Part shown: in pieces, positions 1-64,000 of the stretch
How the letters are laid out: each line of letters opens with the position of its first letter
Numbering within the stretch: position 1 is the stretch's first letter
Source of the DNA: a virus
DNA length: 64,000 nucleotides
Reading direction: 5' to 3' (one strand)
IMG/VR virus record: IMGVR_UViG_3300017613_002557
Span: 1-64,000 of that record
The notes under the pieces: generated by a model
Databases searched by the model: none
Seen by the model: only the letters and a program-made list of their open reading frames with translations
What the model was told of the DNA's origin: nothing
Position numbers and translations under genes: made by a program

Positions 1-128
1 GTCACAGGACGCCAGCAGTATGCTGCTAAAGACTTCTTTAGAAATCCGTGTTCCCGTACGGGTTGACACGCGCTCTGCTTAGAACGGAAATTTCGAGGTT
101 TTGGGTTTTGTGAGTTGTGGAGGGGGGG

Positions 129-1122
129 GGTGAACGCACGTGAATTACTCAGATTTCTTTATGGGTAGTGCGGACATTTTGACTTGCAAGTATTTATGAA
201 ATAATGGATTGTAGGATCTCTCATGTACCAAAACAGGTTCCTGAAGATGGATTTTTGACCTCGGTACATGCAAGATTTAGGCAACTGATCGCGGGAAATA
301 TGCTGCTATGCTCAATTGTTGATGTCCTGACTTTTACGACTATACGGGCGTTTTCAGGAGTAGAAAAGTGCTGTTAAATCGCAAAAACTGACGCAGGTGA
401 ACGCACGTCAACCGTGGCGGACATTTCCGATCCTGGGATCCCCCACTATCAGGGGATCTAAAAAATCGAAGGTGAACGCACGTGAATTACTCAAATATGA
501 TGCGAAGAATGCTGTTTTTAGTGAAAAACCTGAAGTTGACTGCTATTAGGCGGTATAGCTGGAAATATGTGCATAGCCATGCACGTAATAAAAACGGTTT
601 AGGTGAACTAACGTGAACCGTGACGGACATTTTCGATCCTGGGATTGACTGCTATTAAGGGATCTAAAAAATCGAAGGTGAACGCACGTGAATTACATGA
701 GAAGTTAGGTGAACTAACGTGAACCGTGACGGACATTTTCGATCCTGGGATCCCCCACTATCAGGGGGTCGAAAAAATCGAAGGTGAACGCACGTGAACA
801 TTGATCTGAGGAGGAAGATGAGGAGGAGGAGGAGACGTGAACTTACATCGACTGTAAAAGGGGATTTTTAAGAGGATATTTGGGTGTTGAAAGATCGTGT
901 AAGCTACTAATCCACAGGAGGTTGCAAGGCAAAATGTCCGCACTCATCAAAGTGCTGAGTAATTCACGTTAGTTCACGGGGTGAACTAACGTGAACCGTA
1001 AACGCACTTTTTACGCGGGCATTTTAGAAGGGGAGAGATCATATAACTACTTACTTTACATGCACATGCAAGGCAAAATGTCCTACCTTGCTACAATCTG
1101 AGTAATTCACGTGCGTTCACCT
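129..1122. repeat. Operator/iteron-like repeat array (non-coding left end)
   Basis: The first 1.15 kb carries no convincing gene. It holds many copies of a motif GGTGAACGCACGTGAATTAC (plus strand near 129, 471, 677, 783; inverted near 1100-1122) and a variant GGTGAACTAACGTGAACC (602, 708, 980; inverted near 958). At 958-998 two variants form a near-perfect inverted pair. Three units are followed by CGGACATTTTCGATCCTGGG and then a GATCCCC...GGGGATC hairpin. This is typical of a replication, partition or repressor-binding region. The function is inferred. The CGGACATT and GATCCTGG words recur inside the initiator gene at 49.3-49.8 kb. Confidence 0.75.
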
Positions 1123-1156
1123 GGTTGAAAAAAAATATGCTATACTCATTTTTTTC

Positions 1157-1185
1157 TTGACATCCCTCTGGAAATATGCAATTCT
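1157..1185 (+). promoter_or_regulatory. Sigma70-type promoter for the gene at 1193
   Basis: TTGACA at 1157-1162, then TATGCAAT at 1175-1182; with a 17-bp spacer the -10 would be AATTCT. The same TTGACATCC...GGAAATATGCAAT shape occurs upstream of 25917. The expected start of transcription falls almost on the ATG at 1193, so the message may be leaderless. The promoter lies immediately after the last inverted operator copy (1100-1122). Confidence 0.55.
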
Positions 1186-1192
1186 TAAAGAC

Positions 1193-1612
1193 ATGAAAAA
1201 AAACCCAGACAAAGCATCGTTCCATCGTGCTACAGATGCAGATATAGACAATGTGATGGCGTTTATGGATACCGTCACTACTGCATGTAACGAGAACAGT
1301 ACCGCCACGCTGAAAAGTTTGGGGATTCTTGTTACCGCAGTGCGCGAATCGTGGGACCGTGTTGTGTTCGGATATGCTGCCATTGCTGACGATATTCTTG
1401 ACAAAAATAAGATAGACTTGGATTATAAACCGTCTGTCAAAAAAGCCATGTCCGCATACAAGTACGCGCTGGAATTGGCGATTTGTCATTATGGAGCGAA
1501 CACACATTACAACCAAAAACTACTTTATGAATGGACACAGTCAAAGAGTAAGCATAACTTTGTGAAGTGGCTTGGACAGCGGATTTTAGAGATTAGCGCA
1601 GATCAGGAATAG
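1193..1612 (+). CDS. Hypothetical protein, 139 aa
   Basis: I do not recognise this family. It is predicted to be soluble and mostly helical, lysine-rich at the N-terminus, with a pattern of amphipathic helices (for example around AYKYALELAICHYG) and no metal-binding or Walker motif. The ATG at 1193 is chosen because a TTGACA promoter sits just upstream and earlier in-frame starts would lie inside that promoter. No clear Shine-Dalgarno sequence precedes it. It is the first gene after the repeat array, so a copy-control or immunity role is possible, but that is only a positional inference. Confidence 0.6.
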   Translation: MKKNPDKASFHRATDADIDNVMAFMDTVTTACNENSTATLKSLGILVTAVRESWDRVVFGYAAIADDILDKNKIDLDYKPSVKKAMSAYKYALELAICHYGANTHYNQKLLYEWTQSKSKHNFVKWLGQRILEISADQE

Positions 1613-1710
1613 TCGTCACTGGGGCAGTTTTTCGTGTGATGCAATGTCAGACATCCGTGTCAACTCGATGCGGTCTTGCCGGTTAGAGTCCGGTCACGTG
1701 CATTGTCCCT

Positions 1711-1932
1711 TTGGCGCATTTTGATGTGGGTGTCATACAGATCACAGCTTTGTCAGATGAATATACTCCATTATGTAGTAGTTGTGGCATCCAGGCGTCT
1801 TTTGACATCAGCAAGCAGGACTATGAGGGCGATAAAAAGTATTGGGATAATTGGCAGTGTGGTCTGTGCAGTAATGACTCAGTGATTGCACACAAGATTC
1901 TCATTGCCAAACGTCAAGGGAAACCATTATGA
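1711..1932 (+). CDS. Small CxxC-containing protein, 73 aa
   Basis: Short protein with two cysteine pairs, CSSC near residue 22 and CGLC near residue 50, spaced like a small zinc ribbon. The reading frame opens at TTG 1711; no strong ribosome-binding site is visible, so the start is uncertain. Its stop overlaps the ATG of the next gene by four bases, which suggests translational coupling and supports it being real. No function can be assigned. Confidence 0.5.
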   Translation: MAHFDVGVIQITALSDEYTPLCSSCGIQASFDISKQDYEGDKKYWDNWQCGLCSNDSVIAHKILIAKRQGKPL

Positions 1933-2399
1933 AACTTGTTACATTAGCAGTTACGGCACGCCGAGTGCTGATTTGTATGATCATTGCAATTGCCGGATTA
2001 TTTGGGCATCTTGGAACATGCGCCCAGGCAGATGAAATCTTAATGATAGAGGTCATCGTCATGGCGACAGAGGAATCTCGTCTTGTTATGCAGGTGACAT
2101 TTCCAGAAGTGCCACTGATTTTTAGGGATGAAGTGGATTGCCCAGATATGGAAGTCGCAAAAGTACAGGCCAGTACTGAAATTGAAAGTATGCATCTCTG
2201 GGAAGGGATTAGAACGCTTAATAACAGGACAGTGTTGTATACGCAGGATGGCCGAGAATTTGATGATATTTCAGGGAATCTTCGGCTGCCAAAGGATCCG
2301 GTGGCATGGTTTTCACTCACCTTCCTTGAACTCTGTGCCCGGTTGCAAGACGGGATATTCTTGGTGTCAGATGGACAGCACTACACCGAATTTGAGTGA
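1929..2399 (+). CDS. Predicted exported protein, 156 aa
   Basis: The N-terminus has the features of a Sec signal peptide: basic residues (TARR), a hydrophobic run around VLICMIIAIAGLFGHLG and a likely cleavage site after a small residue near TCAQA-DE. The mature part is acidic, with two cysteines, and I do not recognise its fold. The gene starts in an ATGA overlap with the preceding small zinc-ribbon-like gene and ends convergently, overlapping the 3' end of the minus-strand gene at 2381. An envelope-located accessory or superinfection role is possible but unproven. Confidence 0.6.
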   Translation: MKLVTLAVTARRVLICMIIAIAGLFGHLGTCAQADEILMIEVIVMATEESRLVMQVTFPEVPLIFRDEVDCPDMEVAKVQASTEIESMHLWEGIRTLNNRTVLYTQDGREFDDISGNLRLPKDPVAWFSLTFLELCARLQDGIFLVSDGQHYTEFE

Positions 2400-2698
2400 T
2401 GGTGCTCGGCAAGAACAGATTTTGTACGTATCCCAGTTAGCCATAGTTCAAAGTCAACAATCCCTCCACATACCGGGCATCTGTAGATAGATTGATCGCC
2501 ACAATTGTTGAAGATCATCAACTGGTCTTTATGACATTCTTCACATTTCGGCGTTTCTATGGCGAGTGCAATGATCAGCTTACTCGCCATGGCGTGGCTG
2601 ATTTTTGTCTTGTATTTTCCGTATCCAGCCGCCTCAAGCCCGTCATTAAGTAGTTTTGTGGCAATATCCGCTGCATTGTCAATCTCGATAATTGTCAC
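2381..2698 (-). CDS. Zinc-ribbon protein, 105 aa
   Basis: It contains CEECHKDQ near residue 52 and CPVCGG near residue 75, a classic paired CxxC zinc ribbon, preceded by a helical segment. Such proteins are common small nucleic-acid-binding or adaptor proteins in phages and plasmids. The C-terminus is histidine-rich (EHHHSNS). It converges on and slightly overlaps the exported-protein gene at 1929-2399. The specific function is unknown. Confidence 0.6.
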   Translation of the reverse strand: MTIIEIDNAADIATKLLNDGLEAAGYGKYKTKISHAMASKLIIALAIETPKCEECHKDQLMIFNNCGDQSIYRCPVCGGIVDFELWLTGIRTKSVLAEHHHSNSV

Positions 2699-2744
2699 TG
2701 AGATTCCCCACTATTGAAACGCATTGTCACCCTTCCTTTATAGC

Positions 2745-2987
2745 TCATCTGATTGTGAATACCCAATCAGGTTTTTGAAGATCATCATAGATATGGGCAA
2801 TTATCTCATCTGCTGCTTTTATTAAATCATCAGGGATGCAATTTTCTCTTAATGCATATGTAAAAATTATTACATGCCCTACGAAATCAACCCCATGTCT
2901 AATATCTTCAATGATCCCTCGTGCAGACACTATTCTGACAAGACATTCTTTTCGCTTTTCAGTATTAAAGAATTCTAAGTTATGCAT
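2745..2987 (-). CDS. Hypothetical protein, 80 aa
   Basis: Small soluble protein with a regular helical pattern and a C-terminal aromatic/hydrophobic tail. No family recognised. It sits in a run of minus-strand small genes downstream of the XRE regulator and may be cotranscribed with it. The coding case rests on length, position and the absence of a better frame. Confidence 0.45.
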   Translation of the reverse strand: MHNLEFFNTEKRKECLVRIVSARGIIEDIRHGVDFVGHVIIFTYALRENCIPDDLIKAADEIIAHIYDDLQKPDWVFTIR

Positions 2988-3005
2988 TGTATGGCATAGT
3001 TGTAA

Positions 3006-3692
3006 TCAATGTAGCCGATCATACACCGATTGAATTGTGTAGAGTCTGGGATTTTTTGAAAACTCCTTATAGGCCGCTCTACTTAGCGTCATCTCAACCC
3101 CAAAATAACGTATTTTAATGTAATTTAGCCCTGCATCTGCAATCTTTTTAAGCAGCCATTCAATCGACAACGGCTTAGTCCCTCTAAGATTAATCATTCC
3201 CGGTAATGGATCGTGCTCCAAAACCGTCAGAACATCATCATCAAATCGGCCAACTATGTCTTTAACAATGATGCTTTTAGTCTGTTTTGCCGTGATCGAT
3301 ATATTACACAGCACCTCAAATCCAGCGGCCTCAAGTATTTTTTTACACGATTTAATATTGCCGCCATTAACCGGATCGCAGTGGCTTGACGCACGTTCCA
3401 CAAGCTCAACTTCTTTTGTGGTCAGACGATCATAATGCAGACCCATCGCTCCATTTTTTCTTTTTTCAATTATGGCGATCCCAACACCTTTTTCCGCATA
3501 GATCAGCACTTTCCTCAAAACAACTCGATCATAGAGATCACAAATGGCTTGCTTAACACGGCGAGTCATTGTGGTTTTCTCATTCAAAAACCGAGAAACT
3601 TGGCTTTGATCGAGGTCAAGAAGTGTTGCAAGCTTTCCCTGTGTCCATCCCGTTTCTTGCTTAATTTGAATCAGTTTTTCTACGGTGCCCAT
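3006..3692 (-). CDS. XRE-type helix-turn-helix regulator (repressor candidate), 228 aa
   Basis: The N-terminal 60 residues form an XRE/Cro-CI helix-turn-helix: TGWTQGKLATLLDLDQSQVS, followed by the typical FLNEK turn. The remaining ~170 residues are an unrecognised effector or dimerisation domain. The start at 3692 (MGTVEKL) is preferred because a TTGACA-17-CATAGT promoter ends about 45 bases upstream; longer starts would lie inside that promoter. Position next to the virion block and an operator-like array fits a lysogeny or copy-control repressor, but no lysogeny genes were proven. I see no peptidase (LexA-type) Ser-Lys signature. Confidence 0.65.
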   Translation of the reverse strand: MGTVEKLIQIKQETGWTQGKLATLLDLDQSQVSRFLNEKTTMTRRVKQAICDLYDRVVLRKVLIYAEKGVGIAIIEKRKNGAMGLHYDRLTTKEVELVERASSHCDPVNGGNIKSCKKILEAAGFEVLCNISITAKQTKSIIVKDIVGRFDDDVLTVLEHDPLPGMINLRGTKPLSIEWLLKKIADAGLNYIKIRYFGVEMTLSRAAYKEFSKNPRLYTIQSVYDRLH

Positions 3693-3735
3693 ATAACTGC
3701 ACGACTCCAAAAGCAGGTTGATTGTTTGGTCAAGG

Positions 3736-3764
3736 ACTATGGCATATATGGGCAGAGATGTCAA
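3736..3764 (-). promoter_or_regulatory. Promoter for the XRE regulator
   Basis: Read on the minus strand: TTGACA (3759-3764), 17-bp spacer, CATAGT (3736-3741). It is embedded in a TTTTTTCTTGACATC context shared with other promoters of this element (16.3, 16.4, 60.7 kb). Confidence 0.65.
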
Positions 3765-3788
3765 GAAAAAAATGCATGTAGCATATTT

Positions 3789-4382
3789 TCACCAGGGGTA
3801 GGGAGCTATTTTGTCAGGCGTGAGTATTGTGTCATCGGATAGACCCATTTCTTTTGAAAAGTGCTGTTTTATAGTGTTATACATATCCTTAAGGTCTTTT
3901 TTTGATTCTGGCTTGTATTGACATCTTGTAGCCCTCCAGGCGTGAGCGTTAAGATCCCAACACAGTATTTTATATGGTTTGTTATCAAGAAATTTTATTC
4001 TGAAATATAACCTGGCTCTATCTTGTGCTGACCATTCCTTCACTGAAAGTGCGATGCCGTTTTCAAGGGTAATTCTTTTTACACATACGTCAAGAAACGT
4101 ATGCATCTCACGTGGTTTATGAAGGTCTCCTTCAGAGTTTGTAATGTGAACCACGTGGGTTTTGTGCTGGTCTAAAAACGCAAGCATTTTTTCAGCCGCC
4201 CACCCGTCATCTTTTGGATAAATCTCTATTGACGAAAGACCGGCATTTCTCATTACTTTGTAGAACACTATGAACTGTTCTAGTTTGTTATAGCCATCAA
4301 CATCAAACCAAAACTCTGAGTTTTCACGACATCCTTTGCAGCGGTATCCCCATATAATCGGCTTGTCATTTTCTTGTGCCAT
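3789..4382 (-). CDS. Hypothetical protein, 197 aa
   Basis: Last gene of the virion-like minus-strand operon. It has an N-terminal CKGC pair, a central DVDGYNKLEQFIVFY segment and later aromatic-rich strands (SAQDRARLYFRIKF). No known domain is recognisable by eye. It starts nine bases after the stop of the 410-aa putative structural gene, so it is probably cotranscribed with it, but its soluble, mixed alpha/beta character differs from the beta-rich proteins upstream. Confidence 0.55.
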   Translation of the reverse strand: MAQENDKPIIWGYRCKGCRENSEFWFDVDGYNKLEQFIVFYKVMRNAGLSSIEIYPKDDGWAAEKMLAFLDQHKTHVVHITNSEGDLHKPREMHTFLDVCVKRITLENGIALSVKEWSAQDRARLYFRIKFLDNKPYKILCWDLNAHAWRATRCQYKPESKKDLKDMYNTIKQHFSKEMGLSDDTILTPDKIAPYPW

Positions 4383-4391
4383 TGTTTTCTT

Positions 4392-5624
4392 TCAATACGA
4401 AAAGTACATGTTTACACGGACGTTCTGAACAGTGCCGCCAGCAACTTGCTGAATAAATGGCTGAAACGATTGTGTCGCTGTGACTTGAAGCATATCTTGC
4501 TCTGCCTGTAACATATCAGAATATTGCGGCACATAAATTGTGTCATCATATTCGAGTGTCGGCTTATCAACATCAGCATCAAACAGGTCTGTTCCGACTT
4601 GATCGTCTGTGTCGTATTGCACAATGTTGATAATTGTTGAACCGCTGGTTCCTAACACCTCGCCTACGATAGAGACACCAATAAGTGTGCAGATAAATCC
4701 AGGACCATTTACACGATCAAGCGGCTCATCTACAATGAGTGTCCCGTCATAGAGAAACGACAAAACAAAAATCGCCGGTTTCTGCTGAATGGCGATGGCC
4801 TGTGTAATCATGGCTTGTGTGATCGGTTGTACAACACTACTAATCACACGCGCCTTTATCGTAAACACACGTAGACCTGCAATTTCCGGTGGATCCGGAA
4901 CGTTGTCAGGTGAGGCTTGTTCAGTGCCTTGTGAAATCACCACATCGAGCGAATATGTTCCTGGTCCTGCACTGTATACAGGAGATAAATAAACGGCAAC
5001 ATTTTTGTATCCATCTGTCAGCGAAAAAGTAATCTCGGTGTCACCAGATGAAAAATCTATTGTTTCACCATCATAGGTTTGTCGGAGCGGGGGAATGTCG
5101 AGTTGAAAGTGTGATTCAGACAAGTACACATTCAAATCATCCCCTACAGTACCGTCAAATCGACCGCCGCTATAGGTGCTGCTCGAAAACGGAGCCAAGT
5201 GAATAAACTCTTCAAGCCGTTGGACATGATCATGTACTTCAGTAAACATCGGCGAGTCCATTGGTGTCGCATAACAGTCAAATGAGACTTTAATAAGTTC
5301 TCCGGCCAGCGAAGAATGAAATTGCACCCGTCCAGAGTTCACATAATGCGTATCTCTGCACTGAAGCGCAAACTGCGTTGCATTCGCCGGAGCCGCATCA
5401 ACGAGTGTGAGCACATCCCAATCCGGATCATTCCATACCCAGGCTTCGACATAACCTTGCGCCGTACTCACATCAACCCATAGGTTTAGCGCGCTGCTTG
5501 ACACTTGTGGCGTCCGCTCAAGCACAAACTCATATGGTGATGATTGCGGCACATAATGCTGCTCCTCATTTGTGTTCCCTGAAGTGGGAAGATCATATAG
5601 TGATTTAATGTCTGTAAATGTCAT
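4392..5624 (-). CDS. Putative virion structural protein (baseplate/tail-like), 410 aa
   Basis: Beta-strand-rich, Ser/Thr/Val-rich, low in charged catalytic residues, with repeated short strands such as FSLTDGYKNVAVYLSPVYS. This composition is typical of tail, baseplate or fibre proteins; I cannot assign the exact component. The start codon overlaps the stop of the preceding gene (ATGA type), placing it in one translationally coupled operon running from 9043 to 3789. No enzymatic motif is visible. Confidence 0.55.
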   Translation of the reverse strand: MTFTDIKSLYDLPTSGNTNEEQHYVPQSSPYEFVLERTPQVSSSALNLWVDVSTAQGYVEAWVWNDPDWDVLTLVDAAPANATQFALQCRDTHYVNSGRVQFHSSLAGELIKVSFDCYATPMDSPMFTEVHDHVQRLEEFIHLAPFSSSTYSGGRFDGTVGDDLNVYLSESHFQLDIPPLRQTYDGETIDFSSGDTEITFSLTDGYKNVAVYLSPVYSAGPGTYSLDVVISQGTEQASPDNVPDPPEIAGLRVFTIKARVISSVVQPITQAMITQAIAIQQKPAIFVLSFLYDGTLIVDEPLDRVNGPGFICTLIGVSIVGEVLGTSGSTIINIVQYDTDDQVGTDLFDADVDKPTLEYDDTIYVPQYSDMLQAEQDMLQVTATQSFQPFIQQVAGGTVQNVRVNMYFSY

Positions 5625-6055
5625 GTGTACACACCTTTTCGCGGACTCCCAACATTCAACTCAGTGCTTGACACCAAGCCGACCAATGAGAACACCTCAA
5701 AAACAGGCAACTGGATTGGCAGTACCATACCTTCTGTCATGCCAAGCCGACCAAAAAGAATTCTATCGCCAAGCTTAGAATCGTATATGTGGTATGCGAC
5801 TGTTTTGTACTTAGCATAGCCAACAACAACAGATGGTACGATCACAGTTAATGTGCCAACTTGATCCGTGAGAAAAGCCGAATCAGAACACGGAAAAGCA
5901 TATGGTGTTCCACTCAGGTCAAACGAAGCACTCAGCCCGATAATGTCGATTGTGCAATTTGCATCAATCTGCATTGTGACATTCTCAAAGACAGTTGTAT
6001 CGCCAGTGCCTATCAACAAAAACTTAAACTGTCCGGTATATTGTTGAAGTTTCAC
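5621..6055 (-). CDS. Putative virion protein, 144 aa
   Basis: Compact beta-rich protein (for example LTVIVPSVVVGYAKYKTVAYH) without catalytic motifs, flanked on both sides by ATGA-type overlaps with other structural-type genes. Its function as a minor head or tail component is inferred from operon context only. Confidence 0.5.
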   Translation of the reverse strand: MKLQQYTGQFKFLLIGTGDTTVFENVTMQIDANCTIDIIGLSASFDLSGTPYAFPCSDSAFLTDQVGTLTVIVPSVVVGYAKYKTVAYHIYDSKLGDRILFGRLGMTEGMVLPIQLPVFEVFSLVGLVSSTELNVGSPRKGVYT

Positions 6056-6300
6056 AGAACCGAAAACCCCTTATTTGAATGAATATATGCCCGTTGCCGT
6101 CCTTTAAAATTTAGCATTGTTCGCAAATCACCATCGCTAATGAGCGCCTGTGCAGTTCGGGAAACAGAAAATCGTGTCACCTGCTTATTTATTGTGGAGA
6201 GCTTAGTTGCCCTGATACTTGCAAGAAAACTCCTGTTTATCCTTTTCGCAGACAGCAACTTTGGAACTCTTCGCTGTCGTGCAAGTATGTATCGTTTCAT
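6052..6300 (-). CDS. Small basic protein in virion operon, 82 aa
   Basis: Highly basic (many Arg and Lys, for example ARQRRVPKLLSAKRINRSF), no cysteines, no clear fold. Its start lies directly at the end of the 667-aa gene and its stop overlaps the next gene, so expression is coupled. It could be a DNA- or RNA-associated head component or a joining protein. No family recognised. Confidence 0.5.
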   Translation of the reverse strand: MKRYILARQRRVPKLLSAKRINRSFLASIRATKLSTINKQVTRFSVSRTAQALISDGDLRTMLNFKGRQRAYIHSNKGFSVL

Positions 6301-8304
6301 TTATTTCGCCGTTATTGCTATCTCGTAGCCACTGATAGGCGACCATGCAACCACAAACCCAACTGCAGTACGATCTCTGAATGGATAGCCTGGAAATACA
6401 AAATCATCTTTATCAACACTATCATAGGTGATCGGCTCAAATTCGTTCATAAGCTTATGTTCTAGCATAAGCGATATTTCTTCAAAGTCAATTCTGTTCG
6501 CAGTCGGAATTGACACCTGTGTGCTTGTAATTGTCTGCTTTTCTCCGAAATTGCCAGTCTTTTTCTGGACACGTTGTTTCCTGAACGTTGTCGGTGATGC
6601 CGGAATGGTTTCACCAGGGATGCTGTTTCTCGTTTTTTGCACATCGAGTGTTCTGGTCTGTTGGTTGTACTCACCATGCTCCAGCATGGCATCAAACATG
6701 CCTGAACTAAGACGCCGGTATGATGTTTTGTTGTATGAAAAATCAGCAAGCGAATTGCTCACTGTGACATACGTAATAGTCGAAACGTCTTGCAACTGTA
6801 CTGCAATGTTTGACAGTACATCTTGAGGAGGCTGATCGATTGGGAACCACCCCAGATTACGAGTTCTGCTTGTGGTTATTTCGCCGTCAACCACAGATAT
6901 TCTTGCAAAGACTGAAGATCCATATTTCTGGATGTTCTCGCGGTCCTCAATAATAGATCCCTCGATGAGATAACGCGACATTGAGGCGGCTGATGGAGAA
7001 ATATAGGACATCTCATGTACGCTCGTTGCCAAAAGATCGGCATTGTAGAAACACGCGGAGAGAAAAATATCAGGCTTTGTGTCTAGTTCATCGTATTCTG
7101 TTGACGTAATAATGACCAGCGCATCTGTAAGAAAATACGAAACTCCAACTTGCGTGCTGTGATAGCCACTGTAGATCAAGTAGCCATATCCAGACGTTTC
7201 GGTTGTAGATTTTAAAAGTCTCGGAGCTTCATAGTAGAGCGATTGATCATTTTCATATGTATAGGTTGTTGTAGTTTCCTCAAACTGCATCTCTACCGTT
7301 GTTTCCGGATCTTCTCTTTTCGGTACCTCTGCGGTTACGAACTCTTCATATTTTTTGATACAGAACGGATCTCCAAATGGATCGAGTTGGGTTGTTTCAC
7401 GTGACTCGATAACAACCGATAGTCCACCTCTTGTGTCGTTTTCTTGATGCCATTCACCGATCTCTATTTGGTCAGGTGTTTGATAGGTAACACCATCAAG
7501 CCCATAATCTTCAAGAACAGGCCTGCCATCTGCCCCTGTAAAGTGTAGAGAGTCATACGCTGGGCGCATTTTTCGCTGAACTGAAAAGGCCCCTGATTCT
7601 CCTGAAAACTCAGGATACGATTCTGTTTGTTCAGGTGGAATGATAGTGCTGATAATACACGAGTCATCTGAGATAAAGAAGATGTGATCAAGGTTTGGGA
7701 GTAATAAATCTTCGATGAATTTCACATAGGGTGTTCCGGCAACATACACGACCGTTTTTTCAGAAACATGGCAGATCGGCATAGATACGATGTACTCTTT
7801 TCCGGCATAAGTGGAAATAATTTTGATGATTTCCTCGCGGGTAAATCCGTTCGTTGGGAAGTCATCCGATTCCTTAAAATGTGCCTCAATTTTATCAAAA
7901 TCAAGATCACGCTCAACCCTGTTGAATATCCACAACGGCATTGAATAGAAAAAAATATCCTGCCCGAATCCAGGATACACTTGCTCTACCATTGCTTGTG
8001 GCGTAAATTCGATTGTTTTTGAAAACCCGTCTGGAGAGACGGAGACAGATGCACTTGTGACGCTACACGTCCACGTCATATTAAAGATCGTGAACGTTAC
8101 ATCACCTGTGAGTTGATCTTCTATGTCTTTTGAACTATCCCAGGCGTGTTCTAGCGTATACGGGTTGAGTACGCCGCCTACTTGCGTTTCTAGCGGCGGC
8201 ATAACAATGGTGAAAATAGGGCAGAGCTGCCCTATTCCATAAGAGGCTGAAACGGAAGCATAGTTGAATGGGAAATTTGTTGTGATAACGTCATGATCCA
8301 TCAT
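6301..8304 (-). CDS. Large putative tail/baseplate protein, 667 aa
   Basis: Largest gene of the operon. The protein is rich in beta structure, Thr, Ser and aromatic residues; a central stretch around residues 300-350 repeats Thr/Glu (ETTTTYTYEN). No transmembrane segment, signal peptide or catalytic motif is apparent. Length, composition and coupling to four other structural-type genes suggest a tail hub, baseplate or fibre-related protein. The region near 6300-6700 encodes a basic C-terminal segment. The exact role is unknown. Confidence 0.5.
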   Translation of the reverse strand: MMDHDVITTNFPFNYASVSASYGIGQLCPIFTIVMPPLETQVGGVLNPYTLEHAWDSSKDIEDQLTGDVTFTIFNMTWTCSVTSASVSVSPDGFSKTIEFTPQAMVEQVYPGFGQDIFFYSMPLWIFNRVERDLDFDKIEAHFKESDDFPTNGFTREEIIKIISTYAGKEYIVSMPICHVSEKTVVYVAGTPYVKFIEDLLLPNLDHIFFISDDSCIISTIIPPEQTESYPEFSGESGAFSVQRKMRPAYDSLHFTGADGRPVLEDYGLDGVTYQTPDQIEIGEWHQENDTRGGLSVVIESRETTQLDPFGDPFCIKKYEEFVTAEVPKREDPETTVEMQFEETTTTYTYENDQSLYYEAPRLLKSTTETSGYGYLIYSGYHSTQVGVSYFLTDALVIITSTEYDELDTKPDIFLSACFYNADLLATSVHEMSYISPSAASMSRYLIEGSIIEDRENIQKYGSSVFARISVVDGEITTSRTRNLGWFPIDQPPQDVLSNIAVQLQDVSTITYVTVSNSLADFSYNKTSYRRLSSGMFDAMLEHGEYNQQTRTLDVQKTRNSIPGETIPASPTTFRKQRVQKKTGNFGEKQTITSTQVSIPTANRIDFEEISLMLEHKLMNEFEPITYDSVDKDDFVFPGYPFRDRTAVGFVVAWSPISGYEIAITAK

Positions 8305-8654
8305 TCATCCTTCACTCGGAGAGCCCAATAAGACATGTCCGGATCGTGATCTTCGTCTAGCAGTGTGTATGTTTTGCCTACAAAGACGATTTTAGAGGAC
8401 AGCGTGATCGTGATTGACGGATCTGTATGAAGCAGCAGCCGAAAAGTTGAGACAAAGCGTGCGCCCGAGTCACTGGTTTCCCGGATCCGGGAACGAGAGC
8501 CCTTTATGCATGGCACATCTGCTGTTGTTGTGAACCCAGGAGATGCACCTAATTTTTCAGCTTCCGTTATTGAGCCAGGGACAACAGGGACCATTACAGT
8601 GCATGACGATTCTCCCTTATGTCTGGCGGCTGCGGCATAAACCTGTGCAATCAT
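8301..8654 (-). CDS. Small virion-operon protein, 117 aa
   Basis: Begins MIAQVYAAAARHKGESS and ends with a DEDHDPDMSYWALRVKDE tail. The mix of strands (SITITLSSKIVFVGKTYTLLDE) resembles small head-completion or tail-terminator proteins, but no family can be named. Start and stop each overlap neighbours by four bases. Confidence 0.5.
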   Translation of the reverse strand: MIAQVYAAAARHKGESSCTVMVPVVPGSITEAEKLGASPGFTTTADVPCIKGSRSRIRETSDSGARFVSTFRLLLHTDPSITITLSSKIVFVGKTYTLLDEDHDPDMSYWALRVKDE

Positions 8655-9043
8655 AAAAACGATACCTCGCCATTATCAACAACTCCCTCACATGCCATTC
8701 TATTGGCTATTCCACACGATGTATTATAAATATCCTGTGTTACGGTGATCGATTTTCCGGTTTTTTCGACGTGTATAACAACCACGCTGGTTTCTTTGGC
8801 ATCTTTTAAAGGGAAATGCTTTGCCACATCAATAACATCACTGACAATGGTAATAATTCCGTGCTCGACCATATGCGCCAACGGCTCAAGAGAACCGTTG
8901 AGTTGCAACAACGTAGCCGAGTCGCTGATGTCAAAGGACTGACACTCAGGAAGCTCCTCGAATTCTTGACAAAATCCGTCTATTCCTTCATCATGCGTAG
9001 TGTTGGCTAATAAATACTCGTGTAAATCTGCCGTTTCTTCCAT
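8651..9043 (-). CDS. Small acidic protein at head of virion operon, 130 aa
   Basis: First gene of the coupled minus-strand set that ends at 3789. Acidic N-terminus (MEETADLHEYLL), mixed alpha/beta remainder, three cysteines. Function unknown. It starts 14 bases from the divergent gene at 9058, so a promoter for this operon must overlap that divergent gene or lie farther upstream; none is obvious. Confidence 0.5.
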   Translation of the reverse strand: MEETADLHEYLLANTTHDEGIDGFCQEFEELPECQSFDISDSATLLQLNGSLEPLAHMVEHGIITIVSDVIDVAKHFPLKDAKETSVVVIHVEKTGKSITVTQDIYNTSCGIANRMACEGVVDNGEVSFL

Positions 9044-9057
9044 ATAGGGGGTACAAC

Positions 9058-9612
9058 ATGGTCACAAATTCACATTTCAACCTGTGGATGTCTCTCTTTA
9101 AGTTCATCGAGTCTCAGTCATTCGACTTTGATGTCTTTATTCATGATAGCGTGTTGCTTTCTCCTGTATTGCAGCAACGGCTTGTAGGACTTGATCGATA
9201 CGGCTATGTGTATATCCGTATGTTATTTGCAAGTCCGGCGCAGGAAAGTATTGTGACCTTCCATGTCACCCACAAGAACATCAATGATGCTGGCACCCAT
9301 ATCTGGCTTAAAAAGTCAATGGAACAAGTTCATGATGCATTTCGCCTGAACAGAATTCCATTTATCAACGTCTCAGACACGATCAGCGAGTCAGAATGGG
9401 CAACCTTTATGTCGAGTGCAAGCATTGACGATATTGACACACAACTTGGTTTAGTACCATCTGCATTCTATACTCATAACGGCGAAGAAATCGAGTTTTT
9501 CCTGTCCGAGTTTGGCGAACTTGAGCCGGTTGAGTTAGACGGGAGCATAGGCCAAGTTACTCAAATTTCCCTCCAGCACTATGCCCCAGACAACCTTACG
9601 AATCCATCCTAA
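9058..9612 (+). CDS. Hypothetical protein on opposite strand inside virion block, 184 aa
   Basis: Only plus-strand gene within the 3.8-16.3 kb minus-strand block. A purine-rich AGGGGGT sits just before the ATG. The protein is soluble, acidic towards the C-terminus, with alternating hydrophobic residues; no motif recognised. Its 3' end lies two bases from the stop of the convergent capsid-like gene. A gene inserted in the opposite direction within a structural operon is often an accessory (moron) gene; that reading is inference. Confidence 0.5.
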   Translation: MVTNSHFNLWMSLFKFIESQSFDFDVFIHDSVLLSPVLQQRLVGLDRYGYVYIRMLFASPAQESIVTFHVTHKNINDAGTHIWLKKSMEQVHDAFRLNRIPFINVSDTISESEWATFMSSASIDDIDTQLGLVPSAFYTHNGEEIEFFLSEFGELEPVELDGSIGQVTQISLQHYAPDNLTNPS

Positions 9613-9614
9613 TT

Positions 9615-10613
9615 TTATGATGGCACTGTCACTGTTGCTGTAGCGATTGGGCTGTATCTTACCCGTTCTCCGGAATCAGTCATTGTTCGTGCCACGACAA
9701 CAATATAGAAAACACCATTGTCAATTGTCGTCAGCGCATTCGTGCTTTGGTCAAAATAGTCTGTTTCGTTTGAAACAGTATGTTTTGAACTTGCCGGAAC
9801 CGGATAGGTATTCTCAAGACTTGGGATAAAGTGTGGTTTTATGCCAGTTGGCGGACCACTCACACAAACACCCTGACCGTGTTTGAAAATATACACGTCA
9901 AAGCCACCAACCACATAGCCAGCACTTCGCAATTCTGTGTGCTGAGTCCATTCTATCGTATCGACTTGAGCAGTCGTGGCTGTCGTGGCGGTTAATCCGC
10001 TGACTGCAAGAGGCCGTTCATACGACGGCAATACACCAACACCGCCGTTATTTCCCAATGAAGATGGGAATGCTCTTATTGGCTGAACGAATGCACCTAG
10101 AGCAAGCGCTTTTCCAATTGCGCCAGCCGTTCCAAACCCAATAATCGGCACTGCTGTTTTTGGGGTTGTTCCATACACGTAGGCTGCACCAATTTCTACA
10201 CAGTCTACTATAACCTCGTCCTGATGGTGTTTGTAAATTGTCTCCGGAAGAGCCGAGACGATTAAAACCATCATACCAGCTTCAAACAGGGCATTTCCGT
10301 ATTCATCCGTATCTTCATCAACATTGATTGTTGTCGATGTATCAGCCACGGTCGCCGCAGCTAATTTGGTTTGCGCCCCCTCCAAGGCACCATGCGCCAC
10401 GTCCTTGTCGCCAAAAATACCGTTGTAATACAGGCCCATGTCATCCTGAACATGTTCAGCACTGGACTTGCCTTTTACAACAACAATGGCGGGAGCCTGT
10501 CTTTTCATGTGTTGATCAAGCCCAACGATTCCGGGGCTTGGCGCAACATAAGACGGAGTTGGCGTAGATGCCAACCTTTTGACTGTAGCTGTTTCCGCTT
10601 CTGTATATAACAT
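9615..10613 (-). CDS. Abundant virion protein candidate with C-terminal FN3-like domain, 332 aa
   Basis: The N-terminal two thirds are Ala/Gly/Val-rich and beta-prone. The last ~125 residues (from about LAVSGLTATTATTAQVDTI) have the strand pattern of a fibronectin-type-III/Ig-like module, a common add-on of phage head and tail proteins. A strong dedicated promoter (10666-10694) and a good ribosome-binding site (AAAGGAG) before ATG 10613 suggest high expression, compatible with a major capsid or decoration protein. Longer in-frame starts would lie inside the promoter. No protease or HK97 signature could be confirmed by eye. Confidence 0.5.
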   Translation of the reverse strand: MLYTEAETATVKRLASTPTPSYVAPSPGIVGLDQHMKRQAPAIVVVKGKSSAEHVQDDMGLYYNGIFGDKDVAHGALEGAQTKLAAATVADTSTTINVDEDTDEYGNALFEAGMMVLIVSALPETIYKHHQDEVIVDCVEIGAAYVYGTTPKTAVPIIGFGTAGAIGKALALGAFVQPIRAFPSSLGNNGGVGVLPSYERPLAVSGLTATTATTAQVDTIEWTQHTELRSAGYVVGGFDVYIFKHGQGVCVSGPPTGIKPHFIPSLENTYPVPASSKHTVSNETDYFDQSTNALTTIDNGVFYIVVVARTMTDSGERVRYSPIATATVTVPS

Positions 10614-10665
10614 GTCTTTTTCTCCTTTATGTAAGTGTACCTGTAACCATGATTCGTTTGTGGCT

Positions 10666-10694
10666 ACTATACACAGGACAAGGAAAAAAGTCAA
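10666..10694 (-). promoter_or_regulatory. Strong promoter for the capsid-like gene
   Basis: Minus strand: TTGACT (10689-10694), 17-bp spacer, TATAGT (10666-10671). Expected transcription start is about 45 bases before ATG 10613. The -35 box overlaps the stop codon of the gene at 10691-11017. Confidence 0.75.
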
Positions 10695-11017
10695 ATGTTA
10701 ATGCTGTGCTGGACAAACTGTTCAGCCGTTTCAAGATCGACCACATGATTTTCAGCAATTGGCTTTACCATTTTGCGGCTTTTTGAAAACAGTCCTGCCG
10801 ATGCCTTGTTTAAAAGATACCCTGCAAGCAGTAACTCTTCTGCCCCTTCAGAAACTCTCTTCGAGCCTTCTTTGATAATTCCGATGGCTGATTTTGCCGT
10901 CTCCATGGCTTCTTGAAACGCTTCTGGGTTTTCTTTTAACCGATTAATGGCCGTCATGACGGCCGATATGATCGGAGAGATAGATCCTACCATCTCCTTG
11001 ATACCGCGTGACTGCAT
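10691..11017 (-). CDS. Hypothetical helical protein, 108 aa
   Basis: Predicted all-helical protein (NRLKENPEAFQEAMETAKSA) with a hydrophobic helix SAVMTAINRL. The ATG at 11017 is chosen over an upstream one because AAAGGAGTAAC precedes it. It follows the HU-like gene with little spacing. It could be a small scaffolding-like or DNA-associated protein; nothing specific is recognisable. Confidence 0.5.
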   Translation of the reverse strand: MQSRGIKEMVGSISPIISAVMTAINRLKENPEAFQEAMETAKSAIGIIKEGSKRVSEGAEELLLAGYLLNKASAGLFSKSRKMVKPIAENHVVDLETAEQFVQHSINI

Positions 11018-11021
11018 AACG

Positions 11022-11279
11022 TTACTCCTTTGTTGTAGTTCGACAATACGTTCTTGAAGGCACATATGCTATTCTTGATATTGTGCCTGTTTCACGTGTT
11101 GACGTTTTTTTTACAAACCTTCCAAACCTTCTTAGCCTTAGCACTTTTCCTTTCTTCAATACAGTATCTCGTATAAACGCAAAGATGTCAACAACCATGT
11201 CATCAATAAGTGTTTTTGTTAGACGTTGGTCATGTTTCTGATATAAATAATCGACAAGATCATGTCGTGTGAGTGACAT
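11022..11279 (-). CDS. HU/IHF-like DNA-bending protein, 85 aa
   Basis: Matches the histone-like HU/IHF family in length and pattern: N-terminal helices (LTRHDLVDYLY), a central VVDIFAFIRDTVLKKGKVLRL segment, the hallmark RRFGRF, then a basic beta-arm and C-terminal strand. The DNA-intercalating proline of the arm is not obvious in the usual place. Proteins of this family wrap or bend DNA in nucleoids, replication origins and recombination complexes. It lies directly downstream of dnaB, suggesting a role in replication. Start at 11279 is preferred; an upstream ATG would run into dnaB. Confidence 0.8.
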   Translation of the reverse strand: MSLTRHDLVDYLYQKHDQRLTKTLIDDMVVDIFAFIRDTVLKKGKVLRLRRFGRFVKKTSTRETGTISRIAYVPSRTYCRTTTKE

Positions 11280-11290
11280 AGTGTAGCCTC

Positions 11291-12805
11291 CTAAAACATA
11301 GATTTTTGTGAATATTCCCAATGGTCATCATCTTTTGGCATTTCAGCAGGATGAGGCGGAGCATCACCATTGCCAACATGTGCGCGAGCAAAGTATTCTT
11401 CATCTGCCTGCATTGCAGGTGATGGCGGTATGTCCTTGTGTAAATTTCTGAATAACGTGTAGTCTTCAATAAATTCTGCCCAGCAACTTCCGACTGCTCC
11501 GTTTCTGGACTTACATGTGATAATTTCAGCCTGCCCTTTTCGAGATTCCAACAACCCATACCTCTCTGGTCTGTAGATCAAGTGGATAACATCTGCTGCA
11601 TCATCCAACGCGCCGCTTTCACGGAGGTGCTGCATTTCCGGTCTGCGTGATTTTGTTTGTTCGACAGCCCTTGACAATTGTGATAATCCGACTACGGTTA
11701 TATCGAGTTCTTTTGCCAATGCCTTGAGTCCGTACCCGATCTCAGTAAGTTTTGTTCGTTCTTTTTCGTCAGCACTTGTTCCTGTTTTCATGAGTTGCAT
11801 GTAATCAAAAAACGCAACCTTTATGCCATATTGAGAGACAAGAGCGATTGTTTTTGCTCTGGCTTGGTGTAAAAGCAAACCAGGGGTATCATCAATATAC
11901 AGAGGTAGTGTTCTGAGCATACGGTTTGCCTGTTCTTTGAGAGGTTCTGGATTGATTATGCCCCTTCTAACATCGAGCGCGTTAATTCTATTCTCCATAC
12001 ATATCATACGTATGGAGAGTTGTGTTTTTGACATCTCAGGCGTAAAGTAAGCCGCAGGAAATCCAGACTTAGTCTGTGACAATAACATGAGTAGTCCAAG
12101 CGCCGTTTTCCCCATTGACGGACGTGCGCCAACGATGACAAAGTCAGATGGTTGATACCCCCACACGAGTTCATCGACTTCACGAAGGCCAGCTGGTAGT
12201 CCTGTAATTTTCCCTTTTGACTCATAAAACTCATCAAGCGCCGCTTCTCCCAAATCAACAATTTCATTCGCATTAGAAACGACTGATGACTGCGTCCGGA
12301 ATTGGATCGTAATGAGCTTTTGTTGGAGTGCCGACATAACCGATTCCGGATCGCCATGAGACTCATCATAACACGCAAGCGCGGCTTCTGTTGACACATG
12401 CAGCACCTCACGCGATACCCATTTTTTCTTAACCAGCTTTATGTGGGATGTAATGTTTGCTGAGCTTGGAACGGCATCAATAAGTGTGCTCAGGTAAGCA
12501 GGACCGCCTATTTCATCGAGTTCTTTTGTGGCCTTTAGTCTGTCACCTACAGTGATAAGATCAGCAACATCTCCATTCTCGATAACATGCCGAATTGCGT
12601 TAAAAATCGTGGAGTGTTGTTTCATATAAAACATGTCGGCAACTTTTTCTTTAAGCACCTCATGCATTGCCCCATTATCTATGATGATCGCGCCAAGAAC
12701 ACACTGCTCCGCTTCAAACGAATGCGGATCGGTCTGCTCTAAACTTTTTTTGACTAGGTCTTTAGCGCCCTGTGGTTTTGGTGATTTTTGCTTTCTTGAC
12801 GGCAT
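11291..12805 (-). CDS. dnaB: Replicative DNA helicase DnaB
   Basis: 504 aa, the normal length of DnaB. Residues ~25-130 form the DnaB N-terminal domain (PHSFEAEQCVLGAII). The RecA-type C-terminal ATPase domain has Walker A GARPSMGKTALG near residue 220-235, Walker B VAFFDYMQL, and the DnaB signatures GLSQLSRAVEQ and LRESGALDDAADV. It would be the hexameric 5'-3' helicase at the fork, cooperating with the primase at 28973. Its start overlaps the 3' end of the upstream replication gene by 44 bases, so the two are coupled like a loader/helicase pair. Confidence 0.95.
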   Translation of the reverse strand: MPSRKQKSPKPQGAKDLVKKSLEQTDPHSFEAEQCVLGAIIIDNGAMHEVLKEKVADMFYMKQHSTIFNAIRHVIENGDVADLITVGDRLKATKELDEIGGPAYLSTLIDAVPSSANITSHIKLVKKKWVSREVLHVSTEAALACYDESHGDPESVMSALQQKLITIQFRTQSSVVSNANEIVDLGEAALDEFYESKGKITGLPAGLREVDELVWGYQPSDFVIVGARPSMGKTALGLLMLLSQTKSGFPAAYFTPEMSKTQLSIRMICMENRINALDVRRGIINPEPLKEQANRMLRTLPLYIDDTPGLLLHQARAKTIALVSQYGIKVAFFDYMQLMKTGTSADEKERTKLTEIGYGLKALAKELDITVVGLSQLSRAVEQTKSRRPEMQHLRESGALDDAADVIHLIYRPERYGLLESRKGQAEIITCKSRNGAVGSCWAEFIEDYTLFRNLHKDIPPSPAMQADEEYFARAHVGNGDAPPHPAEMPKDDDHWEYSQKSMF

Positions 12806-13553
12806 GATCCCAGATCCCTTTCAAATTGAATAAATATTTAGTGTGATGTACCAGACTGTCAGAAAATTTATGTTCACGTTCAACAACGGCTTTATCGTCA
12901 TCAGAAATCGTCAGAAACCACTTAACAAGCTTAAAATCGTCAGGGTACTGACCTTGTGTGAACGTTCCGGTATCGTCAAATACAGACGATTTCTCGAACC
13001 ACTGTATAGGGTGCCGTATTCCATTCATTTTGCCGTGAAACACAGCAAAAAATAACTGTTTATGGGTCGTGTTGTATTTTTTAAGACAGTCCGTAAGCTG
13101 TGCCGATGAAACCCCAGAAAGGTCTGCACATATAGAAAGAATTCCGTCGTGTCCGTTTGTGTTGTTGGTACGCACGAATGCATCAAATGTAATGTCGGGT
13201 GAATGTGTAAGAACCTCTCCAGGAATGATCATGAGAATAACAGCGGTATACATTATTTCGATATAGCGTTCTTTTTTGCGCCCCCTATACTCAACGCGGA
13301 TAAGATGATTTTCTGAGAGGAGTTTTATGGCAGTTCTCTGCCGGTGTGGATTAAGAAATGTGTGTTTTTCTAGCAGCCACACAGGACATGTGATCATATC
13401 ATCAGCCCCGTTTTTACGGCTACATTCAATCAGAAACATTAAAACATTTCCGGCATCGTAGCCCACGTGTTTTATAAGGGTGGTGTGGACGGATCCACTC
13501 CATAAGTCTCTTGACAGAAATGTATGGCACAGCGTTTTAGTTTTAGGTGACAT
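12762..13553 (-). CDS. Winged-helix replication protein upstream of dnaB (loader/initiator candidate), 263 aa
   Basis: The N-terminal part (CPVWLLEKHTFLNPHRQRTA, then LLSENHLIRVEYRGRKKERY) has the winged-helix pattern found in DnaD-like and phage replication accessory proteins: helix, recognition helix, then a basic beta-wing. No Walker motif is present, so it is not an AAA+ loader. It overlaps dnaB by 44 bases, strongly suggesting a functional partner, for example helicase loading. Start 13553 (MSPKTKT) is chosen; an upstream ATG at 13589 is possible. Assignment by context and fold pattern only. Confidence 0.5.
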   Translation of the reverse strand: MSPKTKTLCHTFLSRDLWSGSVHTTLIKHVGYDAGNVLMFLIECSRKNGADDMITCPVWLLEKHTFLNPHRQRTAIKLLSENHLIRVEYRGRKKERYIEIMYTAVILMIIPGEVLTHSPDITFDAFVRTNNTNGHDGILSICADLSGVSSAQLTDCLKKYNTTHKQLFFAVFHGKMNGIRHPIQWFEKSSVFDDTGTFTQGQYPDDFKLVKWFLTISDDDKAVVEREHKFSDSLVHHTKYLFNLKGIWDHAVKKAKITKTTGR

Positions 13554-13618
13554 GGATATGCAGAAATACCGCCGTATAGTCCGGACCATACGGCGGTATC
13601 CACAGGAACTTGACGACT

Positions 13619-15274
13619 CTATGCCGAACTTTTGTCTATGAGTGTGTTTACTGCGAGTTCACGTTTATCCCGGAACGTTGCTCCAAACCACCCCAGAGAT
13701 TTAAACTCTTCGACCCCTGTAATATCAGCCGCAGTTTCGAGTGTTCCTCCGTTTTCTATAAACGTGGCAAGCATGTCCATCTCATCTGAAAAGTTTGCAT
13801 GGTGATCTTCTGGCAATTTAGAGGGCTTTGCATAGTCCTTGTCCAATAGAAGAATGTCTTTTATTGCTGTGCTTTTTGGCGGCAATAGCATAGATTTTTC
13901 ATTGATCTTCCAGAGGCTATCAAACAGCTTGTCAGCATCAGTGTCTCTCGTTTCAGCCTTATCGCCTGCCGGTTGTTTCCCCTTCCCATCTTCTTCTACA
14001 GGAGTCGCCGTCGTTTCAATGACATCCGTTTCTCCAATAACAAGCTTGTTCCATAATGCGCGTAATGCAGGTTGATCTTTCTTTGATGCCGCCGCAACAA
14101 ATGCGTCAAGTTCACCGGCATCCTTTGCAGCCTTTTTCAGCTTCACAAGATCCCCACCCTTGATCTCATCACCATTGCCTGTACTTTGTCTGCTGGCTGG
14201 CGGTTGCTCCGGTGGATGCAGTGTATATTCTTTTTCGGGGGCAGGGGTTACGATATTGTTTTGATGTCCTTCAGGCATTGAATATTCCCCTGCCTGTATT
14301 TGTCGCGGACCTTCAGAAGCGACAAATCGGCCCGCAGCAAGCTGAAGAATTGACTCGCCTGTGCCGAGTGCTTTTTGTCGAATCTCGGAAAAGGTCTTGT
14401 CGTATCTCAGAAACAAGACTGGTTGAGGTTTCTTGTCGCCATTGGGATCTGTAACGAGTGACCTTTTTACGTACAGTTCCATTCCAATAAAAGGCAACGT
14501 GAGTCCTATTTTACCCCATAACCATTGTGCTTTGTTCAGAAAATCAGACAGATTTCTAATTGAATCCCACCCATGCGGCCATAACTGAAGGTGCCCATCT
14601 GCCAATGGATACCAGTGTTCGATTGTGACATGGAGAATCCCGGTCATATTGCAGGAATAGTCATACGTGGGACTGCCATCTTTCCAGGTGTTTTGTTTGC
14701 CTGTCTTTTTGTTTACTGACAACTCACGTCCAAACGGACAGTCATGTGGATCTTCCGGACATGGCACAACAAACCGTTCACGTCCGATAGTTCTGTGTGC
14801 AACATGTCCGTGATGCCATTCTTTCGGCATTCCCGGACGTGTAATGATCGGAACGGTCGGTGTTTTTGTTTCTTGAATTAATCCAACATCGATCAATCGC
14901 GGATCATCTTCGTCGCCGCAGTCAACCGGGTTGTTATGAACACAATTGAACTTTTTAAATCCGCATGAACTCATCTTTTTGACCTGAAATGTCTGTTCCG
15001 GAGTGTTGTATAACATTCGGACAGGAATCATCTTTAGTTCTTCTGGATTTCCTCCGGCAAATTTCTCAATCGCCACTTTGGACACCCCTTCGTGTATCGG
15101 GGGCGATTGTCCGAACCGGAGGTCAGGAACGTACTGTTTGATGACAAAACGCGGGTTTTTCCGAAATGACTTATCTTGCACAAGTTTTCCCTGTTCGTTT
15201 TCTATTCTATCGCCCATGTGAACAATACACATAGGACTTGGTGCTTGTCCTAATCGCCCCATTAGTTTAATCAT
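13619..15274 (-). CDS. Recombination-directionality-factor-like (Gp3-like, metal-binding) protein, 551 aa
   Basis: The order of segments resembles the phage 'recombination directionality factor' family (large-serine-integrase RDFs, often annotated hydrolase/metal-binding): short basic N-terminus (MGRLGQAPSP), a cysteine/histidine-rich centre (CGFKKFNCVH, CPEDPHDCPFG), then CNMTGILHVTIEH and a GWDSIRNLSDFLNKAQWLWG segment. In serine-integrase phages such proteins switch the integrase to excision. A low-complexity Pro/Glu/Lys region follows residue ~400, and the C-terminal 150 residues are extra. ATG 15274 has a good AAGGAG. Its operon contains a catalytic-domain-less recombinase, which supports the call. 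Sequence similarity is judged by eye only. Confidence 0.4.
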   Translation of the reverse strand: MIKLMGRLGQAPSPMCIVHMGDRIENEQGKLVQDKSFRKNPRFVIKQYVPDLRFGQSPPIHEGVSKVAIEKFAGGNPEELKMIPVRMLYNTPEQTFQVKKMSSCGFKKFNCVHNNPVDCGDEDDPRLIDVGLIQETKTPTVPIITRPGMPKEWHHGHVAHRTIGRERFVVPCPEDPHDCPFGRELSVNKKTGKQNTWKDGSPTYDYSCNMTGILHVTIEHWYPLADGHLQLWPHGWDSIRNLSDFLNKAQWLWGKIGLTLPFIGMELYVKRSLVTDPNGDKKPQPVLFLRYDKTFSEIRQKALGTGESILQLAAGRFVASEGPRQIQAGEYSMPEGHQNNIVTPAPEKEYTLHPPEQPPASRQSTGNGDEIKGGDLVKLKKAAKDAGELDAFVAAASKKDQPALRALWNKLVIGETDVIETTATPVEEDGKGKQPAGDKAETRDTDADKLFDSLWKINEKSMLLPPKSTAIKDILLLDKDYAKPSKLPEDHHANFSDEMDMLATFIENGGTLETAADITGVEEFKSLGWFGATFRDKRELAVNTLIDKSSA

Positions 15275-15590
15275 AGTTCTCCTTATCCAATTCTGGTGTA
15301 ATGAATTTGATGGACTTACCGCCAGAAAAATGTACGATAAACTCATCATATGGAAAAATAGGTAATGATCCAACAGTAGATGTTCTGGTGCTGACCAGTT
15401 CTTCAGTTGTGTGCCCTTCTTCTGGACGTACAACTTCTGAATATGGTCGCGTCTGCTCACCTCTCTTCCAAAAGGTTATTGTCTCTGGCTTAAGATTATT
15501 CAACTTAGCCATACACATAACCGCATGGTGTATCTCAGCATGTGTTGACGTGTTCCATGCTAAGACAAATTTCGGTGTTGTTGAAGGCAT
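15267..15590 (-). CDS. Hypothetical protein, 107 aa
   Basis: Small alpha/beta protein with no recognisable motif. It overlaps the genes on both sides (8 and 31 bases), placing it in one operon between the recombinase-domain gene and the RDF-like gene. The overlap arrangement suggests a joint function with those two. Confidence 0.5.
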   Translation of the reverse strand: MPSTTPKFVLAWNTSTHAEIHHAVMCMAKLNNLKPETITFWKRGEQTRPYSEVVRPEEGHTTEELVSTRTSTVGSLPIFPYDEFIVHFSGGKSIKFITPELDKENYD

Positions 15591-16297
15591 TGCAGCTTTC
15601 TCCTGGTTAACTTCTCGGCAGAAAATGTGTATAATGTGCTTGCCAATTCATGTAGATCAAACCCCAAAGCGGACATATAGCTCACTTCTTGGTTTTCTGT
15701 TGTCCGCCAGATATTCAAAGCGACACCGGCATTTCTCAGGAAACTTACGTACTGTTCGTACACAAAGTCATTTTTAGCGCGTCTGAATGTTGGGTTTCTC
15801 TGTATGGGTTTTTGTTTGATTCTGAATGTTTCATGGCACAATTCAAACAACACGGTTGGCATAATTGACGGGCAGGTTCCTCTGAGTTTTTTCCTGTAGT
15901 GAATCTCTCCAATATATGTTCTTCGGTTTATAACAGCCCGAACATAGGCGGGGTCATGTTTTCTATTCGTCTCTCCAATGCTTCGCAGGTATGCCTTGTG
16001 AACGTCCTGGAGCGAGACCTTTCCGTATGTTTCATGTGGTCGGAGTCTGCTCTCAGCAAGGATAGCGAACATGGCAATTACAAATGGTGCCGTCGTGTCA
16101 TCTATCTTAATGGTGCCGTCTGATTTTTTTTCAAACCCAATAGGGATACGCATTGCATATACGCCATCCTGGACTCTTTTTAACCGGTTTGTGTCTCTGA
16201 GTTTATGCAAAGTTTGTCGATCTTGACCAAACTCTAACGCATCTCTTACTTGATCTTCGGTAACTTCCGCAGGGACGAGCACTGTAAATTTTTTCAT
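15560..16297 (-). CDS. Orphan 'Recombinase' DNA-binding domain protein of large-serine-integrase type, no catalytic domain, 245 aa
   Basis: Residues ~45-140 match the Recombinase domain (Pfam family Recombinase, the DNA-binding part of large serine integrases) in pattern: a YAMRIPIGFEKKSDGTIKID start, then APFVIAMFAIL, and the end motif YVRAVINRRTYIGEIHYRKK. The N-terminal resolvase domain with its YxRxS catalytic serine is absent: the protein begins MKKFTVLVPAEV and a ribosome-binding site (AAAGGAG) and promoter directly precede it. It therefore should bind DNA but not recombine it, and could act as a site-specific regulator or integrase partner. It heads the operon that includes the RDF-like gene. 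Confidence 0.6.
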   Translation of the reverse strand: MKKFTVLVPAEVTEDQVRDALEFGQDRQTLHKLRDTNRLKRVQDGVYAMRIPIGFEKKSDGTIKIDDTTAPFVIAMFAILAESRLRPHETYGKVSLQDVHKAYLRSIGETNRKHDPAYVRAVINRRTYIGEIHYRKKLRGTCPSIMPTVLFELCHETFRIKQKPIQRNPTFRRAKNDFVYEQYVSFLRNAGVALNIWRTTENQEVSYMSALGFDLHELASTLYTFSAEKLTRRKLQCLQQHRNLS

Positions 16298-16324
16298 AAA
16301 GTAATATCTCCTTTCTAAATAGGG

Positions 16325-16353
16325 ATATTACCAGAGCGTGGAAAGTTTGTCAA
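16325..16353 (-). promoter_or_regulatory. Promoter of the recombinase-domain/RDF/dnaB operon
   Basis: Minus strand: TTGACA (16348-16353), 17-bp spacer, TAATAT (16325-16330), followed by AGAAAGGAG and ATG 16297. It is divergent from the plus promoter at 16448; the ~95 bp between them are A/T-rich with A and T runs. Confidence 0.8.
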
Positions 16354-16447
16354 GAAAAAAGTTTCCTAAAAATATTTTTTCCTTTTCCCCTTACATTATT
16401 ATATATATGCGTTTTTAAAAAAAACTTGAAAAAGAGGTACTTTTTTC

Positions 16448-16476
16448 TTGACAAACTTTTTTAGATATGCAATACT
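16448..16476 (+). promoter_or_regulatory. Promoter of the 16.5-23.7 kb plus-strand operon
   Basis: TTGACA (16448-16453), 17-bp spacer, AATACT (16471-16476), in the shared GTACTTTTTTCTTGACA context with TATGCAAT before the -10. An SD-like GAGG precedes ATG 16532. Confidence 0.7.
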
Positions 16477-16531
16477 CCAAATCATCAGCAAAAACAAACA
16501 CTTTTATTAATTAAACAATGAGGTTGCACGA

Positions 16532-17404
16532 ATGATACAAGGTCGGTTAGTTAAAAAGAATGCACCAAAAAAACCAACACTGAAAAAATTGGTTGCTGGG
16601 CTCTGTGACGCAAGCACATTTGAAGCAGCAAAAACCAGCATCGTGAAATATCTGGATGCAGCCGGGGAACGTGTCATTCCTGAGTTTATCAAAGTCATCA
16701 CAGATGAACTTGCACAGAAAGAGCACGTTGCGGATGAAAAGAAAGAGCTTAACGCGTCAGCAAAACTTCACGATCAGACCGTGAAGGTCTTAAAAGATGA
16801 AATCCTGCTCAACTATGTACTCACTCATGGCGAAGCCGGAGCAGGAACGTCCAGGTTTTTGCGTTGCGGTGAAGCGCTCGTTATGGTGAGTGCAAGAGCA
16901 GGCACAAAAGACGGCAAGCTTGAGATATTCAACCAAAAGCCACAGGATTATGAGATGGATGGAATCCGTGTAACAAACCTCAAGCCGCAGACCCCGGATC
17001 TGTACAAACGGGTGGTCGCGCAGGTGACATTTCCTGCTGTTCAGATCGATGAAGAGGTTAAACACTTCATCGAATACGCAAAAAAACGGCAAAGCGCAAC
17101 TGTCGGGTTTCGGGTGGAAGGAATCGAGATCAACACTACAAAGGATTCCGAATCTGCCGCATTACGAAGCTTACTTGACGGAAAAACAACCTATGGGTAT
17201 ATTGAGATCACAGAGGATCTTGCTACCAATGACATGACTATTCCAGCAGGCGGCATTTATAAAATTGTCGGTAGCTCAAATGGGAATACTGGAATACGAA
17301 TCAATGACATGTTGATAACTGTTCCGGCAGCATCATGCACACCCGTTGAGTGGTGCAGGCTTACGTATCCGAAACAGATCAGTTTCAAAGAAAACAAAGA
17401 GTAA
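16532..17404 (+). CDS. Hypothetical protein, 290 aa (early operon leader)
   Basis: First gene behind the divergent promoter. N-terminus is Lys/Pro-rich (RLVKKNAPKKPTLKKL), followed by a helical region with many Glu/Lys (QKEHVADEKKELNASAKLHDQ) and a C-terminal beta-rich half. No enzyme motif is visible. Being first in an operon of nucleic-acid enzymes suggests a DNA-binding or recombination-mediator role, but I do not recognise the family. Confidence 0.6.
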   Translation: MIQGRLVKKNAPKKPTLKKLVAGLCDASTFEAAKTSIVKYLDAAGERVIPEFIKVITDELAQKEHVADEKKELNASAKLHDQTVKVLKDEILLNYVLTHGEAGAGTSRFLRCGEALVMVSARAGTKDGKLEIFNQKPQDYEMDGIRVTNLKPQTPDLYKRVVAQVTFPAVQIDEEVKHFIEYAKKRQSATVGFRVEGIEINTTKDSESAALRSLLDGKTTYGYIEITEDLATNDMTIPAGGIYKIVGSSNGNTGIRINDMLITVPAASCTPVEWCRLTYPKQISFKENKE

Positions 17405-17428
17405 TTTCGTCAACCCTCATAGGAATAC

Positions 17429-17731
17429 ATGTTTACCACACTGGAAGAAATTTATGAAATTTGTGAGCGCCGCTTGCAAATAGACAGGGACCGTATACGG
17501 TTCCTGCGAATAGGAAAGTGGGTCCACGTATCAATTGATAACGGACCTCCTGTTTGTGGCAACAAAGTGAAAGAAGGGGCATGTAAATTTTCTGTGATCA
17601 GTCAAATCCGCACTGCATGTTTATGTCGGCACTGCATGGAAATGTGTGGTGCTATTTTACAAAACATGAACATGCAAGACGATATTAGACAAGTCACAAT
17701 CTATGACATGCTAAATCAACACCATGAATGA
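17429..17731 (+). CDS. Small cysteine-containing protein, 100 aa
   Basis: Contains a CRHCMEMCG cluster near residue 70 plus two further cysteines (CGNKVKEGACKF), consistent with a structural zinc site. A weak AGGA precedes the ATG and its stop overlaps the next start by eight bases. Function unknown. Confidence 0.55.
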   Translation: MFTTLEEIYEICERRLQIDRDRIRFLRIGKWVHVSIDNGPPVCGNKVKEGACKFSVISQIRTACLCRHCMEMCGAILQNMNMQDDIRQVTIYDMLNQHHE

Positions 17732-18011
17732 AGAAAATGCATCTGGCAGTGTCGTATCCGTAACGGGCAATGAAAAAGGTGATGTGGATAAGGTTTTGGA
17801 GATGGTTATTGCTCAGGCTGAAGAGCTTGTCCCGAAAATCATTGAGAACATTGCGCGTACCATGAACAAATCATCTTTTGGAATCCGGGTGGAGGCTGGG
17901 TATAACAAAGAGGATGAACTGGTTGTGAAGGTGTCCGGGGCCGCGAACCTCCCAACAGAAAGCACTGAGATGGCGGGCGAGATCCTGGAAGGGAGATTGC
18001 GTTTGTGGTGA
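17724..18011 (+). CDS. Hypothetical acidic protein, 95 aa
   Basis: Acidic, helix plus strands (VEAGYNKEDELVVKVSGAAN). Overlaps the preceding gene by eight bases and precedes a tiny lipoprotein gene. No recognised family. Confidence 0.5.
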   Translation: MNEENASGSVVSVTGNEKGDVDKVLEMVIAQAEELVPKIIENIARTMNKSSFGIRVEAGYNKEDELVVKVSGAANLPTESTEMAGEILEGRLRLW

Positions 18012-18055
18012 GATAGTATCGTCACGAACATAACACGAATTAAGAGGACGCGAAC

Positions 18056-18145
18056 ATGAAAACACGAATTGTACGAGCCATGTTTTGGATCGCATCTGTC
18101 ATCACATTAATTGTAATAATGACAGGCTGCACACTGTATTATTAA
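18056..18145 (+). CDS. Tiny lipoprotein, 29 aa
   Basis: Very short gene: basic start MKTRIVRAMFW, hydrophobic stretch IASVITLIVIM, lipobox TGC and only four residues after the cysteine. Such entericidin- or lysis-protein-like lipopeptides are attached to the membrane and often belong to lysis cassettes or bacteriocin release systems. A good AAGAGG precedes the ATG. Immediately downstream is a perfect 14-bp hairpin. The role is inferred from architecture only. Confidence 0.6.
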   Translation: MKTRIVRAMFWIASVITLIVIMTGCTLYY

Positions 18146-18152
18146 TGACTGT

Positions 18153-18188
18153 CTGCCGGTGGTGGGAGGCATACCCCACCACCGGCAG
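18153..18188 (+). terminator. Perfect 14-bp GC-rich hairpin without T-run
   Basis: CTGCCGGTGGTGGG (18153-18166) is fully complementary to CCCACCACCGGCAG (18175-18188), loop 8 nt. It separates the tiny lipoprotein gene from the gene at 18201. No T-tract follows, so it may be a transcript stabiliser, attenuator or processing signal rather than an intrinsic terminator. Confidence 0.6.
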
Positions 18189-18200
18189 TATACCGGCATT

Positions 18201-18665
18201 ATGAAACATTTTATTACATACCCAGGCAAGGTACTTTACGAAAGAAACCAAATAGAACCGGGAATGCTTGTGTACGGACTGGTCAAGAAAGACTGGTTTA
18301 AAATGAAGGTTTTACGCATAAGCACCAACACGGCGCTTTGTAGAGATGTCTGTACAGGACAAGGCAGACGCCCAAACTTAAACTGTCATACTCGCGTTGT
18401 ACGTCGTGATCTTGTGGACACTGACAACGTTAAACTGCTTTGGGTTCTCTGGATGCGGTATGGTAATAATAGCCCAAAACGTAATGACAACGCCCACCAT
18501 TTAATCCAGCATATCCTCGAACAAAAAGAAACTGACTTGCAGCAGGAATACAGAACTTATGCCAAGCAGATGGCAGAAGAAAGCCTTAACCGTCTTGGCG
18601 AGGTGTTAAATGTCGTCTGGATTAGGGGCGTGTTGTTACAATCAACAGATGAGGTATCCATATGA
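18201..18665 (+). CDS. Hypothetical protein, 154 aa
   Basis: Basic protein beginning MKHFITYPGKVLYERN, with a KDWFKMKVLRIST strand region and a helical C-terminus. ATG 18201 follows the hairpin directly; no clear SD is seen, so expression may depend on the hairpin or on upstream translation. Its stop overlaps the exonuclease gene ATG (ATGA). No family recognised. Confidence 0.5.
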   Translation: MKHFITYPGKVLYERNQIEPGMLVYGLVKKDWFKMKVLRISTNTALCRDVCTGQGRRPNLNCHTRVVRRDLVDTDNVKLLWVLWMRYGNNSPKRNDNAHHLIQHILEQKETDLQQEYRTYAKQMAEESLNRLGEVLNVVWIRGVLLQSTDEVSI

Positions 18666-20203
18666 TTATTTTAGATATGCGTTACATAGCTCATAAAAAG
18701 GAATATGAGCGCAACCATCACGGCGACAACAACCCCCTTGGCATATTTTTTGGCATCAACAAAAAACTTAAGAGGGATGAAGAAACAATGGAGCATGGTG
18801 TGTGTGTGTTTTACTCACTCGATGCCATTACAGCACGGTTTCCCGATATAGATATTTCGGCACATGAGTTTGAATTGGACGAAGAATTAGAGACGATGAG
18901 CGCCGATGTTGAAAATGATGTCTATGATAGTGATGGGCTGCTCGATATATTCCATTCAAATGAGTATGTGTTTGGCGATATTGCCGCATCACTTATTGCC
19001 GCACATCCGGAAGAAAACCATGTTCTCGTAACCTCAAAAATAAGGGCGTTGCAACTCCTTTCTGACAAGGTATTCCTGTTTACGAATGGGAAGTTTTACG
19101 GTATAAACGACGCACACAACGAATATGGCATCACTGAGTTTCGTGATTTCCGCGTCATGACTGGGGATCGAAAATTTCTTCCTGGCATCAAAGGAATTGG
19201 GGAGAAAGGAGCCATCACATTGCTCCAACAGTACAAATCTCTTTATGGAATCTGTGCGAACGTTGCAAAACTTCCAGCCCGGTATGCGAAAATATTTGCG
19301 GATTTGATGCCAGCTACTTTTCATCAAATAATCTTTGACGGCAACTACCATATAGATGTGCCACTTGTCGAAGACACCACAACTGAGCTTGAAAAAACTG
19401 CTGAGATATTCAGGAATGCTATTGATCTTGGGGCTGGCGAGTCTGTGCTGTCCTTTGATCTTGAAACCACAGGGGCAGATATTGCGAAAGACAGAATCGT
19501 CCAACTACATGCCGTACTGATCTACCCAGACCGTACCGAGTCAATCGAGTATCTGATCAACCCAGACATTCCAATAGCCGCAAGAGCTACGGATGTACAC
19601 GGCATTACAGATGATATGGTGTCAGATGCTCCGACATTTCCAGATGTTGCACTTGAGGTTTTGGAGTTTTTTGAACGCGGCACCTATTGGATGGGATACA
19701 ATTCTAATTCGTTTGATATTCAGATCCTCATGAGAGAGCTTGATCAGGCAAAAAAATGGGGCGCATTCAACAACACAGAAAAAAACTACCAGGACGTTGT
19801 TGAGCAGGCAAAACTTATCGACGTAATCAGGCTAGAGCGGCATATCAACTCCCATAAACTCGAATGTGTCTACAAACGCTATTATGGTCGCCCGCTTGAT
19901 GATGCTCACGATGCTGGTGCAGACAATCTCGGAACAATCAAGGTGCTTGCGGCACAAGTAAAGTCGTCACAGCTTCTTTCAAGCGCACTCAGCGAGCTTT
20001 CTGAATTATCACGAGGTAATTCTGTGGATGTTGCCGGAAAGCTGGAACTAGATCCGTTTTCAAATGAAATCGTGTTTGCGTTTGGTCCCAAAAGAGGTGA
20101 GCCGGTCAAAGATTATCCAGGACTTGTCAAGTGGATGGAAGAAAAGGGGTTTCCACGTGATACGGTACGCATTGCAAAAGAATGTTGTAAGGGAAGAACG
20201 TAA
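18662..20203 (+). CDS. Fusion of 5'-nuclease (FEN/PIN) domain and DnaQ-type 3'-5' exonuclease, 513 aa
   Basis: Residues 1-230 resemble the 5'-3' exonuclease of PolI/T4 RNase H: an N-terminal MIILDMRY strand and the helix-hairpin-helix region FLPGIKGIGEKGAITLL. Residues ~260-440 are a DEDDh exonuclease: SFDLETTG (ExoI), GYNSNSFDIQIL (ExoII), DDAHDAGADN (ExoIII). This is PolI-like without the polymerase. In the 5'-nuclease part the usual GDxSDN metal motif reads GDRKFL, so at least one metal ligand appears lost and activity there may be reduced. Probable role: nuclease in replication, repair or host DNA degradation. Confidence 0.75.
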   Translation: MIILDMRYIAHKKEYERNHHGDNNPLGIFFGINKKLKRDEETMEHGVCVFYSLDAITARFPDIDISAHEFELDEELETMSADVENDVYDSDGLLDIFHSNEYVFGDIAASLIAAHPEENHVLVTSKIRALQLLSDKVFLFTNGKFYGINDAHNEYGITEFRDFRVMTGDRKFLPGIKGIGEKGAITLLQQYKSLYGICANVAKLPARYAKIFADLMPATFHQIIFDGNYHIDVPLVEDTTTELEKTAEIFRNAIDLGAGESVLSFDLETTGADIAKDRIVQLHAVLIYPDRTESIEYLINPDIPIAARATDVHGITDDMVSDAPTFPDVALEVLEFFERGTYWMGYNSNSFDIQILMRELDQAKKWGAFNNTEKNYQDVVEQAKLIDVIRLERHINSHKLECVYKRYYGRPLDDAHDAGADNLGTIKVLAAQVKSSQLLSSALSELSELSRGNSVDVAGKLELDPFSNEIVFAFGPKRGEPVKDYPGLVKWMEEKGFPRDTVRIAKECCKGRT

Positions 20204-20245
20204 TATTTTATCACAACTCACTTGTGACAATAATATTGTTATGCG
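20199..20245 (+). repeat. 47-nt hairpin element, copy 1 (directly before cassette island 1)
   Basis: Begins at the stop codon of the nuclease gene. Contains TCACAA-ctcac-TTGTGA (20211-20227) followed by the palindrome ACAATAATATTGT and the core GTTATGCG (20238-20245). Copy 2 (31214-31259) is about 81 percent identical and shows a compensatory stem change (CAA/TTG to CGA/TCG). Both copies end exactly where cassette-like DNA starts. Confidence 0.7.
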
Positions 20246-20397
20246 TCTACTCCTAAGCGTGTAAACGGTGACTCAGCCAGAGCATGAGCAGGACGAGTGA
20301 AGGCGATACCCGCAGAGCCACAACGCTGCAAGGAACTGTGCCGAAATCGACACCGTGACAAGCCGGGAGAGACCGGCCTTAGAAGTAGACGCATAAC
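20238..20397 (+). ncRNA. Structured RNA candidate closed by an 18-bp terminal stem
   Basis: GTTATGCGTCTAC (20238-20250) pairs perfectly with GTAGACGCATAAC (20385-20397), extended after a 2x2 internal loop by CTAAG/CTTAG. Inside are GCCGG-gagaga-CCGGC (20362-20377), ACGGTG/CACCGT, and CAGC/GCTG pairings. The segment has no reading frame of note. It could be a functional RNA, or the long terminal inverted repeat of a small mobile element. I could not match it to a known RNA class; some features resemble compact guide-like RNAs of IS605-type elements, but this is not established. Confidence 0.45.
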
Positions 20398-20406
20398 TGA
20401 AGTGAT

Positions 20407-20589
20407 ATGACAGAGAAAGAATATATTTCAGCCGCAAACCGAGTAAAGGTTTCAGCAGCATTAAAAATCTTATGTGATGTTTTGCCAGGTGACGAATACG
20501 GTATTTCTGATATAGAATTATCTGAAATCACAAGCAGGTTGGCGGTAGCGGAAGACAAGCTCTTTCAGTCTTATGAATGCACCGCATAA
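20407..20589 (+). CDS. Cassette-borne small protein, 60 aa
   Basis: Small helical protein (AANRVKVSAALKILCDVLPG). Its TAA stop lies inside the GCATAAC box that begins the attC site at 20584, the normal arrangement of an integron gene cassette. No RBS of note. Function unknown. Confidence 0.55.
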   Translation: MTEKEYISAANRVKVSAALKILCDVLPGDEYGISDIELSEITSRLAVAEDKLFQSYECTA

Positions 20590-20713
20590 CAATCCATTGC
20601 ACAATGAGCGAAACCGCAGTCTGTAGTTTCGACATTGTGCTTTCGCGAACGGCATGGCGGTTCATCCGGGTTCGTTGCCCGTTCTGTTTCGCCATGTGAA
20701 TGGGGCGTTATGA
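20584..20713 (+). other. attC-like recombination site 1
   Basis: Starts GCATAAC (20584-20590) and ends GTTATGA (20707-20713). The two ends pair as CATAACnnnCCATT..CACA with AATGTG..AATGGnnnGTTATG arms, leaving an unpaired G in CATTGCACA, as in the extrahelical bases of attC sites. Internal GCACAATG/CATTGTGC and GGCATGGCG/CGCCATG can also pair. Length 130 bp, within the attC range. No integron integrase gene is in the window. Confidence 0.7.
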
Positions 20714-20740
20714 GGCTTTAGTAAATACAAAGGAGTGGCC

Positions 20741-20890
20741 ATGAAGGAATATATATTTTCAGCAGAAGTTACGGTGTCAGCCATTACACGAGTTATGGCA
20801 AATAGTGAAGAAGAGGGACGTGAAATCGTTGAAGGTCGTAATGTTGAAATCGGCGGTTGGGGTTCTGGTGCTAGTGACAAAGAATCATGA
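20741..20890 (+). CDS. Cassette-borne small protein, 49 aa
   Basis: Follows attC site 1 with AAAGGAG 5-10 bases before the ATG. The sequence begins MKEYIFSAEVTVSAITRVMA and continues with a GREIVEGRNVEIGGWGSG segment, a pattern I associate with small uncharacterised proteins that carry a ferredoxin-like beta-alpha fold. Its position immediately after an attC fits a captured cassette. Function unknown. Confidence 0.55.
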   Translation: MKEYIFSAEVTVSAITRVMANSEEEGREIVEGRNVEIGGWGSGASDKES

Positions 20891-20951
20891 GTTATTAAAG
20901 ACGCTGATGGCGAAGCTCAACACATTCATTGTTGCTGAGAGGAGGAAGAGT

Positions 20952-21971
20952 TTGAGCGAGAATACTACCGAACTTCGTAATGAACACACAACAAGAAAAG
21001 AACTAGCAACTGAACTTATACGCCGATTCGGACCGTCCGGATGCGTCCACATGAACGGCGTACCACACCCAGTCATTTCAACTGGCTCACACGTGCTGGA
21101 TCAGATGACGGGGATTTACGGAATCCCGGGCGGAAGAATCACGGAGATTTCCGGTGATTTTTCAACCGGCAAGTCAACAATGGCACTTCAGATTATCCGA
21201 TCGGCGCAAGCATCCGGAGGTGCAACCGCGCTGATCAATGCTGAGTATTGTTTTAGTGAACGATACGCAGCACAACTAGGCGTCAACACAAAAGATCTGG
21301 TTTTGCTTGAACCGGAGACGTTTGAGCAGGCGTTTGACATGGCTTATAAACTTATCGCATCTGGTGGGCTTAGTGTGCTGGTTGTTGATTCATTTCCTGC
21401 TCTTCTGCCAAAAGAAGAACAGATTGGCGATATGGGAGATACTGTTAGTATTCATGGAACACTGGCGAGACAAGGCATCTGTAAAATTCTGGCAGCCGCA
21501 AGTAAGAACATGTGCGCTGTGGTGATCGTCAATCAACTCCGATATAGAAATATCGCCAGATGGAATGAAGAACCAAACTGGGTAGAAATTACGCCGGGAG
21601 GAAACGTACTCAAGTTCTTTACCTCTCTAAAAATTAGTCTTAAAACAATACACCAGTCAGATGAAAAACAAGTAATTAGAGCGGCTGTGACAAAAAACAA
21701 TCTCGGTCGGCCGACTGGCGTAGTGATGACGCAGCTAAATTACGGGCATGGCTTTACGAACGGCGATATATTTATTTGTGATCTATGCAGGCAGCACTAT
21801 CTGCCAAGAAGAACCAGGTCACTATTTTCAGGATACTGTAAATGTGGATCTTGCGGAGAATGGTCTGGCGGACATTCGTATTCAAAAGATTTTCTTTCAG
21901 AAACCAAATTAATATTGAGGGAACAGCTTGACATCCTCCCAGGGCTAAAGCACCTGGGATTCCCGATTTAA
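20952..21971 (+). CDS. RecA-like recombinase, atypical, 339 aa
   Basis: Strand-exchange ATPase core: STGSHVLDQMTG, Walker A GDFSTGKST, NAEYCF in place of the usual DAEHA, Walker B VLVVDSFPALLP, NQLR and TPGGNVLKFF. After the core comes a cysteine pair set (CDLC, CKCGSCG) not found in standard RecA. TTG 20952 is chosen because GGAGGAAGAG precedes it; upstream in-frame codons lack an SD. The last ~17 residues are encoded by a sequence that looks like the end of an IS200/IS605-type element, so the native C-terminus may have been replaced. Likely role: recombination of element DNA. Confidence 0.8.
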   Translation: MSENTTELRNEHTTRKELATELIRRFGPSGCVHMNGVPHPVISTGSHVLDQMTGIYGIPGGRITEISGDFSTGKSTMALQIIRSAQASGGATALINAEYCFSERYAAQLGVNTKDLVLLEPETFEQAFDMAYKLIASGGLSVLVVDSFPALLPKEEQIGDMGDTVSIHGTLARQGICKILAAASKNMCAVVIVNQLRYRNIARWNEEPNWVEITPGGNVLKFFTSLKISLKTIHQSDEKQVIRAAVTKNNLGRPTGVVMTQLNYGHGFTNGDIFICDLCRQHYLPRRTRSLFSGYCKCGSCGEWSGGHSYSKDFLSETKLILREQLDILPGLKHLGFPI

Positions 21972-22010
21972 CGGGTGGTTACTACGCAAGAGGCTGCTCC
22001 CGCAGAATCG
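21926..22010 (+). mobile_element. IS200/IS605-type end remnant
   Basis: CTTGACATCCTCCCAGGGC...CCTGGGATTCCC (hairpin CCCAGG/CCTGGG) followed by CGGGTGGTTACTACGCAAGAGG resembles, from memory, the subterminal hairpin at the 3' end of IS605-family elements downstream of tnpB. No transposase or TnpB gene is present. It overlaps the 3' end of the RecA-like gene. The remaining bases to 22180 hold no gene I can support. Confidence 0.4.
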
Positions 22011-22180
22011 AAATTCTTTGGAAGTCTGACGCCTTGACCGTAGATTGACGCGGTGTGTCTTCTTCTAATGGCAGGATGCTTTCACTGAGCCATCCAGTGC
22101 TCTGTTAAAATATGGGGCGCTGTGGTGCTGGAGTGGGTAATGTGTGCTTCGATACACACAGACACACAGCCATTGAAACT

Positions 22181-22774
22181 ATGCAAAATTTAATTCCGAT
22201 CACACTGGGCGAAATAATGGAGTTGTGTGATGATGACCCATATCAATTTGACACAACAGAAATGCTTGATGATCGTGGCTATAAGGTCATCACTACATAC
22301 GCAGAGTATATGAGGAATCCAGAGACACTGTGTAACAGCCTCGTCTATGTAACACCTGACACACTTACATGCCTTAGATGTCCAGAGGAACATCAGGCAG
22401 AAACACCTGACACTCACATTGTCCGTATTGAAACGACGTTTCTCGATGAGGATGAGGCTGTCGTCAAAGACAACAAACTTACCATAGCAGCAACAAAATA
22501 TCTTACGCTTGTGCCGATGATACCGTATATGCTTGCAACTGGTGTGTCCATTTCGTATGACGACGACTTGACCGGAATTGCAGTACCAGCAGAAACACTG
22601 GGATTAGAAGATATGGTTATTCTTCGGGCTGATATTCCGAACCATATTGGTCCGATTCGTTTGATCATGATGAATGTGTCAGACAAAACTGTTGTCATTC
22701 CTACAGACACACCGCTTGTGAATATTATTTTTTTGGCTACTTATGAGGTGAAATTTGAACAAGACCATCTTTAG
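22181..22774 (+). CDS. dUTPase/dCTP-deaminase-fold protein candidate, 197 aa
   Basis: The second half follows the trimeric dUTPase/Dcd pattern: GVSISYDDDLTGIAVPAETL, then IPNHIGPIRLIMMNVSD, then IPTDTPLVNIIFL, reminiscent of the family's 'Y-G-I-L-N ... G-D-I-A-Q' order. The strict motifs (PRSS, NSPGTID) are not met, so it may be a divergent or non-catalytic regulator. ATG 22181 is chosen; no strong RBS is seen. dUTPase-fold enzymes control dUTP and are frequent in phage nucleotide operons, which fits the neighbouring nucleases. Confidence 0.4.
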   Translation: MQNLIPITLGEIMELCDDDPYQFDTTEMLDDRGYKVITTYAEYMRNPETLCNSLVYVTPDTLTCLRCPEEHQAETPDTHIVRIETTFLDEDEAVVKDNKLTIAATKYLTLVPMIPYMLATGVSISYDDDLTGIAVPAETLGLEDMVILRADIPNHIGPIRLIMMNVSDKTVVIPTDTPLVNIIFLATYEVKFEQDHL

Positions 22775-23021
22775 TAAACGAAATTTTATATTTGGCGCAG
22801 TTCTCGGAATTGCCGTGATGTTTGGGGTAGACGTTGGGATTACCGGGTTTTTAATCGGGGCTGTTATGGCAGTCCTTTCGTTATTGGTCGTCAACATACT
22901 GGACATCATGAATTCAATGCTTGCCGTGATACGTGAGCATTCGCAACTACTGGAAGATTTTGCGAACATCATAAGGACGGCGTCTTCTGTTGACACCGAG
23001 GAGGAAAAACCTGATGATTAA
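22755..23021 (+). CDS. Small membrane protein, 88 aa
   Basis: TTG start at 22755 with GAGGTG just upstream, overlapping the end of the dUTPase-like gene. Two hydrophobic helices (IFGAVLGIAVMFGVDVGITG and LIGAVMAVLSLLVVNIL) separated by a short turn, then an amphipathic helix and an acidic tail EEEKPDD. Likely an inner-membrane protein; possible roles include holin-like or membrane-anchoring functions, neither proven. Confidence 0.55.
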   Translation: MNKTIFSKRNFIFGAVLGIAVMFGVDVGITGFLIGAVMAVLSLLVVNILDIMNSMLAVIREHSQLLEDFANIIRTASSVDTEEEKPDD

Positions 23022-23166
23022 GCCATTTTTCTCAACAAAGTTTGGACATATTTATCACGGCGATTGTAGGAAAATCGTGTGTGATCTGCTCTTTCCTGAA
23101 TTCGATCAGTACCACATCATCATGTTAGTTGAAAACATCACAGTATCAGGTCTATACGAGGAATAG
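23014..23166 (+). CDS. Short protein resembling a methyltransferase N-terminus, 50 aa
   Basis: GAGGA precedes ATG 23014, which overlaps the preceding stop. The protein begins with FGHIYHGDCRKIVCDL, similar to the opening of many DNA N4/N6-methyltransferases, but lacks the DPPY motif and all later motifs. It is either a tiny protein of its own or the stump of a deleted methyltransferase gene. Confidence 0.4.
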   Translation: MIKPFFSTKFGHIYHGDCRKIVCDLLFPEFDQYHIIMLVENITVSGLYEE

Positions 23167-23167
23167 A

Positions 23168-23701
23168 ATGGAGAATATTAAAGAACGTGTTCGAGAGATG
23201 TTGAAACAACGGATTGCCGTGTTGGATGTTGAAACGACCGGGCTGAATGCTCGTTATCATAAAATTGTGGAGATTTCGATCATTGGGAAAGGGAAAGTCT
23301 CTCTTCTGTCCACACTTGTCAACCCCTGTGTGCATATATCTGATGATGTTTCTAAGATTCATGGTATCCGTGATCATATGGTCAGGGATGCCCCTAAAAT
23401 GCACGATCTTCTTCCCAAAATACACGAAATCTTAAAGGAAATTGATATTGTATTCGCATACAACGTGCATTTTGACAAAGGGTTTATAGCTGCGGCTGGT
23501 GTGGATACTGATCTTTGCAAGTGGCAATGTGCGAAGAAACTGTTTCAAGAATATCGGCGTGTATTTATGTGGAGAAAGGGCAATATTTCTCTAGGTAATG
23601 CCTGTAGAGAAACAGGCATTACCTTAACAGTGGCACATCGCGCAGAGAATGATACGGCTGTAACCCTGGAACTTCTTGAGTACATGGCGCAAGACCATTA
23701 G
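23168..23701 (+). CDS. DnaQ-like 3'-5' exonuclease, 177 aa
   Basis: DEDDh exonuclease: AVLDVETTGLN (Exo I), NPCVHISDDVSKIHGI, FAYNVHFDKGFI (Exo II) and TVAHRAENDTAVTLELL (Exo III with H). Length matches the stand-alone proofreading/epsilon family. ATG 23168 lies two bases after the stop of the preceding small gene. It overlaps the 3' end of the convergent FtsK-like gene by four bases. Together with the fusion at 18662 the element carries two DnaQ-type exonucleases, but no polymerase is visible here. Confidence 0.8.
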   Translation: MENIKERVREMLKQRIAVLDVETTGLNARYHKIVEISIIGKGKVSLLSTLVNPCVHISDDVSKIHGIRDHMVRDAPKMHDLLPKIHEILKEIDIVFAYNVHFDKGFIAAAGVDTDLCKWQCAKKLFQEYRRVFMWRKGNISLGNACRETGITLTVAHRAENDTAVTLELLEYMAQDH

Positions 23702-25473
23702 TTTTTTCTGTGATCAGACAGAACAATCACATCGGCCCCCGTTTCAGGCGGTGCAATAAGGTCCAGCAGAGATTGTTTTGTCTTGTCTGATGCCGCCCCA
23801 CTGTTACGTAAACGGCTTACGGCACTCCTATTAATCTTAGCTCTCCTGGCTAATTCGTTGCCAGTGATACCACCAGTTTGAAGATACTGCTCAACAAGTT
23901 GCTGAAGTTCAGCTTCTTTGCCGAGTGAAACGTCTGGAACGGGCATAATAGCAGGCGTTTCATGTTGCAACGTTTCTTGCAACACTTCTGGAACGGACGT
24001 GCTGTTCCTACTGTCGTTTCGTGGCGTTTCAGTGTTGCATGATGCTGTTTTTGCAACGGCGTTATATGCGGTTTTTAACACTGTGTTGCACGTTAGTGTT
24101 GGTCCGTTTGCCTGTTTCAACGTTTCTGCGGTCGCCAAAATATCATGTTCTGTAATAAGCGGCATCGACACCTTAGACGGATCCATGTCACACGATGTTG
24201 CCAGTAACGCATCTCCAGGGTTTTTAAGTTCCTTAATAAGTTTTCTTTCGGATGCTGACGCATTTTCCATAAGAAAATCTGCCTGTGATGGTTTAGACTT
24301 ATGCACGAGATATGATTGGATGGACTGCCGGAAAGCCGCACTGTTTTTAAAAAATTTTGCCTGCCATTTATGGCATCCGAAAAAGGCAACAACATTGGCT
24401 TTTCGAGTCTCTTCAGTACAGCGTTCCGCGAACGGGACAACGTAGTCTGAAAATGAGGCTGACTTTCCAATCCTGTTCATCTCATCGAACAGAACAAACA
24501 CGAGTGGCTCAGATGGTATGAGCCCAGATAATCGCGCATCTAGAACCGCATTAAGGGCACGCATTAAATGCGGTAAGTCAAACGGATTGATAATCATCAA
24601 ACGCCCCGTTGCTTCCAGGGGTTTCAAGATGTAACCAAGACCTTCATGGTGATTTTTATGTGGATCAACTACGTAGCCAACACTATCAGGATATTGCAGG
24701 AGCAAGGACGATGCAATATACGCGAACGATAATGTTTTGCCACTTCCCTGCCATCCGGCTATAGCCATTGATTTAAGGTCATTAACACTACGATACTGTG
24801 GCTCATTCTTCGAGTATCCAAAACAGAGTGGGTGTCCAGGTGAAATAACTCCAGATTGCACAAGCTCTGAAAACGGTGGTGTGGCGTGTTCGATGTCAAT
24901 AACACCTTCTGTGATGGCCTCAAGATTGTCGTGTCTGATGTGATTCAATTCACGAATGCGCCCAGTGGATAAGGCACGAAGCTGCTGGACACTGTTTTCA
25001 GCTACGAGGCTATAAATTTCCATAGCTTTCTCCGGAGATTTCGCCTCAATCTTTGCGGCAATCGCCATGTCTTTTGCACTTCCTGGCGAGACGTTTTCCA
25101 GATCCTTATAGCGGACGGGAATTTCTGCTTCTGCAAACTTGAAGATGAACACAGAAAGCCGCCGACTGTAGGAAAACCCGATAGATAGGGCAACAATTGA
25201 TCCAGACACAAAAAGAAGGCTGTAGCACGTATATTTGATCGTTCGCCATATCGGAATACTGTGCTCCTTGTCTTCTATGACGGCGATTTCATAGCGGTAC
25301 TTTGCAGCATCGCGTTCTTCACGCAATTGATCGCTGATGGTAAGTTTTCCTGCCGCCCCAAGTGACGGAAAATCAATAGATTTGATTCCAGAAACTATGA
25401 GAACTATGAAGACAGTCAGAAAAAAACCAATAAAAGTGAATGCTCTTTTGTGAGATGTTTTGTCAGGTGTCAT
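23698..25473 (-). CDS. Membrane-anchored FtsK/TraD-like DNA-pumping ATPase with C-terminal helix-turn-helix, 591 aa
   Basis: Two N-terminal membrane helices (AFTFIGFFLTVFIVLIVSGI; SLLFVSGSIVALSIGFSY), then a FtsK/HerA-class ATPase: Walker A GWQGSGKTLSF near residue 240, Walker B VFVLFDEMNR near residue 335. The linker beyond residue 450 is low complexity. The last 70 residues hold a helix-turn-helix, TGNELARRAKINRSAVSRLR. The architecture suits conjugative coupling or segregation of a plasmid-like genome, with the HTH giving sequence-specific DNA recognition instead of an FtsK gamma domain. No relaxase gene is visible in the window. Confidence 0.7.
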   Translation of the reverse strand: MTPDKTSHKRAFTFIGFFLTVFIVLIVSGIKSIDFPSLGAAGKLTISDQLREERDAAKYRYEIAVIEDKEHSIPIWRTIKYTCYSLLFVSGSIVALSIGFSYSRRLSVFIFKFAEAEIPVRYKDLENVSPGSAKDMAIAAKIEAKSPEKAMEIYSLVAENSVQQLRALSTGRIRELNHIRHDNLEAITEGVIDIEHATPPFSELVQSGVISPGHPLCFGYSKNEPQYRSVNDLKSMAIAGWQGSGKTLSFAYIASSLLLQYPDSVGYVVDPHKNHHEGLGYILKPLEATGRLMIINPFDLPHLMRALNAVLDARLSGLIPSEPLVFVLFDEMNRIGKSASFSDYVVPFAERCTEETRKANVVAFFGCHKWQAKFFKNSAAFRQSIQSYLVHKSKPSQADFLMENASASERKLIKELKNPGDALLATSCDMDPSKVSMPLITEHDILATAETLKQANGPTLTCNTVLKTAYNAVAKTASCNTETPRNDSRNSTSVPEVLQETLQHETPAIMPVPDVSLGKEAELQQLVEQYLQTGGITGNELARRAKINRSAVSRLRNSGAASDKTKQSLLDLIAPPETGADVIVLSDHRKN

Positions 25474-25521
25474 AAATATTTTATGCTTTTACATAGTTGT
25501 TATAGGTGAATTATAAAGTTA

Positions 25522-25713
25522 TTATAATTCTGACACGTTTTTTGCTATATCACCTTGAAGATCAGCATACAATTTTATAACTGCTGCGCTGGCGATCTCT
25601 TTAAGCTTTTTCCCTTTAAAGTCTGTTGCAAACTGAAGTGCTTTAAGTTTTTCGTGTGCCTCTTCGGAAATTGAGATTCCTGGGCGTCTTTTTGCATCAT
25701 CATCTGTTGTCAT
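25522..25713 (-). CDS. Small ribbon-helix-helix-like protein, 63 aa
   Basis: Contains GISISEEAHEKLKALQF, typical of CopG/Arc-type proteins (beta strand then helix), followed by a second helix. ATG 25713 is preceded by GGAG. It would be a DNA-binding regulator, possibly of the FtsK-like gene immediately downstream and of its own divergent promoter region. Confidence 0.6.
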   Translation of the reverse strand: MTTDDDAKRRPGISISEEAHEKLKALQFATDFKGKKLKEIASAAVIKLYADLQGDIAKNVSEL

Positions 25714-25771
25714 ATTTTTCTCCATTTTGTAAACTGGTGAATAAAAAGCGAATAATATTTTAATAAAAACC

Positions 25772-25801
25772 ATAATAAACTAAAATTGCAAAGTCTGTCA
25801 A
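25772..25801 (-). promoter_or_regulatory. Promoter for the RHH/FtsK-like operon
   Basis: Minus strand: TTGACA (25796-25801), 18-bp spacer, TATTAT (25772-25777). Divergent from the plus promoter at 25831. Confidence 0.7.
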
Positions 25802-25830
25802 TAAAAAAATGAGTTTTTATAAAAAAACTC

Positions 25831-25859
25831 TTGACATCCTTTTGAAAATATGCAATGAT
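25831..25859 (+). promoter_or_regulatory. Promoter for the ParB/primase operon
   Basis: TTGACATCC (from 25831), then GAAAATATGCAATGAT; with a 17-bp spacer the -10 is AATGAT. It closely resembles the promoter at 1157. Confidence 0.65.
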
Positions 25860-25916
25860 CATATTATCGTCGAAAGTGTGTAATTGAGTAAATGCTATCC
25901 AAAAAAAGGAGCTATC

Positions 25917-26669
25917 ATGGATTCAGAATGTTTGCATGAAAACATTGGCGTTATACGTCAATGCGGAACACGTGTTCGAGGAGTTCCCTACATCTGCTGC
26001 GGCAAGTCAATTTATGGCCGCCCGATCAGTTACTTTATTAAATGCCCGCCAATAAAAATTCCCTTTAGCTTCAAAAAGCGCGGAATGCTGCTGTTTACAA
26101 AGAAAGATCCCAACACCGGCGAAGACATATATCACATCCTTGATCATGTTGGTATGCAATATCAGGTTGCTGATATGATCGAGGAGGTGAGGGCGCATGG
26201 GTTGTCTCGGAAAACCCATGAAAACTTTCCGTTTGATAAGCTGGATCCGTTCAAAAGCAAAATCTGGCTGTGTCACTCACAAGCGTGGATTCGTAGAATG
26301 ACAGACACATTTGAGACGTGGGAGTGTCAAAAAAAACTTGTGGCCCATATGCCGGATTACATGCGAGAAAATACTCCGGAACTGTGCTGTAGTGGCGGCT
26401 GGTATCAAAACATCCGCGATGCTGTGCCTTATGTGAAAACAGATGTTATCGATCTGTTCCCGCGTCCTGTTGAACGAACATTAGAAGGAGGACATACATA
26501 CATTGGATCAGCATCTCCAGAAGACTGTGAACTTGAGTATAACGAAGCGGTTTTTTTGGTGCTGCCGATTACCAATATTTCGGTCCCTGAATATGGGGCC
26601 GAATCAAGACGGGTTGTTCAAAAAATCAGAGAAAAGTCTGATATTCCAGTTCTCGAAACGGAGGCATAG
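25917..26669 (+). CDS. Hypothetical protein, 250 aa
   Basis: First gene of the operon leading to the ParB-like protein and primase. AAAAGGAGCT precedes ATG 25917. It has several cysteines (ICCGKSIYGRP, CHSQAWIRRM, WECQKKL, LCCSGGWYQ) and a basic N-terminal half; no known domain recognised. Confidence 0.6.
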   Translation: MDSECLHENIGVIRQCGTRVRGVPYICCGKSIYGRPISYFIKCPPIKIPFSFKKRGMLLFTKKDPNTGEDIYHILDHVGMQYQVADMIEEVRAHGLSRKTHENFPFDKLDPFKSKIWLCHSQAWIRRMTDTFETWECQKKLVAHMPDYMRENTPELCCSGGWYQNIRDAVPYVKTDVIDLFPRPVERTLEGGHTYIGSASPEDCELEYNEAVFLVLPITNISVPEYGAESRRVVQKIREKSDIPVLETEA

Positions 26670-26670
26670 T

Positions 26671-26901
26671 ATGTACCAAAACAACACGTTTAAAAGTGAC
26701 TGCATCTATAGCAGACATGCGTCTGTCAATAAATACGGCGAAATAGATCCAACCACTAGAAGAAAAGGATTTTTTATGGAGTGGCATCAATCAAACAACA
26801 GAGTTCGTGCAATTGTGGTTGACGCCGAAACGCAAGCACCTGTTATGGTTGGTTTACGTCAAATTAAGTTCGTGCCTGAAATTAATAACACAGAATCATG
26901 A
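26671..26901 (+). CDS. Hypothetical protein, 76 aa
   Basis: Starts two bases after the previous stop; the SD GGAGG lies inside that gene. Short protein with a FFMEWHQSNNRVRAIVVDAE segment, suggestive of a small beta-barrel (SH3/KOW-like), but not assignable. Confidence 0.5.
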   Translation: MYQNNTFKSDCIYSRHASVNKYGEIDPTTRRKGFFMEWHQSNNRVRAIVVDAETQAPVMVGLRQIKFVPEINNTES

Positions 26902-26944
26902 AAGTATGTATGTGTTGCATGCACATATATACGATCAATAGATT

Positions 26945-28267
26945 ATGCAAGAAACACCAAATCACAAAATACACGCATTGATTAAAGAAACGTTCGGGGA
27001 CCATCCGGTTTTTCTCAAAACCGGTGATTTTTACACCACCTATAACGCCGATGCACACACAGTAAGCGGCATTATTGGTGTCAAAATACAGAAAATTGAC
27101 AATGATACCGGGACATACGAGATGCTGGAAATTCCGCCAGACAGCAATGGACACTTCGACAGCATCAAACACTTGCGCCCGGTCATGGTCAATGATACAA
27201 AAGATCCATTCAATACTTTCCGCTATTACGGCGAAGACAAGCCAAAGCAAACTGAACTCTGGGAATTGCCTGATCAACCGATAATACGGCCAAAACGGCG
27301 AATACTTCTGCTCGACCAATTTGAGCCAAATGATAAATTCCATCGGTTGCCACCAACTGAAGATTTTGTCACAAGCATGCGATACGTTTTGATCAATGAC
27401 ATTGCGGTCGCTGAACCAGACGAAGATGGTGAATTTTTCAAAGTCGCTGCTGGTCAAGGGCGCATATGGTCTGCAAGAATCCTGAACGAACGACTCGGAG
27501 AAGAATCACCATATTGGGGCGGTATCAGATCAAATGTGTGGCCGAAAAACACACCACTTGATTGGATTCGACTCATTGAGAATAAAATCCGTGAAGAGAA
27601 CGTTCTAAGCGACTTATTCGCTTATAAGAACCTTCTTCAATCCGGCAGAACGGTTGCTGAAGTCTCCAGAATGGTCGGGAAAAAGCAGAGCGCTGTTAAA
27701 CGGACTCTGTCACTCGATGCGCTGGTTCCGGAATTGCGTCAACGGCTTATGACCGGCGATATGTCAGCAACTACGGCATTACATGTGGCCCGTAAAAAGT
27801 GGAGTGAGAAAACACAGCAGGCGTTTACTAAAGACTGCAAAACACGCAACGTATCGGACAGGATTATTGGGAAAGATGTGATGGAATTCCTGAAGGTTCA
27901 CGAGGGCAGGCAAGAGTTTTTTGATTCAATTAATGATGACACCAGGTCGCTTGAAGAACTCAAGGAAGAGAATATCAAAGAGACGACTAAACAGAATCCT
28001 GGTGAATACACGTGCCACGATTGTGGCGGTACTGGCTTGTACCCGACCGGAAAAGGTGTTGCTGGGGTAACATCTGCGATTGTCAAAAAAAACGCCTACA
28101 ACGCTGCTGATGAATCAGAAGAACCATGTTACCATGATGAGGTGACAATTGTCTTTTCATTTCAGTCGCCACTGAATTCAAAAGCTCCATTGAGTATGAC
28201 GATCTATGCTCAGGACGGGCAAAAGTACGCCAAAGAAAATTTTCACATTGACGCTGAGGTCAAGTAG
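26945..28267 (+). CDS. ParB-like DNA-binding protein, 440 aa
   Basis: A ParB-box-like segment (VAAGQGRIWSARILNERL) precedes a KorB/ParB helix-turn-helix region: SGRTVAEVSRMVGKKQSAVK and LVPELRQRLMTGDMSATTAL, whose order matches the ParB family. The first ~140 residues are extra, and a zinc-like CHDCGGTGLYP sits near residue 360. Stand-alone ParB-type proteins act in plasmid partition or as transcription regulators. No ParA gene is visible in the window. A palindrome-rich region at 51.2-51.4 kb is a candidate target. Confidence 0.6.
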   Translation: MQETPNHKIHALIKETFGDHPVFLKTGDFYTTYNADAHTVSGIIGVKIQKIDNDTGTYEMLEIPPDSNGHFDSIKHLRPVMVNDTKDPFNTFRYYGEDKPKQTELWELPDQPIIRPKRRILLLDQFEPNDKFHRLPPTEDFVTSMRYVLINDIAVAEPDEDGEFFKVAAGQGRIWSARILNERLGEESPYWGGIRSNVWPKNTPLDWIRLIENKIREENVLSDLFAYKNLLQSGRTVAEVSRMVGKKQSAVKRTLSLDALVPELRQRLMTGDMSATTALHVARKKWSEKTQQAFTKDCKTRNVSDRIIGKDVMEFLKVHEGRQEFFDSINDDTRSLEELKEENIKETTKQNPGEYTCHDCGGTGLYPTGKGVAGVTSAIVKKNAYNAADESEEPCYHDEVTIVFSFQSPLNSKAPLSMTIYAQDGQKYAKENFHIDAEVK

Positions 28268-28329
28268 GTTTAGAATTGGTCAAATACTGAGGCTGGGATC
28301 CCCGCCTCAACATAGCATTGGAGAATAGT

Positions 28330-28971
28330 ATGAAACCCTACATCAGACAAAAAGTAAAGAGGGCACGAGAGGTGTTTTTGAGTCGGTTCGACATCGAGCT
28401 TTCAATGAAGATGCACAATCAATTGGTCGGGCAGATTACGAATGGAAACGCTGAACTTGTGGCACATAAAGATAGAAACACCGCCCTGTATAGAATGACG
28501 ATACGTGGGCAAAAGATGGTCGTTGTCTATCATAAAAAGGATCAGTACATTGTGACGGCTCTGTTTGATAAAGAGCAAACCCATACATTAGCCTGGGAAT
28601 GCGGGTTTAAATGCGGACTTGCTCGTCAACAGACGAAAAACCCGCACCCAGAAGACACACAGGAATACTGGGAATTTGAACACGGCAGAATTGCCGGTAG
28701 AAACCGGAGTATTGAGAGCGCGAACATGCCGTCTGCAAAAGAGTACAAAGAAACTCATGGGAAAATCCCGTACGGCACAATTCTTTTGCTGTGTGACGAT
28801 ACCTACATTTTTTCTGAGCGTTCTAATGGGTTTGTAGTTACTGGCAGGACGTCAGGAAATAGTGACAAGGGCATCGACTTGCGTCAAAGAGGTGCGCGGG
28901 TTGCAGGAAGATGTTCAGACATAAATACGTGGCTTCGATATGGCTCAATTTTTCCGCTTGAGGAGGTATAG
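28330..28971 (+). CDS. Hypothetical protein, 213 aa
   Basis: Unknown basic protein; a central KDRNTALYRMTIRGQKMVVV strand region and a WECGFKCGLARQQ segment. A TGAGGC/GCCTCA hairpin lies just upstream (28288-28309). The stop is two bases before the primase TTG start, so the two are coupled. A primase- or DNA-associated role is only suggested by the neighbour. Confidence 0.5.
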   Translation: MKPYIRQKVKRAREVFLSRFDIELSMKMHNQLVGQITNGNAELVAHKDRNTALYRMTIRGQKMVVVYHKKDQYIVTALFDKEQTHTLAWECGFKCGLARQQTKNPHPEDTQEYWEFEHGRIAGRNRSIESANMPSAKEYKETHGKIPYGTILLLCDDTYIFSERSNGFVVTGRTSGNSDKGIDLRQRGARVAGRCSDINTWLRYGSIFPLEEV

Positions 28972-28972
28972 T

Positions 28973-30733
28973 TTGACTCACAAACGTATTCCTGATACGG
29001 TGCTTACTGAAATCAGACAACAAGCTGACATTGTCGAAGTGATTTCAGAATACGTCGCATTGACGAAGTCCGGGAAAAACTATAAGGGACTGTGCCCATT
29101 CCATCAGGAAAAAACGCCGTCCTTTGTGGTCAGTCCTGAAAAGAAAATTTTTCACTGTTATGGCTGCGGTGTCGGTGGAAATATCTTCTCTTTTCTTGTA
29201 AAGCATGAAAAGTGCTCGTTTCCTGAATCTGTCGGTATGTTGGCAAAACGCGCCGGTATCAACATGTCGGACAATACTGACACACAAGGCACACAAGGCA
29301 CACAGCAGATTGAACACAAAGATCAACTGTATCGGCTACACAAGGATGTTAGCGAGTATTTCACAACACAACTTGTCAGCAATCATAACGCTACTGAGCG
29401 CCTTCGGCAACGAGAGGTCTGCGCGGCAGCGGCACAGTCATTTTCACTAGGATATGCACTCCCGTCATGGGAGAATATACAGAAACACTTTGCCAGCAAA
29501 TACCCGATCGATCTGCTTCTTGAAAGCGGCTTGCTAATACAGCGTAAAAATGGCAATGGATACTATGACCGGTTTCGTGATCGGATCATAATTCCAATCA
29601 CAGATGATCGCGGCCGGGTGATCGCGTTTGGCGGGAGAGCAGTCAATGATGACCTAAAATATGTAAACTCGTCAGAATCACCGATCTTTCAGAAAAACCG
29701 GGTACTGTTTGGACTCAGTCATGCAAAACAAGCCATTCACCAGCATGGGTATGTCGTAATTGTCGAAGGTTATTTTGACATGATTGTGCCCTTTAGTCTG
29801 GGTGTGCAAAATATCGTTGCCACAATGGGAACGGCATTAACACAGCAGCACTTACGTGTACTTCAGCGGTATACCCGCAATGTTGTTCTGATGTTTGATG
29901 GCGATCACGCCGGAATCACTGCTGTGCAGCGTTCTCTCGATCTGTTTCTTGAGTCTGGGTTTACTGTGACGGCTGCTGTTCTACCAAAAGATATTGACCC
30001 AGATAAGATGATTCGAGAAATGGGAGTAGACCAATTTAAGCAATGTATCACACAGGCGCACCCACTGCTCGATTTTATCCGTGGTCATATCATGGCACAA
30101 TACGATCTTTCGCGTACCGATCAACGTGTCGCCTGCGCGAATAAAATCTTGGCGACAATTGTCAAAATTCAAAATATTCCAGAACGCAATACCCAGATCA
30201 GTAAAACTGCCGGGTTGCTCCAAATAACGGATGCGGACAAAGCTCTTCTGGATGAATTTCGTAAAGGGACACGTACCGGCAAGCCACGTGTGACAATTCC
30301 GGTAAAGACAGAGATCGCACTTCCTCCTCTGGAGCGCTTTCTAGTGAAAGCCCTGTTGAAAGACAAACAGCTTATTAAATATGTCAAACATGTTGGGCCA
30401 GCTACTTTTTCGCACACAATCACACGTAAAGTAATTGAGGTGTTGCTGTTTAACGAAACATCTGAGTGCGAGTCACGTGTTTTAGACCACTTTCACACAG
30501 CAGACTACCAATCATACCTCACAGAACTGTTTCTGCAAGTAGATGAGGTTGTGGACCCAGAGACGACAGTCAGAGATTGTTTGAACAGACTACAACAACA
30601 GACAGCCAGGAAACGTGCATGTAAGGACACATTGCGGCTGCAAGAACTACAAGAGCAAACAGACAGTGTCGAATTCGCTGCGCTTATCCAGCGCAAAAAT
30701 AAACAACTTCAGGAAAAGCGACATCAAAAATAG
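28973..30733 (+). CDS. dnaG: DNA primase DnaG
   Basis: 586 aa. The N-terminal zinc-binding domain is intact: CPFHQEKTPSF then HCYGCGVGGN. A TOPRIM catalytic core follows: VVIVEGYFDMI and LMFDGDHAG. A C-terminal helicase-interacting region matches normal DnaG length. TTG 28973 is chosen because AGGAGGTATAG precedes it directly and the upstream gene stops at 28971; the ATG at 28940 lacks an SD. The primase lays down primers for the DnaB helicase at 11291. Confidence 0.9.
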   Translation: MTHKRIPDTVLTEIRQQADIVEVISEYVALTKSGKNYKGLCPFHQEKTPSFVVSPEKKIFHCYGCGVGGNIFSFLVKHEKCSFPESVGMLAKRAGINMSDNTDTQGTQGTQQIEHKDQLYRLHKDVSEYFTTQLVSNHNATERLRQREVCAAAAQSFSLGYALPSWENIQKHFASKYPIDLLLESGLLIQRKNGNGYYDRFRDRIIIPITDDRGRVIAFGGRAVNDDLKYVNSSESPIFQKNRVLFGLSHAKQAIHQHGYVVIVEGYFDMIVPFSLGVQNIVATMGTALTQQHLRVLQRYTRNVVLMFDGDHAGITAVQRSLDLFLESGFTVTAAVLPKDIDPDKMIREMGVDQFKQCITQAHPLLDFIRGHIMAQYDLSRTDQRVACANKILATIVKIQNIPERNTQISKTAGLLQITDADKALLDEFRKGTRTGKPRVTIPVKTEIALPPLERFLVKALLKDKQLIKYVKHVGPATFSHTITRKVIEVLLFNETSECESRVLDHFHTADYQSYLTELFLQVDEVVDPETTVRDCLNRLQQQTARKRACKDTLRLQELQEQTDSVEFAALIQRKNKQLQEKRHQK

Positions 30734-30745
30734 GAGCGTACGCCG

Positions 30746-30943
30746 ATGTTATCAAACGAGCAAGTTACCAAAATTCAGGCTGCTATTCAGGCTATTGAGA
30801 CAGCAGAAGAAGTTAGTATTTGTCATACTTTTCTGACCGATGCAAAAATACTGTTACAAGAAGTGCTTGGCGAAGATCAGTCTGATCAATATCTTGACAT
30901 TGAGGCTAAAATATTCGATGAAAGCGATTTTGACGAGGGCTAA
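30746..30943 (+). CDS. Hypothetical acidic protein, 65 aa
   Basis: Short acidic helical protein (VLGEDQSDQYLDIEAKIFDE). An AGGAGCG precedes the ATG. Location after dnaG suggests cotranscription. Unknown function. Confidence 0.5.
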   Translation: MLSNEQVTKIQAAIQAIETAEEVSICHTFLTDAKILLQEVLGEDQSDQYLDIEAKIFDESDFDEG

Positions 30944-30947
30944 ATAT

Positions 30948-31184
30948 ATGACAAACGAACAAAAGTTACACCTTGCTCTTGCAACTTTACGAGGTATCGT
31001 AGACTATGAAAGATCGCTAAAAGACACTCCAGGATTCGATGGTGCTGTATGGGTAATGTCATATACAGGACTAAACATGTGTGGATATTTGGACAAAGAT
31101 TTTGGCGATCTTCATGCATACCCAACAGAGAAAGAGAACCCTCAAAGGTGGGTAGCAGAAAGACAACAATGTCATGCAAAATAG
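30948..31184 (+). CDS. Hypothetical protein, 78 aa
   Basis: Begins MTNEQKLHLALATLRGIVDY; starts four bases after the preceding stop. Small alpha/beta protein, no known family. It ends 30 bases before the second copy of the 47-nt hairpin element. Confidence 0.5.
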   Translation: MTNEQKLHLALATLRGIVDYERSLKDTPGFDGAVWVMSYTGLNMCGYLDKDFGDLHAYPTEKENPQRWVAERQQCHAK

Positions 31185-31213
31185 CACTGCCGGTATTTAA
31201 ATGGCACACAAGA

Positions 31214-31259
31214 CGTGATTTTTATCACGAGTAAGTCGTGACAATTATATTGTTATACG
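31214..31259 (+). repeat. 47-nt hairpin element, copy 2 (directly before cassette island 2)
   Basis: Contains CGTGAT/ATCACG (31214-31229), then TCACGA-gtaag-TCGTGA (31225-31241), ACAATTATATTGT and the core GTTATACG (31252-31259). Relative to copy 1 the stem changed A to G on one side and T to C on the other, preserving pairing. The cassette-like DNA with its own promoter begins at the core. Confidence 0.7.
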
Positions 31260-31377
31260 CCTTGCGGCAGCGCAGTTCCTTGAAAAAAAAGTTTCTCCTT
31301 GTTTTCCTGTTATACAGGCGAAATCAGACACGGGGCAAAAATGTTTCATTTATTTTGTTTAATCTACTTGACAAATT

Positions 31378-31406
31378 AAACAAAAAGACTTATTGTGTAT
31401 ATTACA
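31378..31406 (+). promoter_or_regulatory. Promoter inside cassette island 2
   Basis: TTGACA (31378-31383), 17-bp spacer, TATTGT (31401-31406), followed by an AAGGAG 5-10 bases before ATG 31453. Own promoters are unusual for ordinary cassettes but usual for toxin-antitoxin cassettes. Confidence 0.65.
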
Positions 31407-31452
31407 AGACGGAAACAAGGTAAAACAAACAATCAAAACAAGGAGAAAAATC

Positions 31453-31683
31453 ATGAGAGATTACACACAAGAAGAAGCTGACCGGAAAGAATTAGTTGCA
31501 ATGAATCAGGCTATTGAAGACGCCTCGCAAGGTATGAGCTACGAAGAAATGATGAAAGATCCAAAGGTTGTGGTATTAATCCAAAAACGTGATGACTTCA
31601 AAGAACAAATCGAGGCGATGGCACAGGAAGAACTCGACGAATACAAAAAAGAAAATCCTTTTTTCAGTGAGTTATTAGCATGA
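31453..31683 (+). CDS. Cassette gene pair, first protein, 76 aa (acidic)
   Basis: Acidic helical protein (TQEEADRKELVAMNQAIED; MAQEELDEYKKENPFF) behind its own promoter. The stop overlaps the next ATG by four bases. An acidic/basic overlapping pair with a private promoter in a cassette is reminiscent of toxin-antitoxin modules, but neither protein matches a family I can name. Confidence 0.55.
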   Translation: MRDYTQEEADRKELVAMNQAIEDASQGMSYEEMMKDPKVVVLIQKRDDFKEQIEAMAQEELDEYKKENPFFSELLA

Positions 31684-31889
31684 AGAAAGAAACGAGAGGT
31701 GGCGCAGGCAGGAATCAAGGCTTGCGCCCCGGAACCTATAAAAACGCACAGAAGCCGCCGGAATTTAAGCATAGTATCAAAAAGCAAGTAAGCTACACGC
31801 CGGAACAGTGGCAGCGTGTAGAGGCAAAAATGAAAGAATACGGCATAAAGAAATTTAGCGATTATGCCAGAATGTTAACTTTATCATAG
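31680..31889 (+). CDS. Cassette gene pair, second protein, 69 aa (basic)
   Basis: N-terminus GGAGRNQGLRPGTYKN resembles the Gly/Arg-rich starts of some MobC- or phage-type small DNA-binding proteins; the C-terminal YTPEQWQRVEAKMKEYGIKK followed by FSDYARMLTLS looks like a ribbon-helix-helix. It may bind DNA and regulate the pair. Its stop lies next to attC site 2. Confidence 0.55.
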   Translation: MKKETRGGAGRNQGLRPGTYKNAQKPPEFKHSIKKQVSYTPEQWQRVEAKMKEYGIKKFSDYARMLTLS

Positions 31890-31893
31890 CGGC

Positions 31894-31955
31894 GCATAAC
31901 AAAAAATTGTACGCGACCGGAAAAAGCGCCCGGCGCGTAAATTTCGCCGTTATGC
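31894..31955 (+). other. attC-like recombination site 2
   Basis: GCATAAC (31894-31900) to GTTATGC (31949-31955), 62 bp. The central arms TTGTACGCGACCGG and CCGGCGCGTAAATTT pair except for one bulged A, the attC hallmark. Outer boxes are perfectly complementary. Cleanest of the three sites. Confidence 0.8.
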
Positions 31956-31977
31956 AACTTATGTTTGGAGGTAACGC

Positions 31978-32718
31978 ATGAAAATAGAACAACATATTTT
32001 AGATATAATCGAAGAAGGCAAAACAGACGGGAATTTATTTTTTCTGCCAAATCGTCAGCTTGACCGCAAGGTTTACCAGGATGTAAACAAGGTTCTTGGG
32101 TGTCTCGGAGGAAAGTGGAATCGGAAATTTAAGGCCCATGTGTTTGAGTCTGATATTTCAGGCGCTATTGATGATGTACTTTTAACCGGCGAAGTTATTA
32201 GCAAGAAACAAGAGTTTCAGTTTTTTGAAACGCCGGAACCTATTGTCAACCAACTTATCGAATTAGCAGAAATTGAAGTAGGGCATAAATGTCTTGAACC
32301 TTCTGCCGGTCATGGGAATATCGCTGAAGCATTGCGCGAAATTGTTGGCGATAACGTGACGTGTGTTGAAATGATGCCGGAAAATGTTGCTGTCCTTGTA
32401 AGCAAAGGTTTTCAGGTGCATGAAGGTGACTTTTTGCAGTATCTTTCCGGCGTAGGTTATGACAGAATTATCATGAATCCTCCATTCACACGACAACAGG
32501 ACATCGCCCATGTCGAAAAAGCTTTAATGCATCTGAAGGATGGCAGTATTCTTGTTTCTGTGATGTCTGTCGGCGTAACGTTTCGACATGACAAAAAGAC
32601 AACTGACTTTTGGTATAAACTTAGTGGATACGATTATGAGATTATTGAGTTGCCAATAGGAGCGTTTAAGGTTTCCGGTACTATGGTCAATGCAATAATC
32701 TTGAAGGTCGTTGCATAA
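31978..32718 (+). CDS. Cassette-borne N6-adenine DNA methyltransferase-like protein, 246 aa
   Basis: SAM-dependent methyltransferase fold: motif I LEPSAGHGNIAEAL, an acidic residue after strand 2 (CVEMMPENV), and catalytic NPPF (IMNPPFTRQQDI) typical of N6-adenine or related DNA methyltransferases. No separate target-recognition domain is obvious; the first ~80 residues are extra. GGAGGTAAC precedes the ATG. It is a complete cassette: attC site 2 before it and attC site 3 overlapping its stop codon. Could be a protection or epigenetic enzyme. Confidence 0.7.
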   Translation: MKIEQHILDIIEEGKTDGNLFFLPNRQLDRKVYQDVNKVLGCLGGKWNRKFKAHVFESDISGAIDDVLLTGEVISKKQEFQFFETPEPIVNQLIELAEIEVGHKCLEPSAGHGNIAEALREIVGDNVTCVEMMPENVAVLVSKGFQVHEGDFLQYLSGVGYDRIIMNPPFTRQQDIAHVEKALMHLKDGSILVSVMSVGVTFRHDKKTTDFWYKLSGYDYEIIELPIGAFKVSGTMVNAIILKVVA

Positions 32719-32821
32719 CAACCGCTTGCAGCCAGATTTGACCGCGTGGGTTCAAATCTGGCTGCTAAATTACAAGCTTCGGTGGCGCGTGGGTTCAAAC
32801 TGCTGAAGCGGAACGTTAGTA
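32713..32821 (+). other. attC-like recombination site 3
   Basis: GCATAAC (32713-32719, containing the TAA of the methyltransferase gene) to GTTAGTA (32815-32821). CCGCTTGCAGC pairs with GCTGAAGCGG leaving one unpaired G. A second perfect hairpin, GCAGCCAGATTTGA/TTCAAATCTGGCTGC, lies inside. Length 109 bp. Confidence 0.75.
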
Positions 32822-32843
32822 GTGCTTGAGAGGGATAATAATT

Positions 32844-33134
32844 ATGGACGGGAAAGAGATGTGTGCATTATTGAAACAGGAGGCACAAAAAGGAAATATT
32901 TGTTTTTTCGCTACACCTGATGAACTTGTAAAAGTGAACCTTGATGAGTTTATCAGGCAACCAGCAGAAGGTATGCTGTATGATTTGAATAGAAACAAAA
33001 TCACCGTATTACATTTCATCACTCAAGGGAACATGAAATGGGTGAATAATTATGCAGTGGCATTAGTGATAGAAAAATTAAGAGAGGTTGTTGGCCGTAC
33101 TGCTAACAAAACATTGGAAACGACACAGGGCTGA
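32844..33134 (+). CDS. Cassette-type small protein, 96 aa
   Basis: Follows attC site 3 with GAGAGGG before the ATG at 32844. Acidic/helical, MDGKEMCALLKQEAQKGN at the start. No following attC was convincing: 33135-33193 has only a weak GAGCGG...GCCGCC pairing. Unknown function. Confidence 0.5.
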   Translation: MDGKEMCALLKQEAQKGNICFFATPDELVKVNLDEFIRQPAEGMLYDLNRNKITVLHFITQGNMKWVNNYAVALVIEKLREVVGRTANKTLETTQG

Positions 33135-33193
33135 GCGGTGAACTTGCGGAAGCATTTAAAAATTAGATCCTCTGTTGAGCCGCCTTTTAAAAT

Positions 33194-33412
33194 ATGAAAT
33201 ATTTTTCTGATGATGAAATGTTGAAGAAAAGTCAGTTTTTTGCTTTTGCCTGCATTGGTGGGATGAAAGAAGGTTTTGACTATTCAGAGACGAAGGCGCT
33301 TTGTAAATATTGGGGCGAACAACGGCGAAAAAATCACTATCATGGTGGGTTTTTTAAGGAAGTTTCAGGTCAGCAGGCGTTGCGTCTACAGCGCCAGACT
33401 AGCAAAAGTTAG
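33194..33412 (+). CDS. Small hypothetical protein, 72 aa
   Basis: Basic, aromatic-rich C-terminal half (NHYHGGFFKEVSGQQ). It lies in the probable tail of cassette island 2. The stretch after its stop carries GTTAGCAAATG and then a CTTGAGAGG motif that also follows attC site 3, hinting at a degenerate site. No family recognised. Confidence 0.45.
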   Translation: MKYFSDDEMLKKSQFFAFACIGGMKEGFDYSETKALCKYWGEQRRKNHYHGGFFKEVSGQQALRLQRQTSKS

Positions 33413-33455
33413 CAAATGACTGCTGTGACGCGCATCGCTTGAGAGGTGAAATAGC

Positions 33456-33839
33456 ATGAATTGGAATACACATTTTTACTTGTATGCAAAAGGCCACTAT
33501 CAGAAAACTGACCTGATTGAGGATCTCAAGAAGGTTTTTGCAAAACGTTCAGCGGTTCCATTAGAGTGTTGTCAGCCAAGGGATGTGGCAATAGCATTGC
33601 TTGAATTAGCATGGAAGCACATTGCTGAAAGTGGGAATCCTGAATATCAATTTATTGAATTTATCAGCAGGCTCAGCCCCGTTGATATATTTGGACAAGA
33701 GCGTTGGTCTGGGGGTGATGGTTTCTGGAAAGTTTTGTTGAATGATTGCCTGCCTGTGCTACGGAATACGAAAGTGGCAGGTTTGGATTTAGGGGAAGCT
33801 GATCCGAAAGTGCTGCCGTTAAGATCGCCAAAGCATTAA
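33456..33839 (+). CDS. Hypothetical protein, 127 aa
   Basis: Preceded by GAGAGGTGAAATAGC before ATG 33456. Mixed helical protein, CCQPRDVAIALLELAWKHIA segment; no motif. Probably part of the accessory island rather than the core operon. The 109 bases to the next gene contain nothing I can support. Confidence 0.5.
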   Translation: MNWNTHFYLYAKGHYQKTDLIEDLKKVFAKRSAVPLECCQPRDVAIALLELAWKHIAESGNPEYQFIEFISRLSPVDIFGQERWSGGDGFWKVLLNDCLPVLRNTKVAGLDLGEADPKVLPLRSPKH

Positions 33840-33948
33840 GAAAGGATATTGATATGTCAAAACATAGAGCACTTGACGTATAGACGAAAAAAGCCTCGAC
33901 GTTTTTATGGGCAAGTCAAACGGGAGATTCTGCGCATAGCACAAAACA

Positions 33949-34371
33949 ATGCACAAAACACGTATTTCAATCAATGATACCCCACCAATAGCAATGCTGC
34001 GAAGCTGTCTTGCCGTTGCGTATGATCGGGTCATCCCCTCTGATTACATCGGTGATGCAGAACGAGAAGAGGGCTATTTTGAAGGTCGTTTTGTTGCTAT
34101 TGCGGCCCTGCCTATTTCACATCGTTTGTGCTTCCTCGTGCGTCTCGCCGGCGAACGCTACGCTCAGATTTATACCAACTGTAACGCGCCAAAAATCTTT
34201 AAGACAAAATACTATTGTGTGGACGAGTGGCACGATGGAATTGGGAAGATTGATGCATCCAGGGCATTTTCGACCAAGAAAACCGCCCTGGAATATGGGC
34301 ATGAGGTGCTTAAAGGGACTGAAATCTTAAATGATCTCGAACATTACGAGATCACCATTCTTTTTTCATGA
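33949..34371 (+). CDS. Hypothetical protein, 140 aa
   Basis: Alpha/beta protein (YEGDAEREEGYFEGRFVA-like segment, CFLVRLAGERYAQIY). No SD is visible before 33949. It converges on the minus-strand lipoprotein gene, one base from its stop. Function unknown. Confidence 0.45.
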   Translation: MHKTRISINDTPPIAMLRSCLAVAYDRVIPSDYIGDAEREEGYFEGRFVAIAALPISHRLCFLVRLAGERYAQIYTNCNAPKIFKTKYYCVDEWHDGIGKIDASRAFSTKKTALEYGHEVLKGTEILNDLEHYEITILFS

Positions 34372-34372
34372 T

Positions 34373-35050
34373 TTACACCGGAGGTTCTGCTTTTGCAAAG
34401 CCACTATTGTTAATCACCATCCAGCCTGTCGTTGAACCGGCTGGAACCAACTCACAATATTGATAGTCTGTGCCACTACTCTCAATATCATCAGTGTCCG
34501 TGTCACTCCCCAATGTGATATTGTCGCTTCCACTGGCCTCTATTGTGACTTCAGCACTATTACGAGCCCAAACTGTGATTCTTCCGGTTTCACCTGCTGA
34601 AAACCCGGAAAGTGCAGGCAATGTAATCGTCGTTGATCCATACACTTCAATAATAATCCCGGCCTTGATCTCATCGACCGTAACCGACTTTGTGCTATTC
34701 GTTTCAACATATTCATTGGCAGCACCACTTCCAACTTCATACGAAGTAGATCCGCCATCGTTTGTAAACGTCCACACACCACCAACGACCGAAATCAGGT
34801 TTTGATCGTCAGATGACTCAAGCTCGTCTAGTTGAATTGTCTGAACACCGGCTGCATCAGAGACAGTTCCGGGAATGAGAAGATCCCGCATGACAGCCGA
34901 TGTGCTGCCATCAGAGACAAGAACATTGGTAACTCGCGATCTTGGCTGATCCCCTTCAGGAAGTGAACGAAGAAGCGGCCACCCTTCATAACATCCGGAT
35001 AGAATAATTATACACACCAAACATATTGCTATATGCCCTAATTTTTTCAT
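34373..35050 (-). CDS. Lipoprotein with beta-rich domain, 225 aa
   Basis: Signal peptide MKKLGHIAICLVCIIIL with lipobox LSGC, then a Thr/Ser/Gly-rich beta-structured domain typical of phage fibre or receptor-like modules (ITVWARNSAEVTIEASGSD). Lipidation would place it in the cell envelope of a Gram-negative host. It is the last gene of the structural operon and follows another protein with an N-terminal membrane anchor; superinfection immunity or fibre display on the cell surface are possibilities. ATG 35050 has GAGGGGAT upstream. Confidence 0.7.
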   Translation of the reverse strand: MKKLGHIAICLVCIIILSGCYEGWPLLRSLPEGDQPRSRVTNVLVSDGSTSAVMRDLLIPGTVSDAAGVQTIQLDELESSDDQNLISVVGGVWTFTNDGGSTSYEVGSGAANEYVETNSTKSVTVDEIKAGIIIEVYGSTTITLPALSGFSAGETGRITVWARNSAEVTIEASGSDNITLGSDTDTDDIESSGTDYQYCELVPAGSTTGWMVINNSGFAKAEPPV

Positions 35051-35061
35051 AATCCCCTCTC

Positions 35062-36825
35062 TTATGGTCCACCACCAAAACAATCATCAGTGCCATCAAC
35101 GGTGCTGTCAACACCAGCGCCGTCACACAAACATAGGTGATCGTCTGTGTCATTATAAAAAATCGTACCCTCTGTCAATGTGCCACACGGATCTGCTGTA
35201 TATTTAGACAATTCTACGACAAAAATATCCAGCGTGGCAGTTCCGTCACTTTCTGTAATCGACACCTCATCATCATCAAAGACAATCGCAACTGTGTTTG
35301 ATGATGTTGTTGTGCCATTGGACACCGAGAGATCCCAGACGGGCGTCGTTTCAAACAGGATCTCAACGACAAGATCGGCTGATGCAGTCGGGGCGGACTC
35401 AACCTCCATCTGCAGAACACTGGGCTCAAGCACAATCGTATCAACAAGATCCGTGCTCGTGTCCGTCTGGTTTGTCCCACTGTTCGCCGTAATTGTGGGT
35501 TTTGTTCCGCCAGCCGCGTATAAGCTTGTTCCGTCACGTAAAAGATCAACCACGAGATTTGATCCGCCCGTTCCGGTATCCTCCAGGACGGCAGATACGT
35601 TGACAATGTTTCCAGGAATATACGTTTTACGAGGCAGGTCGAGCGTTCCGGTCGTTACGCTTCCGGAAACCTTCCAGACTGCTTTTGAATACGTGCGCTG
35701 CTCCTCATGTTCGACTAATAAGGTGACACTTAAGTCCTCAGCACCCGTAGGGACAGACTCAATTTCCATCGACACAAGATTTGTTGACGAAATTGCGGTG
35801 GTGTCAAAATCAGACGTGCTGTCGCTTTGTCTGGATCCTGAATTTGCAGTGATCGAAAGCTTTGTCCCACCAGCACCTACAAAACTCGTGCCGCTTTCAT
35901 TATTGATGTCAACCACAAGATTCGATCCGCCCGTTCCGGTATCCTCCAGGACGGCAGTTGCATATTGAATGGTAGAGGTAAGTCCTGGAAAACGAAATAA
36001 GTCAAGAACCGTTCCGGTTGTCAAGTTCCCGGATACCGTCCATGTGTAGGCTGTCAACGCTTGAGTTTGATAAACCCTGATCAATGCCTCAACAACAAGA
36101 TTTTCTGAGCCTGTCGGATAGGTTTCTATCTCAGCCGTTAGCAAGTCACTCGCTGTGATTAACGGATCATCAAACGACAGTACAAGTGATGATTCTGTTG
36201 AACTGCCAGCACTCACAGACGGTTTCGTCGCCGTTCCGATCATGCTGGATCCGTCATTAAGAATGTCAATGACCAGATCATTCCCGGAATCGCCGGTATC
36301 ATCAAGATACGCACTGAGCGCAACAAGCTGAGACTTAACGCCAGGAAATCGAGGTAAGTCAAATTCTCCGGTCGCCGCCAGCGGCCCTGAAATAGTCCAG
36401 GTATAGTACACATACACTCCGGATGATCCAATTCCGCTTGACTCACCCCCGGATGACCCGGACGCCCCCCCAATATTCAGCCATGTTTCTCCGGCATTTT
36501 TGTACTGAACCACGCCTGAATAGTTCCTAAACTGGATATTTCTTGCTGGATTTGAATACTCGACTGTAAGCGTTTCCTCAAGCGTGTCTACGGACACTTC
36601 CGCTGTGCCACCGGCTACATCAAAGTTCTGTGTATCAAATTCCCTGATGATGTTTCCAGATGTATCGGCTAAAACAGAACGACGCGCCGTTACATCACCT
36701 TCAATATCTATAATAACGGGTGCAGTCCGGATGTCTTCTATTTGCCGCGAAAGGTAGACATGATCAGCAGCTATACCGACAATCAGGGCGATGCCTATAA
36801 CAATCGTAATGATCGCACGTTTCAT
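35062..36825 (-). CDS. Membrane-anchored beta-repeat protein, 587 aa
   Basis: N-terminal hydrophobic segment (AIITIVIGIALIVGIAADHVYL) followed by three tandem ~110-residue repeats, each starting like YTWTVSGNLTTGT and ending near LVVEALIR, about 45-60 percent alike; the DNA of copies 2 and 3 shares exact blocks (near 35560 and 35920). The C-terminus is short and cysteine-containing. The pattern suggests tail-fibre or adhesin-like repeated beta domains. A signal anchor in a structural operon is unusual. It is cotranscribed with the lipoprotein gene 11 bases downstream. Confidence 0.65.
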   Translation of the reverse strand: MKRAIITIVIGIALIVGIAADHVYLSRQIEDIRTAPVIIDIEGDVTARRSVLADTSGNIIREFDTQNFDVAGGTAEVSVDTLEETLTVEYSNPARNIQFRNYSGVVQYKNAGETWLNIGGASGSSGGESSGIGSSGVYVYYTWTISGPLAATGEFDLPRFPGVKSQLVALSAYLDDTGDSGNDLVIDILNDGSSMIGTATKPSVSAGSSTESSLVLSFDDPLITASDLLTAEIETYPTGSENLVVEALIRVYQTQALTAYTWTVSGNLTTGTVLDLFRFPGLTSTIQYATAVLEDTGTGGSNLVVDINNESGTSFVGAGGTKLSITANSGSRQSDSTSDFDTTAISSTNLVSMEIESVPTGAEDLSVTLLVEHEEQRTYSKAVWKVSGSVTTGTLDLPRKTYIPGNIVNVSAVLEDTGTGGSNLVVDLLRDGTSLYAAGGTKPTITANSGTNQTDTSTDLVDTIVLEPSVLQMEVESAPTASADLVVEILFETTPVWDLSVSNGTTTSSNTVAIVFDDDEVSITESDGTATLDIFVVELSKYTADPCGTLTEGTIFYNDTDDHLCLCDGAGVDSTVDGTDDCFGGGP

Positions 36826-36827
36826 TG

Positions 36828-37250
36828 TTATCCCTCACTTGCAGCGACAACTTCAGCTTTGAATTCATTAAACGTCCTGTCTGCTCTATACGTCGGATTC
36901 GCTTTGATGATTTCAGCCGCTATCGGTAATAAATCGGCTGCTTCCATGTCAGCATACATGGCTCGCTGTGCCGCTGTCATTGGAATATCGTTCATCAGGT
37001 ATTGGTAAAGCGTGGTTCTCCATGTTGATTGCGGAATAGTTGGCGTCTCAAGAACAAGACTGAGTCCTTTGGCTTCGAGTGCAAGTGCGACACGTTTAAC
37101 AAGACGCGAGTATACTGGCTTATATCCATACATTATGAACACAATGAGGATATTTCCCCACTGCTCGATCAGCTTTGCAAAATTGTCCATTAAGTTAGCT
37201 TTTGTGACGACAATCGGTGTCGAAATTATTGGCTTTGTAAAAAGTCCCAT
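36828..37250 (-). CDS. Hypothetical virion-operon protein, 140 aa
   Basis: Helical protein with a hydrophobic central segment (WGNILIVFIMYGYKPVYS). Sits two bases upstream of the membrane-anchored repeat protein. It may contain one membrane-interacting helix. Unknown function. Confidence 0.5.
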   Translation of the reverse strand: MGLFTKPIISTPIVVTKANLMDNFAKLIEQWGNILIVFIMYGYKPVYSRLVKRVALALEAKGLSLVLETPTIPQSTWRTTLYQYLMNDIPMTAAQRAMYADMEAADLLPIAAEIIKANPTYRADRTFNEFKAEVVAASEG

Positions 37251-37264
37251 GTTGTTTTCCTCTC

Positions 37265-37759
37265 TTATCTTAAAACGTACTCAAATTCATCAATCTGACC
37301 GGCAGTCGCGCCAGCAGTTCCAGCCTGTACGTATAAAGCGATTGCCGGAGTAGATCCGTCAAGATCAACCTCAAGAATATAGGTGTCGTCCGCATCAACA
37401 TCAAGTTCAAAATAGGACTCGGCTGTCGCATCGAGTGTCGAAAGACGAAGCCTAATCTTATTCGGATCAAAATACCCCTCAAGCCCACCAACCTCACTTA
37501 ATGCCGATACACGGATCCTGACATTTTCAGCGTCGTTAATATCAACCACAATCCAACCCTTAAACGACATCCTATCAATCGTGAGGATGTCTGACCCTAA
37601 TTGTACCCAGGATGCTGTAATATCCTGGGCCGCAGCGATCAACGGGACCGGGCTGGCTGATAATAGAAAGGCTTCATTTAGCTGGTTTGTCTCAAGACCT
37701 GTATCTTCTGCCGAGAGTGATGAACTCCCAGTACTTCGTCTTGGTGTTACATTTATCAT
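37265..37759 (-). CDS. Putative fibre/baseplate-like protein, 164 aa
   Basis: Beta-rich, low-complexity start (TPRRSTGSSSLSAEDTG), then alternating strands (VDADDTYILEVDLDGSTPAI). Likely virion surface or fibre-related; unknown in detail. Four-base overlap with the upstream gene. Confidence 0.5.
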   Translation of the reverse strand: MINVTPRRSTGSSSLSAEDTGLETNQLNEAFLLSASPVPLIAAAQDITASWVQLGSDILTIDRMSFKGWIVVDINDAENVRIRVSALSEVGGLEGYFDPNKIRLRLSTLDATAESYFELDVDADDTYILEVDLDGSTPAIALYVQAGTAGATAGQIDEFEYVLR

Positions 37760-38178
37760 GGCGTTACCTCGTCGATTTTAATTCCGATCACACCACTGTT
37801 TGTGGCGTCCGTCGCGGTAATTTTTAAAGCAATGCGCAATCCGGCAACATCCTCACAGATTGTTATGTTGTGGTATGGCGCTGTAATAGACTGTAGTTCA
37901 TCATCATCATCCAGCGCATCATCACCAAAAATCAGATCGCTTCCGGTAATCCAATCACCATAGTCAGTAAGTGCGCTGTCAGGAAGAATTGTTACCAATG
38001 CGTCTAGCGTACATCCAGCTACTAGAAACGGTTCAACAACAAGCGCGCCGGTCACATCTGGCAGCACAACATAGTGTGCCTCAACCGCAATATCTTCAAA
38101 TGACAACAAATAGACCCTACGGAATCCAATTTGCAGGTCGTTAAGTTCTGAGATTTTTACAAGATCATCCGCATCCAT
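37756..38178 (-). CDS. Hypothetical virion-operon protein, 140 aa
   Basis: Acidic beta-rich protein with a DDDDE run near residue 90. It follows the terminase gene with a 41-base gap, so the structural genes downstream may share its transcript. No motif recognised. Confidence 0.5.
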   Translation of the reverse strand: MDADDLVKISELNDLQIGFRRVYLLSFEDIAVEAHYVVLPDVTGALVVEPFLVAGCTLDALVTILPDSALTDYGDWITGSDLIFGDDALDDDDELQSITAPYHNITICEDVAGLRIALKITATDATNSGVIGIKIDEVTP

Positions 38179-38219
38179 AGCTTCACCTCTATCTTTTGTA
38201 CCAAGTTTGTATTAAAAAA

Positions 38220-39986
38220 TCAAGTCTGTGCCAATGACACATCAGTGATAATATCCCCATCAACATGTTCATGTGACGGAGGCAACATACCGTGTATCTC
38301 AATCAATAAATCACGAGCACGCAGCAGATAGCCAAGCGCGTGAAGATAATCGTCATTTCTGCCGGATCGTTTCTTCCATGTATATGAGGTTGTTTCCACA
38401 CTTCCATCAATGGTCTGTACAACCGGGATCTTAACGTTGGATGTCATGTGAGCAATAAATTCTTTGTTGTGTCGCGCCGATTCCGGAAACCGGACGTCTC
38501 CGTTACGCAGCGCATTAAAAATATCATCCAACAACAAATCTCGCGTGCAGTGAAGAACTCTTTTTGAACGAAACACGCGCTCTGCTCTTTTATAAAACGC
38601 AGACCACAACAAAGGATATAGCCGCTCATCATTGGAAAGCTGTTCTCTAATAATGCGGCCACCCATGCCTTGAGCATCAAGTAGAGCAAGCCTGACTGCG
38701 AACGCCCCAAATGCAGTTTTTTTAAACTTCACCGTATCAACTTCTTTGCCAAGATACAGCACAGTAATGGAATAATCATTTTCAAGGCGTCCAACCATAA
38801 AATGCCACCACTGTGTTTTAATATCGCCACCAACCAGACACACGGCTCGTGACGATGTTGTGGCAGCATAAGAATCAATGCATGAGTACACAAGATCCGT
38901 CGTAATGGAATCTGTGTCGCCTGCTTCGTATCCAATTCCAAGATTCGACCGATAAAACGCCTGCATTTTCTTTGGATTCTTTACAGCCTGTCCAAAAAAC
39001 TCACGCTCCATTTCACGTATGATGGTACGGCCAGGAAGACTTACCATCATACGTGAGATTTGGTAACTTTCTACGTCACGTCCCGGCTCCTTAGCAACCC
39101 ACTCAGCCATAGGAGTCAAACGATCCATTGTGCCTGAGCACTGCTCACATACATAGGGGATGTCCTCATGTTCCGGAATGGTTGCATGATCAACAACGCT
39201 TTCGTATGTTATCCGATCAACCTTTCTCACAAATCCCGTAAACCAATTAAGTTGTTGCCAGTGATTGCAGCGATGACACTTCACCATCCATACCCGCTGA
39301 TCTCCAAGATGATACTCCCCATCGATCATCACATCAGCCGCATAGGGGTTCCCAAGTTTCGTGACATCGGGAGCATCAGCCCCCTTTTCACGGTCCTCAG
39401 CCTGGGCGACAATGTCTTCACCATTTTGCCGAATTAACGTGTCATACTCATCATAGATTAGCACGTCCATAGGAAACCCTTCGACGTATGTTTCTTGACT
39501 GGCACCAACAAACATAGCAGTTCCGCTACCAAACGTTTTCATGATGGTGTTCGAGATTTGTGTCTCTGAGCTTGTCACAAGATGCCGGTAAAAAGGAGTG
39601 CGACCAAGCAGCTTATCAACACGTTCTCGAACAAAAAGACGTGCGATGCTCAACGATGGTAGCATATATAGCACATTTCGACCCTCAGAGCACGGCACAA
39701 GCACTTTCTTGATCAAGAATGTCTCTGTTTGAAGCACTTGAACGGCCTTCATAATTACGACACGTGGTGCGGTCGTATCGTAAATAGCATACAAAAAAGG
39801 ATTGTTTGATAACGACAGGCGGCGATAGTTGCCGGTACGTTTATTTTTGCGGTGGGTAGAATGATGCCCAATTGCAAGACGACTGTGCGGCGAAAACCGA
39901 TCAATCGCATCCAGACCGTATTGTGTTGCTAAGATGAGATTATTGCGACTTGACAAATTTTTACTCTTTATGGATTCTTGAACCAT
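38220..39986 (-). CDS. Phage terminase large subunit (GpA-like, with zinc module), 588 aa
   Basis: DNA-packaging motor. The N-terminal ATPase has a degenerate Walker-A-like VVIMKAVQVLQTE near residue 75, Walker B VLIYDEYD near residue 175, and a coupling region. A zinc module (CHRCNHW, CEQCSG) sits in the middle, as in GpA-type terminases. The C-terminal nuclease has VGGDIKTQWWHF and a late DDYLHALGYLL acidic pair. ATG 39986 is chosen because a TTGACT-16-TATAAC promoter ends only ~7 bases upstream, so the mRNA may be leaderless. Its presence is the best evidence that the element is phage-derived. Confidence 0.8.
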   Translation of the reverse strand: MVQESIKSKNLSSRNNLILATQYGLDAIDRFSPHSRLAIGHHSTHRKNKRTGNYRRLSLSNNPFLYAIYDTTAPRVVIMKAVQVLQTETFLIKKVLVPCSEGRNVLYMLPSLSIARLFVRERVDKLLGRTPFYRHLVTSSETQISNTIMKTFGSGTAMFVGASQETYVEGFPMDVLIYDEYDTLIRQNGEDIVAQAEDREKGADAPDVTKLGNPYAADVMIDGEYHLGDQRVWMVKCHRCNHWQQLNWFTGFVRKVDRITYESVVDHATIPEHEDIPYVCEQCSGTMDRLTPMAEWVAKEPGRDVESYQISRMMVSLPGRTIIREMEREFFGQAVKNPKKMQAFYRSNLGIGYEAGDTDSITTDLVYSCIDSYAATTSSRAVCLVGGDIKTQWWHFMVGRLENDYSITVLYLGKEVDTVKFKKTAFGAFAVRLALLDAQGMGGRIIREQLSNDERLYPLLWSAFYKRAERVFRSKRVLHCTRDLLLDDIFNALRNGDVRFPESARHNKEFIAHMTSNVKIPVVQTIDGSVETTSYTWKKRSGRNDDYLHALGYLLRARDLLIEIHGMLPPSHEHVDGDIITDVSLAQT

Positions 39987-39993
39987 ACGTGTA

Positions 39994-40021
39994 GTTATAC
40001 CGATATTGGAAGAAAAGTCAA
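39994..40021 (-). promoter_or_regulatory. Terminase promoter, back-to-back with a plus-strand promoter
   Basis: Minus strand: TTGACT (40016-40021), 16-bp spacer, TATAAC (39994-39999). On the plus strand TTGAAC (39978-39983) with GATATT (40002-40007) overlaps it and may serve the gene at 40035, so the two could compete. Confidence 0.65.
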
Positions 40022-40034
40022 GAAGAGGAGTGCC

Positions 40035-40823
40035 ATGGCGCAATTTGTTAGAATACCAAAAGACGAGGATCTTAACACCCAGGAAGTCCTGTGGAGAGAT
40101 GAACACGATCCGGAACATAAGCTGAATCTGAATCAAGTCCAGTTCAGAACGAAACAACACGCCAAGTTTATGTTACAAGCCGAGGAACGCAAAGAACGCG
40201 AGTTGGCACTTAAAGAAAAAGCGCATGATCTTGTCATGAAAAAACAGGAAGCTAAGGAAGATGCAGTTTTGAGAAGAGATGAGTTCAAACAAAACGAACT
40301 GTTACGAGATCGCATTGAGCGCATTCAGCATGAATTACACGAAGAACGTACAAAAAATTCGCAAAAACCAACAAGCGTGTCGGTTGAGGAATTTATGGCG
40401 TCTGCCAGGGATCTCTCAGAAAAAGCTACCGTAGATGATCTTATGCAAGTGCTCCAGGCCCGAATGATTATGGCCTCACAGCACATGGAATTACGACCGC
40501 AAGATTATATCGCCTCGGTAAAAATGCTCCGCGAACTCACACGAGAAGAAAACCCGGTAGAAGTACAAGACCCATACGAGCTGACAATACTCGATGATGA
40601 AGAACTCTGCGAAGTTTTTATTGAGACTCTTTTGGTCCACTTTAGGCATTGGGAATCACAGCAGCAGCCTGAAGTGCGCCTCCATTGGATCCCAACGTTC
40701 ATACGTGAACTTATTTTGACGATTGTGTTGAATCGCGAGTGCCCGGAATTGTTAAAAGATGTCTCTATGTGTGTCAACGTATCTGTAGCCGCAAGAAGTG
40801 GAAAGCAAGACACAGAAATTTGA
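40035..40823 (+). CDS. Coiled-coil protein, 262 aa
   Basis: Residues ~30-130 are a long charged coiled coil (RKERELALKEKAHDLVMKKQ...). The C-terminal half is helical. Being divergent from the terminase and having AAGAGGAG before ATG 40035, it could be the small terminase subunit or a scaffold; small terminases often contain such coils, but no helix-turn-helix is evident. Unproven. Confidence 0.55.
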   Translation: MAQFVRIPKDEDLNTQEVLWRDEHDPEHKLNLNQVQFRTKQHAKFMLQAEERKERELALKEKAHDLVMKKQEAKEDAVLRRDEFKQNELLRDRIERIQHELHEERTKNSQKPTSVSVEEFMASARDLSEKATVDDLMQVLQARMIMASQHMELRPQDYIASVKMLRELTREENPVEVQDPYELTILDDEELCEVFIETLLVHFRHWESQQQPEVRLHWIPTFIRELILTIVLNRECPELLKDVSMCVNVSVAARSGKQDTEI

Positions 40824-40848
40824 CTTTTTTTCCATGTCTGCCTATACT
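40820..40848 (+). promoter_or_regulatory. Strong promoter for the 485-aa protein
   Basis: TTGACT (40820-40825), 17-bp spacer, TATACT (40843-40848). The -35 overlaps the stop codon of the preceding gene. This is a near-consensus promoter. Confidence 0.75.
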
Positions 40849-40898
40849 TTTGTCAGAATAGCACAATATACACATATTTCTATACAGGGGGATACACC

Positions 40899-42356
40899 AT
40901 GAAAGAAAATATCCATCGATTGATTTTTCAATCATTAGGTCAAAAGAAACGCCATGAGCCACAAATTGTGACTGCCTTTCTTGCTGACTTATCATCTCGT
41001 GGAATCACAGAGAACCTTGAGGAGATTAAATGCGCTTTTGTTGAAGCATTGGCATCTTTCGATGCTCTCGGTTTCGAGGCATCTGTTGAAGAGACAGATA
41101 ATGACAAAATGGATCCGGTTTCAAAGATCAAGGCGGCGGTCGTGGCATACCTCGCTGCAAAAAAAACACCGGCAGCATCCATCTTACCGCCAATTGAGTT
41201 CCCTGCTTTGATGGACACAGAGGCGTTAAATGCGGTAGTTGATACGCTGAAAGAAAAAATACATGCATCAGACGAGTATGTCACAGCATTAAAAACCGCT
41301 ATTGAGAATCTTGACACGTTTACGGTCAAAGAACTCGATGCGATCTGTTTTACCCCGAAGGCACTTTTGACGCACATCTCAACAAGTGAGATTATCAATC
41401 TGTCGGAAAACCATGAGGGGATTGCTGAAGACGTACTTCTGCACGCATTAGAACCGCTGTTTGAAAAAACAATCGCAGCGTATGTAAGTGCTGGATTTGA
41501 AGTACAGGACGGAAAAATCAGGAAAACAGGCGGTGACGTGGATGAATGGATCGTTCCAACTGTTCTCACCGACACACAGGAGAAGAATACCGATACCGAA
41601 GAAGTCACGTTGTCACATGACGCTTGGATCTTTTTTGATAAAACGTTTCTCTCAGAGGCCATGCGTGTTGAGGTGATCGAAGGGCTTGCGGCATACAATA
41701 CGATACATCCGGACGCCAGAATCTCAGAGGGCACTGTCGTTCAGACGATCAAAGCAGTCCTGTCAAAAGTGCCGATCATGAAAGTCAAACAGTTGGACAG
41801 CGCGGTCTGCACAAAAGTGTCGTCATTCAACGCGATTGATGCCGATCTGTTCGCAGGATCTCTGTCAGCACTTGCCGAATACACACAGAAACAGGTGGCC
41901 CTGTTGTTAGAGCAGTGCGTTCAGGATGCGGTCAACCTCAGTGTGCTGATTGCACAACAAGCAGGCTTAACTTACGACACAACAACCGGCACGTTTTTGA
42001 AGGATGATGAGGTACAAGAGCCACAAACCTCAATGTCACTGACATTTCTGAGCCGACCACAGAAATACATCAGTGAAATGCACCTGATGTATCTCAAGGA
42101 CGTTGCCCTGGAAATGGTGTGGAACGCACTTGGAGAGCAATGGAAAGAACATCTCCAGCAAGGTGAAGCCGAAGAGATGATGTTTTCGCTCGATCAAATG
42201 CTGCTCGATGCATACGCCACCTTACTTGAGACAACAGGGATCGTTTCAAGAAAGGATCTTCATAAAAGCATCGACGTACATTTAGACGCACTGAGCAAGA
42301 AACTGCCAGAAGGATCCCATAAAAAGATGTTCGCACTCATTACATCGGTGCTGTAG
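40899..42356 (+). CDS. Abundant acidic helical protein, 485 aa
   Basis: Very acidic and almost entirely helical, with repeated hydrophobic heptads (for example AFVEALASFDALGFEASVEE). A near-consensus promoter, the AGGGGG ribosome-binding site and a downstream hairpin make it a single, probably highly expressed transcription unit. Abundant acidic helical proteins next to packaging genes are often scaffolding or internal head proteins. I do not recognise the family. Confidence 0.55.
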   Translation: MKENIHRLIFQSLGQKKRHEPQIVTAFLADLSSRGITENLEEIKCAFVEALASFDALGFEASVEETDNDKMDPVSKIKAAVVAYLAAKKTPAASILPPIEFPALMDTEALNAVVDTLKEKIHASDEYVTALKTAIENLDTFTVKELDAICFTPKALLTHISTSEIINLSENHEGIAEDVLLHALEPLFEKTIAAYVSAGFEVQDGKIRKTGGDVDEWIVPTVLTDTQEKNTDTEEVTLSHDAWIFFDKTFLSEAMRVEVIEGLAAYNTIHPDARISEGTVVQTIKAVLSKVPIMKVKQLDSAVCTKVSSFNAIDADLFAGSLSALAEYTQKQVALLLEQCVQDAVNLSVLIAQQAGLTYDTTTGTFLKDDEVQEPQTSMSLTFLSRPQKYISEMHLMYLKDVALEMVWNALGEQWKEHLQQGEAEEMMFSLDQMLLDAYATLLETTGIVSRKDLHKSIDVHLDALSKKLPEGSHKKMFALITSVL

Positions 42357-42369
42357 TCTTTTCTGTCTG

Positions 42370-42394
42370 TGGCGCACGACAGTGTCGTGCGCCA
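42370..42394 (+). terminator. Hairpin downstream of the 485-aa gene
   Basis: GGCGCACGAC (42371-42380) pairs with GTCGTGCGCC (42384-42393), loop AGT. It follows the stop by 14 bases. The T-run is weak, so terminator activity is probable but not certain. Confidence 0.55.
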
Positions 42395-42478
42395 TCCTCG
42401 TCCATTTTCGTCTTTTATTCTCCCTATCTACCGCTATATCTATATTTTTATCTTTTTAAGAAAAAATGTACTTTTTTC

Positions 42479-42507
42479 TTGACAAAGCCTTTTTTCTTTG
42501 CTAGACT
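42479..42507 (+). promoter_or_regulatory. Promoter of the 42.6-48.5 kb operon
   Basis: TTGACA (42479-42484), 17-bp spacer, TAGACT (42502-42507), with AAAAAGGAGG before ATG 42577. Confidence 0.75.
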
Positions 42508-42576
42508 CTCCTTGTTAGCAAAGAATAATAAGGGTAAATTTGTTTTCTAGCAAACCCAAAAAAGGAGGATGCAAAT

Positions 42577-43137
42577 ATGATCGAGCTTATGAGAACTCCG
42601 CAACCATTACAGCAAATTCGAGAAAAAAAGCAGCGTAGACTCTCCGAGGATGCAAAGACGGTTTCTCTCTGTAGACCGCTTGTAAATACTTCTGTTGGAG
42701 GAAGAACAATCAGCGCAAACGATGTTGTGGCAGTAGAACGTGACGGAACCGGGGACCAGACGTTTTTTCTGCTGGAATCCTCTGAGCTTCGGCTACAAAA
42801 CGATGGGCTACTTTATTATATCACTTCAAACTGGTCATACAGAGAGGCTGAGCCTTGCCTTGAACGCTGCTATTGGGAACTGTCTACAATTGACGACTTT
42901 GCGGTGGATCAGGACGAAATGGATGATCAATGTGTCGTTGTGATTCAACACACGCTTGAAGATCCACTGAAAGAAGAGGCCCCATATTTGAAACTTGAAT
43001 ACGCACAAAGAGATATTGAACCAATCGTCTTTTCATGTGCCCATGATGCCGAAGAGTGGATCCAAGAATACTTACATGACTACGGACGCATTCGTGGAGA
43101 ACACAGCGATCCAAGATGCGCGGTGTGGCCAGTGTAA
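42577..43137 (+). CDS. Hypothetical protein, 186 aa
   Basis: First gene behind the promoter, with a strong AAAAAGGAGGATG ribosome-binding site. N-terminal basic segment REKKQRRL, then acidic. Contains an HDAEEWIQEYLHDYGRI stretch. Unknown family. Confidence 0.55.
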   Translation: MIELMRTPQPLQQIREKKQRRLSEDAKTVSLCRPLVNTSVGGRTISANDVVAVERDGTGDQTFFLLESSELRLQNDGLLYYITSNWSYREAEPCLERCYWELSTIDDFAVDQDEMDDQCVVVIQHTLEDPLKEEAPYLKLEYAQRDIEPIVFSCAHDAEEWIQEYLHDYGRIRGEHSDPRCAVWPV

Positions 43138-43161
43138 CTCTCAGGAAAGAGAAAAACAACA

Positions 43162-43326
43162 ATGTCAAAAGGAATAAGGAACGATGAAGAACGCAGGATG
43201 TGAGTACTAAACGATGAGTACCTGTACAACATGTTCTGTGCATCGAAACATACAAGTGAAATGGCGTTTGTGCGAAACAACAGAAAGCTCATCGACAATT
43301 ATATTGATGGCGTGCTTACTCGATAG
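43162..43326 (+). pseudogene. Small gene interrupted by in-frame TGA
   Basis: ATG TCA AAA GGA ... ATG TGA continues in the same frame as a plausible peptide (NDEYLYNMFCASKHTSEMAF) to TAG at 43324. The TGA at residue 14 would terminate it early. Neighbouring genes use TGA as stop, so code change is unlikely; this is most likely an eroded small gene, or a short peptide followed by a reinitiating one (ATG 43231). Confidence 0.35.
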
Positions 43327-43358
43327 GTTGCGCCGGAACACACCCAAAAGGAAACATT

Positions 43359-43511
43359 ATGAAAAAACAATTCAGTAGAAGAAAGACGACACGCAAACAA
43401 AAAACCATCCTCAATGAATTCGGCGCCGATAAGAAGAAAAAGGGACGTCGCAAGGGGGCATCACAGACGACAGAGAAATTGCTCAAAACTGTCGAACAAC
43501 AGACGACGTAA
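43359..43511 (+). CDS. Small very basic protein, 50 aa
   Basis: AAAAGGAAAC precedes ATG 43359. The sequence is Lys/Arg-rich (RRKTTRKQKT; KKKKGRRKGA), likely to bind nucleic acid. No fold can be recognised. Its stop is eight bases before the next gene, so it is cotranscribed. Confidence 0.55.
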   Translation: MKKQFSRRKTTRKQKTILNEFGADKKKKGRRKGASQTTEKLLKTVEQQTT

Positions 43512-43519
43512 AGGAGTTT

Positions 43520-44128
43520 ATGGATACCTATTTACTTGAGCTGTTTTGCGCCAATACGAGAGTCCAGCATACGACAACAGCACTTGAAGGCGTATATGCC
43601 GTAGGAGACAGCAAGTTTTTTCGGGAGTTTAGCGGGAAAACACGCGGGGCCTGTTACGATCTGGCTGAGGCGAACAAGTGGAAGATCAGCCGACTGTTCA
43701 AAATCGGGGTGTGCCCCGTGTGCAGATCACATGGAATATATCCCTATACCATCGTCATACAGCGCATCCTCGGAATCGTTGATGTTATGACGAGCATCGT
43801 CTTTACATCGCCAACCACACAGACGTCCAGAAAACCACATCTTATAACGGATGAACAGGAGATTATGCGGTATCTGCTTTCTCAGGATGAACTGACAATT
43901 CCTGTGGTCCTTTGCCTGCCAGATCACACTTCGGCCCAGTCTATAACAGCTATCCTGCTGATGGCCGATTCTGACACGGCGGTCAAAAGCGATAGAATGA
44001 TCGGCACGACAGGGCTGTGCTTCCAGTGCGAAGTCGAACGATCACAAGTTGCACAGTTCGCACATGTTCTGTGCAAAATGAACGGTGGGATCTATGTGGA
44101 CAACCTGCACCACGTGAACTATTTTTAA
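43520..44128 (+). CDS. Hypothetical protein, 202 aa
   Basis: Unknown. It has a CPVCRSHGIYPYT zinc-like segment near residue 70 and a later CFQCEVER. Two CxxC pairs could bind one zinc. AAAGGAG precedes ATG. Part of the plus-strand operon of unknown proteins. Confidence 0.5.
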   Translation: MDTYLLELFCANTRVQHTTTALEGVYAVGDSKFFREFSGKTRGACYDLAEANKWKISRLFKIGVCPVCRSHGIYPYTIVIQRILGIVDVMTSIVFTSPTTQTSRKPHLITDEQEIMRYLLSQDELTIPVVLCLPDHTSAQSITAILLMADSDTAVKSDRMIGTTGLCFQCEVERSQVAQFAHVLCKMNGGIYVDNLHHVNYF

Positions 44129-44140
44129 GAGGAGAATACT

Positions 44141-44737
44141 ATGATAACACACGGATTTTTCATCTGCCGAAATGACGATCCAAGCGTCGTGATCGACGGA
44201 CCATATAAATTTGCCAGTGCAGCGGCAAATGTGATCGCCGCACAATATAGTGGTACAGTTTATGGAACTGCATCACGGTACGGACTCCGCGCACCATATC
44301 CGTTGACAGAAGTTGGCGATGACAAGCTTAAACAGGTACTCGCACAGAACTTAGGCGTAATTGTCACGGATAAATTCAATCATCCAAACTATTTTGGCGT
44401 GCCGAATATGGCAAGTCGATATAGCATGTTGGGACTCTATAACATCGGGCTGTATCTCGGTATAGAACAAGACCTTCTGAAAACTATCGTGGATCAGGAC
44501 GCAATTGATGAAATGAAACGTACCGCAAACCCTGTGACATTCGACATGTTTTTCGCCCTCTGCGTACCACCGGATGATGCACATGAAACACGGAATATCT
44601 ATGGTGCTGATAAAGAATGCACGTGTATCAGCACGTTACAGACACTTCACACAAACATTTTGTCAGTGGCCTATGCCAGTCTAAATGAACAGACACTCTT
44701 CTGGACACTGCACAGATCATGGGAGAATTTAGCATGA
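44141..44737 (+). CDS. Hypothetical protein, 198 aa
   Basis: Alpha/beta protein (SAAANVIAAQYSGTVYGTAS) with AGAGGAG before the ATG; its stop overlaps the ASCH gene by four bases. Nothing specific recognised. Confidence 0.5.
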   Translation: MITHGFFICRNDDPSVVIDGPYKFASAAANVIAAQYSGTVYGTASRYGLRAPYPLTEVGDDKLKQVLAQNLGVIVTDKFNHPNYFGVPNMASRYSMLGLYNIGLYLGIEQDLLKTIVDQDAIDEMKRTANPVTFDMFFALCVPPDDAHETRNIYGADKECTCISTLQTLHTNILSVAYASLNEQTLFWTLHRSWENLA

Positions 44738-45207
44738 AGGTACTCAGTGTTAATCAACCGTATGCCTGGCTGCTGTTTTACCCGCTAGATCGATGTAAAA
44801 CCGTCGAAAACCGGCCTTGGAACACGGACTATCGAGGCCCGCTGTTGATTCATGCCGGAAAGGTGCCGAATGTCGATTTTTCAACAGATCGATGTACAAT
44901 AGATCTTGCGCGGCTCGAACAATACCTGTCAACCAAACAGATCAGCGTGCAGGAGCTTGAACGATGGGTGGTCGCTCACGGACGCGCAAGCGTGCAGGAT
45001 ATTTTTCTGTACGGCGGCATCATCGGGATTGTGACATTGCGCGATGTCGGACACGATCCGAAAAACGTCTGGGCGCTCCCGAATCTCCTGCAATGGCAAC
45101 TTAGAAATCCGGTCCCGCTGCCATTCACACGATGCAGCGGACGATACGGACTCTTTGATGTCACGCTGCCACGGCGCGTGATGGATATTATCAACACATA
45201 TAGGTGA
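44734..45207 (+). CDS. ASCH-domain protein, 157 aa
   Basis: Matches the ASCH fold order: MKVLSVNQPYAWLLF, then TVENRPWNTDYRGPLLIHAGK, and a later GGIIGIVTLRDVGHDP. ASCH proteins bind RNA or modified nucleotides and occur widely in phages. Start at 44734 in an ATGA overlap with the preceding gene. Role here unknown, possibly RNA or nucleotide metabolism. Confidence 0.75.
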   Translation: MKVLSVNQPYAWLLFYPLDRCKTVENRPWNTDYRGPLLIHAGKVPNVDFSTDRCTIDLARLEQYLSTKQISVQELERWVVAHGRASVQDIFLYGGIIGIVTLRDVGHDPKNVWALPNLLQWQLRNPVPLPFTRCSGRYGLFDVTLPRRVMDIINTYR

Positions 45208-45211
45208 ATTT

Positions 45212-45580
45212 ATGGAAACACGCCATTTTAACGTATATCTTGGGACATCTCATAAAGACGACATTACCAGCGCTATACACACAATTGCCGATCACTGGGC
45301 AATGCTCGGAATGAAAAAAATCAGACTCTTTCCATGCTGTCAGCGAATGCGGCTCTTTCTGGTAATTACTGCGAACGGATGGGGTCGCCTGGATATTCTG
45401 GATCTTGAGAATATCTTTACTACCGGGTGCATGCGGCAAAAAAGACAATATACGTATCCGAATCCGCAAAAACGCTATACCGGAGAGTGGTACACATACA
45501 CCACACCACAAACACTGCGACATACCACCTGCTTTGAGGATACACCACGACATAAAAGTAAAGCAATATGGAGCAAATAA
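45212..45580 (+). CDS. Hypothetical protein, 122 aa
   Basis: Basic protein with a FRMRLFLVITANGWGRLDI-like core. Overlaps the response-regulator gene start by 13 bases. Unknown function. Confidence 0.45.
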   Translation: METRHFNVYLGTSHKDDITSAIHTIADHWAMLGMKKIRLFPCCQRMRLFLVITANGWGRLDILDLENIFTTGCMRQKRQYTYPNPQKRYTGEWYTYTTPQTLRHTTCFEDTPRHKSKAIWSK

Positions 45581-46533
45581 GTACCATCTTAATAGTCGAT
45601 GATGACACCAACACCCGCAGCGCGATGGGCGCATTGTTAGCTCATGAAGGCTACCGTTTAGTGTTTGCGAAGAGTGGTCAGGAAGCGTTGAAAAAAGCAG
45701 CAGAGATACAAATAGATGTGGTATTACTAGACATTATGATGCCGGATATGAACGGATATGAGGTCTGCCGACAGTTACGAGCCTCCCCTTTTTCGGCAGA
45801 AGTCCCGGTAATTATGGTGACAGCTTTGGATAATCGGGATGCTCGCTTACAAGGTATCGAGGCCGGAGCAGATGAGTTTGTGTCGAAACCGTTTGACCGT
45901 GTGGAATTACGTATGCGTATCCGCACCATCGTGCGACTCAACCGCTACCGTCAGTTGCTCAATGAACGTGCCGATCTGGAAAAAGCCTATGACGATACCT
46001 TAAAAGGCTGGTCATTAGCCCTGGAATTACGCGATAATGAGACGCAAGGCCATAGTCAGCGGGTCACACAGATGACGCTCACCCTGGCACGTATGATGGG
46101 AATTCCGGAAATTGAATTTCCGCATGTGTATCGTGGCGCACTCTTGCATGATATTGGAAAGATGGGCATTCCCGATAGCATTTTGCATAAACCCGGACCA
46201 TTAACCGATGAAGAATGGACGATTATGCGGAAACACCCGGTATATGCCTATGAGTTACTGTCATCGATTGCTTATCTCCGACCGGCACTGGACATCCCCT
46301 ATTGCCATCACGAGCATTGGGACGGTTCGGGATACCCGCGTGGATTACACGCCGAAAACATCCCGCAATCAGCCCGTATCTTTGCCATCGTGGACGTGTG
46401 GGACGCCTTGCGTTCAGATCGTCCGTATCGCAAAGCATGGTCAGAAGAACGTGTCAGGGACCATCTGCAAGAACAATGCGAAATCCTATTTGATCCGCAG
46501 GTGGTTGCCATGTTTCTGACAATAGAGGTGTGA
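45568..46533 (+). CDS. HD-GYP response regulator (c-di-GMP phosphodiesterase-type), 321 aa
   Basis: Residues 1-120 are a receiver domain: acidic IVDDDTNTR, phosphoacceptor in VVLLDIMMPD, conserved Thr region VTAL and Lys in SKPFD. The C-terminal HD-GYP domain has HSQRV, HDIGKMGIPD and HHEHWDGSGYPRGL with the full GYP signature. Such proteins hydrolyse cyclic-di-GMP, controlling motility or biofilm. Finding one in a phage-like block suggests manipulation of host signalling or a captured host gene. No cognate sensor kinase is nearby. Confidence 0.85.
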   Translation: MEQISTILIVDDDTNTRSAMGALLAHEGYRLVFAKSGQEALKKAAEIQIDVVLLDIMMPDMNGYEVCRQLRASPFSAEVPVIMVTALDNRDARLQGIEAGADEFVSKPFDRVELRMRIRTIVRLNRYRQLLNERADLEKAYDDTLKGWSLALELRDNETQGHSQRVTQMTLTLARMMGIPEIEFPHVYRGALLHDIGKMGIPDSILHKPGPLTDEEWTIMRKHPVYAYELLSSIAYLRPALDIPYCHHEHWDGSGYPRGLHAENIPQSARIFAIVDVWDALRSDRPYRKAWSEERVRDHLQEQCEILFDPQVVAMFLTIEV

Positions 46534-46730
46534 CTTTGAAAGTACATACATGCCCACATTGTAGCAGTCAGGACGTGATCGTTCGACAGGAGACGCTGTT
46601 TTGTAAAACGTGCCGGAAACATTCAGCGGTCACAAAGCCGGAAGAGATTATCTATAGTCGTGCGTTTTATCTTGCTGCCAAGGTGCCTGCAGCACAGATT
46701 ACGTCACTGAAGAACAGGAAAAACGGCTGA
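46530..46730 (+). CDS. Zinc-ribbon protein, 66 aa
   Basis: CPHCSS and CKTCRK form a paired CxxC zinc ribbon. The GTG start at 46530 overlaps the previous stop; TTG 46536 is an alternative. Small regulator or adaptor of unknown function. Confidence 0.5.
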   Translation: MTLKVHTCPHCSSQDVIVRQETLFCKTCRKHSAVTKPEEIIYSRAFYLAAKVPAAQITSLKNRKNG

Positions 46731-46830
46731 AATATGAGACACTTCTGCGTGCATGACACGTTGCCTCTTTTTTGGCGCACATGCGTCGTTTTTGCCGGGC
46801 AGACACATGTGTGCAGAGGTGCTTTTTATT

Positions 46831-47820
46831 ATGAAAGATGCTGAGTTTACATTCGGCTCTGTGTTCGCCGGAGCCGGTGGTTTCGATCTTGGGCTGGAGC
46901 GTGCCGGGATGACGTGTAAATGGCAGATTGAGAAAGATCGGTTTTGTCTCGATGTGCTCTCAACGCATTGGCCCGATGTGCCAAAATATCACGATGTTAT
47001 CGACTGCGGAAACCACAACCTCTCACCAGTTAGCCTTATTTGCGGGGGATTTCCATGCACAGACATTTCATGTGGAGGAAGCCGCGAGGGATTGGCTGGA
47101 AAATCCTCACAGCTTTGGTTCCCGATGCTCCGAATTTTTGAAGAATTGCGTTCAGCATGGGTACTTATTGAAAACGTACAAAATTTACTGTATTCCAATG
47201 GAGGGGCTGACTTTGCCGCCATCATTTCAGGGCTGGTTGAATGCGGGTATCGCGTGGCATGGAGGTGCTTTGACTCTCAGAACTTCGGACTCGCCCAACA
47301 ACGCAAGCGCCTCTATATTGTCGGACATCTTGGAGACGGATGCGCCGCGCAAATACTTTTTGAGCCCGACTGCCTGTCGCGGTATTCTGAGACGCGCACA
47401 GCGCAGAGGAGTGAAAATCCCCTTGGCGTTGAAGCGTCACTTGATGATCATTGCGAACGAGCAGACTACACCCCAGCAACCCTGACCCATTCGCATGGAC
47501 GCAATAGACCGGATGAAACCTTTGTGTCATACGGATTCGGAAAATACAAGAAGTCCGATGTCATCCATACGATTCGTGCGTCCGGGGGTGATAGTGGACG
47601 TGGCAGCGAGGCATTATATGTGGTGCCGCAACGTGGTATCCGAAAACTCATGCCACTCGAACACGAACGCTTGCAAGGATTCCCGGATCATTGGGCGGCG
47701 ATGTGTTCCGATACACAACGTTACCGCATGATGGGAAATGCCGTGTCCATCCCCGTTGTCGAATGGATCGGGCGCCGTATCTATGCGCTAAAAGATTATG
47801 AATTACAAACAATGTCCTAA
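46831..47820 (+). CDS. C5-cytosine DNA methyltransferase (Dcm-type), 329 aa
   Basis: All main motifs are present: I FAGAGGFDLGLE, IV GGFPCTDISCGG with the catalytic cysteine, VI ENVQNLL, VIII AQQRKRLYIVG, and X MGNAVSIPVVEWIG. The target-recognition region is short. ATG 46831 is preferred over 46753 because the family N-terminus starts there. It is not paired with an evident restriction enzyme, so it likely acts as a protection methyltransferase against host restriction. Confidence 0.9.
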   Translation: MKDAEFTFGSVFAGAGGFDLGLERAGMTCKWQIEKDRFCLDVLSTHWPDVPKYHDVIDCGNHNLSPVSLICGGFPCTDISCGGSREGLAGKSSQLWFPMLRIFEELRSAWVLIENVQNLLYSNGGADFAAIISGLVECGYRVAWRCFDSQNFGLAQQRKRLYIVGHLGDGCAAQILFEPDCLSRYSETRTAQRSENPLGVEASLDDHCERADYTPATLTHSHGRNRPDETFVSYGFGKYKKSDVIHTIRASGGDSGRGSEALYVVPQRGIRKLMPLEHERLQGFPDHWAAMCSDTQRYRMMGNAVSIPVVEWIGRRIYALKDYELQTMS

Positions 47821-48475
47821 AATCAGCGCGGCACTCTGGAAAGCCGGGATTCACACAAAAGGAATCGACGCGGTCATTCACGCCTGCTGCGCGTTGCTCA
47901 CGGAAGGTTATTCGCTCAGACATGTCGCGAACATCTGTCAGATTCACAAGAACACGCTCGCGCACCATCTTCGCGATGAAGACTTACCCGCATCGTATCC
48001 CGGAGAATGGCATCGATTTCCGTTTATCCGCGAGGCCATGCACGCGCAGTATGTGTTCGTACGCACGCCGGATGATATGGATATGTGGTGTGCGTTGGAA
48101 CATCGTGGCGGGTATTCGTGCAACCGCTTGGCAGATGTGATCGGAATCACGTCTGGCACTGTGCGGCAGCATGTGAAACGCGGGAAAACCCTGCTGATTA
48201 CACACGCCCCTCCGGCATTACCTCCACTTCCGTATCATATTACCGTGCCGATCCCAAAATTGGACCCTGGCACACTGGTAAAGGTCGCGCACCCGCGCTA
48301 TTGTCTGATGGGTACGTTTCTGCGCTGGAGCGTGACCAAACACCATACGCGCATTAATGTGGAGGTCAACGGCCATCCGGTGGCTGTAAATCAAAAACGA
48401 ATCGAGTTGTATTCAACCACACCGGCACAAGCGGTCGAACCGGTCACAGACGATGATTTTATAAAATTCACTTGA
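47798..48475 (+). CDS. Helix-turn-helix protein, 225 aa
   Basis: Contains two HTH-like segments, LTEGYSLRHVANICQIHKNT and YSCNRLADVIGITSGTVRQH, in the order expected for a transposase-like or replication-associated DNA-binding protein. Overlaps the methyltransferase gene end by 23 bases. Located 208 bases before the initiator gene, so it may regulate it. Confidence 0.55.
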   Translation: MNYKQCPKISAALWKAGIHTKGIDAVIHACCALLTEGYSLRHVANICQIHKNTLAHHLRDEDLPASYPGEWHRFPFIREAMHAQYVFVRTPDDMDMWCALEHRGGYSCNRLADVIGITSGTVRQHVKRGKTLLITHAPPALPPLPYHITVPIPKLDPGTLVKVAHPRYCLMGTFLRWSVTKHHTRINVEVNGHPVAVNQKRIELYSTTPAQAVEPVTDDDFIKFT

Positions 48476-48512
48476 CGGAAAATTGCGCCACCGGTAGGGT
48501 ATGTACGCAGAC

Positions 48513-48542
48513 ACACCGAGGGTTTCGTGAAACCCTCGGTGT
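48513..48542 (+). terminator. Perfect 14-bp hairpin upstream of the initiator gene
   Basis: ACACCGAGGGTTTC (48513-48526) pairs with GAAACCCTCGGTGT (48529-48542); loop is small. It lies 37 bases after the HTH gene stop and no T-run follows. It probably ends or stabilises the 42.5-48.5 kb transcript. Confidence 0.6.
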
Positions 48543-48683
48543 ATTGGTTATGCATGTATCCCGGACAAGTTACTCAGAAGAGGCACACAGAGTGCCAGAA
48601 CGGACGGTATGGGAAGTCTCTGTGATTCGTGAGGTTTTGTCAAGAACTTTTTTCACAAGCTCACGAACATACCGCAAAAAATC

Positions 48684-50792
48684 ATGCCATCACTCAAAAT
48701 TTCAGACCTGCCAGCAACTATTCAGCAGGATAAACAATTAACCGTGTCGATGAAGCGGATCTGTCTACGAATCCTGTATCAAACACTCCATTATGGGGCC
48801 TGTTACGATGCCAATAAAGAGTTCGTTACACTGTTAAAACGCGGACACAGACCGGCACAAGTCAGCACACGATCAGTGCGGCGCTGGATGATCATGCTTC
48901 AAGAGAAACAGATCGTGATTGTGACCTCAGAACCCCACGCCGTGCGGCGCTGTCTGATCATGAATCCTGACTTAACAATGCAGGTGAAAACCGATCAATA
49001 TCCGGAAATTCAGCGGTACACACAAGTCTGTCGAAAAATCCTGGAAATGACCGGGACTACGTCGTTTTCAGAGTTGCTAAGGATTGACACAAGTCGAATT
49101 GACATACTTTTGGGTATTCACATTGAGACACTGCCGAGACATGCGGATAAGTCTCGTGAAAACAAACTGTTAGAACGGTTTGTGTCCGCGCTTTTGAATG
49201 ATGAGCGCGGCGTTACAAACGTTAGCCAAGGAGCGTCAGAAGGGGTGGGCGAGAAAGAGGTTGGAATCCCTCTGAGAGAAGCAAAAGTCAGGACAAAATC
49301 AGAGGATGGAAAACAGGGCAATGTCCGTCCAGAAGATCCTGGAAGTAGTAACAAAGATAATGAGTTACAAGGTGAAATGTCCGCGCAGAAGTTTTGGAAT
49401 GTTGCTGCGCCAGGGTACGGTGTCCGTCCAGAAGATCCTGGAAGTAGTAACAAAGATAATGAGTTACAAGGTGAAATGTCCGCGCAGAAAAACGACAATG
49501 TCCGTCCAGAAGATCCTGGAAGTAGTAACAAAGATAATGAGTTACAAGGTGAAATGTCCGACCGAGAGATCGATGACCCAAAGGCGGACATTTCGGACAA
49601 TGTTCGCCTGAGAGATCCTGGAAGTAGTAACAAAGATAATGAGTTACAAGGTGAAATGTCCGCGCAGGACATCGACCGGGTAGGTTTTGGGCAATTTTCT
49701 GGTGTCCGTTCAAGAGATCCCGAAAGTGGTAATGGCAATAATGACTTACAAGGTGAAATGTCCGCCGAGAGATCGGAAAACGGTGCTACAATGTGGGGGC
49801 GGACATTCCGCGGACATTCCGCGGACACAAACTTTTGTAAATCCGTCGCTGGAAACGCCCGCCAGCAGGGCGAAGACAACCCCTCCTCGCGCGCGCATTC
49901 CGGATCTCGGATCTCGGTAAAAGAAAGAGTCGGATCTGGGATCTTGAAAGAGGATCGCGAGGCCCTATCAAACTTTTCCGCTCCGCTTTTCTTTTCTTTT
50001 TTTCAAGAGCAGGAACACAGCAACCCCTCGGCGCTCTTCGGACTTGCGTCGGTAAATCTGCTGTTCGGCCCGATTTACGGGCCTATAGACCCCACAACCC
50101 ATGCTGCGTTTTTCGCCACTTTTGCGGAGTATAACCCCCCCCAACCCGTCCTGCAACCCGCAACTATCACGGTGTTTAGCGCCTGGATCGCTCAACAATA
50201 TTCGCATTTTACGGACACAGGAGAATTGACGTTTCAACCAACCAACGGGTATGCGGTGATTCAACAGTTTTTGGCAGATGCCCATACCACGGCGTACCCA
50301 CAGTTTCCAGAGACAAACGACGCACTCGATATGTTTCGGTTATGCTTCGCCGTCTCCCTGTCGGTACAGCAGCAACGTCTGATTATGGCCACTGTCAGGA
50401 ATCTTGAACTGTGGCAACACACGCTGTCGGAATGGGCCGATCAACCAGGACGGTCAGGCCAAGGATGGAATCCGGCGAATGTCCCCGGACTTCTAGACCG
50501 CTACCGGAGAAAATGCCGCGCTGTCGATGTGCTGTTTCACGAACACCAACCCACAGGCTTAACGGTGATCGAACTCCCCACAGAGGAACGGGTCGCCTAT
50601 TGGCTGAAACTGGAAATCAGCGAAACGCAACGAAAGTTTTTGGAACACGCTGTCAACAATCCGGAATTTCCCGCTATCACCAGCCTGGAAACCGTGTTTC
50701 AACACCCGGAACTTCTCCCCGAAACAGACGCATGTCGGGATATTCTGGCAAACTTTACGCAACATGGTGAAAATATCGAAAAAAGTGCTTGA
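48684..50792 (+). CDS. Replication initiator candidate with iterons in its coding sequence, 702 aa
   Basis: Residues ~20-100 look like a winged-helix DNA-binding domain (SVRRWMIMLQEKQIVIVTSE). Residues ~214-365 consist of five near-identical repeats (VRPEDPGSSNKDNELQGEMS) encoded by long DNA iterons. The last ~320 residues form a second, helical domain of unknown fold. The layout, DNA-binding N-terminus, iterons inside the gene and a protein-interaction C-terminus, parallels lambda O. It lies beside a palindrome-rich non-coding region. I infer replication initiation; no family match is claimed. ATG 48684 lacks a strong SD. Confidence 0.55.
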   Translation: MPSLKISDLPATIQQDKQLTVSMKRICLRILYQTLHYGACYDANKEFVTLLKRGHRPAQVSTRSVRRWMIMLQEKQIVIVTSEPHAVRRCLIMNPDLTMQVKTDQYPEIQRYTQVCRKILEMTGTTSFSELLRIDTSRIDILLGIHIETLPRHADKSRENKLLERFVSALLNDERGVTNVSQGASEGVGEKEVGIPLREAKVRTKSEDGKQGNVRPEDPGSSNKDNELQGEMSAQKFWNVAAPGYGVRPEDPGSSNKDNELQGEMSAQKNDNVRPEDPGSSNKDNELQGEMSDREIDDPKADISDNVRLRDPGSSNKDNELQGEMSAQDIDRVGFGQFSGVRSRDPESGNGNNDLQGEMSAERSENGATMWGRTFRGHSADTNFCKSVAGNARQQGEDNPSSRAHSGSRISVKERVGSGILKEDREALSNFSAPLFFSFFQEQEHSNPSALFGLASVNLLFGPIYGPIDPTTHAAFFATFAEYNPPQPVLQPATITVFSAWIAQQYSHFTDTGELTFQPTNGYAVIQQFLADAHTTAYPQFPETNDALDMFRLCFAVSLSVQQQRLIMATVRNLELWQHTLSEWADQPGRSGQGWNPANVPGLLDRYRRKCRAVDVLFHEHQPTGLTVIELPTEERVAYWLKLEISETQRKFLEHAVNNPEFPAITSLETVFQHPELLPETDACRDILANFTQHGENIEKSA
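49322..49769 (+). repeat. Five long iterons inside the initiator gene
   Basis: Starts at about 49322, 49421, 49499, 49601 and 49703 (spacings 99, 78, 102, 102 bp). Each ~60-bp unit starts with TGTCCGTCC-AGAAGATCCTGG, continues through AAGTAGTAACAAAGATAATG and ends AAGGTGAAATGTCCGC. The first four are near-identical; the fifth is diverged. The ends contain AATGTCCG, shared with the left-end array. Spacing near whole helical turns suits cooperative binding of an initiator. Confidence 0.85.
49799..49828 (+). repeat. Direct GCGGACATTCC repeats in the initiator gene
   Basis: GCGGACATTCC occurs twice directly in tandem (49799 and 49810), followed by GCGGACAC. CGGACATT is the word shared with the iteron ends and the left-end array, and 59689-59713 holds a related pair of AAATGTCC/GAACATTT. 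Confidence 0.65.
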
Positions 50793-51948
50793 CAAAATCA
50801 CGTTCCACCAGTAAGCTTTTCTGCAATACAGACCGTGAAATCCGTGGATCCTCCATAATGACGGGGAATACACGCTGATTTTATGCAATGGAGACACCCA
50901 CAAAACATAATTTGGCGCCCGCCATGAGATATAACGTCCTGGCCTGGATGGGGATTACCCCCTGAGCCTTCCGAGGTTGCTCTGCACTTGTCGAATTAAT
51001 ATAAACGAATACGAAGCTACTACTCTGAGATTTTGTCGCATCCTGGGGCAAATTTGGAAGCTATTTGAACACCCACAATCCCATACCACCACCCACACTC
51101 CCCATAATGTGAACAATAACCGTACCACGTTGTGGCAGTGTCCGATTTCCGACATATCTACTGTCTAATTTACGACCCCCCCCTATGCCTGGCTAACATA
51201 TTCCCGCCCACCCTATCCCCACCGTTGCAAAATGCAACACCCCCCACACCATACCATTTCATATTGAAACACCCAACCCCAATCCAGCCAGTATATACTC
51301 AACCCCACTAGCCACTATACCCCATATTACTGTTTCAATATGAAACACTGTTGCATTCTGCAACAGTGTTGCATTCTGCAACACCCCCTCCGTAAATCCC
51401 CCATAAACACACCCATACTAACTTAAAATAACTTAAAATAACTTAAACTGACTTATGCCCACTCAACACTTACTCAACACTTACCCATAAACTATCCAAC
51501 ACCTGCTCAATACTTGACCATAATTTGACCATAATTGAAACAAATTACAGGTAGGTTTTGGAGCAAAATTGGGAGTATGCTAGCTTTTTCCTGGGATTTG
51601 TTAGGACATTCGTGATCCTGGGTTCGCCTTCTATCAGGGCGATAAAAGGGGGGTGAAGGATTTATTACTTTCTTTTCTTTGTGCTTTTTCTGCGTTTTTT
51701 CTGCGGTTCGATAATTTTTACGAAATCGGTGAGAAATTGTTGGGCAACTTTTGAGTAACTTTTGATATTATTGGGGTAGTGCGGCAAAAATTCGCAGTTG
51801 GCAGATATGATGCTACAATGTGGTATGATGACTGTCACATTGTAGCATGGTGTTTTTAAGAGGAGAAATATACTTTCCTATTTTTTGATATTTCGTTTAT
51901 GGGAAAAAGTGCCTTGTTTTTGATGGTGCATGCATCTTTTTCGTTGAC
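50793..51948. other. Non-coding region between convergent operons
   Basis: About 1.1 kb without a gene I can support. The stretch ~51060-51540 is C- and A-rich with few G on the plus strand (runs such as CACCCCCACAC), and contains mirror palindromes (51224-51384), ACTTAAAATA repeated near 51420, CTCAACACTTA and TTGACCATAATT repeats. From about 51550 the composition becomes G- and T-rich. A copy of the CCTGGG...CTATCAGGG repeat lies at 51608-51636. Plus-strand genes end on its left and minus-strand genes on its right. Confidence 0.7.
51224..51384. repeat. Mirror-symmetric pair of palindrome types (centromere/terminus candidate)
   Basis: Order: GTTGCAAAATGCAAC (51224-51238), TTTCATATTGAAAC (from 51257), about 70 bp, GTTTCAATATGAAAC (51332-51346), ACTGTTGCATTCTGCAACAGT (51347-51367) and GTGTTGCATTCTGCAACAC (51366-51384). 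The two TTTCA/TGAAA elements are reverse complements of each other, and the GTTGCA...TGCAAC palindromes flank them on each side. This looks like binding sites for two different proteins. Confidence 0.7.
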
Positions 51949-51978
51949 ATGTGCTGGTTAATTTGGCAGGGTTTAGGA

Positions 51979-52191
51979 ATGCGAACATTTTTTATTACTA
52001 TGGACAGCAACATTTACGCACGAAGGCCATATCATGTAATGGCCTCGAATGGCTGCTGTGTTGGCAAGAAGAGGACACTTGCGGCGGCGCGTGTATGTAA
52101 GACCAGTCGCGAGAAAGAGGAGTTTCGGAAGGTGGTGCGGGATATATACCGGGCAAGGTGGGGCAAACAGAGACAGAACGAGCGGTATTGA
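51979..52191 (+). CDS. Hypothetical basic protein, 70 aa
   Basis: Basic protein with a REKEEFRKVVRDIYRARW segment. ATG 51979 is chosen (TAGGA upstream); a longer start is possible. Only plus-strand gene between 51 and 60.6 kb. Unknown. Confidence 0.4.
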   Translation: MRTFFITMDSNIYARRPYHVMASNGCCVGKKRTLAAARVCKTSREKEEFRKVVRDIYRARWGKQRQNERY

Positions 52192-52196
52192 AAAGG

Positions 52197-52234
52197 TGTC
52201 CACTTGTATTTATGTCACCTGATCAGTCAGGATC
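52197..52234 (-). promoter_or_regulatory. Leader motif copy (CTGA...AATACAAGTGGAC) after the last gene
   Basis: Minus strand contains CTGACTGATCAGG...AAATACAAGTGGACAC, a variant of the leader motif found upstream of the genes at 53058, 55214 and 55586. It overlaps the 3' end of the gene at 52227, and no gene follows it on the minus strand. Confidence 0.4.
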
Positions 52235-52439
52235 TCGCAATCTTTCTGACGATTTCCTGTGGCGATGCCATATTCACCCTATTTGTGGTATTGGTTGTGA
52301 CATGGCACTTTAGGCCATGCGTGATATTCAGGTGAATCGCGGTTGTTTCGGCGAGTGCTTCACCTGCCGACATGCCAGGACGTTTCTGAATGTTCGCATG
52401 GTTATAGTCTGGGTACGTCACGACAAGAATAATTTCCAT
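52227..52439 (-). CDS. Hypothetical protein, 70 aa
   Basis: Last gene of the minus-strand early-type cluster. Short alpha/beta protein (MEIILVVTYPDYNHANIQKR). Unknown. Confidence 0.5.
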   Translation of the reverse strand: MEIILVVTYPDYNHANIQKRPGMSAGEALAETTAIHLNITHGLKCHVTTNTTNRVNMASPQEIVRKIARS

Positions 52440-52463
52440 CGTATTATCCTCCAGTTTTCTGGT

Positions 52464-52706
52464 TTAGACGCGGTTACGCGGGTTTTTCTGGGCGTTTCGA
52501 TAGTGTCGATCAGCTTCACGCAGTCCCATTTCGTAAAAATATTCCCGGTTACTGGTAGCTGCGCGCCCGCGTAGTGACTTCTCTCGTTTTGTTCCGGCGC
52601 TAGAAATGAACCTTCCATTTAGACGTACAGTATAGTGGTATGCGTCGTATTCTATGGTATACCCTGCTTTTCTAAGGGTGTCAACATTTATTCCGGGGAT
52701 ATTCAT
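52464..52706 (-). CDS. Hypothetical basic protein, 80 aa
   Basis: Begins MNIPGINVDTLRKAGYTIEY; rich in Arg/Lys (KREKSLRGRAATSNREYF). Overlaps the upstream gene by 26 bases. Unknown; possible DNA- or RNA-binding. Confidence 0.5.
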   Translation of the reverse strand: MNIPGINVDTLRKAGYTIEYDAYHYTVRLNGRFISSAGTKREKSLRGRAATSNREYFYEMGLREADRHYRNAQKNPRNRV

Positions 52707-53058
52707 GGTTTTCTCCTGGTTTTAGAAGGGGTTCGCGTTCTTTTTGGTCGAAGATCATGATGTAGGCGTGTTCGTCGTTACCGAGGGGGACGAAAAATGG
52801 GCTGGCTTTTGCTCTAATGAGCAGCGAATTCCAGGCTTCTTCGTCGTTTTTTGGGGTAGCTGGATGTGGGTTGTCATGTGAGGGGTGGTCGCAGAATCCG
52901 GCTATATATTGGCACTTATCGAAGATATTGAGTTCTACTTGTTTTTTATGGCTGCATACGGTAGCTACTCCGGCGTATGCATGGATGATAAACCCGTGTT
53001 TTTCGTAGTCTTTCATGAGTTTTTCCCAGTCTATTCTACGTTGTTCCTTGTTATTCAT
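52681..53058 (-). CDS. Hypothetical protein, 125 aa
   Basis: Mixed protein with CSHKKQVELN and FCDHPSHDNPH segments (Cys/His could bind zinc) and a YIMIFDQKEREPLL strand. Preceded by the shared leader motif and GTGAGGTAAC. Unknown. Confidence 0.5.
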   Translation of the reverse strand: MNNKEQRRIDWEKLMKDYEKHGFIIHAYAGVATVCSHKKQVELNIFDKCQYIAGFCDHPSHDNPHPATPKNDEEAWNSLLIRAKASPFFVPLGNDEHAYIMIFDQKEREPLLKPGENHEYPRNKC

Positions 53059-53066
53059 AGTTACCT

Positions 53067-53124
53067 CACTTGTATTTGTGGGGCATATTCAGTCTACCTG
53101 TATTTGTCCCGCTGATTCAGTCAG
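53067..53124 (-). promoter_or_regulatory. Leader motif, two tandem copies, before the gene at 53058
   Basis: Two copies of the motif read on the minus strand as CTGAAT......CCCACAAATACAAGTG (53067-53092) and CTGAATCAGCGGGACAAATACAGG (53096-53124, minus strand). The AAGTGAGG part supplies the ribosome-binding site. Confidence 0.5.
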
Positions 53125-53138
53125 TATAATTGGGTTGT

Positions 53139-53336
53139 CTAGTCTCTTTTCTCTGCCACCTTATTGCACTTGTTGAAACGCCGACGTATTCTTGGCGCGT
53201 ATACACGGCTGTCAATATAGTAGGGTTCCCCACGTTTCCATTCTCTTTCAGCGGCAGATGCTATCCACGGGCAATCGTGAGTGTGGCGCAGTTCGTACAG
53301 GACAGCTTTTTGTTCATCTGTGTGTGTTTTTTTCAT
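53139..53336 (-). CDS. Hypothetical protein, 65 aa
   Basis: MKKTHTDEQKAVLYELRHTH start, basic and aromatic C-terminus. AAGGAAAATAAC precedes ATG 53336. Unknown function. Confidence 0.5.
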   Translation of the reverse strand: MKKTHTDEQKAVLYELRHTHDCPWIASAAEREWKRGEPYYIDSRVYAPRIRRRFNKCNKVAEKRD

Positions 53337-53419
53337 TGTTATTTTCCTTAAATGTCCTATGAGAGATTCTGTAAACGGTGTAATTACAATAGTTTGCAAG
53401 GCAATTTGTCCGTTGAGAG

Positions 53420-53623
53420 TTAGTATAGAGGGCCATATTGCGCGAGTTCTCTTTTGCTTACTGGACCTGGCATATCGCGTTCATAGTGTGTGGCGCAGTA
53501 GGTTCCGCATGTCGGTTCATCGTCGCAGGTTAGGAAGACTCTTTCTCCGACGTAGATTACTTGTCCGCACCAGGCACAGTGGCATTCTTCGCTGTGATGG
53601 TCTACGATATAGAAATTTCTCAT
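53420..53623 (-). CDS. Zinc-binding small protein, 67 aa
   Basis: CHCAWCG and CGTYCATHY provide a complete set of Cys/His ligands for a treble-clef or zinc-finger fold. GAGGTGAGC precedes ATG 53623; overlaps the upstream gene by four bases. Unknown regulator. Confidence 0.6.
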   Translation of the reverse strand: MRNFYIVDHHSEECHCAWCGQVIYVGERVFLTCDDEPTCGTYCATHYERDMPGPVSKRELAQYGPLY

Positions 53624-53976
53624 AATGGCTCACCTCCTTGTTGTTGCTCTGTCAGGGTTTTGTGGTGTTGACGCCATTTTTTCTCTTTATGTTTTGTCAG
53701 GACGGTAACTGCCATAGACCTGATTGTATTGCGACTTGTGATAAAGAGGTGGCGTATGATTGTGTGTTCTTTTCCCAGGAGTCCACCGGTTGTGAGGTGG
53801 TCCACAAGGTACGGTTTATTCTTCATTGGGTTCTGCATTTTTTTACGTCGCACGATCAGCAGATTCTTTGTGCCTTTATGCGTGATTGTGACGGCATATT
53901 CAATCGTATCATCATTGGGCGGATCTTCTGGAAGTTGTCGTTCTACTTCTTTGCGGATTTGTGTGTTGGTCATCAT
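53620..53976 (-). CDS. Hypothetical protein, 118 aa
   Basis: Starts MMTNTQIRKEVERQLP; the first of two adjacent ATG codons is used (AAAGGAAAC upstream). Basic, with an HKGTKNLLIVRRKKMQ segment. It encodes no recognisable motif. Confidence 0.5.
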   Translation of the reverse strand: MMTNTQIRKEVERQLPEDPPNDDTIEYAVTITHKGTKNLLIVRRKKMQNPMKNKPYLVDHLTTGGLLGKEHTIIRHLFITSRNTIRSMAVTVLTKHKEKKWRQHHKTLTEQQQGGEPL

Positions 53977-54065
53977 AGTAATGTTTCCTTTCGTTGTTCT
54001 GGCGTACAATTCTGTTAATTTTGGTTTAATGCATTATTCATTGTTTCCACAAATGGGCATTATGT

Positions 54066-54281
54066 TTAAGATACAAGGGCAAGCTGAAAATTTTGAACTT
54101 GTTCTTCAGTAAGTTCAAAAGGATAATCAACTACCCCGAACTTGAATTTAGGGTGTTCTCTATTGCTTTGAATAATCCATCCATCGGGCACCTGTGCTTT
54201 GGCAAGCGGTCTGTATTTCAATCCGTATGACCAGCGTCTCCCCGTATAAGTATCATTGAAAATAGCCTTCATTTCACTCAC
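54066..54281 (-). CDS. Hypothetical protein, 71 aa
   Basis: Small beta-rich protein (MKAIFNDTYTGRRWSYGLKY). Overlaps the upstream gene by four bases. Unknown. Confidence 0.5.
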   Translation of the reverse strand: MSEMKAIFNDTYTGRRWSYGLKYRPLAKAQVPDGWIIQSNREHPKFKFGVVDYPFELTEEQVQNFQLALVS

Positions 54282-54619
54282 TCCTTTTTCTGTTCAGCAA
54301 GAGTCCCTGACAGGGTTTTATGGCGTTCAATCCATCCCAAAGCGTCTTGTTTGCTGATGAGTTCGTACCCATCGCTGAGAAGCGTATTTTGTCTTGTAAG
54401 CTGAAAGTATTTCAGTATAAGTCTATTTTTACCGCTTACTGGTTGTTTTGACAGCTTTTCAATGTGGATTGTATCACATCCTGTCTTGTGAATCCGTTTA
54501 AAGCTGGCAAAGATGAGGCGTTCTTCGCCATTGACCCTGATAATTACAGGGTATTGTGTATGTGTGGCTCGTATTGAGCTGAGCTGATCTTCTATTTGGT
54601 GTCTAATCTCAACGTACAT
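54278..54619 (-). CDS. Hypothetical protein, 113 aa
   Basis: Alpha/beta protein, start MYVEIRHQIEDQLSSIRATH. Overlaps the next gene by 28 bases. No family recognised. Confidence 0.5.
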   Translation of the reverse strand: MYVEIRHQIEDQLSSIRATHTQYPVIIRVNGEERLIFASFKRIHKTGCDTIHIEKLSKQPVSGKNRLILKYFQLTRQNTLLSDGYELISKQDALGWIERHKTLSGTLAEQKKE

Positions 54620-54936
54620 TGTCGTACCTCCATTCCTGGTGTGATAAATACTTGGAGTGTATTTTCGCGTCGAAACAGCACGAGACCTCCAAAGATTTCA
54701 TCGTAGTGCTGTATAAGATGCAAAACCATGCCCCTTGTGTATTGAACGTCATAGGTGAACGTTTTTCTATTCAGCTTTGTGATCGTGCCGGAGACACAGC
54801 CGCGAATACCGTCGCGTGGACTATAGATATAATCGCCCACTTCGAGATGCTGTTTTATTTCTTCTGGTGTCGTGATCTGAATATCGTTACCGTATGTGAA
54901 CCTGTCTAATAGTTGTGGTCTGGTGAATTGTTTCAT
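54592..54936 (-). CDS. Hypothetical protein, 114 aa
   Basis: Contains a barrel-like GDYIYSPRDGIRGCVSGTIT segment reminiscent of small beta-barrel (KOW/SH3) modules, then FGGLVLFRRENTLQVFI. GGGAGGAAAC precedes ATG 54936. Unknown. Confidence 0.5.
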   Translation of the reverse strand: MKQFTRPQLLDRFTYGNDIQITTPEEIKQHLEVGDYIYSPRDGIRGCVSGTITKLNRKTFTYDVQYTRGMVLHLIQHYDEIFGGLVLFRRENTLQVFITPGMEVRQCTLRLDTK

Positions 54937-55214
54937 AGTGTTTCCTCCCTTTCAATGTGTGTGATTTCGTGTGTTGTTAGTCCATCACGGAGAGCGGCAG
55001 TTTTCATGTCGTGAATCCAGGCATTCACACGTTGTATGTTTGGGTCATCGACAAGGCAGCGTACTCCATGTACGGTTCTTGGTGGCAGTGTTGGTCTATT
55101 ATGAGATGTTTCCATGATATTGACAGCGTATCCTGTTTTCTTTTTTGCGGCGACAAGGAGTCGTCTTATAAAAAGAATAATGTTGTCGTATTCTTGTTTT
55201 GTGAATTGTTTCAT
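54933..55214 (-). CDS. Hypothetical protein, 93 aa
   Basis: Starts with the same MKQFT peptide as the gene at 54936, helical first half (NIILFIRRLLVAAKKKTGY). Carries the leader motif upstream. Unknown. Confidence 0.5.
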   Translation of the reverse strand: MKQFTKQEYDNIILFIRRLLVAAKKKTGYAVNIMETSHNRPTLPPRTVHGVRCLVDDPNIQRVNAWIHDMKTAALRDGLTTHEITHIEREETL

Positions 55215-55221
55215 GGTATAT

Positions 55222-55250
55222 GTCCACTTGTATTTGTGGGAGCTATTCAG
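55222..55250 (-). promoter_or_regulatory. Leader motif before the gene at 55214
   Basis: Minus strand: CTGAATAGCTCCCACAAATACAAGTGGAC ending about nine bases before the ATG at 55214. One of four related copies (52.2, 53.1, 55.2, 55.6 kb). Confidence 0.5.
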
Positions 55251-55262
55251 AAAGAATAATTC

Positions 55263-55586
55263 TCACAAACTCGGAAGTGTAAATGTTGCGGCGATGTATT
55301 GGTCCGGATGTTGTTCTTGATAGGCTTTACGAATTGCCGTGATTGATATTCCTAACCTAAAAGCAAAATCTGCCATGACCTTTTCTGTGCTTGCATTGAA
55401 CTCACTACACCGTTTTTGCCACTCACGTCTACTGTAGACACCGGCACGAGCCAAACTGCTAAAGTGATTAATTGCGTGAATGGCGGCTGCATATATTTCT
55501 GGTTTTGTGCATGGGGTGTTTGCAGTGAGTGCAATAATAATGTAAGAGCGGTCCTTTCGAGTTTCTGTTCTGATTGTGTGTCGCAT
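55263..55586 (-). CDS. Hypothetical protein, 107 aa
   Basis: Helical basic protein (YSRREWQKRCSEFNASTEKV; AFRLGISITAIRKAYQEQHP). The last segment resembles a helix-turn-helix. A leader-motif variant precedes ATG 55586. Unknown. Confidence 0.5.
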   Translation of the reverse strand: MRHTIRTETRKDRSYIIIALTANTPCTKPEIYAAAIHAINHFSSLARAGVYSRREWQKRCSEFNASTEKVMADFAFRLGISITAIRKAYQEQHPDQYIAATFTLPSL

Positions 55587-55587
55587 G

Positions 55588-55617
55588 TGTTCACCTGTAT
55601 GTGTGTGAGGGATTCAG
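55588..55617 (-). promoter_or_regulatory. Leader motif variant before the gene at 55586
   Basis: Minus strand: CTGAATCCCTCACACACATACAGGTGAAC, ending at the ATG. It contains the AGGTGA ribosome-binding sequence. Confidence 0.4.
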
Positions 55618-55658
55618 AAGGGATCCCCCCATTTAGTTGATTTTGATATGTTGCCGCC

Positions 55659-56489
55659 TCAATTTGGCAGATGTCCTCTGATTGATTTGTACTGGATTGC
55701 TTCAGCGACATGTTCCGGTTTTATGGTGGTCATATCATCCATCTGAGCAATTGTACGTGCTATATTAATAATGGTACTGAATTCTTGAGTGGCCTGGAGT
55801 GTATCGTTACAGATGATTGTTACGATTCCATCAATGTTCAGATGTTGTTTTGCCAGCATGAGGAGCCGGTGACAACTGTCAATATCTAGGACAGTGAACA
55901 GATCAGGTGAGCGGTAGTCCAGACTGATCGCGTCTGTAAAGTCTTTCCAGGCAGCTTGTCGTTCAGGGAAGTATTCTGAGAACGGCAGGATTTCGGTAGT
56001 GATGTCTGCATTTCTGCACATCCAGGGTTGTATATCTTTCTCGGTGGTAAGCCAGACTCGTGCATCTGGTCCGAGGAGTTCTTTGGCGAATGTGACAATA
56101 ATTCCTCGTTCTTCTTCTGTAGTGTCCGGATGTGCAACAAATAGGATGGAGTACTCACCGTTTTTTGCAATGCTGAGTGCTCGGTCGATGTGTGCGTTGT
56201 TGTTATATGACATGAATCGACGTTGCAGTGGCGTAATTGGTGTTTTGATTAGCGGCGTAATTGGTGTTGTCTCAAGTTCTTTTGCATATTCGTGAATCCC
56301 GTTTGCACGGCAGAGAATCTTTCCGCTTGCGAAGCGGACACTGAACGGAGTCAGACTTTTGTGTTTGCCGCAAGACCCCTCTATATGTCTGATGTCGTCT
56401 TGTCGGACAATTTTGCTCAATGATTGATAGACTGGTTTTGAGATGCTTTGATCTCTGAGTAATAGGTCAAGTATTTGTTGTGTTGTCAT
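55659..56489 (-). CDS. ComM/YifB-like protein lacking a normal Walker A, 276 aa
   Basis: The C-terminal IINIARTIAQMDDMTTIKPE followed by HVAEAIQYKS matches the Mg-chelatase C-terminal domain of ComM/YifB (hallmark: ARTIAD..., EAIQYR). A middle segment, HIDRALSIAKNGEYSILFVA, aligns with the [23 protein letters not shown] region of ComM, but where GPPGSGKT should be the protein reads AHPDTTEE. It thus appears to be an inactive or repurposed relative. Start 56489 is chosen (MTTQQILD). Upstream RadC overlaps it. ComM processes ssDNA/branch migration in transformation; here the role is unknown. Confidence 0.5.
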   Translation of the reverse strand: MTTQQILDLLLRDQSISKPVYQSLSKIVRQDDIRHIEGSCGKHKSLTPFSVRFASGKILCRANGIHEYAKELETTPITPLIKTPITPLQRRFMSYNNNAHIDRALSIAKNGEYSILFVAHPDTTEEERGIIVTFAKELLGPDARVWLTTEKDIQPWMCRNADITTEILPFSEYFPERQAAWKDFTDAISLDYRSPDLFTVLDIDSCHRLLMLAKQHLNIDGIVTIICNDTLQATQEFSTIINIARTIAQMDDMTTIKPEHVAEAIQYKSIRGHLPN

Positions 56490-57193
56490 GATAATGGCCC
56501 TCCATTGATAAACGTGGTTGCTTGCTTGATGCCTTCTTCGATATATGATCTGGCGTATGTTGTTTGTTTGCATGAAAATGATCCGTTACTTCCTACGATG
56601 ATGTGATCGAGAAAATCAATTCCTACCAGTTTTGTTGCACAGGCGAGTCGTTTTGTTAGCTGAAGATCCTCTTGACTGGGTTCCGGATCTCCTGATGGGT
56701 GGTTGTGTGCCATGATCGTTGCGGACCCCTGTTTTTCAATCAGGTATCGCAATATAACTCTTGCATCACAGAGACAGGCACCAAGACCGCCAGTAAACAA
56801 CACCTTGTGTGCGATAATGGTGCTTTTAATATCGAGTGCTGCGAACACAATCACCTCACGTTCTTCTTGCCGCAAAAATGAGAAATACTGCATGGCGTCA
56901 AATTCATTTCTGATGATGACACGATCTTTGTGTTCTGAGAAGTAGGATCTTCCCATGTTGATGGCTGACATGATTTTTGCTTCATCCTCAAACGTGATTC
57001 CTGACATTCCGTGAAGCTGTCCGAGTGCTGCGCCAGCATAGATGTCACGCAAACTGTTGTTATACTTTCTGATGATTGTATGTGCTTTCTTTTGAGAACC
57101 GAGGACCATGCCGAGAAAATCAACGGTTGTCGGGTCTTGTATTTTTTGTTCCTTGACGACCATCGCCAGTTCTTGTCGTTCCTGATAGTTCAT
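56486..57193 (-). CDS. radC: RadC-family JAB/MPN+ protein, 235 aa
   Basis: Has the RadC signature: AHNHPSGDPEPSQEDLQLTK and DHIIVGSNGSFS, with an N-terminal helical domain containing helix-hairpin-helix-like residues (YNNSLRDIYAGAALGQL). RadC proteins are common in mobile elements and phages; the JAB metal site is intact by eye, but their reaction is not established. ATG 57193 is preferred over 57223. It overlaps the ComM-like gene by four bases. Confidence 0.8.
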   Translation of the reverse strand: MNYQERQELAMVVKEQKIQDPTTVDFLGMVLGSQKKAHTIIRKYNNSLRDIYAGAALGQLHGMSGITFEDEAKIMSAINMGRSYFSEHKDRVIIRNEFDAMQYFSFLRQEEREVIVFAALDIKSTIIAHKVLFTGGLGACLCDARVILRYLIEKQGSATIMAHNHPSGDPEPSQEDLQLTKRLACATKLVGIDFLDHIIVGSNGSFSCKQTTYARSYIEEGIKQATTFINGGPLS

Positions 57194-57226
57194 AGTGTGC
57201 TCCTTTTTTTGGATGTCTGCCATTGG

Positions 57227-57409
57227 TTAGTGATGTTTTTTGTTAATCCAGCGACTTGTTTTGAAATTATCTGGAACAAATCGGACGCGCCAATATTCTG
57301 TGTCAGTATCCTGCTTGAGTCGTTCGATCAAAAATGCCGTTCCTTCCGGTTTTGTACATGTGATCGGATCCTGGTAAATCGTGACTTGTTCTCCTGATGT
57401 AAGTGTCAT
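57227..57409 (-). CDS. Hypothetical protein, 60 aa
   Basis: Small beta-rich protein (MTLTSGEQVTIYQDPITCTK) with a YWRVRFVPDNFKTSRWI strand. Possible KOW-like beta-barrel. Unknown. Confidence 0.5.
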   Translation of the reverse strand: MTLTSGEQVTIYQDPITCTKPEGTAFLIERLKQDTDTEYWRVRFVPDNFKTSRWINKKHH

Positions 57410-57414
57410 ACTGT

Positions 57415-57573
57415 TTATTCCTCTGTGTATCCGTCAAACCAGTTGTCGTGTTTGTTGGATGTTTTTGGATCGTTACAATGTGTCTGAGCTTCTGCCAGTG
57501 TCAGTCCACGTTTCATAACTTTTGCTTTTTCCCCGTATTTCTTGAAGTGCCTGACAATTTTGTATGTCGTCAT
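57415..57573 (-). CDS. Conserved small protein, 52 aa
   Basis: Begins MTTYKIVRHFKKYGEKAKVM and continues GLTLAEAQTHCNDPKTS to WFDGYTEE. From memory this is a very widespread uncharacterised small protein family (pattern TxxEAQxHCxDPxTS...WFDGY) found in many bacteria and phages. Its function is unknown. The gene was located by this pattern; no strong RBS is required by coupling. Confidence 0.65.
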   Translation of the reverse strand: MTTYKIVRHFKKYGEKAKVMKRGLTLAEAQTHCNDPKTSNKHDNWFDGYTEE

Positions 57574-57636
57574 AATGTTATATAGTTGGTGGCATGGAAG
57601 ATTTCACCGCGTGAAAAAATCCATGCCACGTAGGGG

Positions 57637-57807
57637 TTATTTGTCGATTCCGAAGTTGACGCTGATAAACGCCACATATATTGTCATATCCCATCCGTTT
57701 ACATTGTATGATGTAAACGAAATCCAAAGCGGCACGATAGACAGTCCGATATGGATATATGCACGTTTAAAGAGAATATTTACATAGTTTCGTGTATGTG
57801 ATTTCAT
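57637..57807 (-). CDS. Small membrane protein, 56 aa
   Basis: MKSHTRNYVNILFKRAYIHI followed by the hydrophobic GLSIVPLWISFTSY. ATG overlaps the stop of the helicase gene by four bases, supporting translation. Probably a single-pass membrane protein. Unknown function. Confidence 0.55.
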   Translation of the reverse strand: MKSHTRNYVNILFKRAYIHIGLSIVPLWISFTSYNVNGWDMTIYVAFISVNFGIDK

Positions 57808-59657
57808 AATGCACCATCCATTTGAATGAAATGAAGTTCATTGATCGCTCGTAAACACGCCACTGCATACAACAAATTCCATTCCTGTGTAACAAGTTCA
57901 GGTGTTGTGACCATTGGATGTGGGAACATTTCACGCTGGTCAACATTGGTTAGTGTAAATACGCGATTCCACTCCAGACCTTTTGCCTTGTGTGCTGAGG
58001 ACAAGGTAATAATTGCGTGCCGCGTCCCGTTCACAAGGTCGCTAAACATTCCATTGACCGTGTCGAGGATTTCGTTGAGTGTCATTCCTGGCTGGACGCC
58101 TTCACAGATTGCGCGGATTGTTTCTGCTTGATCCTGAACGAAGATCCGGTTTGTTGACGAGCCAGAGCAATATTTTTCTTCCCACGTGTGTGAGGCGGAA
58201 ATGAATTCCCATGCTGTTTGACAGTCATATGTTGCGGCGAGATTCTTGAACAGACCAGTGATATTTTCCGCAACTTCACGCCCTTTGATAATGGCACCTT
58301 TTCCAAGCCTGAGTAGCTCAAAGTAGATTTTGACGGTTGGTGCGTTCGTTCGACTGAGCACAGCGTCACCTGGCTGCAGCGATCTGATAATTGCATTGAA
58401 CTCTTCAGGTCCATGTTGCTGAACTGGCAGACCATGAAATGCGTCAGGATGTGCTTTTAATTGTGGAATGTAGCGGTCTCTGACATATTCGATAACGTGC
58501 AGGTTTTTTGTTCTCAGGTTTACTGTGAGTGGCAAAGAAATTAACTTTCCACGGTCAATTGCTTTGGCACCTTCATCCATTGCGTCTGTGAGCGCTCCAG
58601 TAAACCCCATAATGGCTTGAAATGTGTCACCAACGATAATCATATGGACCATTAAGTCTGCCAGTTGTTTTGTGATCCACACTCTCAGAGGGTTCTGGTC
58701 CTGATATTCGTCGATACAGACAAGACGAATCCAGGATGGCAGTGTAATCTCTATGTCGTAGTACCAAAGGAAATACAGCATGTCGCTGTAATCACACTGG
58801 CTGGTGTCGTTAACAGATTCCAAAAATAAGCGGTTACAATCATCCAGAAAGGTTGTGTCATCGTGTGGAAGTGAAACGTCAAAGAATGCGGCAACTTGAC
58901 TGGCTTTTGCAAAGAACTCATCCCCTGGACGGATGCACAGGTTTTTCATTTTGTCGATAAGCTTCCACATCATTGCCATTCTAAATGACTCTTTTTTATA
59001 CTCCTTCGAGCCATACTCAAGCGCTCGAATATCAGTAAAAATCTCATTATACATGTACTGGATTTTTTTCGGAACGGCTGTTTTTCTGGTGTCACGCCCG
59101 AAATGTTGTTTTACGAGTTGGAATCCAAAACGATGGATTGTTGATGACGTGGCAATGAGTGGAGAAATCCGTGTTGTCGCTTCATTCGCATTATCCGCAT
59201 TAAATACAAGGTATTGTGCGAATGGCTTGTCATTTGGGAATATCTTTGCCAGTGTGAGTGTATTCATGGTGAGTTCTAGCACTGATGTTTTCCCGGTTCC
59301 TGCCAATGCTTTGATCACCAGACTTAACGGACTCATCTGGTCAGAAGTTGTGCCAAATAGATCGTCATCGACATGTTGATCTTCATACTTTTTGATGTAC
59401 TCAACTGCCGTATCAGTGATTGTGTGTTGTTCGTCGGTCGGTGTCCAGTCCGGAAGTTTTCCGACTGCCGTTGTTTCTTGTGGAACGCAGTCATAATGAA
59501 TGACACGTTTCTCGCCAGTGGTGAAGTCGAATTTTGCCCACTGGTTCTTTGAGATAATGTTTCCACAGATCCAGCAGGGGGTTTTGCCTGTAAATCTGGC
59601 TTCAAACACGCCATGCGGCATATTTGGATCTCGTTGTTTGCGCCGTTTACTTCTCAT
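57804..59657 (-). CDS. UvrD/Rep-type superfamily 1 helicase with N-terminal zinc finger, 617 aa
   Basis: Helicase motifs: I ALAGTGKTSV, II CIDEYQDQNP, III GDTFQAIMGF, V SSAHKAKGLEW, VI WNLLYAVACLRA. Residues ~17-55 form a CWICG...HYDC zinc module absent from classical UvrD. The 2B insertion is small. Role: 3'-5' unwinding in repair or replication of the element. The gene is the core enzyme of the minus-strand cluster and overlaps the small membrane gene. Confidence 0.85.
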   Translation of the reverse strand: MRSKRRKQRDPNMPHGVFEARFTGKTPCWICGNIISKNQWAKFDFTTGEKRVIHYDCVPQETTAVGKLPDWTPTDEQHTITDTAVEYIKKYEDQHVDDDLFGTTSDQMSPLSLVIKALAGTGKTSVLELTMNTLTLAKIFPNDKPFAQYLVFNADNANEATTRISPLIATSSTIHRFGFQLVKQHFGRDTRKTAVPKKIQYMYNEIFTDIRALEYGSKEYKKESFRMAMMWKLIDKMKNLCIRPGDEFFAKASQVAAFFDVSLPHDDTTFLDDCNRLFLESVNDTSQCDYSDMLYFLWYYDIEITLPSWIRLVCIDEYQDQNPLRVWITKQLADLMVHMIIVGDTFQAIMGFTGALTDAMDEGAKAIDRGKLISLPLTVNLRTKNLHVIEYVRDRYIPQLKAHPDAFHGLPVQQHGPEEFNAIIRSLQPGDAVLSRTNAPTVKIYFELLRLGKGAIIKGREVAENITGLFKNLAATYDCQTAWEFISASHTWEEKYCSGSSTNRIFVQDQAETIRAICEGVQPGMTLNEILDTVNGMFSDLVNGTRHAIITLSSAHKAKGLEWNRVFTLTNVDQREMFPHPMVTTPELVTQEWNLLYAVACLRAINELHFIQMDGAL

Positions 59658-59724
59658 AATTTCTCCTTTTTTTGGATGTGGCGACGCTGAAATGTCCGCG
59701 TGAACATTTCAGCGCCATGTGGAA

Positions 59725-60165
59725 TTATTTTGCGAATTGCAGGTTAATGATTTCTACGCCAGGATACTTTTCTAAAATTGCGGCATGAACTTCACTTGTG
59801 AACCTGCGATTGATCGGGCGGTATGTTTCTTTTTTATCACCCGGCAGACGGATCAATGTTTTTGTGCGGCAGAGACGTTTGAACTTTCTTTCAACTTTAA
59901 GATCATCAACCAGTTCGCTGATAAGAAAAACAATACAATACTCAATACCATTGCTAGACCATTCTGACTCACGAGGTGGCTGATTACTGCACCATTCCTC
60001 AATTTCTTTGTGTGCGTGACGATTTATTATGTCAACACTACCTTCGCCACTATTTCTATCTTCTGAGTAGCAAAACGCACGTTTTCCGCGCAGATATACT
60101 GAGCATTGATCCATCCCCATAAACGTTTTTAGTCCTTTGATTGTGACTTCTTGTTTGTCTTTCAT
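59725..60165 (-). CDS. Hypothetical protein, 146 aa
   Basis: Mixed protein with CSVYLRGKRAFCYS near residue 20 and a basic C-terminal half (LCRTKTLIRLPGDKKETY). Unknown. AAAAGGAGG precedes ATG 60165. Confidence 0.5.
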   Translation of the reverse strand: MKDKQEVTIKGLKTFMGMDQCSVYLRGKRAFCYSEDRNSGEGSVDIINRHAHKEIEEWCSNQPPRESEWSSNGIEYCIVFLISELVDDLKVERKFKRLCRTKTLIRLPGDKKETYRPINRRFTSEVHAAILEKYPGVEIINLQFAK

Positions 60166-60198
60166 GATGTGCCTCCTTTTTTTGGTTAATGATTGTGA

Positions 60199-60588
60199 TT
60201 ATTCTGCGAGTGTACTGAGAATTGTACGTGCCCCATCTGTGAGTCCGTACAACGTGGCTTCGTGACTACTAACCATTGACAAGCATAACTTTTTCGTTGT
60301 GTATGGACGGGTAAAAATCTTTACACGGACACAGATAACGCCATCATTATATGCTTGTGTGTTGATCTGAATTGACGAGACGGTGTAATAAACACCTCTG
60401 TCTTTCAGGATGACTTCTTTTTCCGGCAGGTAGTTGAGTCTGCTATTGATTTCATCCATATTTAACGTTTTGGCGTGAAGGTGTTTGACTGAAATGTCAT
60501 ACACACTAACCGCATGAACGGGAGTATATTCGTAGTGGTTGCCAGAAATGACGTGTTGTGTGGCGAGAACTGTGTTATGTTGTGACAT
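60199..60588 (-). CDS. Hypothetical protein at head of minus-strand cluster, 129 aa
   Basis: ATG 60588 (MSQHNTVLA) has TAAGGAGG nine bases upstream and lies just downstream of the promoter at 60656. Longer in-frame starts would overlap the promoter. No motif recognised; beta-rich centre (VICVRVKIFTRPYT). Confidence 0.6.
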   Translation of the reverse strand: MSQHNTVLATQHVISGNHYEYTPVHAVSVYDISVKHLHAKTLNMDEINSRLNYLPEKEVILKDRGVYYTVSSIQINTQAYNDGVICVRVKIFTRPYTTKKLCLSMVSSHEATLYGLTDGARTILSTLAE

Positions 60589-60655
60589 GGTGTAAACCTC
60601 CTTATAGTAGGAAAAGCGGTTAGTGTTGTGGAAATGGTTTTCTAAATCCAAAAAG

Positions 60656-60684
60656 ATTCTAGCAAAAAAATTCATGGATGTCAA
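60656..60684 (-). promoter_or_regulatory. Main promoter of the 52-60 kb minus-strand cluster
   Basis: Minus strand: TTGACA (60679-60684), 17-bp spacer, TAGAAT (60656-60661), a near-consensus pair in the TTTTTTCTTGACATCC context common to this element. Confidence 0.8.
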
Positions 60685-60945
60685 GAAAAAAATGTAAAAA
60701 GGTACTTTTTTCTCAAGATCCACAAATGTGAGATATATTATATTATATAGTGTATATTTCCAGTAATGTCCAGAAAAAAGAGGTTAAAAAAGTGCTTTTC
60801 ATTAGACAAAGGGGGGAAGTAAGGACAAGGAGAGAGAGGGGTACTTGCCACTTCAAAACGCCACAAACGTTCGTTTGGCGCATGATCTGATCTGTCGGAT
60901 AACAAATGTGTGTTTTCGATTTGTGCTGTCAAGTGCATGTGCTGC

Positions 60946-61075
60946 CTAATGAACGTGTGCCCATTGTTTGACGTGTCACATGAAGCATACTAACTAATGA
61001 ACGTGTGGACATTATTTGACGTGTCACATGGTAACGACACATCAATAAACGTGTGGACACTATCTGACTGGATAA
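60946..61075 (+). repeat. Three 48-bp-spaced iterons
   Basis: CTAATGAACGTGTG-CCCATTGTTTGACGTGTCACATG begins at 60946, a near-copy at 60994 and a diverged one at 61042. Exact 48-bp period. GGACATT inside them recalls the CGGACATT word of the initiator gene. The region 60685-61609 has no gene I can support. Confidence 0.65.
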
Positions 61076-61142
61076 AGGAAGTGACACGGTAAACATCTGT
61101 CACCATATCCCCACAAGTACAGATGGTGACTGCTTGTAATGT

Positions 61143-61492
61143 CCCAGGTTCCCCTTATTAGCAGTTAATCCCAGATTTTGACCTGGATTCTGTGTCATGT
61201 TGTCATGACATATTTTCGGGGAAAGTGACACTTTTTGTCCGTTTGTCAAAAAGTGTCACCTGGGGGAACTAAATTTTGTCACCCTTCCCAGGTTCCCCCT
61301 GGTAGCAGTCAATTTCAGGTCTATAAATCTTTCAAATCTTGCTGAAATTGCGAAATATTGACGTTTTTCGCAAGGGTGCTTGACAAAAAGTGTCGCTTTT
61401 CGGGTGGTGTAACCATTGTTGACACCCTTCAAAACTCCTCTTAAAATCTTTTTTTGAAAAAATAATTCTCCTGGTAGCAGTCATTTCCAGGT
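61143..61492. repeat. Dispersed GACTGCTA...CAGG repeat copies and a strong hairpin
   Basis: On the minus strand three copies of a TGACTGCTAxxAGGG-type element with CCTGGG flanks occur at 61143-61185, 61287-61320 and 61468-61492; related plus-strand copies are at 432-461, 535-550, 636-665, 744-771 and 51608-51636. Between the first two, GTGACACTTTTTG (61225-61237) pairs perfectly with CAAAAAGTGTCAC (61247-61259). Confidence 0.55.
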
Positions 61493-61609
61493 TTTTCGGG
61501 GGAAAAATAAAAAAATATCCCAAAAAACGTCAATGTTGGTATGGGTACTGCATTATATATGGTGTAAGCAACAAGATAAACCAACATTAACTAAACGGGA
61601 GAAAAAAAC

Positions 61610-61978
61610 ATGGAAAAGCGCATCATAGCAGGAATCGAAATAGACGAAGAAAAAAACGCTCAGGACGTCGCAGAATTGGAAGCAGTCGTCAATATGCAGA
61701 GTCTTACAGAAAAAGCTGCTATGATGCGTTTACGACGTAACAGAGGGGATAGGAAGAGCAAATGTAACCAAGTACGCAAGATTGAAAAGAAAGCTACCCC
61801 AGAAGTAGAGTTGAGTCTGTATGATGCAGAAACCGGAACATGGAAACTCAACGTTGACGGGTGCATTGACAGCGAAAAACGTCAACAGGATGCACAGGAA
61901 ATTACAGAGAGCGATTCTTTTTCTGCTCTCCTGAGTCAAGCAGGACAGATGAAAAGCAGAAGAAGCGCAAGAGCATAA
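61610..61978 (+). CDS. Hypothetical basic protein, 122 aa
   Basis: Helical protein (EEKNAQDVAELEAVVNMQS) with a basic LRRNRGDRKSKCNQVRKIEK stretch and a Ser/Arg-rich C-terminus (KSRRSARA). ACGGGAG precedes ATG 61610. Unknown; possible nucleic-acid binding. Confidence 0.5.
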   Translation: MEKRIIAGIEIDEEKNAQDVAELEAVVNMQSLTEKAAMMRLRRNRGDRKSKCNQVRKIEKKATPEVELSLYDAETGTWKLNVDGCIDSEKRQQDAQEITESDSFSALLSQAGQMKSRRSARA

Positions 61979-61990
61979 GGAGAAACACAC

Positions 61991-62218
61991 ATGATATTAA
62001 CTACCCATCAAAAAAAAGTGAGAATCAATAATCTCTGGGATTGTGAGATTGACGTCATGAACAGAGATATAACAAAACATCTGTTCGTGTTGGTTGACGA
62101 CAAGAATAATATTGTCAAGACAAAGTACATGCTGAAACATGTTGCATGTGGACTCAATGCAGCGATACGAAAAACGTGTAATACGCTGTCGTGGGAGCAA
62201 GTCATATTGTCAGGTTGA
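61991..62218 (+). CDS. Hypothetical protein, 75 aa
   Basis: AAGGAG precedes the ATG. Mixed alpha/beta (WDCEIDVMNRDITKHLFVLV). Cotranscribed with the preceding gene. Unknown. Confidence 0.5.
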   Translation: MILTTHQKKVRINNLWDCEIDVMNRDITKHLFVLVDDKNNIVKTKYMLKHVACGLNAAIRKTCNTLSWEQVILSG

Positions 62219-62247
62219 AAAAAAATGACTTTTGTCAAAAATAAAAC

Positions 62248-62279
62248 TTGACAAAAGTAACAAGGTGAATCAATATAAT
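62248..62279 (+). promoter_or_regulatory. Promoter for the 166-aa gene
   Basis: TTGACA (62248-62253) and TATAAT (62274-62279); the spacer is long (20 bp), so a shorter-spaced -10 such as AATATA may be used. The 240 bases between it and the next ATG show no gene. Confidence 0.5.
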
Positions 62280-62516
62280 AAGTATAGTCAGTAAGTTCTT
62301 TTGATAGTCAGAAAGATAGACCGGGAAATGAAAGGGACTAACGGTCAAGCGGAACATGTAAGCGTATATGTTCAACGTACAGAAAATTAAAAATTCTGGT
62401 ACGAACAAACAGAACATAGCTTTTAAAATCTGTGAGATTTGAGAAACCTTATAAACTCCCAAATTGTAGACAAATTAAATCACTAACAACGTTTCAAAAA
62501 AAGCGAGGAAAACATC

Positions 62517-63017
62517 ATGGAAAAGGTAGCAAAACAAATCGATGCAAAAATGTCGGGAAGTAATGGGACCATGTCGATTGAGATGATCAAGGGGTACGCA
62601 AAATCTTTCAAGGATTTCAAAAACCGTGAAGAAGTTGACGAGTTCTGGAATGAAACCCTTGTACTCGTGGAGCAAGCAGTATATCGCGTGTTCACCTTGA
62701 TCAAGTCCAATCTGTTCGAGTATTCTGAACTGCTCCCGGACGATCAGCAAAAAGCAAAGGATTCCTTGCGTGATCGGTTTTACGATCTTGCTGCATGGGT
62801 GCGCTTCGCAGAAAATACTCAACGGACCTATGTGGTGTACCGTGACAAGGATTCTGGTCAAGATACTTTTGCAGTCGTTCCCCAGGAAGAGCGTTTTGTC
62901 ATGCCGGACAGCAAGAAAAAACAGATCAATGATGCTGTCAGGTTGCTTGACAGCATCCTGAACTATACTCCGGATAAACCGAAACCTCAGAAGAATCATG
63001 AGCGGTTAACCTTCTGA
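62517..63017 (+). CDS. Hypothetical protein, 166 aa
   Basis: AGCGAGGAAAACATC precedes the ATG. Predicted all-helical, acidic and basic patches (SFKDFKNREEVDEFWNETLV). It ends with a clear intrinsic terminator, so it is one transcription unit. Function unknown. Confidence 0.6.
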   Translation: MEKVAKQIDAKMSGSNGTMSIEMIKGYAKSFKDFKNREEVDEFWNETLVLVEQAVYRVFTLIKSNLFEYSELLPDDQQKAKDSLRDRFYDLAAWVRFAENTQRTYVVYRDKDSGQDTFAVVPQEERFVMPDSKKKQINDAVRLLDSILNYTPDKPKPQKNHERLTF

Positions 63018-63032
63018 CAGATCCAGGTGTCA

Positions 63033-63075
63033 TCTTTCCCCCTGCACGAAATATGCGGGGGGAAGGGATTTTTTT
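63033..63075 (+). terminator. Rho-independent terminator
   Basis: CTTTCCCCCTGCA pairs with TGCGGGGGGAAGGG, followed by seven T residues. It lies 16 bases after the stop at 63017. Confidence 0.85.
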
Positions 63076-63118
63076 GAGCCCTGCTATGTTCTCTTCCCCC
63101 CCACAATCTCGGCAGGGT

Positions 63119-63300
63119 TTTAGGTTTCATAGGAAAGAAGTCTATTTCAGTTCAGGATTTTGTATTTCATGGGAAAGAGGTTTAAGGGTTTAGGTTTCAC
63201 AGGAAAGAAGTTTACTTTGGTACTGGGTTTTAGGTTTCATGAGGAAGAAGTCTCGCCGAGGTTTTGTGTTTCATGAGGAAAAGGTCTATTTCAGTTCAGG
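63119..63300 (+). repeat. Five degenerate tandem repeats (~30-40 bp)
   Basis: Units share TTTAGGTTTCATAGGAAAGA and CAGTTCAGG, at about 63119, 63161, 63190, 63229 and 63263, varying in length. They form the 5' region of the gene at 63335 and may bind a regulator. Confidence 0.55.
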
Positions 63301-63334
63301 TGTAATCTACTATATTTACATGGAGGTATTTAAG

Positions 63335-63880
63335 ATGCGAGAGTACACGGAAGTGCAGGAGTTGGAGTGTGGGGAAATTCGTCGATATGATGAGTGGTTG
63401 GATGCGGCGCAGGAGTTGGGATATGGGACAGTAGTGGAGGCGTTGGTGGGGGAGTATGAGGCGTCATTTCGGCGGGAGGTAGGGGAGTGTGTACGTGGGT
63501 ATCGGTATGTGGCGGCGCGGTTTGTGGGGGCGGGTCACAGTGAGGCGTTATACACGTTAGTGGGTCGATATTTACGGAAGTTTGCTCCGGGTGTGGTACG
63601 TGGTCGTGGTGGGGCGCATAATGTACGTGGTGGGGTGGTGAAGCATCGGTATGGGGATCGGTCATTGAAGGCGGTATGTCGAGAGATCGTGGGAGAGGGA
63701 GGTAGTGAGCGGGAGGTAGAGACGTTATACATGCGGATATTGGTCAGGGTAAAGTCAGGGTGGAGTATAGAGCGTGCGGTAAGTGAGCCGGTGGTATTGC
63801 CTGGGGATCGGAATCGTGGCAAGGGGTATCGTCAGCGGCGTCGGTTAGCGCGGAAGCTGAGGGGTGGTGTAGAGGGATGA
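63335..63880 (+). CDS. Hypothetical protein with aberrant base composition, 181 aa
   Basis: TGGAGG precedes ATG 63335. The coding strand is strikingly rich in G and T with few C (codons such as GGG, GTG, GAG, CGT), unlike the rest of the window. The protein has several Gly/Arg-rich stretches and a C-terminus of GKGYRQRRRLARKLRGGVEG. Origin from a different source, or strong strand asymmetry, is likely. No family recognised. Confidence 0.55.
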   Translation: MREYTEVQELECGEIRRYDEWLDAAQELGYGTVVEALVGEYEASFRREVGECVRGYRYVAARFVGAGHSEALYTLVGRYLRKFAPGVVRGRGGAHNVRGGVVKHRYGDRSLKAVCREIVGEGGSEREVETLYMRILVRVKSGWSIERAVSEPVVLPGDRNRGKGYRQRRRLARKLRGGVEG

Positions 63881-64000
63881 GGGAGCGTAAGGGCAAGCGG
63901 TGTACGAAGTGTGGGCGGTGGTATTCATGGTCTGGGTTTTACAGGAACCGTTCACGTCCGGATGGTCGTGGGTCGCAGTGCATAGTGTGTGTAAAGGAGT
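63877..64000 (+). CDS. Zinc-finger protein, partial (cut by window end)
   Basis: Overlaps the preceding stop (ATGA). It begins MRERKGKRCTKCGRWYSWSG, with CTKC and a later CIVC, the common paired-cysteine zinc motif of small phage proteins. Incomplete at 64000. Confidence 0.5.
   Translation, partial: MRERKGKRCTKCGRWYSWSGFYRNRSRPDGRGSQCIVCVKE

Follow-up and report, generated by a model that had tools for sequence, protein, structure and literature searches.

How do cassettes enter arrays that have no integrase of their own? Integrase-less cassette arrays have been reported on phages, and phage attC sites are functional with IntI1 (Qi et al. 2023, PMC9892861), but how such arrays are filled is a puzzle to which a phage-borne attI would offer a direct route, with the host IntI acting during infection. 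Such a site would make phages carriers of cassettes between bacterial integrons. The DNA analyzed here (the window, bases 1-64000 of a linear IMG/VR virus record of 90,004 bases) encodes phage-type proteins, including a terminase, DnaB, DnaG, a UvsX/RecA-like protein, and a DNA polymerase exonuclease subunit, and it carries two cassette islands. Profiles for tyrosine recombinases (PF00589) and for IntI (TIGR02249) gave no match in the 90-kb record, whose open ends leave room for an integrase beyond them. A first-pass annotation had reported a repeated hairpin element directly before both islands and proposed it as an attI-like landing site for an external integrase. Our results bear out the repeat and strongly suggest that both elements represent integron attI sites on a phage in which no integron integrase was found, probably loaded through the IntI of the host.

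Cassette crossovers and the element to their left

The 5' end of a cassette that was once circular must complement the R'' side of its own attC. The cassette starts in both islands do so (Table 1). The crossovers are thereby placed at 20238|20239 and 31252|31253 (the bar marks the cut), and TTATRCG is assigned to the cassettes, outside the element. Island 1 is one cassette with one attC, and island 2 comprises two clear cassettes and, after them, ORFs that lack a recognizable attC; the latter therefore counts as a CALIN, having at least two attC and no integrase, whereas island 1 alone, with its single attC, would not. In bottom-strand folds of 20582-20716, 31892-31957, and 32711-32824, the attC structures gave z scores of -3.5 to -3.7 against shuffles, and an extra base in L'' is present in each of the three folded attC. 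The second ORF of cassette 2.1 has a weak NikA/CopG-like likeness (Pfam NikA-like, E 0.002, below cutoff).

Table 1. Coordinates of the cassettes, their attC sites, and the attI-like sites in the window
Feature	Position	Strand	Remarks
attI-like site, copy 1	20206..20238	+	cut after G20238; top match of the bacterial attI covariance model, 20.4 bits
inverted repeat, copy 1	20211..20227	+	TCACAA (20211-20216), loop CTCAC, TTGTGA (20222-20227)
AT-rich spacer, copy 1	20228..20238	+	CAATAATATTG; AATAATATTG|TTAT is the same as in bacterial attI L156
cassette 1	20239..20707	+	60-aa ORF of unknown function at 20407-20589; start GTTATGCG, 8/8 paired with R''
attC of cassette 1	20584..20713	+	bottom-strand fold with R''/R' and L''/L' pairing and extrahelical base; z -3.7
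attI-like site, copy 2	31220..31252	+	cut after G31252; homologue of copy 1; third match of the attI model in the window, 14.2 bits
inverted repeat, copy 2	31225..31241	+	TCACGA (31225-31230), loop GTAAG, TCGTGA (31236-31241)
cassette 2.1	31253..31949	+	small ORFs; start GTTATACGCC pairs 9/10 with R''
attC of cassette 2.1	31894..31955	+	fold with R and L arms, extrahelical G
cassette 2.2	31950..32815	+	DNA methyltransferase ORF 31978-32718 (MTase family matches); start GTTATGCAAC pairs 10/10 with R''
attC of cassette 2.2	32713..32821	+	long inverted repeat; z -3.5

The repeat preceding the islands is ungapped and identical at 35 of 43 positions (20206-20248 and 31220-31262; E 9e-7, or ~1e-6, when the 90-kb record was searched with 231 nt), with 27 of the 33 positions left of the cut shared. 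Its extent had originally been drawn as 20199-20245 and 31214-31259, but the first bases of each (20199-20205 and 31214-31219) are mostly unconserved and in copy 1 overlap a stop codon. Similarly, of the GTTATRCG taken as the element's end only the first G belongs to it: on the phage side of the cut the element reads TTTTATCACRANNNNNTYGTGACAATWATATTG, its own DNA stopping at the G of G|TT, and the remainder belongs to the first cassette as its 5' end. Copy 1 begins at the stop codon of a 513-aa ORF, and copy 2 begins ~30 nt past the preceding ORF. The full-record search proposed at that stage returned these two copies only, both at cassette junctions; the next-best place for copy 1 reached 27/43, with random stretches reaching 24-31/43, and the pattern TCACNA-N5-TNGTGA with a full stem also occurs at exactly these two sites. 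The stem changes from TCACAA-CTCAC-TTGTGA in copy 1 to TCACGA-GTAAG-TCGTGA in copy 2, so that the CAA/TTG to CGA/TCG replacement noticed at the outset does keep the pairing: 10 of 12 arm bases are retained, the two changed bases are partners, and three of five loop bases differ. We estimate the chance of two arm changes being partners and still pairing at ~3%, and as evidence of selection the double change taken alone is therefore no more than suggestive.

Beyond this record, exact-pattern scans of IMG/VR and GTDB genomes gave chance matches only, within coding DNA and without the hairpin, the exact core not being found in 84,980 species genomes; Rfam gave no match, and island 1 had no BLASTN match among phages and plasmids. 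An intrinsic terminator, with a GC-rich stem and a T run, was rejected, as only 2-3 of the stem pairs are GC and CAATWATATTG comes next; a loose terminator scan was passed by copy 2 only. If a preceding cassette had been lost, its degenerate attC would also present a hairpin ending in GTTATRC, but no R'' box at the left end complements the R box, and in the folds GTTAT either is unpaired, in copy 1, or pairs elsewhere, unlike in the three real attC. An attC remnant was rejected for its missing R''/R' complementary ends, and we regard this origin as very improbable.

The inverted repeat of bacterial attI sites

An earlier plain pattern comparison with mixed IntI loci barely exceeded shuffles, but its best matches lay at true attI sites, and a comparison within families was therefore undertaken. 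TIGR02249 was searched in 399 genomes from the phylum of a Pseudomonadales MAG, 251 from the phylum of an Anaerolineae MAG, and 150 from one integron-rich family, one IntI of which is 74-78% identical to Pseudoalteromonas integron integrases. At 48 loci in these Pseudoalteromonas-like genomes, a junction of the form ATTAAATTG|TTA precedes intI by ~235 nt. To the left of this cut, an inverted repeat varies in arm sequence between bacteria and keeps its complementarity, for example CGACCC-GTT-GGGTCG-ATATTAAATTG|TTATATGC in L125, GCGCAA-A-TTGCGC-ACTATTAAATTG|TTATATAC in L060, and ACGGAAC-A-GTTCCGT-CTATTAAACTG|TTATGTTG in L111. Across all possible centers, complementarity in 45 sites peaks sharply and only once, 19 nt left of the cut (-19; 0.54 compared with 0.26 +/- 0.06). 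A six-pair stem at this position has a mean of 3.58 of 6 pairs in the same 45 sites, as against 2.21 +/- 0.17 after left halves were redistributed over the sites, with a maximum of 2.89 in 2000 rounds. For a covariance model, 28 of the 45 sites were picked, a choice of which the 45-site pairing test is free; in these 28 chosen sites, covariation was 0.60 compared with 0.21 in shuffles (0/500), sliding by one column destroyed the signal, 78% of cells paired (53% shuffled), and cells with a change on both sides numbered 42 (19 shuffled). The repeat centered 19 nt left of the crossover can be seen upstream of intI in L060, L102, L111, L114, L124, L125, L128, L130, L133, L146, L149, and L158. Similar inverted repeats are found by reading, without statistics, in other integrons whose junctions were set by cassette complementarity alone, such as ACCCCC-GCT-GGGGGT-CTACTGGTAG|TTAGG in L052 and GCGGGTC-GACCCGC-CCAATAAGCG|TTATGCG in L101.

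Usually described by their L and R boxes only, attI sites thus share an inverted repeat at a fixed place that is variable in sequence and conserved in pairing, and the compensatory change between the two phage copies is a general habit of attI sites. We found no published description of an attI inverted repeat in the part of the integron literature searched. The initial statement that no described element has this shape does not stand in so far as attI sites beside intI have it, though no paper describing their inverted repeat was found.

Fit of the phage sites to attI and competing readings

The covariance model (R1) was built from the 28 bacterial attI sites with no phage sequence, and its best match in the phage was copy 1, with 20.4 bits (a modest E of 0.09 over 90 kb, ~0.07 over the 64-kb window), as compared with 18-39 bits for held-out bacterial attI loci and a maximum of 16.2 bits on 374 kb of unrelated phage DNA. 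With filters off, copy 2 ranked third in the 64-kb window (14.2 bits, E ~1.5), which alone is not significant, behind a second-ranked local match without a stem; it is supported by being homologous to copy 1 and by lying at a cassette junction. A pairing-free model of the same 28-site alignment found neither copy, which indicates that the stem carries part of the signal. In addition, a matrix made from the 13 nt that precede the cut in bacteria ranked the phage cuts 5 and 11 among 15,347 N|TT places. By these matches and ranks, the L box region and spacer resemble those of known attI sites. Both sites lie directly left of a first cassette with the crossover at G|TT, and their R boxes, GTTATGC and GTTATAC, were counted as GTTRRRY; position 5 is a T and not a purine, which is also the case in many bacterial junctions of the set (GTTATG, GTTATA). 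No intI gene adjoins either site (TIGR02249 and PF00589, 90-kb record), and we therefore speak of orphan attI-like sites and not of an integron. Position, cut site, spacer, covarying inverted repeat, and the lack of an integrase in the record all support the proposed landing site.

The closest counterparts are the Pseudoalteromonas-type attI sites (L060, L114, L125, L128, L156, and others), which likewise have a covarying inverted repeat with its right arm ending 11-12 nt before the cut (11 nt in copy 1, as in many bacterial attI sites), an AT-rich spacer ending in ATTG or CTG, the cut G|TTAT, and the first cassette immediately after it. The phage copies differ in having no adjoining intI, an arm sequence of their own (no bacterial attI with these arms occurred in 299 genomes of the integron-rich family, allowing up to 3 mismatches), two sites per genome, and a loop of 5 nt where bacterial attI usually have 3.

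A different view is that the element is a repeated phage control element, either a promoter with operator or a terminator, which IntI used twice as an attG-like secondary site and whose inverted repeat serves a phage regulator. Copy 2 contains promoter-like hexamers (TTATCA-18-TATATT) with a near match in copy 1, but such matches are no commoner than in shuffles. A ribosome-binding-like sequence and an ORF follow within ~30 nt after both islands, which would place an empty site just upstream of a gene, and IntI is known to insert at sites with little beyond GTT (PMC10127599). Against this, the element has two copies only in 90 kb, both are loaded with cassettes and cut at the same base, and they fit a model made from bacterial attI sites. 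The secondary target offered as an alternative in the first-pass annotation is the less likely choice, and we consider the control-element origin improbable. The stable remnant suggested there, in the sense of former attI sites left inert from an integron that the phage lineage took in at some earlier time, would agree with the lack of an integrase in the record and with the inserts past cassette 2.2 that have no clear attC. It accords less well with an inverted repeat whose pairing survived a double change and with attC arrays that both look intact, with three folded attC, and we hold it to be unlikely.

Under the favored attI reading, each site would be a double-stranded target made up of the inverted repeat, with its right arm at the L box place, an AT-rich spacer of 11 nt, and the G|TT crossover. 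Since no integrase was found in 90 kb, cassettes would enter via the host IntI acting in trans, which would bind the phage attI as double-stranded DNA and insert a circular cassette at G|TT through its folded attC (attI x attC recombination), so that inverted repeat and spacer stay to the left of the insertion point and cassette DNA starting with TTATRCG lies to its right. Because the right arm lies at about the place of the attI1 L box, the arms may offer the integrase two oppositely oriented contacts or may form a hairpin. Both sites are presumably still active, and in the phage lineage either a single site would have been duplicated or two related sites taken up. The searches turned up no related phage whose site is empty, and use and duplication are accordingly not seen directly. 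Four phage proteins led to no usable relative apart from the record IMGVR_UViG_3300017527_000961, which is 100% identical over 17.4 kb and ends at window position 32752, so that an empty site could not show there; this end falls inside the attC of cassette 2.2 and perhaps reflects variability of the array or a break in the assembly at the palindrome.

To our knowledge, the presence on one phage of two loaded attI sites without an integrase is new, integrase-less phage arrays being already known; we found no report of a phage with a pair of orphan attI sites in the part of the integron literature searched. A more far-reaching proposal, in which we place less than even confidence, is that the phage lineage keeps integrase-less attI docking stations for loading or swapping cassettes through the host IntI at each infection of an integron-bearing host, and that the covarying inverted repeat is a general, unrecognized recognition element of attI. 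If the docking reading is true, the swappable cargo here would be a DNA methyltransferase and small unknown genes.

Other cassette systems and further features of the record

In class 1 integrons, attI1 has the direct repeats DR1 and DR2 upstream, which we do not know to be general outside this class, and none of this type was apparent on reading the phage flank. Like the phage copies, attI1 (L100) carries to the left of its cut an inverted repeat, AGGGC-AGTC-GCCCT-AAAACAAAG|TT, which overlaps the L box, whereas its spacer and arms differ from theirs. The L box of attI1 is CCCTAAA (PMC12901181). The attG or secondary sites share with the phage sites the insertion of cassettes at G|TT outside an integron, but are described (PMC12901181, citing Loot 2024) as divergent in sequence from classical att sites, whereas the phage pair are alike and attI-like.

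For the CALINs of Qi et al. 2023 (PMC9892861) no attI was reported, whereas here two arrays stand behind two copies of one attI-like site. Among them, the array of Tetrasphaera phage TJE1 was described as adjoining a palindrome that is predicted to be a terminator and has inverted GTTRRRY motifs (PMC9892861). We find that this array begins directly right of the palindrome GTTAGACCGATCGGTCCAAC (L184, 49197-49219 and 1-10), annotated as a terminator, at the junction ...GATCGGTCCAACCATG|TTGGATG, and that the cassette start matches its own R'' at 8/8. An integrase-less array starting just right of a palindrome, at GTTAGACCGATCGGTCCAACCATG|TTGGATG, is the layout of the islands studied here, and TJE1 may thus be a second case of a phage attI-like site. 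The attI-model search, in a form that could not be decisive for TJE1, gave no match there and no clear match in Pseudoalteromonas phage H101, whose array itself was not located.

Several other features of the window were noted. At the start of cassette 1, 20238-20397 forms a 160-nt hairpin with 20-nt arms (GTTATGCGTCTACTCCTAAG and CTTAGAAGTAGACGCATAAC; RNA fold z -5.4) that is possibly a structured RNA; it had no Rfam match even at E 5. The 10-mer CAAGGAACTG occurs twice only in 90 kb, at window positions 20329 and 31273 and in opposite orientation, both times within the first 100 nt of an island's first cassette. Downstream of the recA/uvsX-like gene, ~21930-22050 presumably resembles the end of an IS200/IS605-type element or an omega RNA. 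An ORF at 45568-46533 combines a response-regulator receiver with an HD (HD_5) domain, which is unusual in a phage, and a 702-aa ORF at 48684-50792 contains internal repeats at ~49309-49770 (self-matches of 79-83%).
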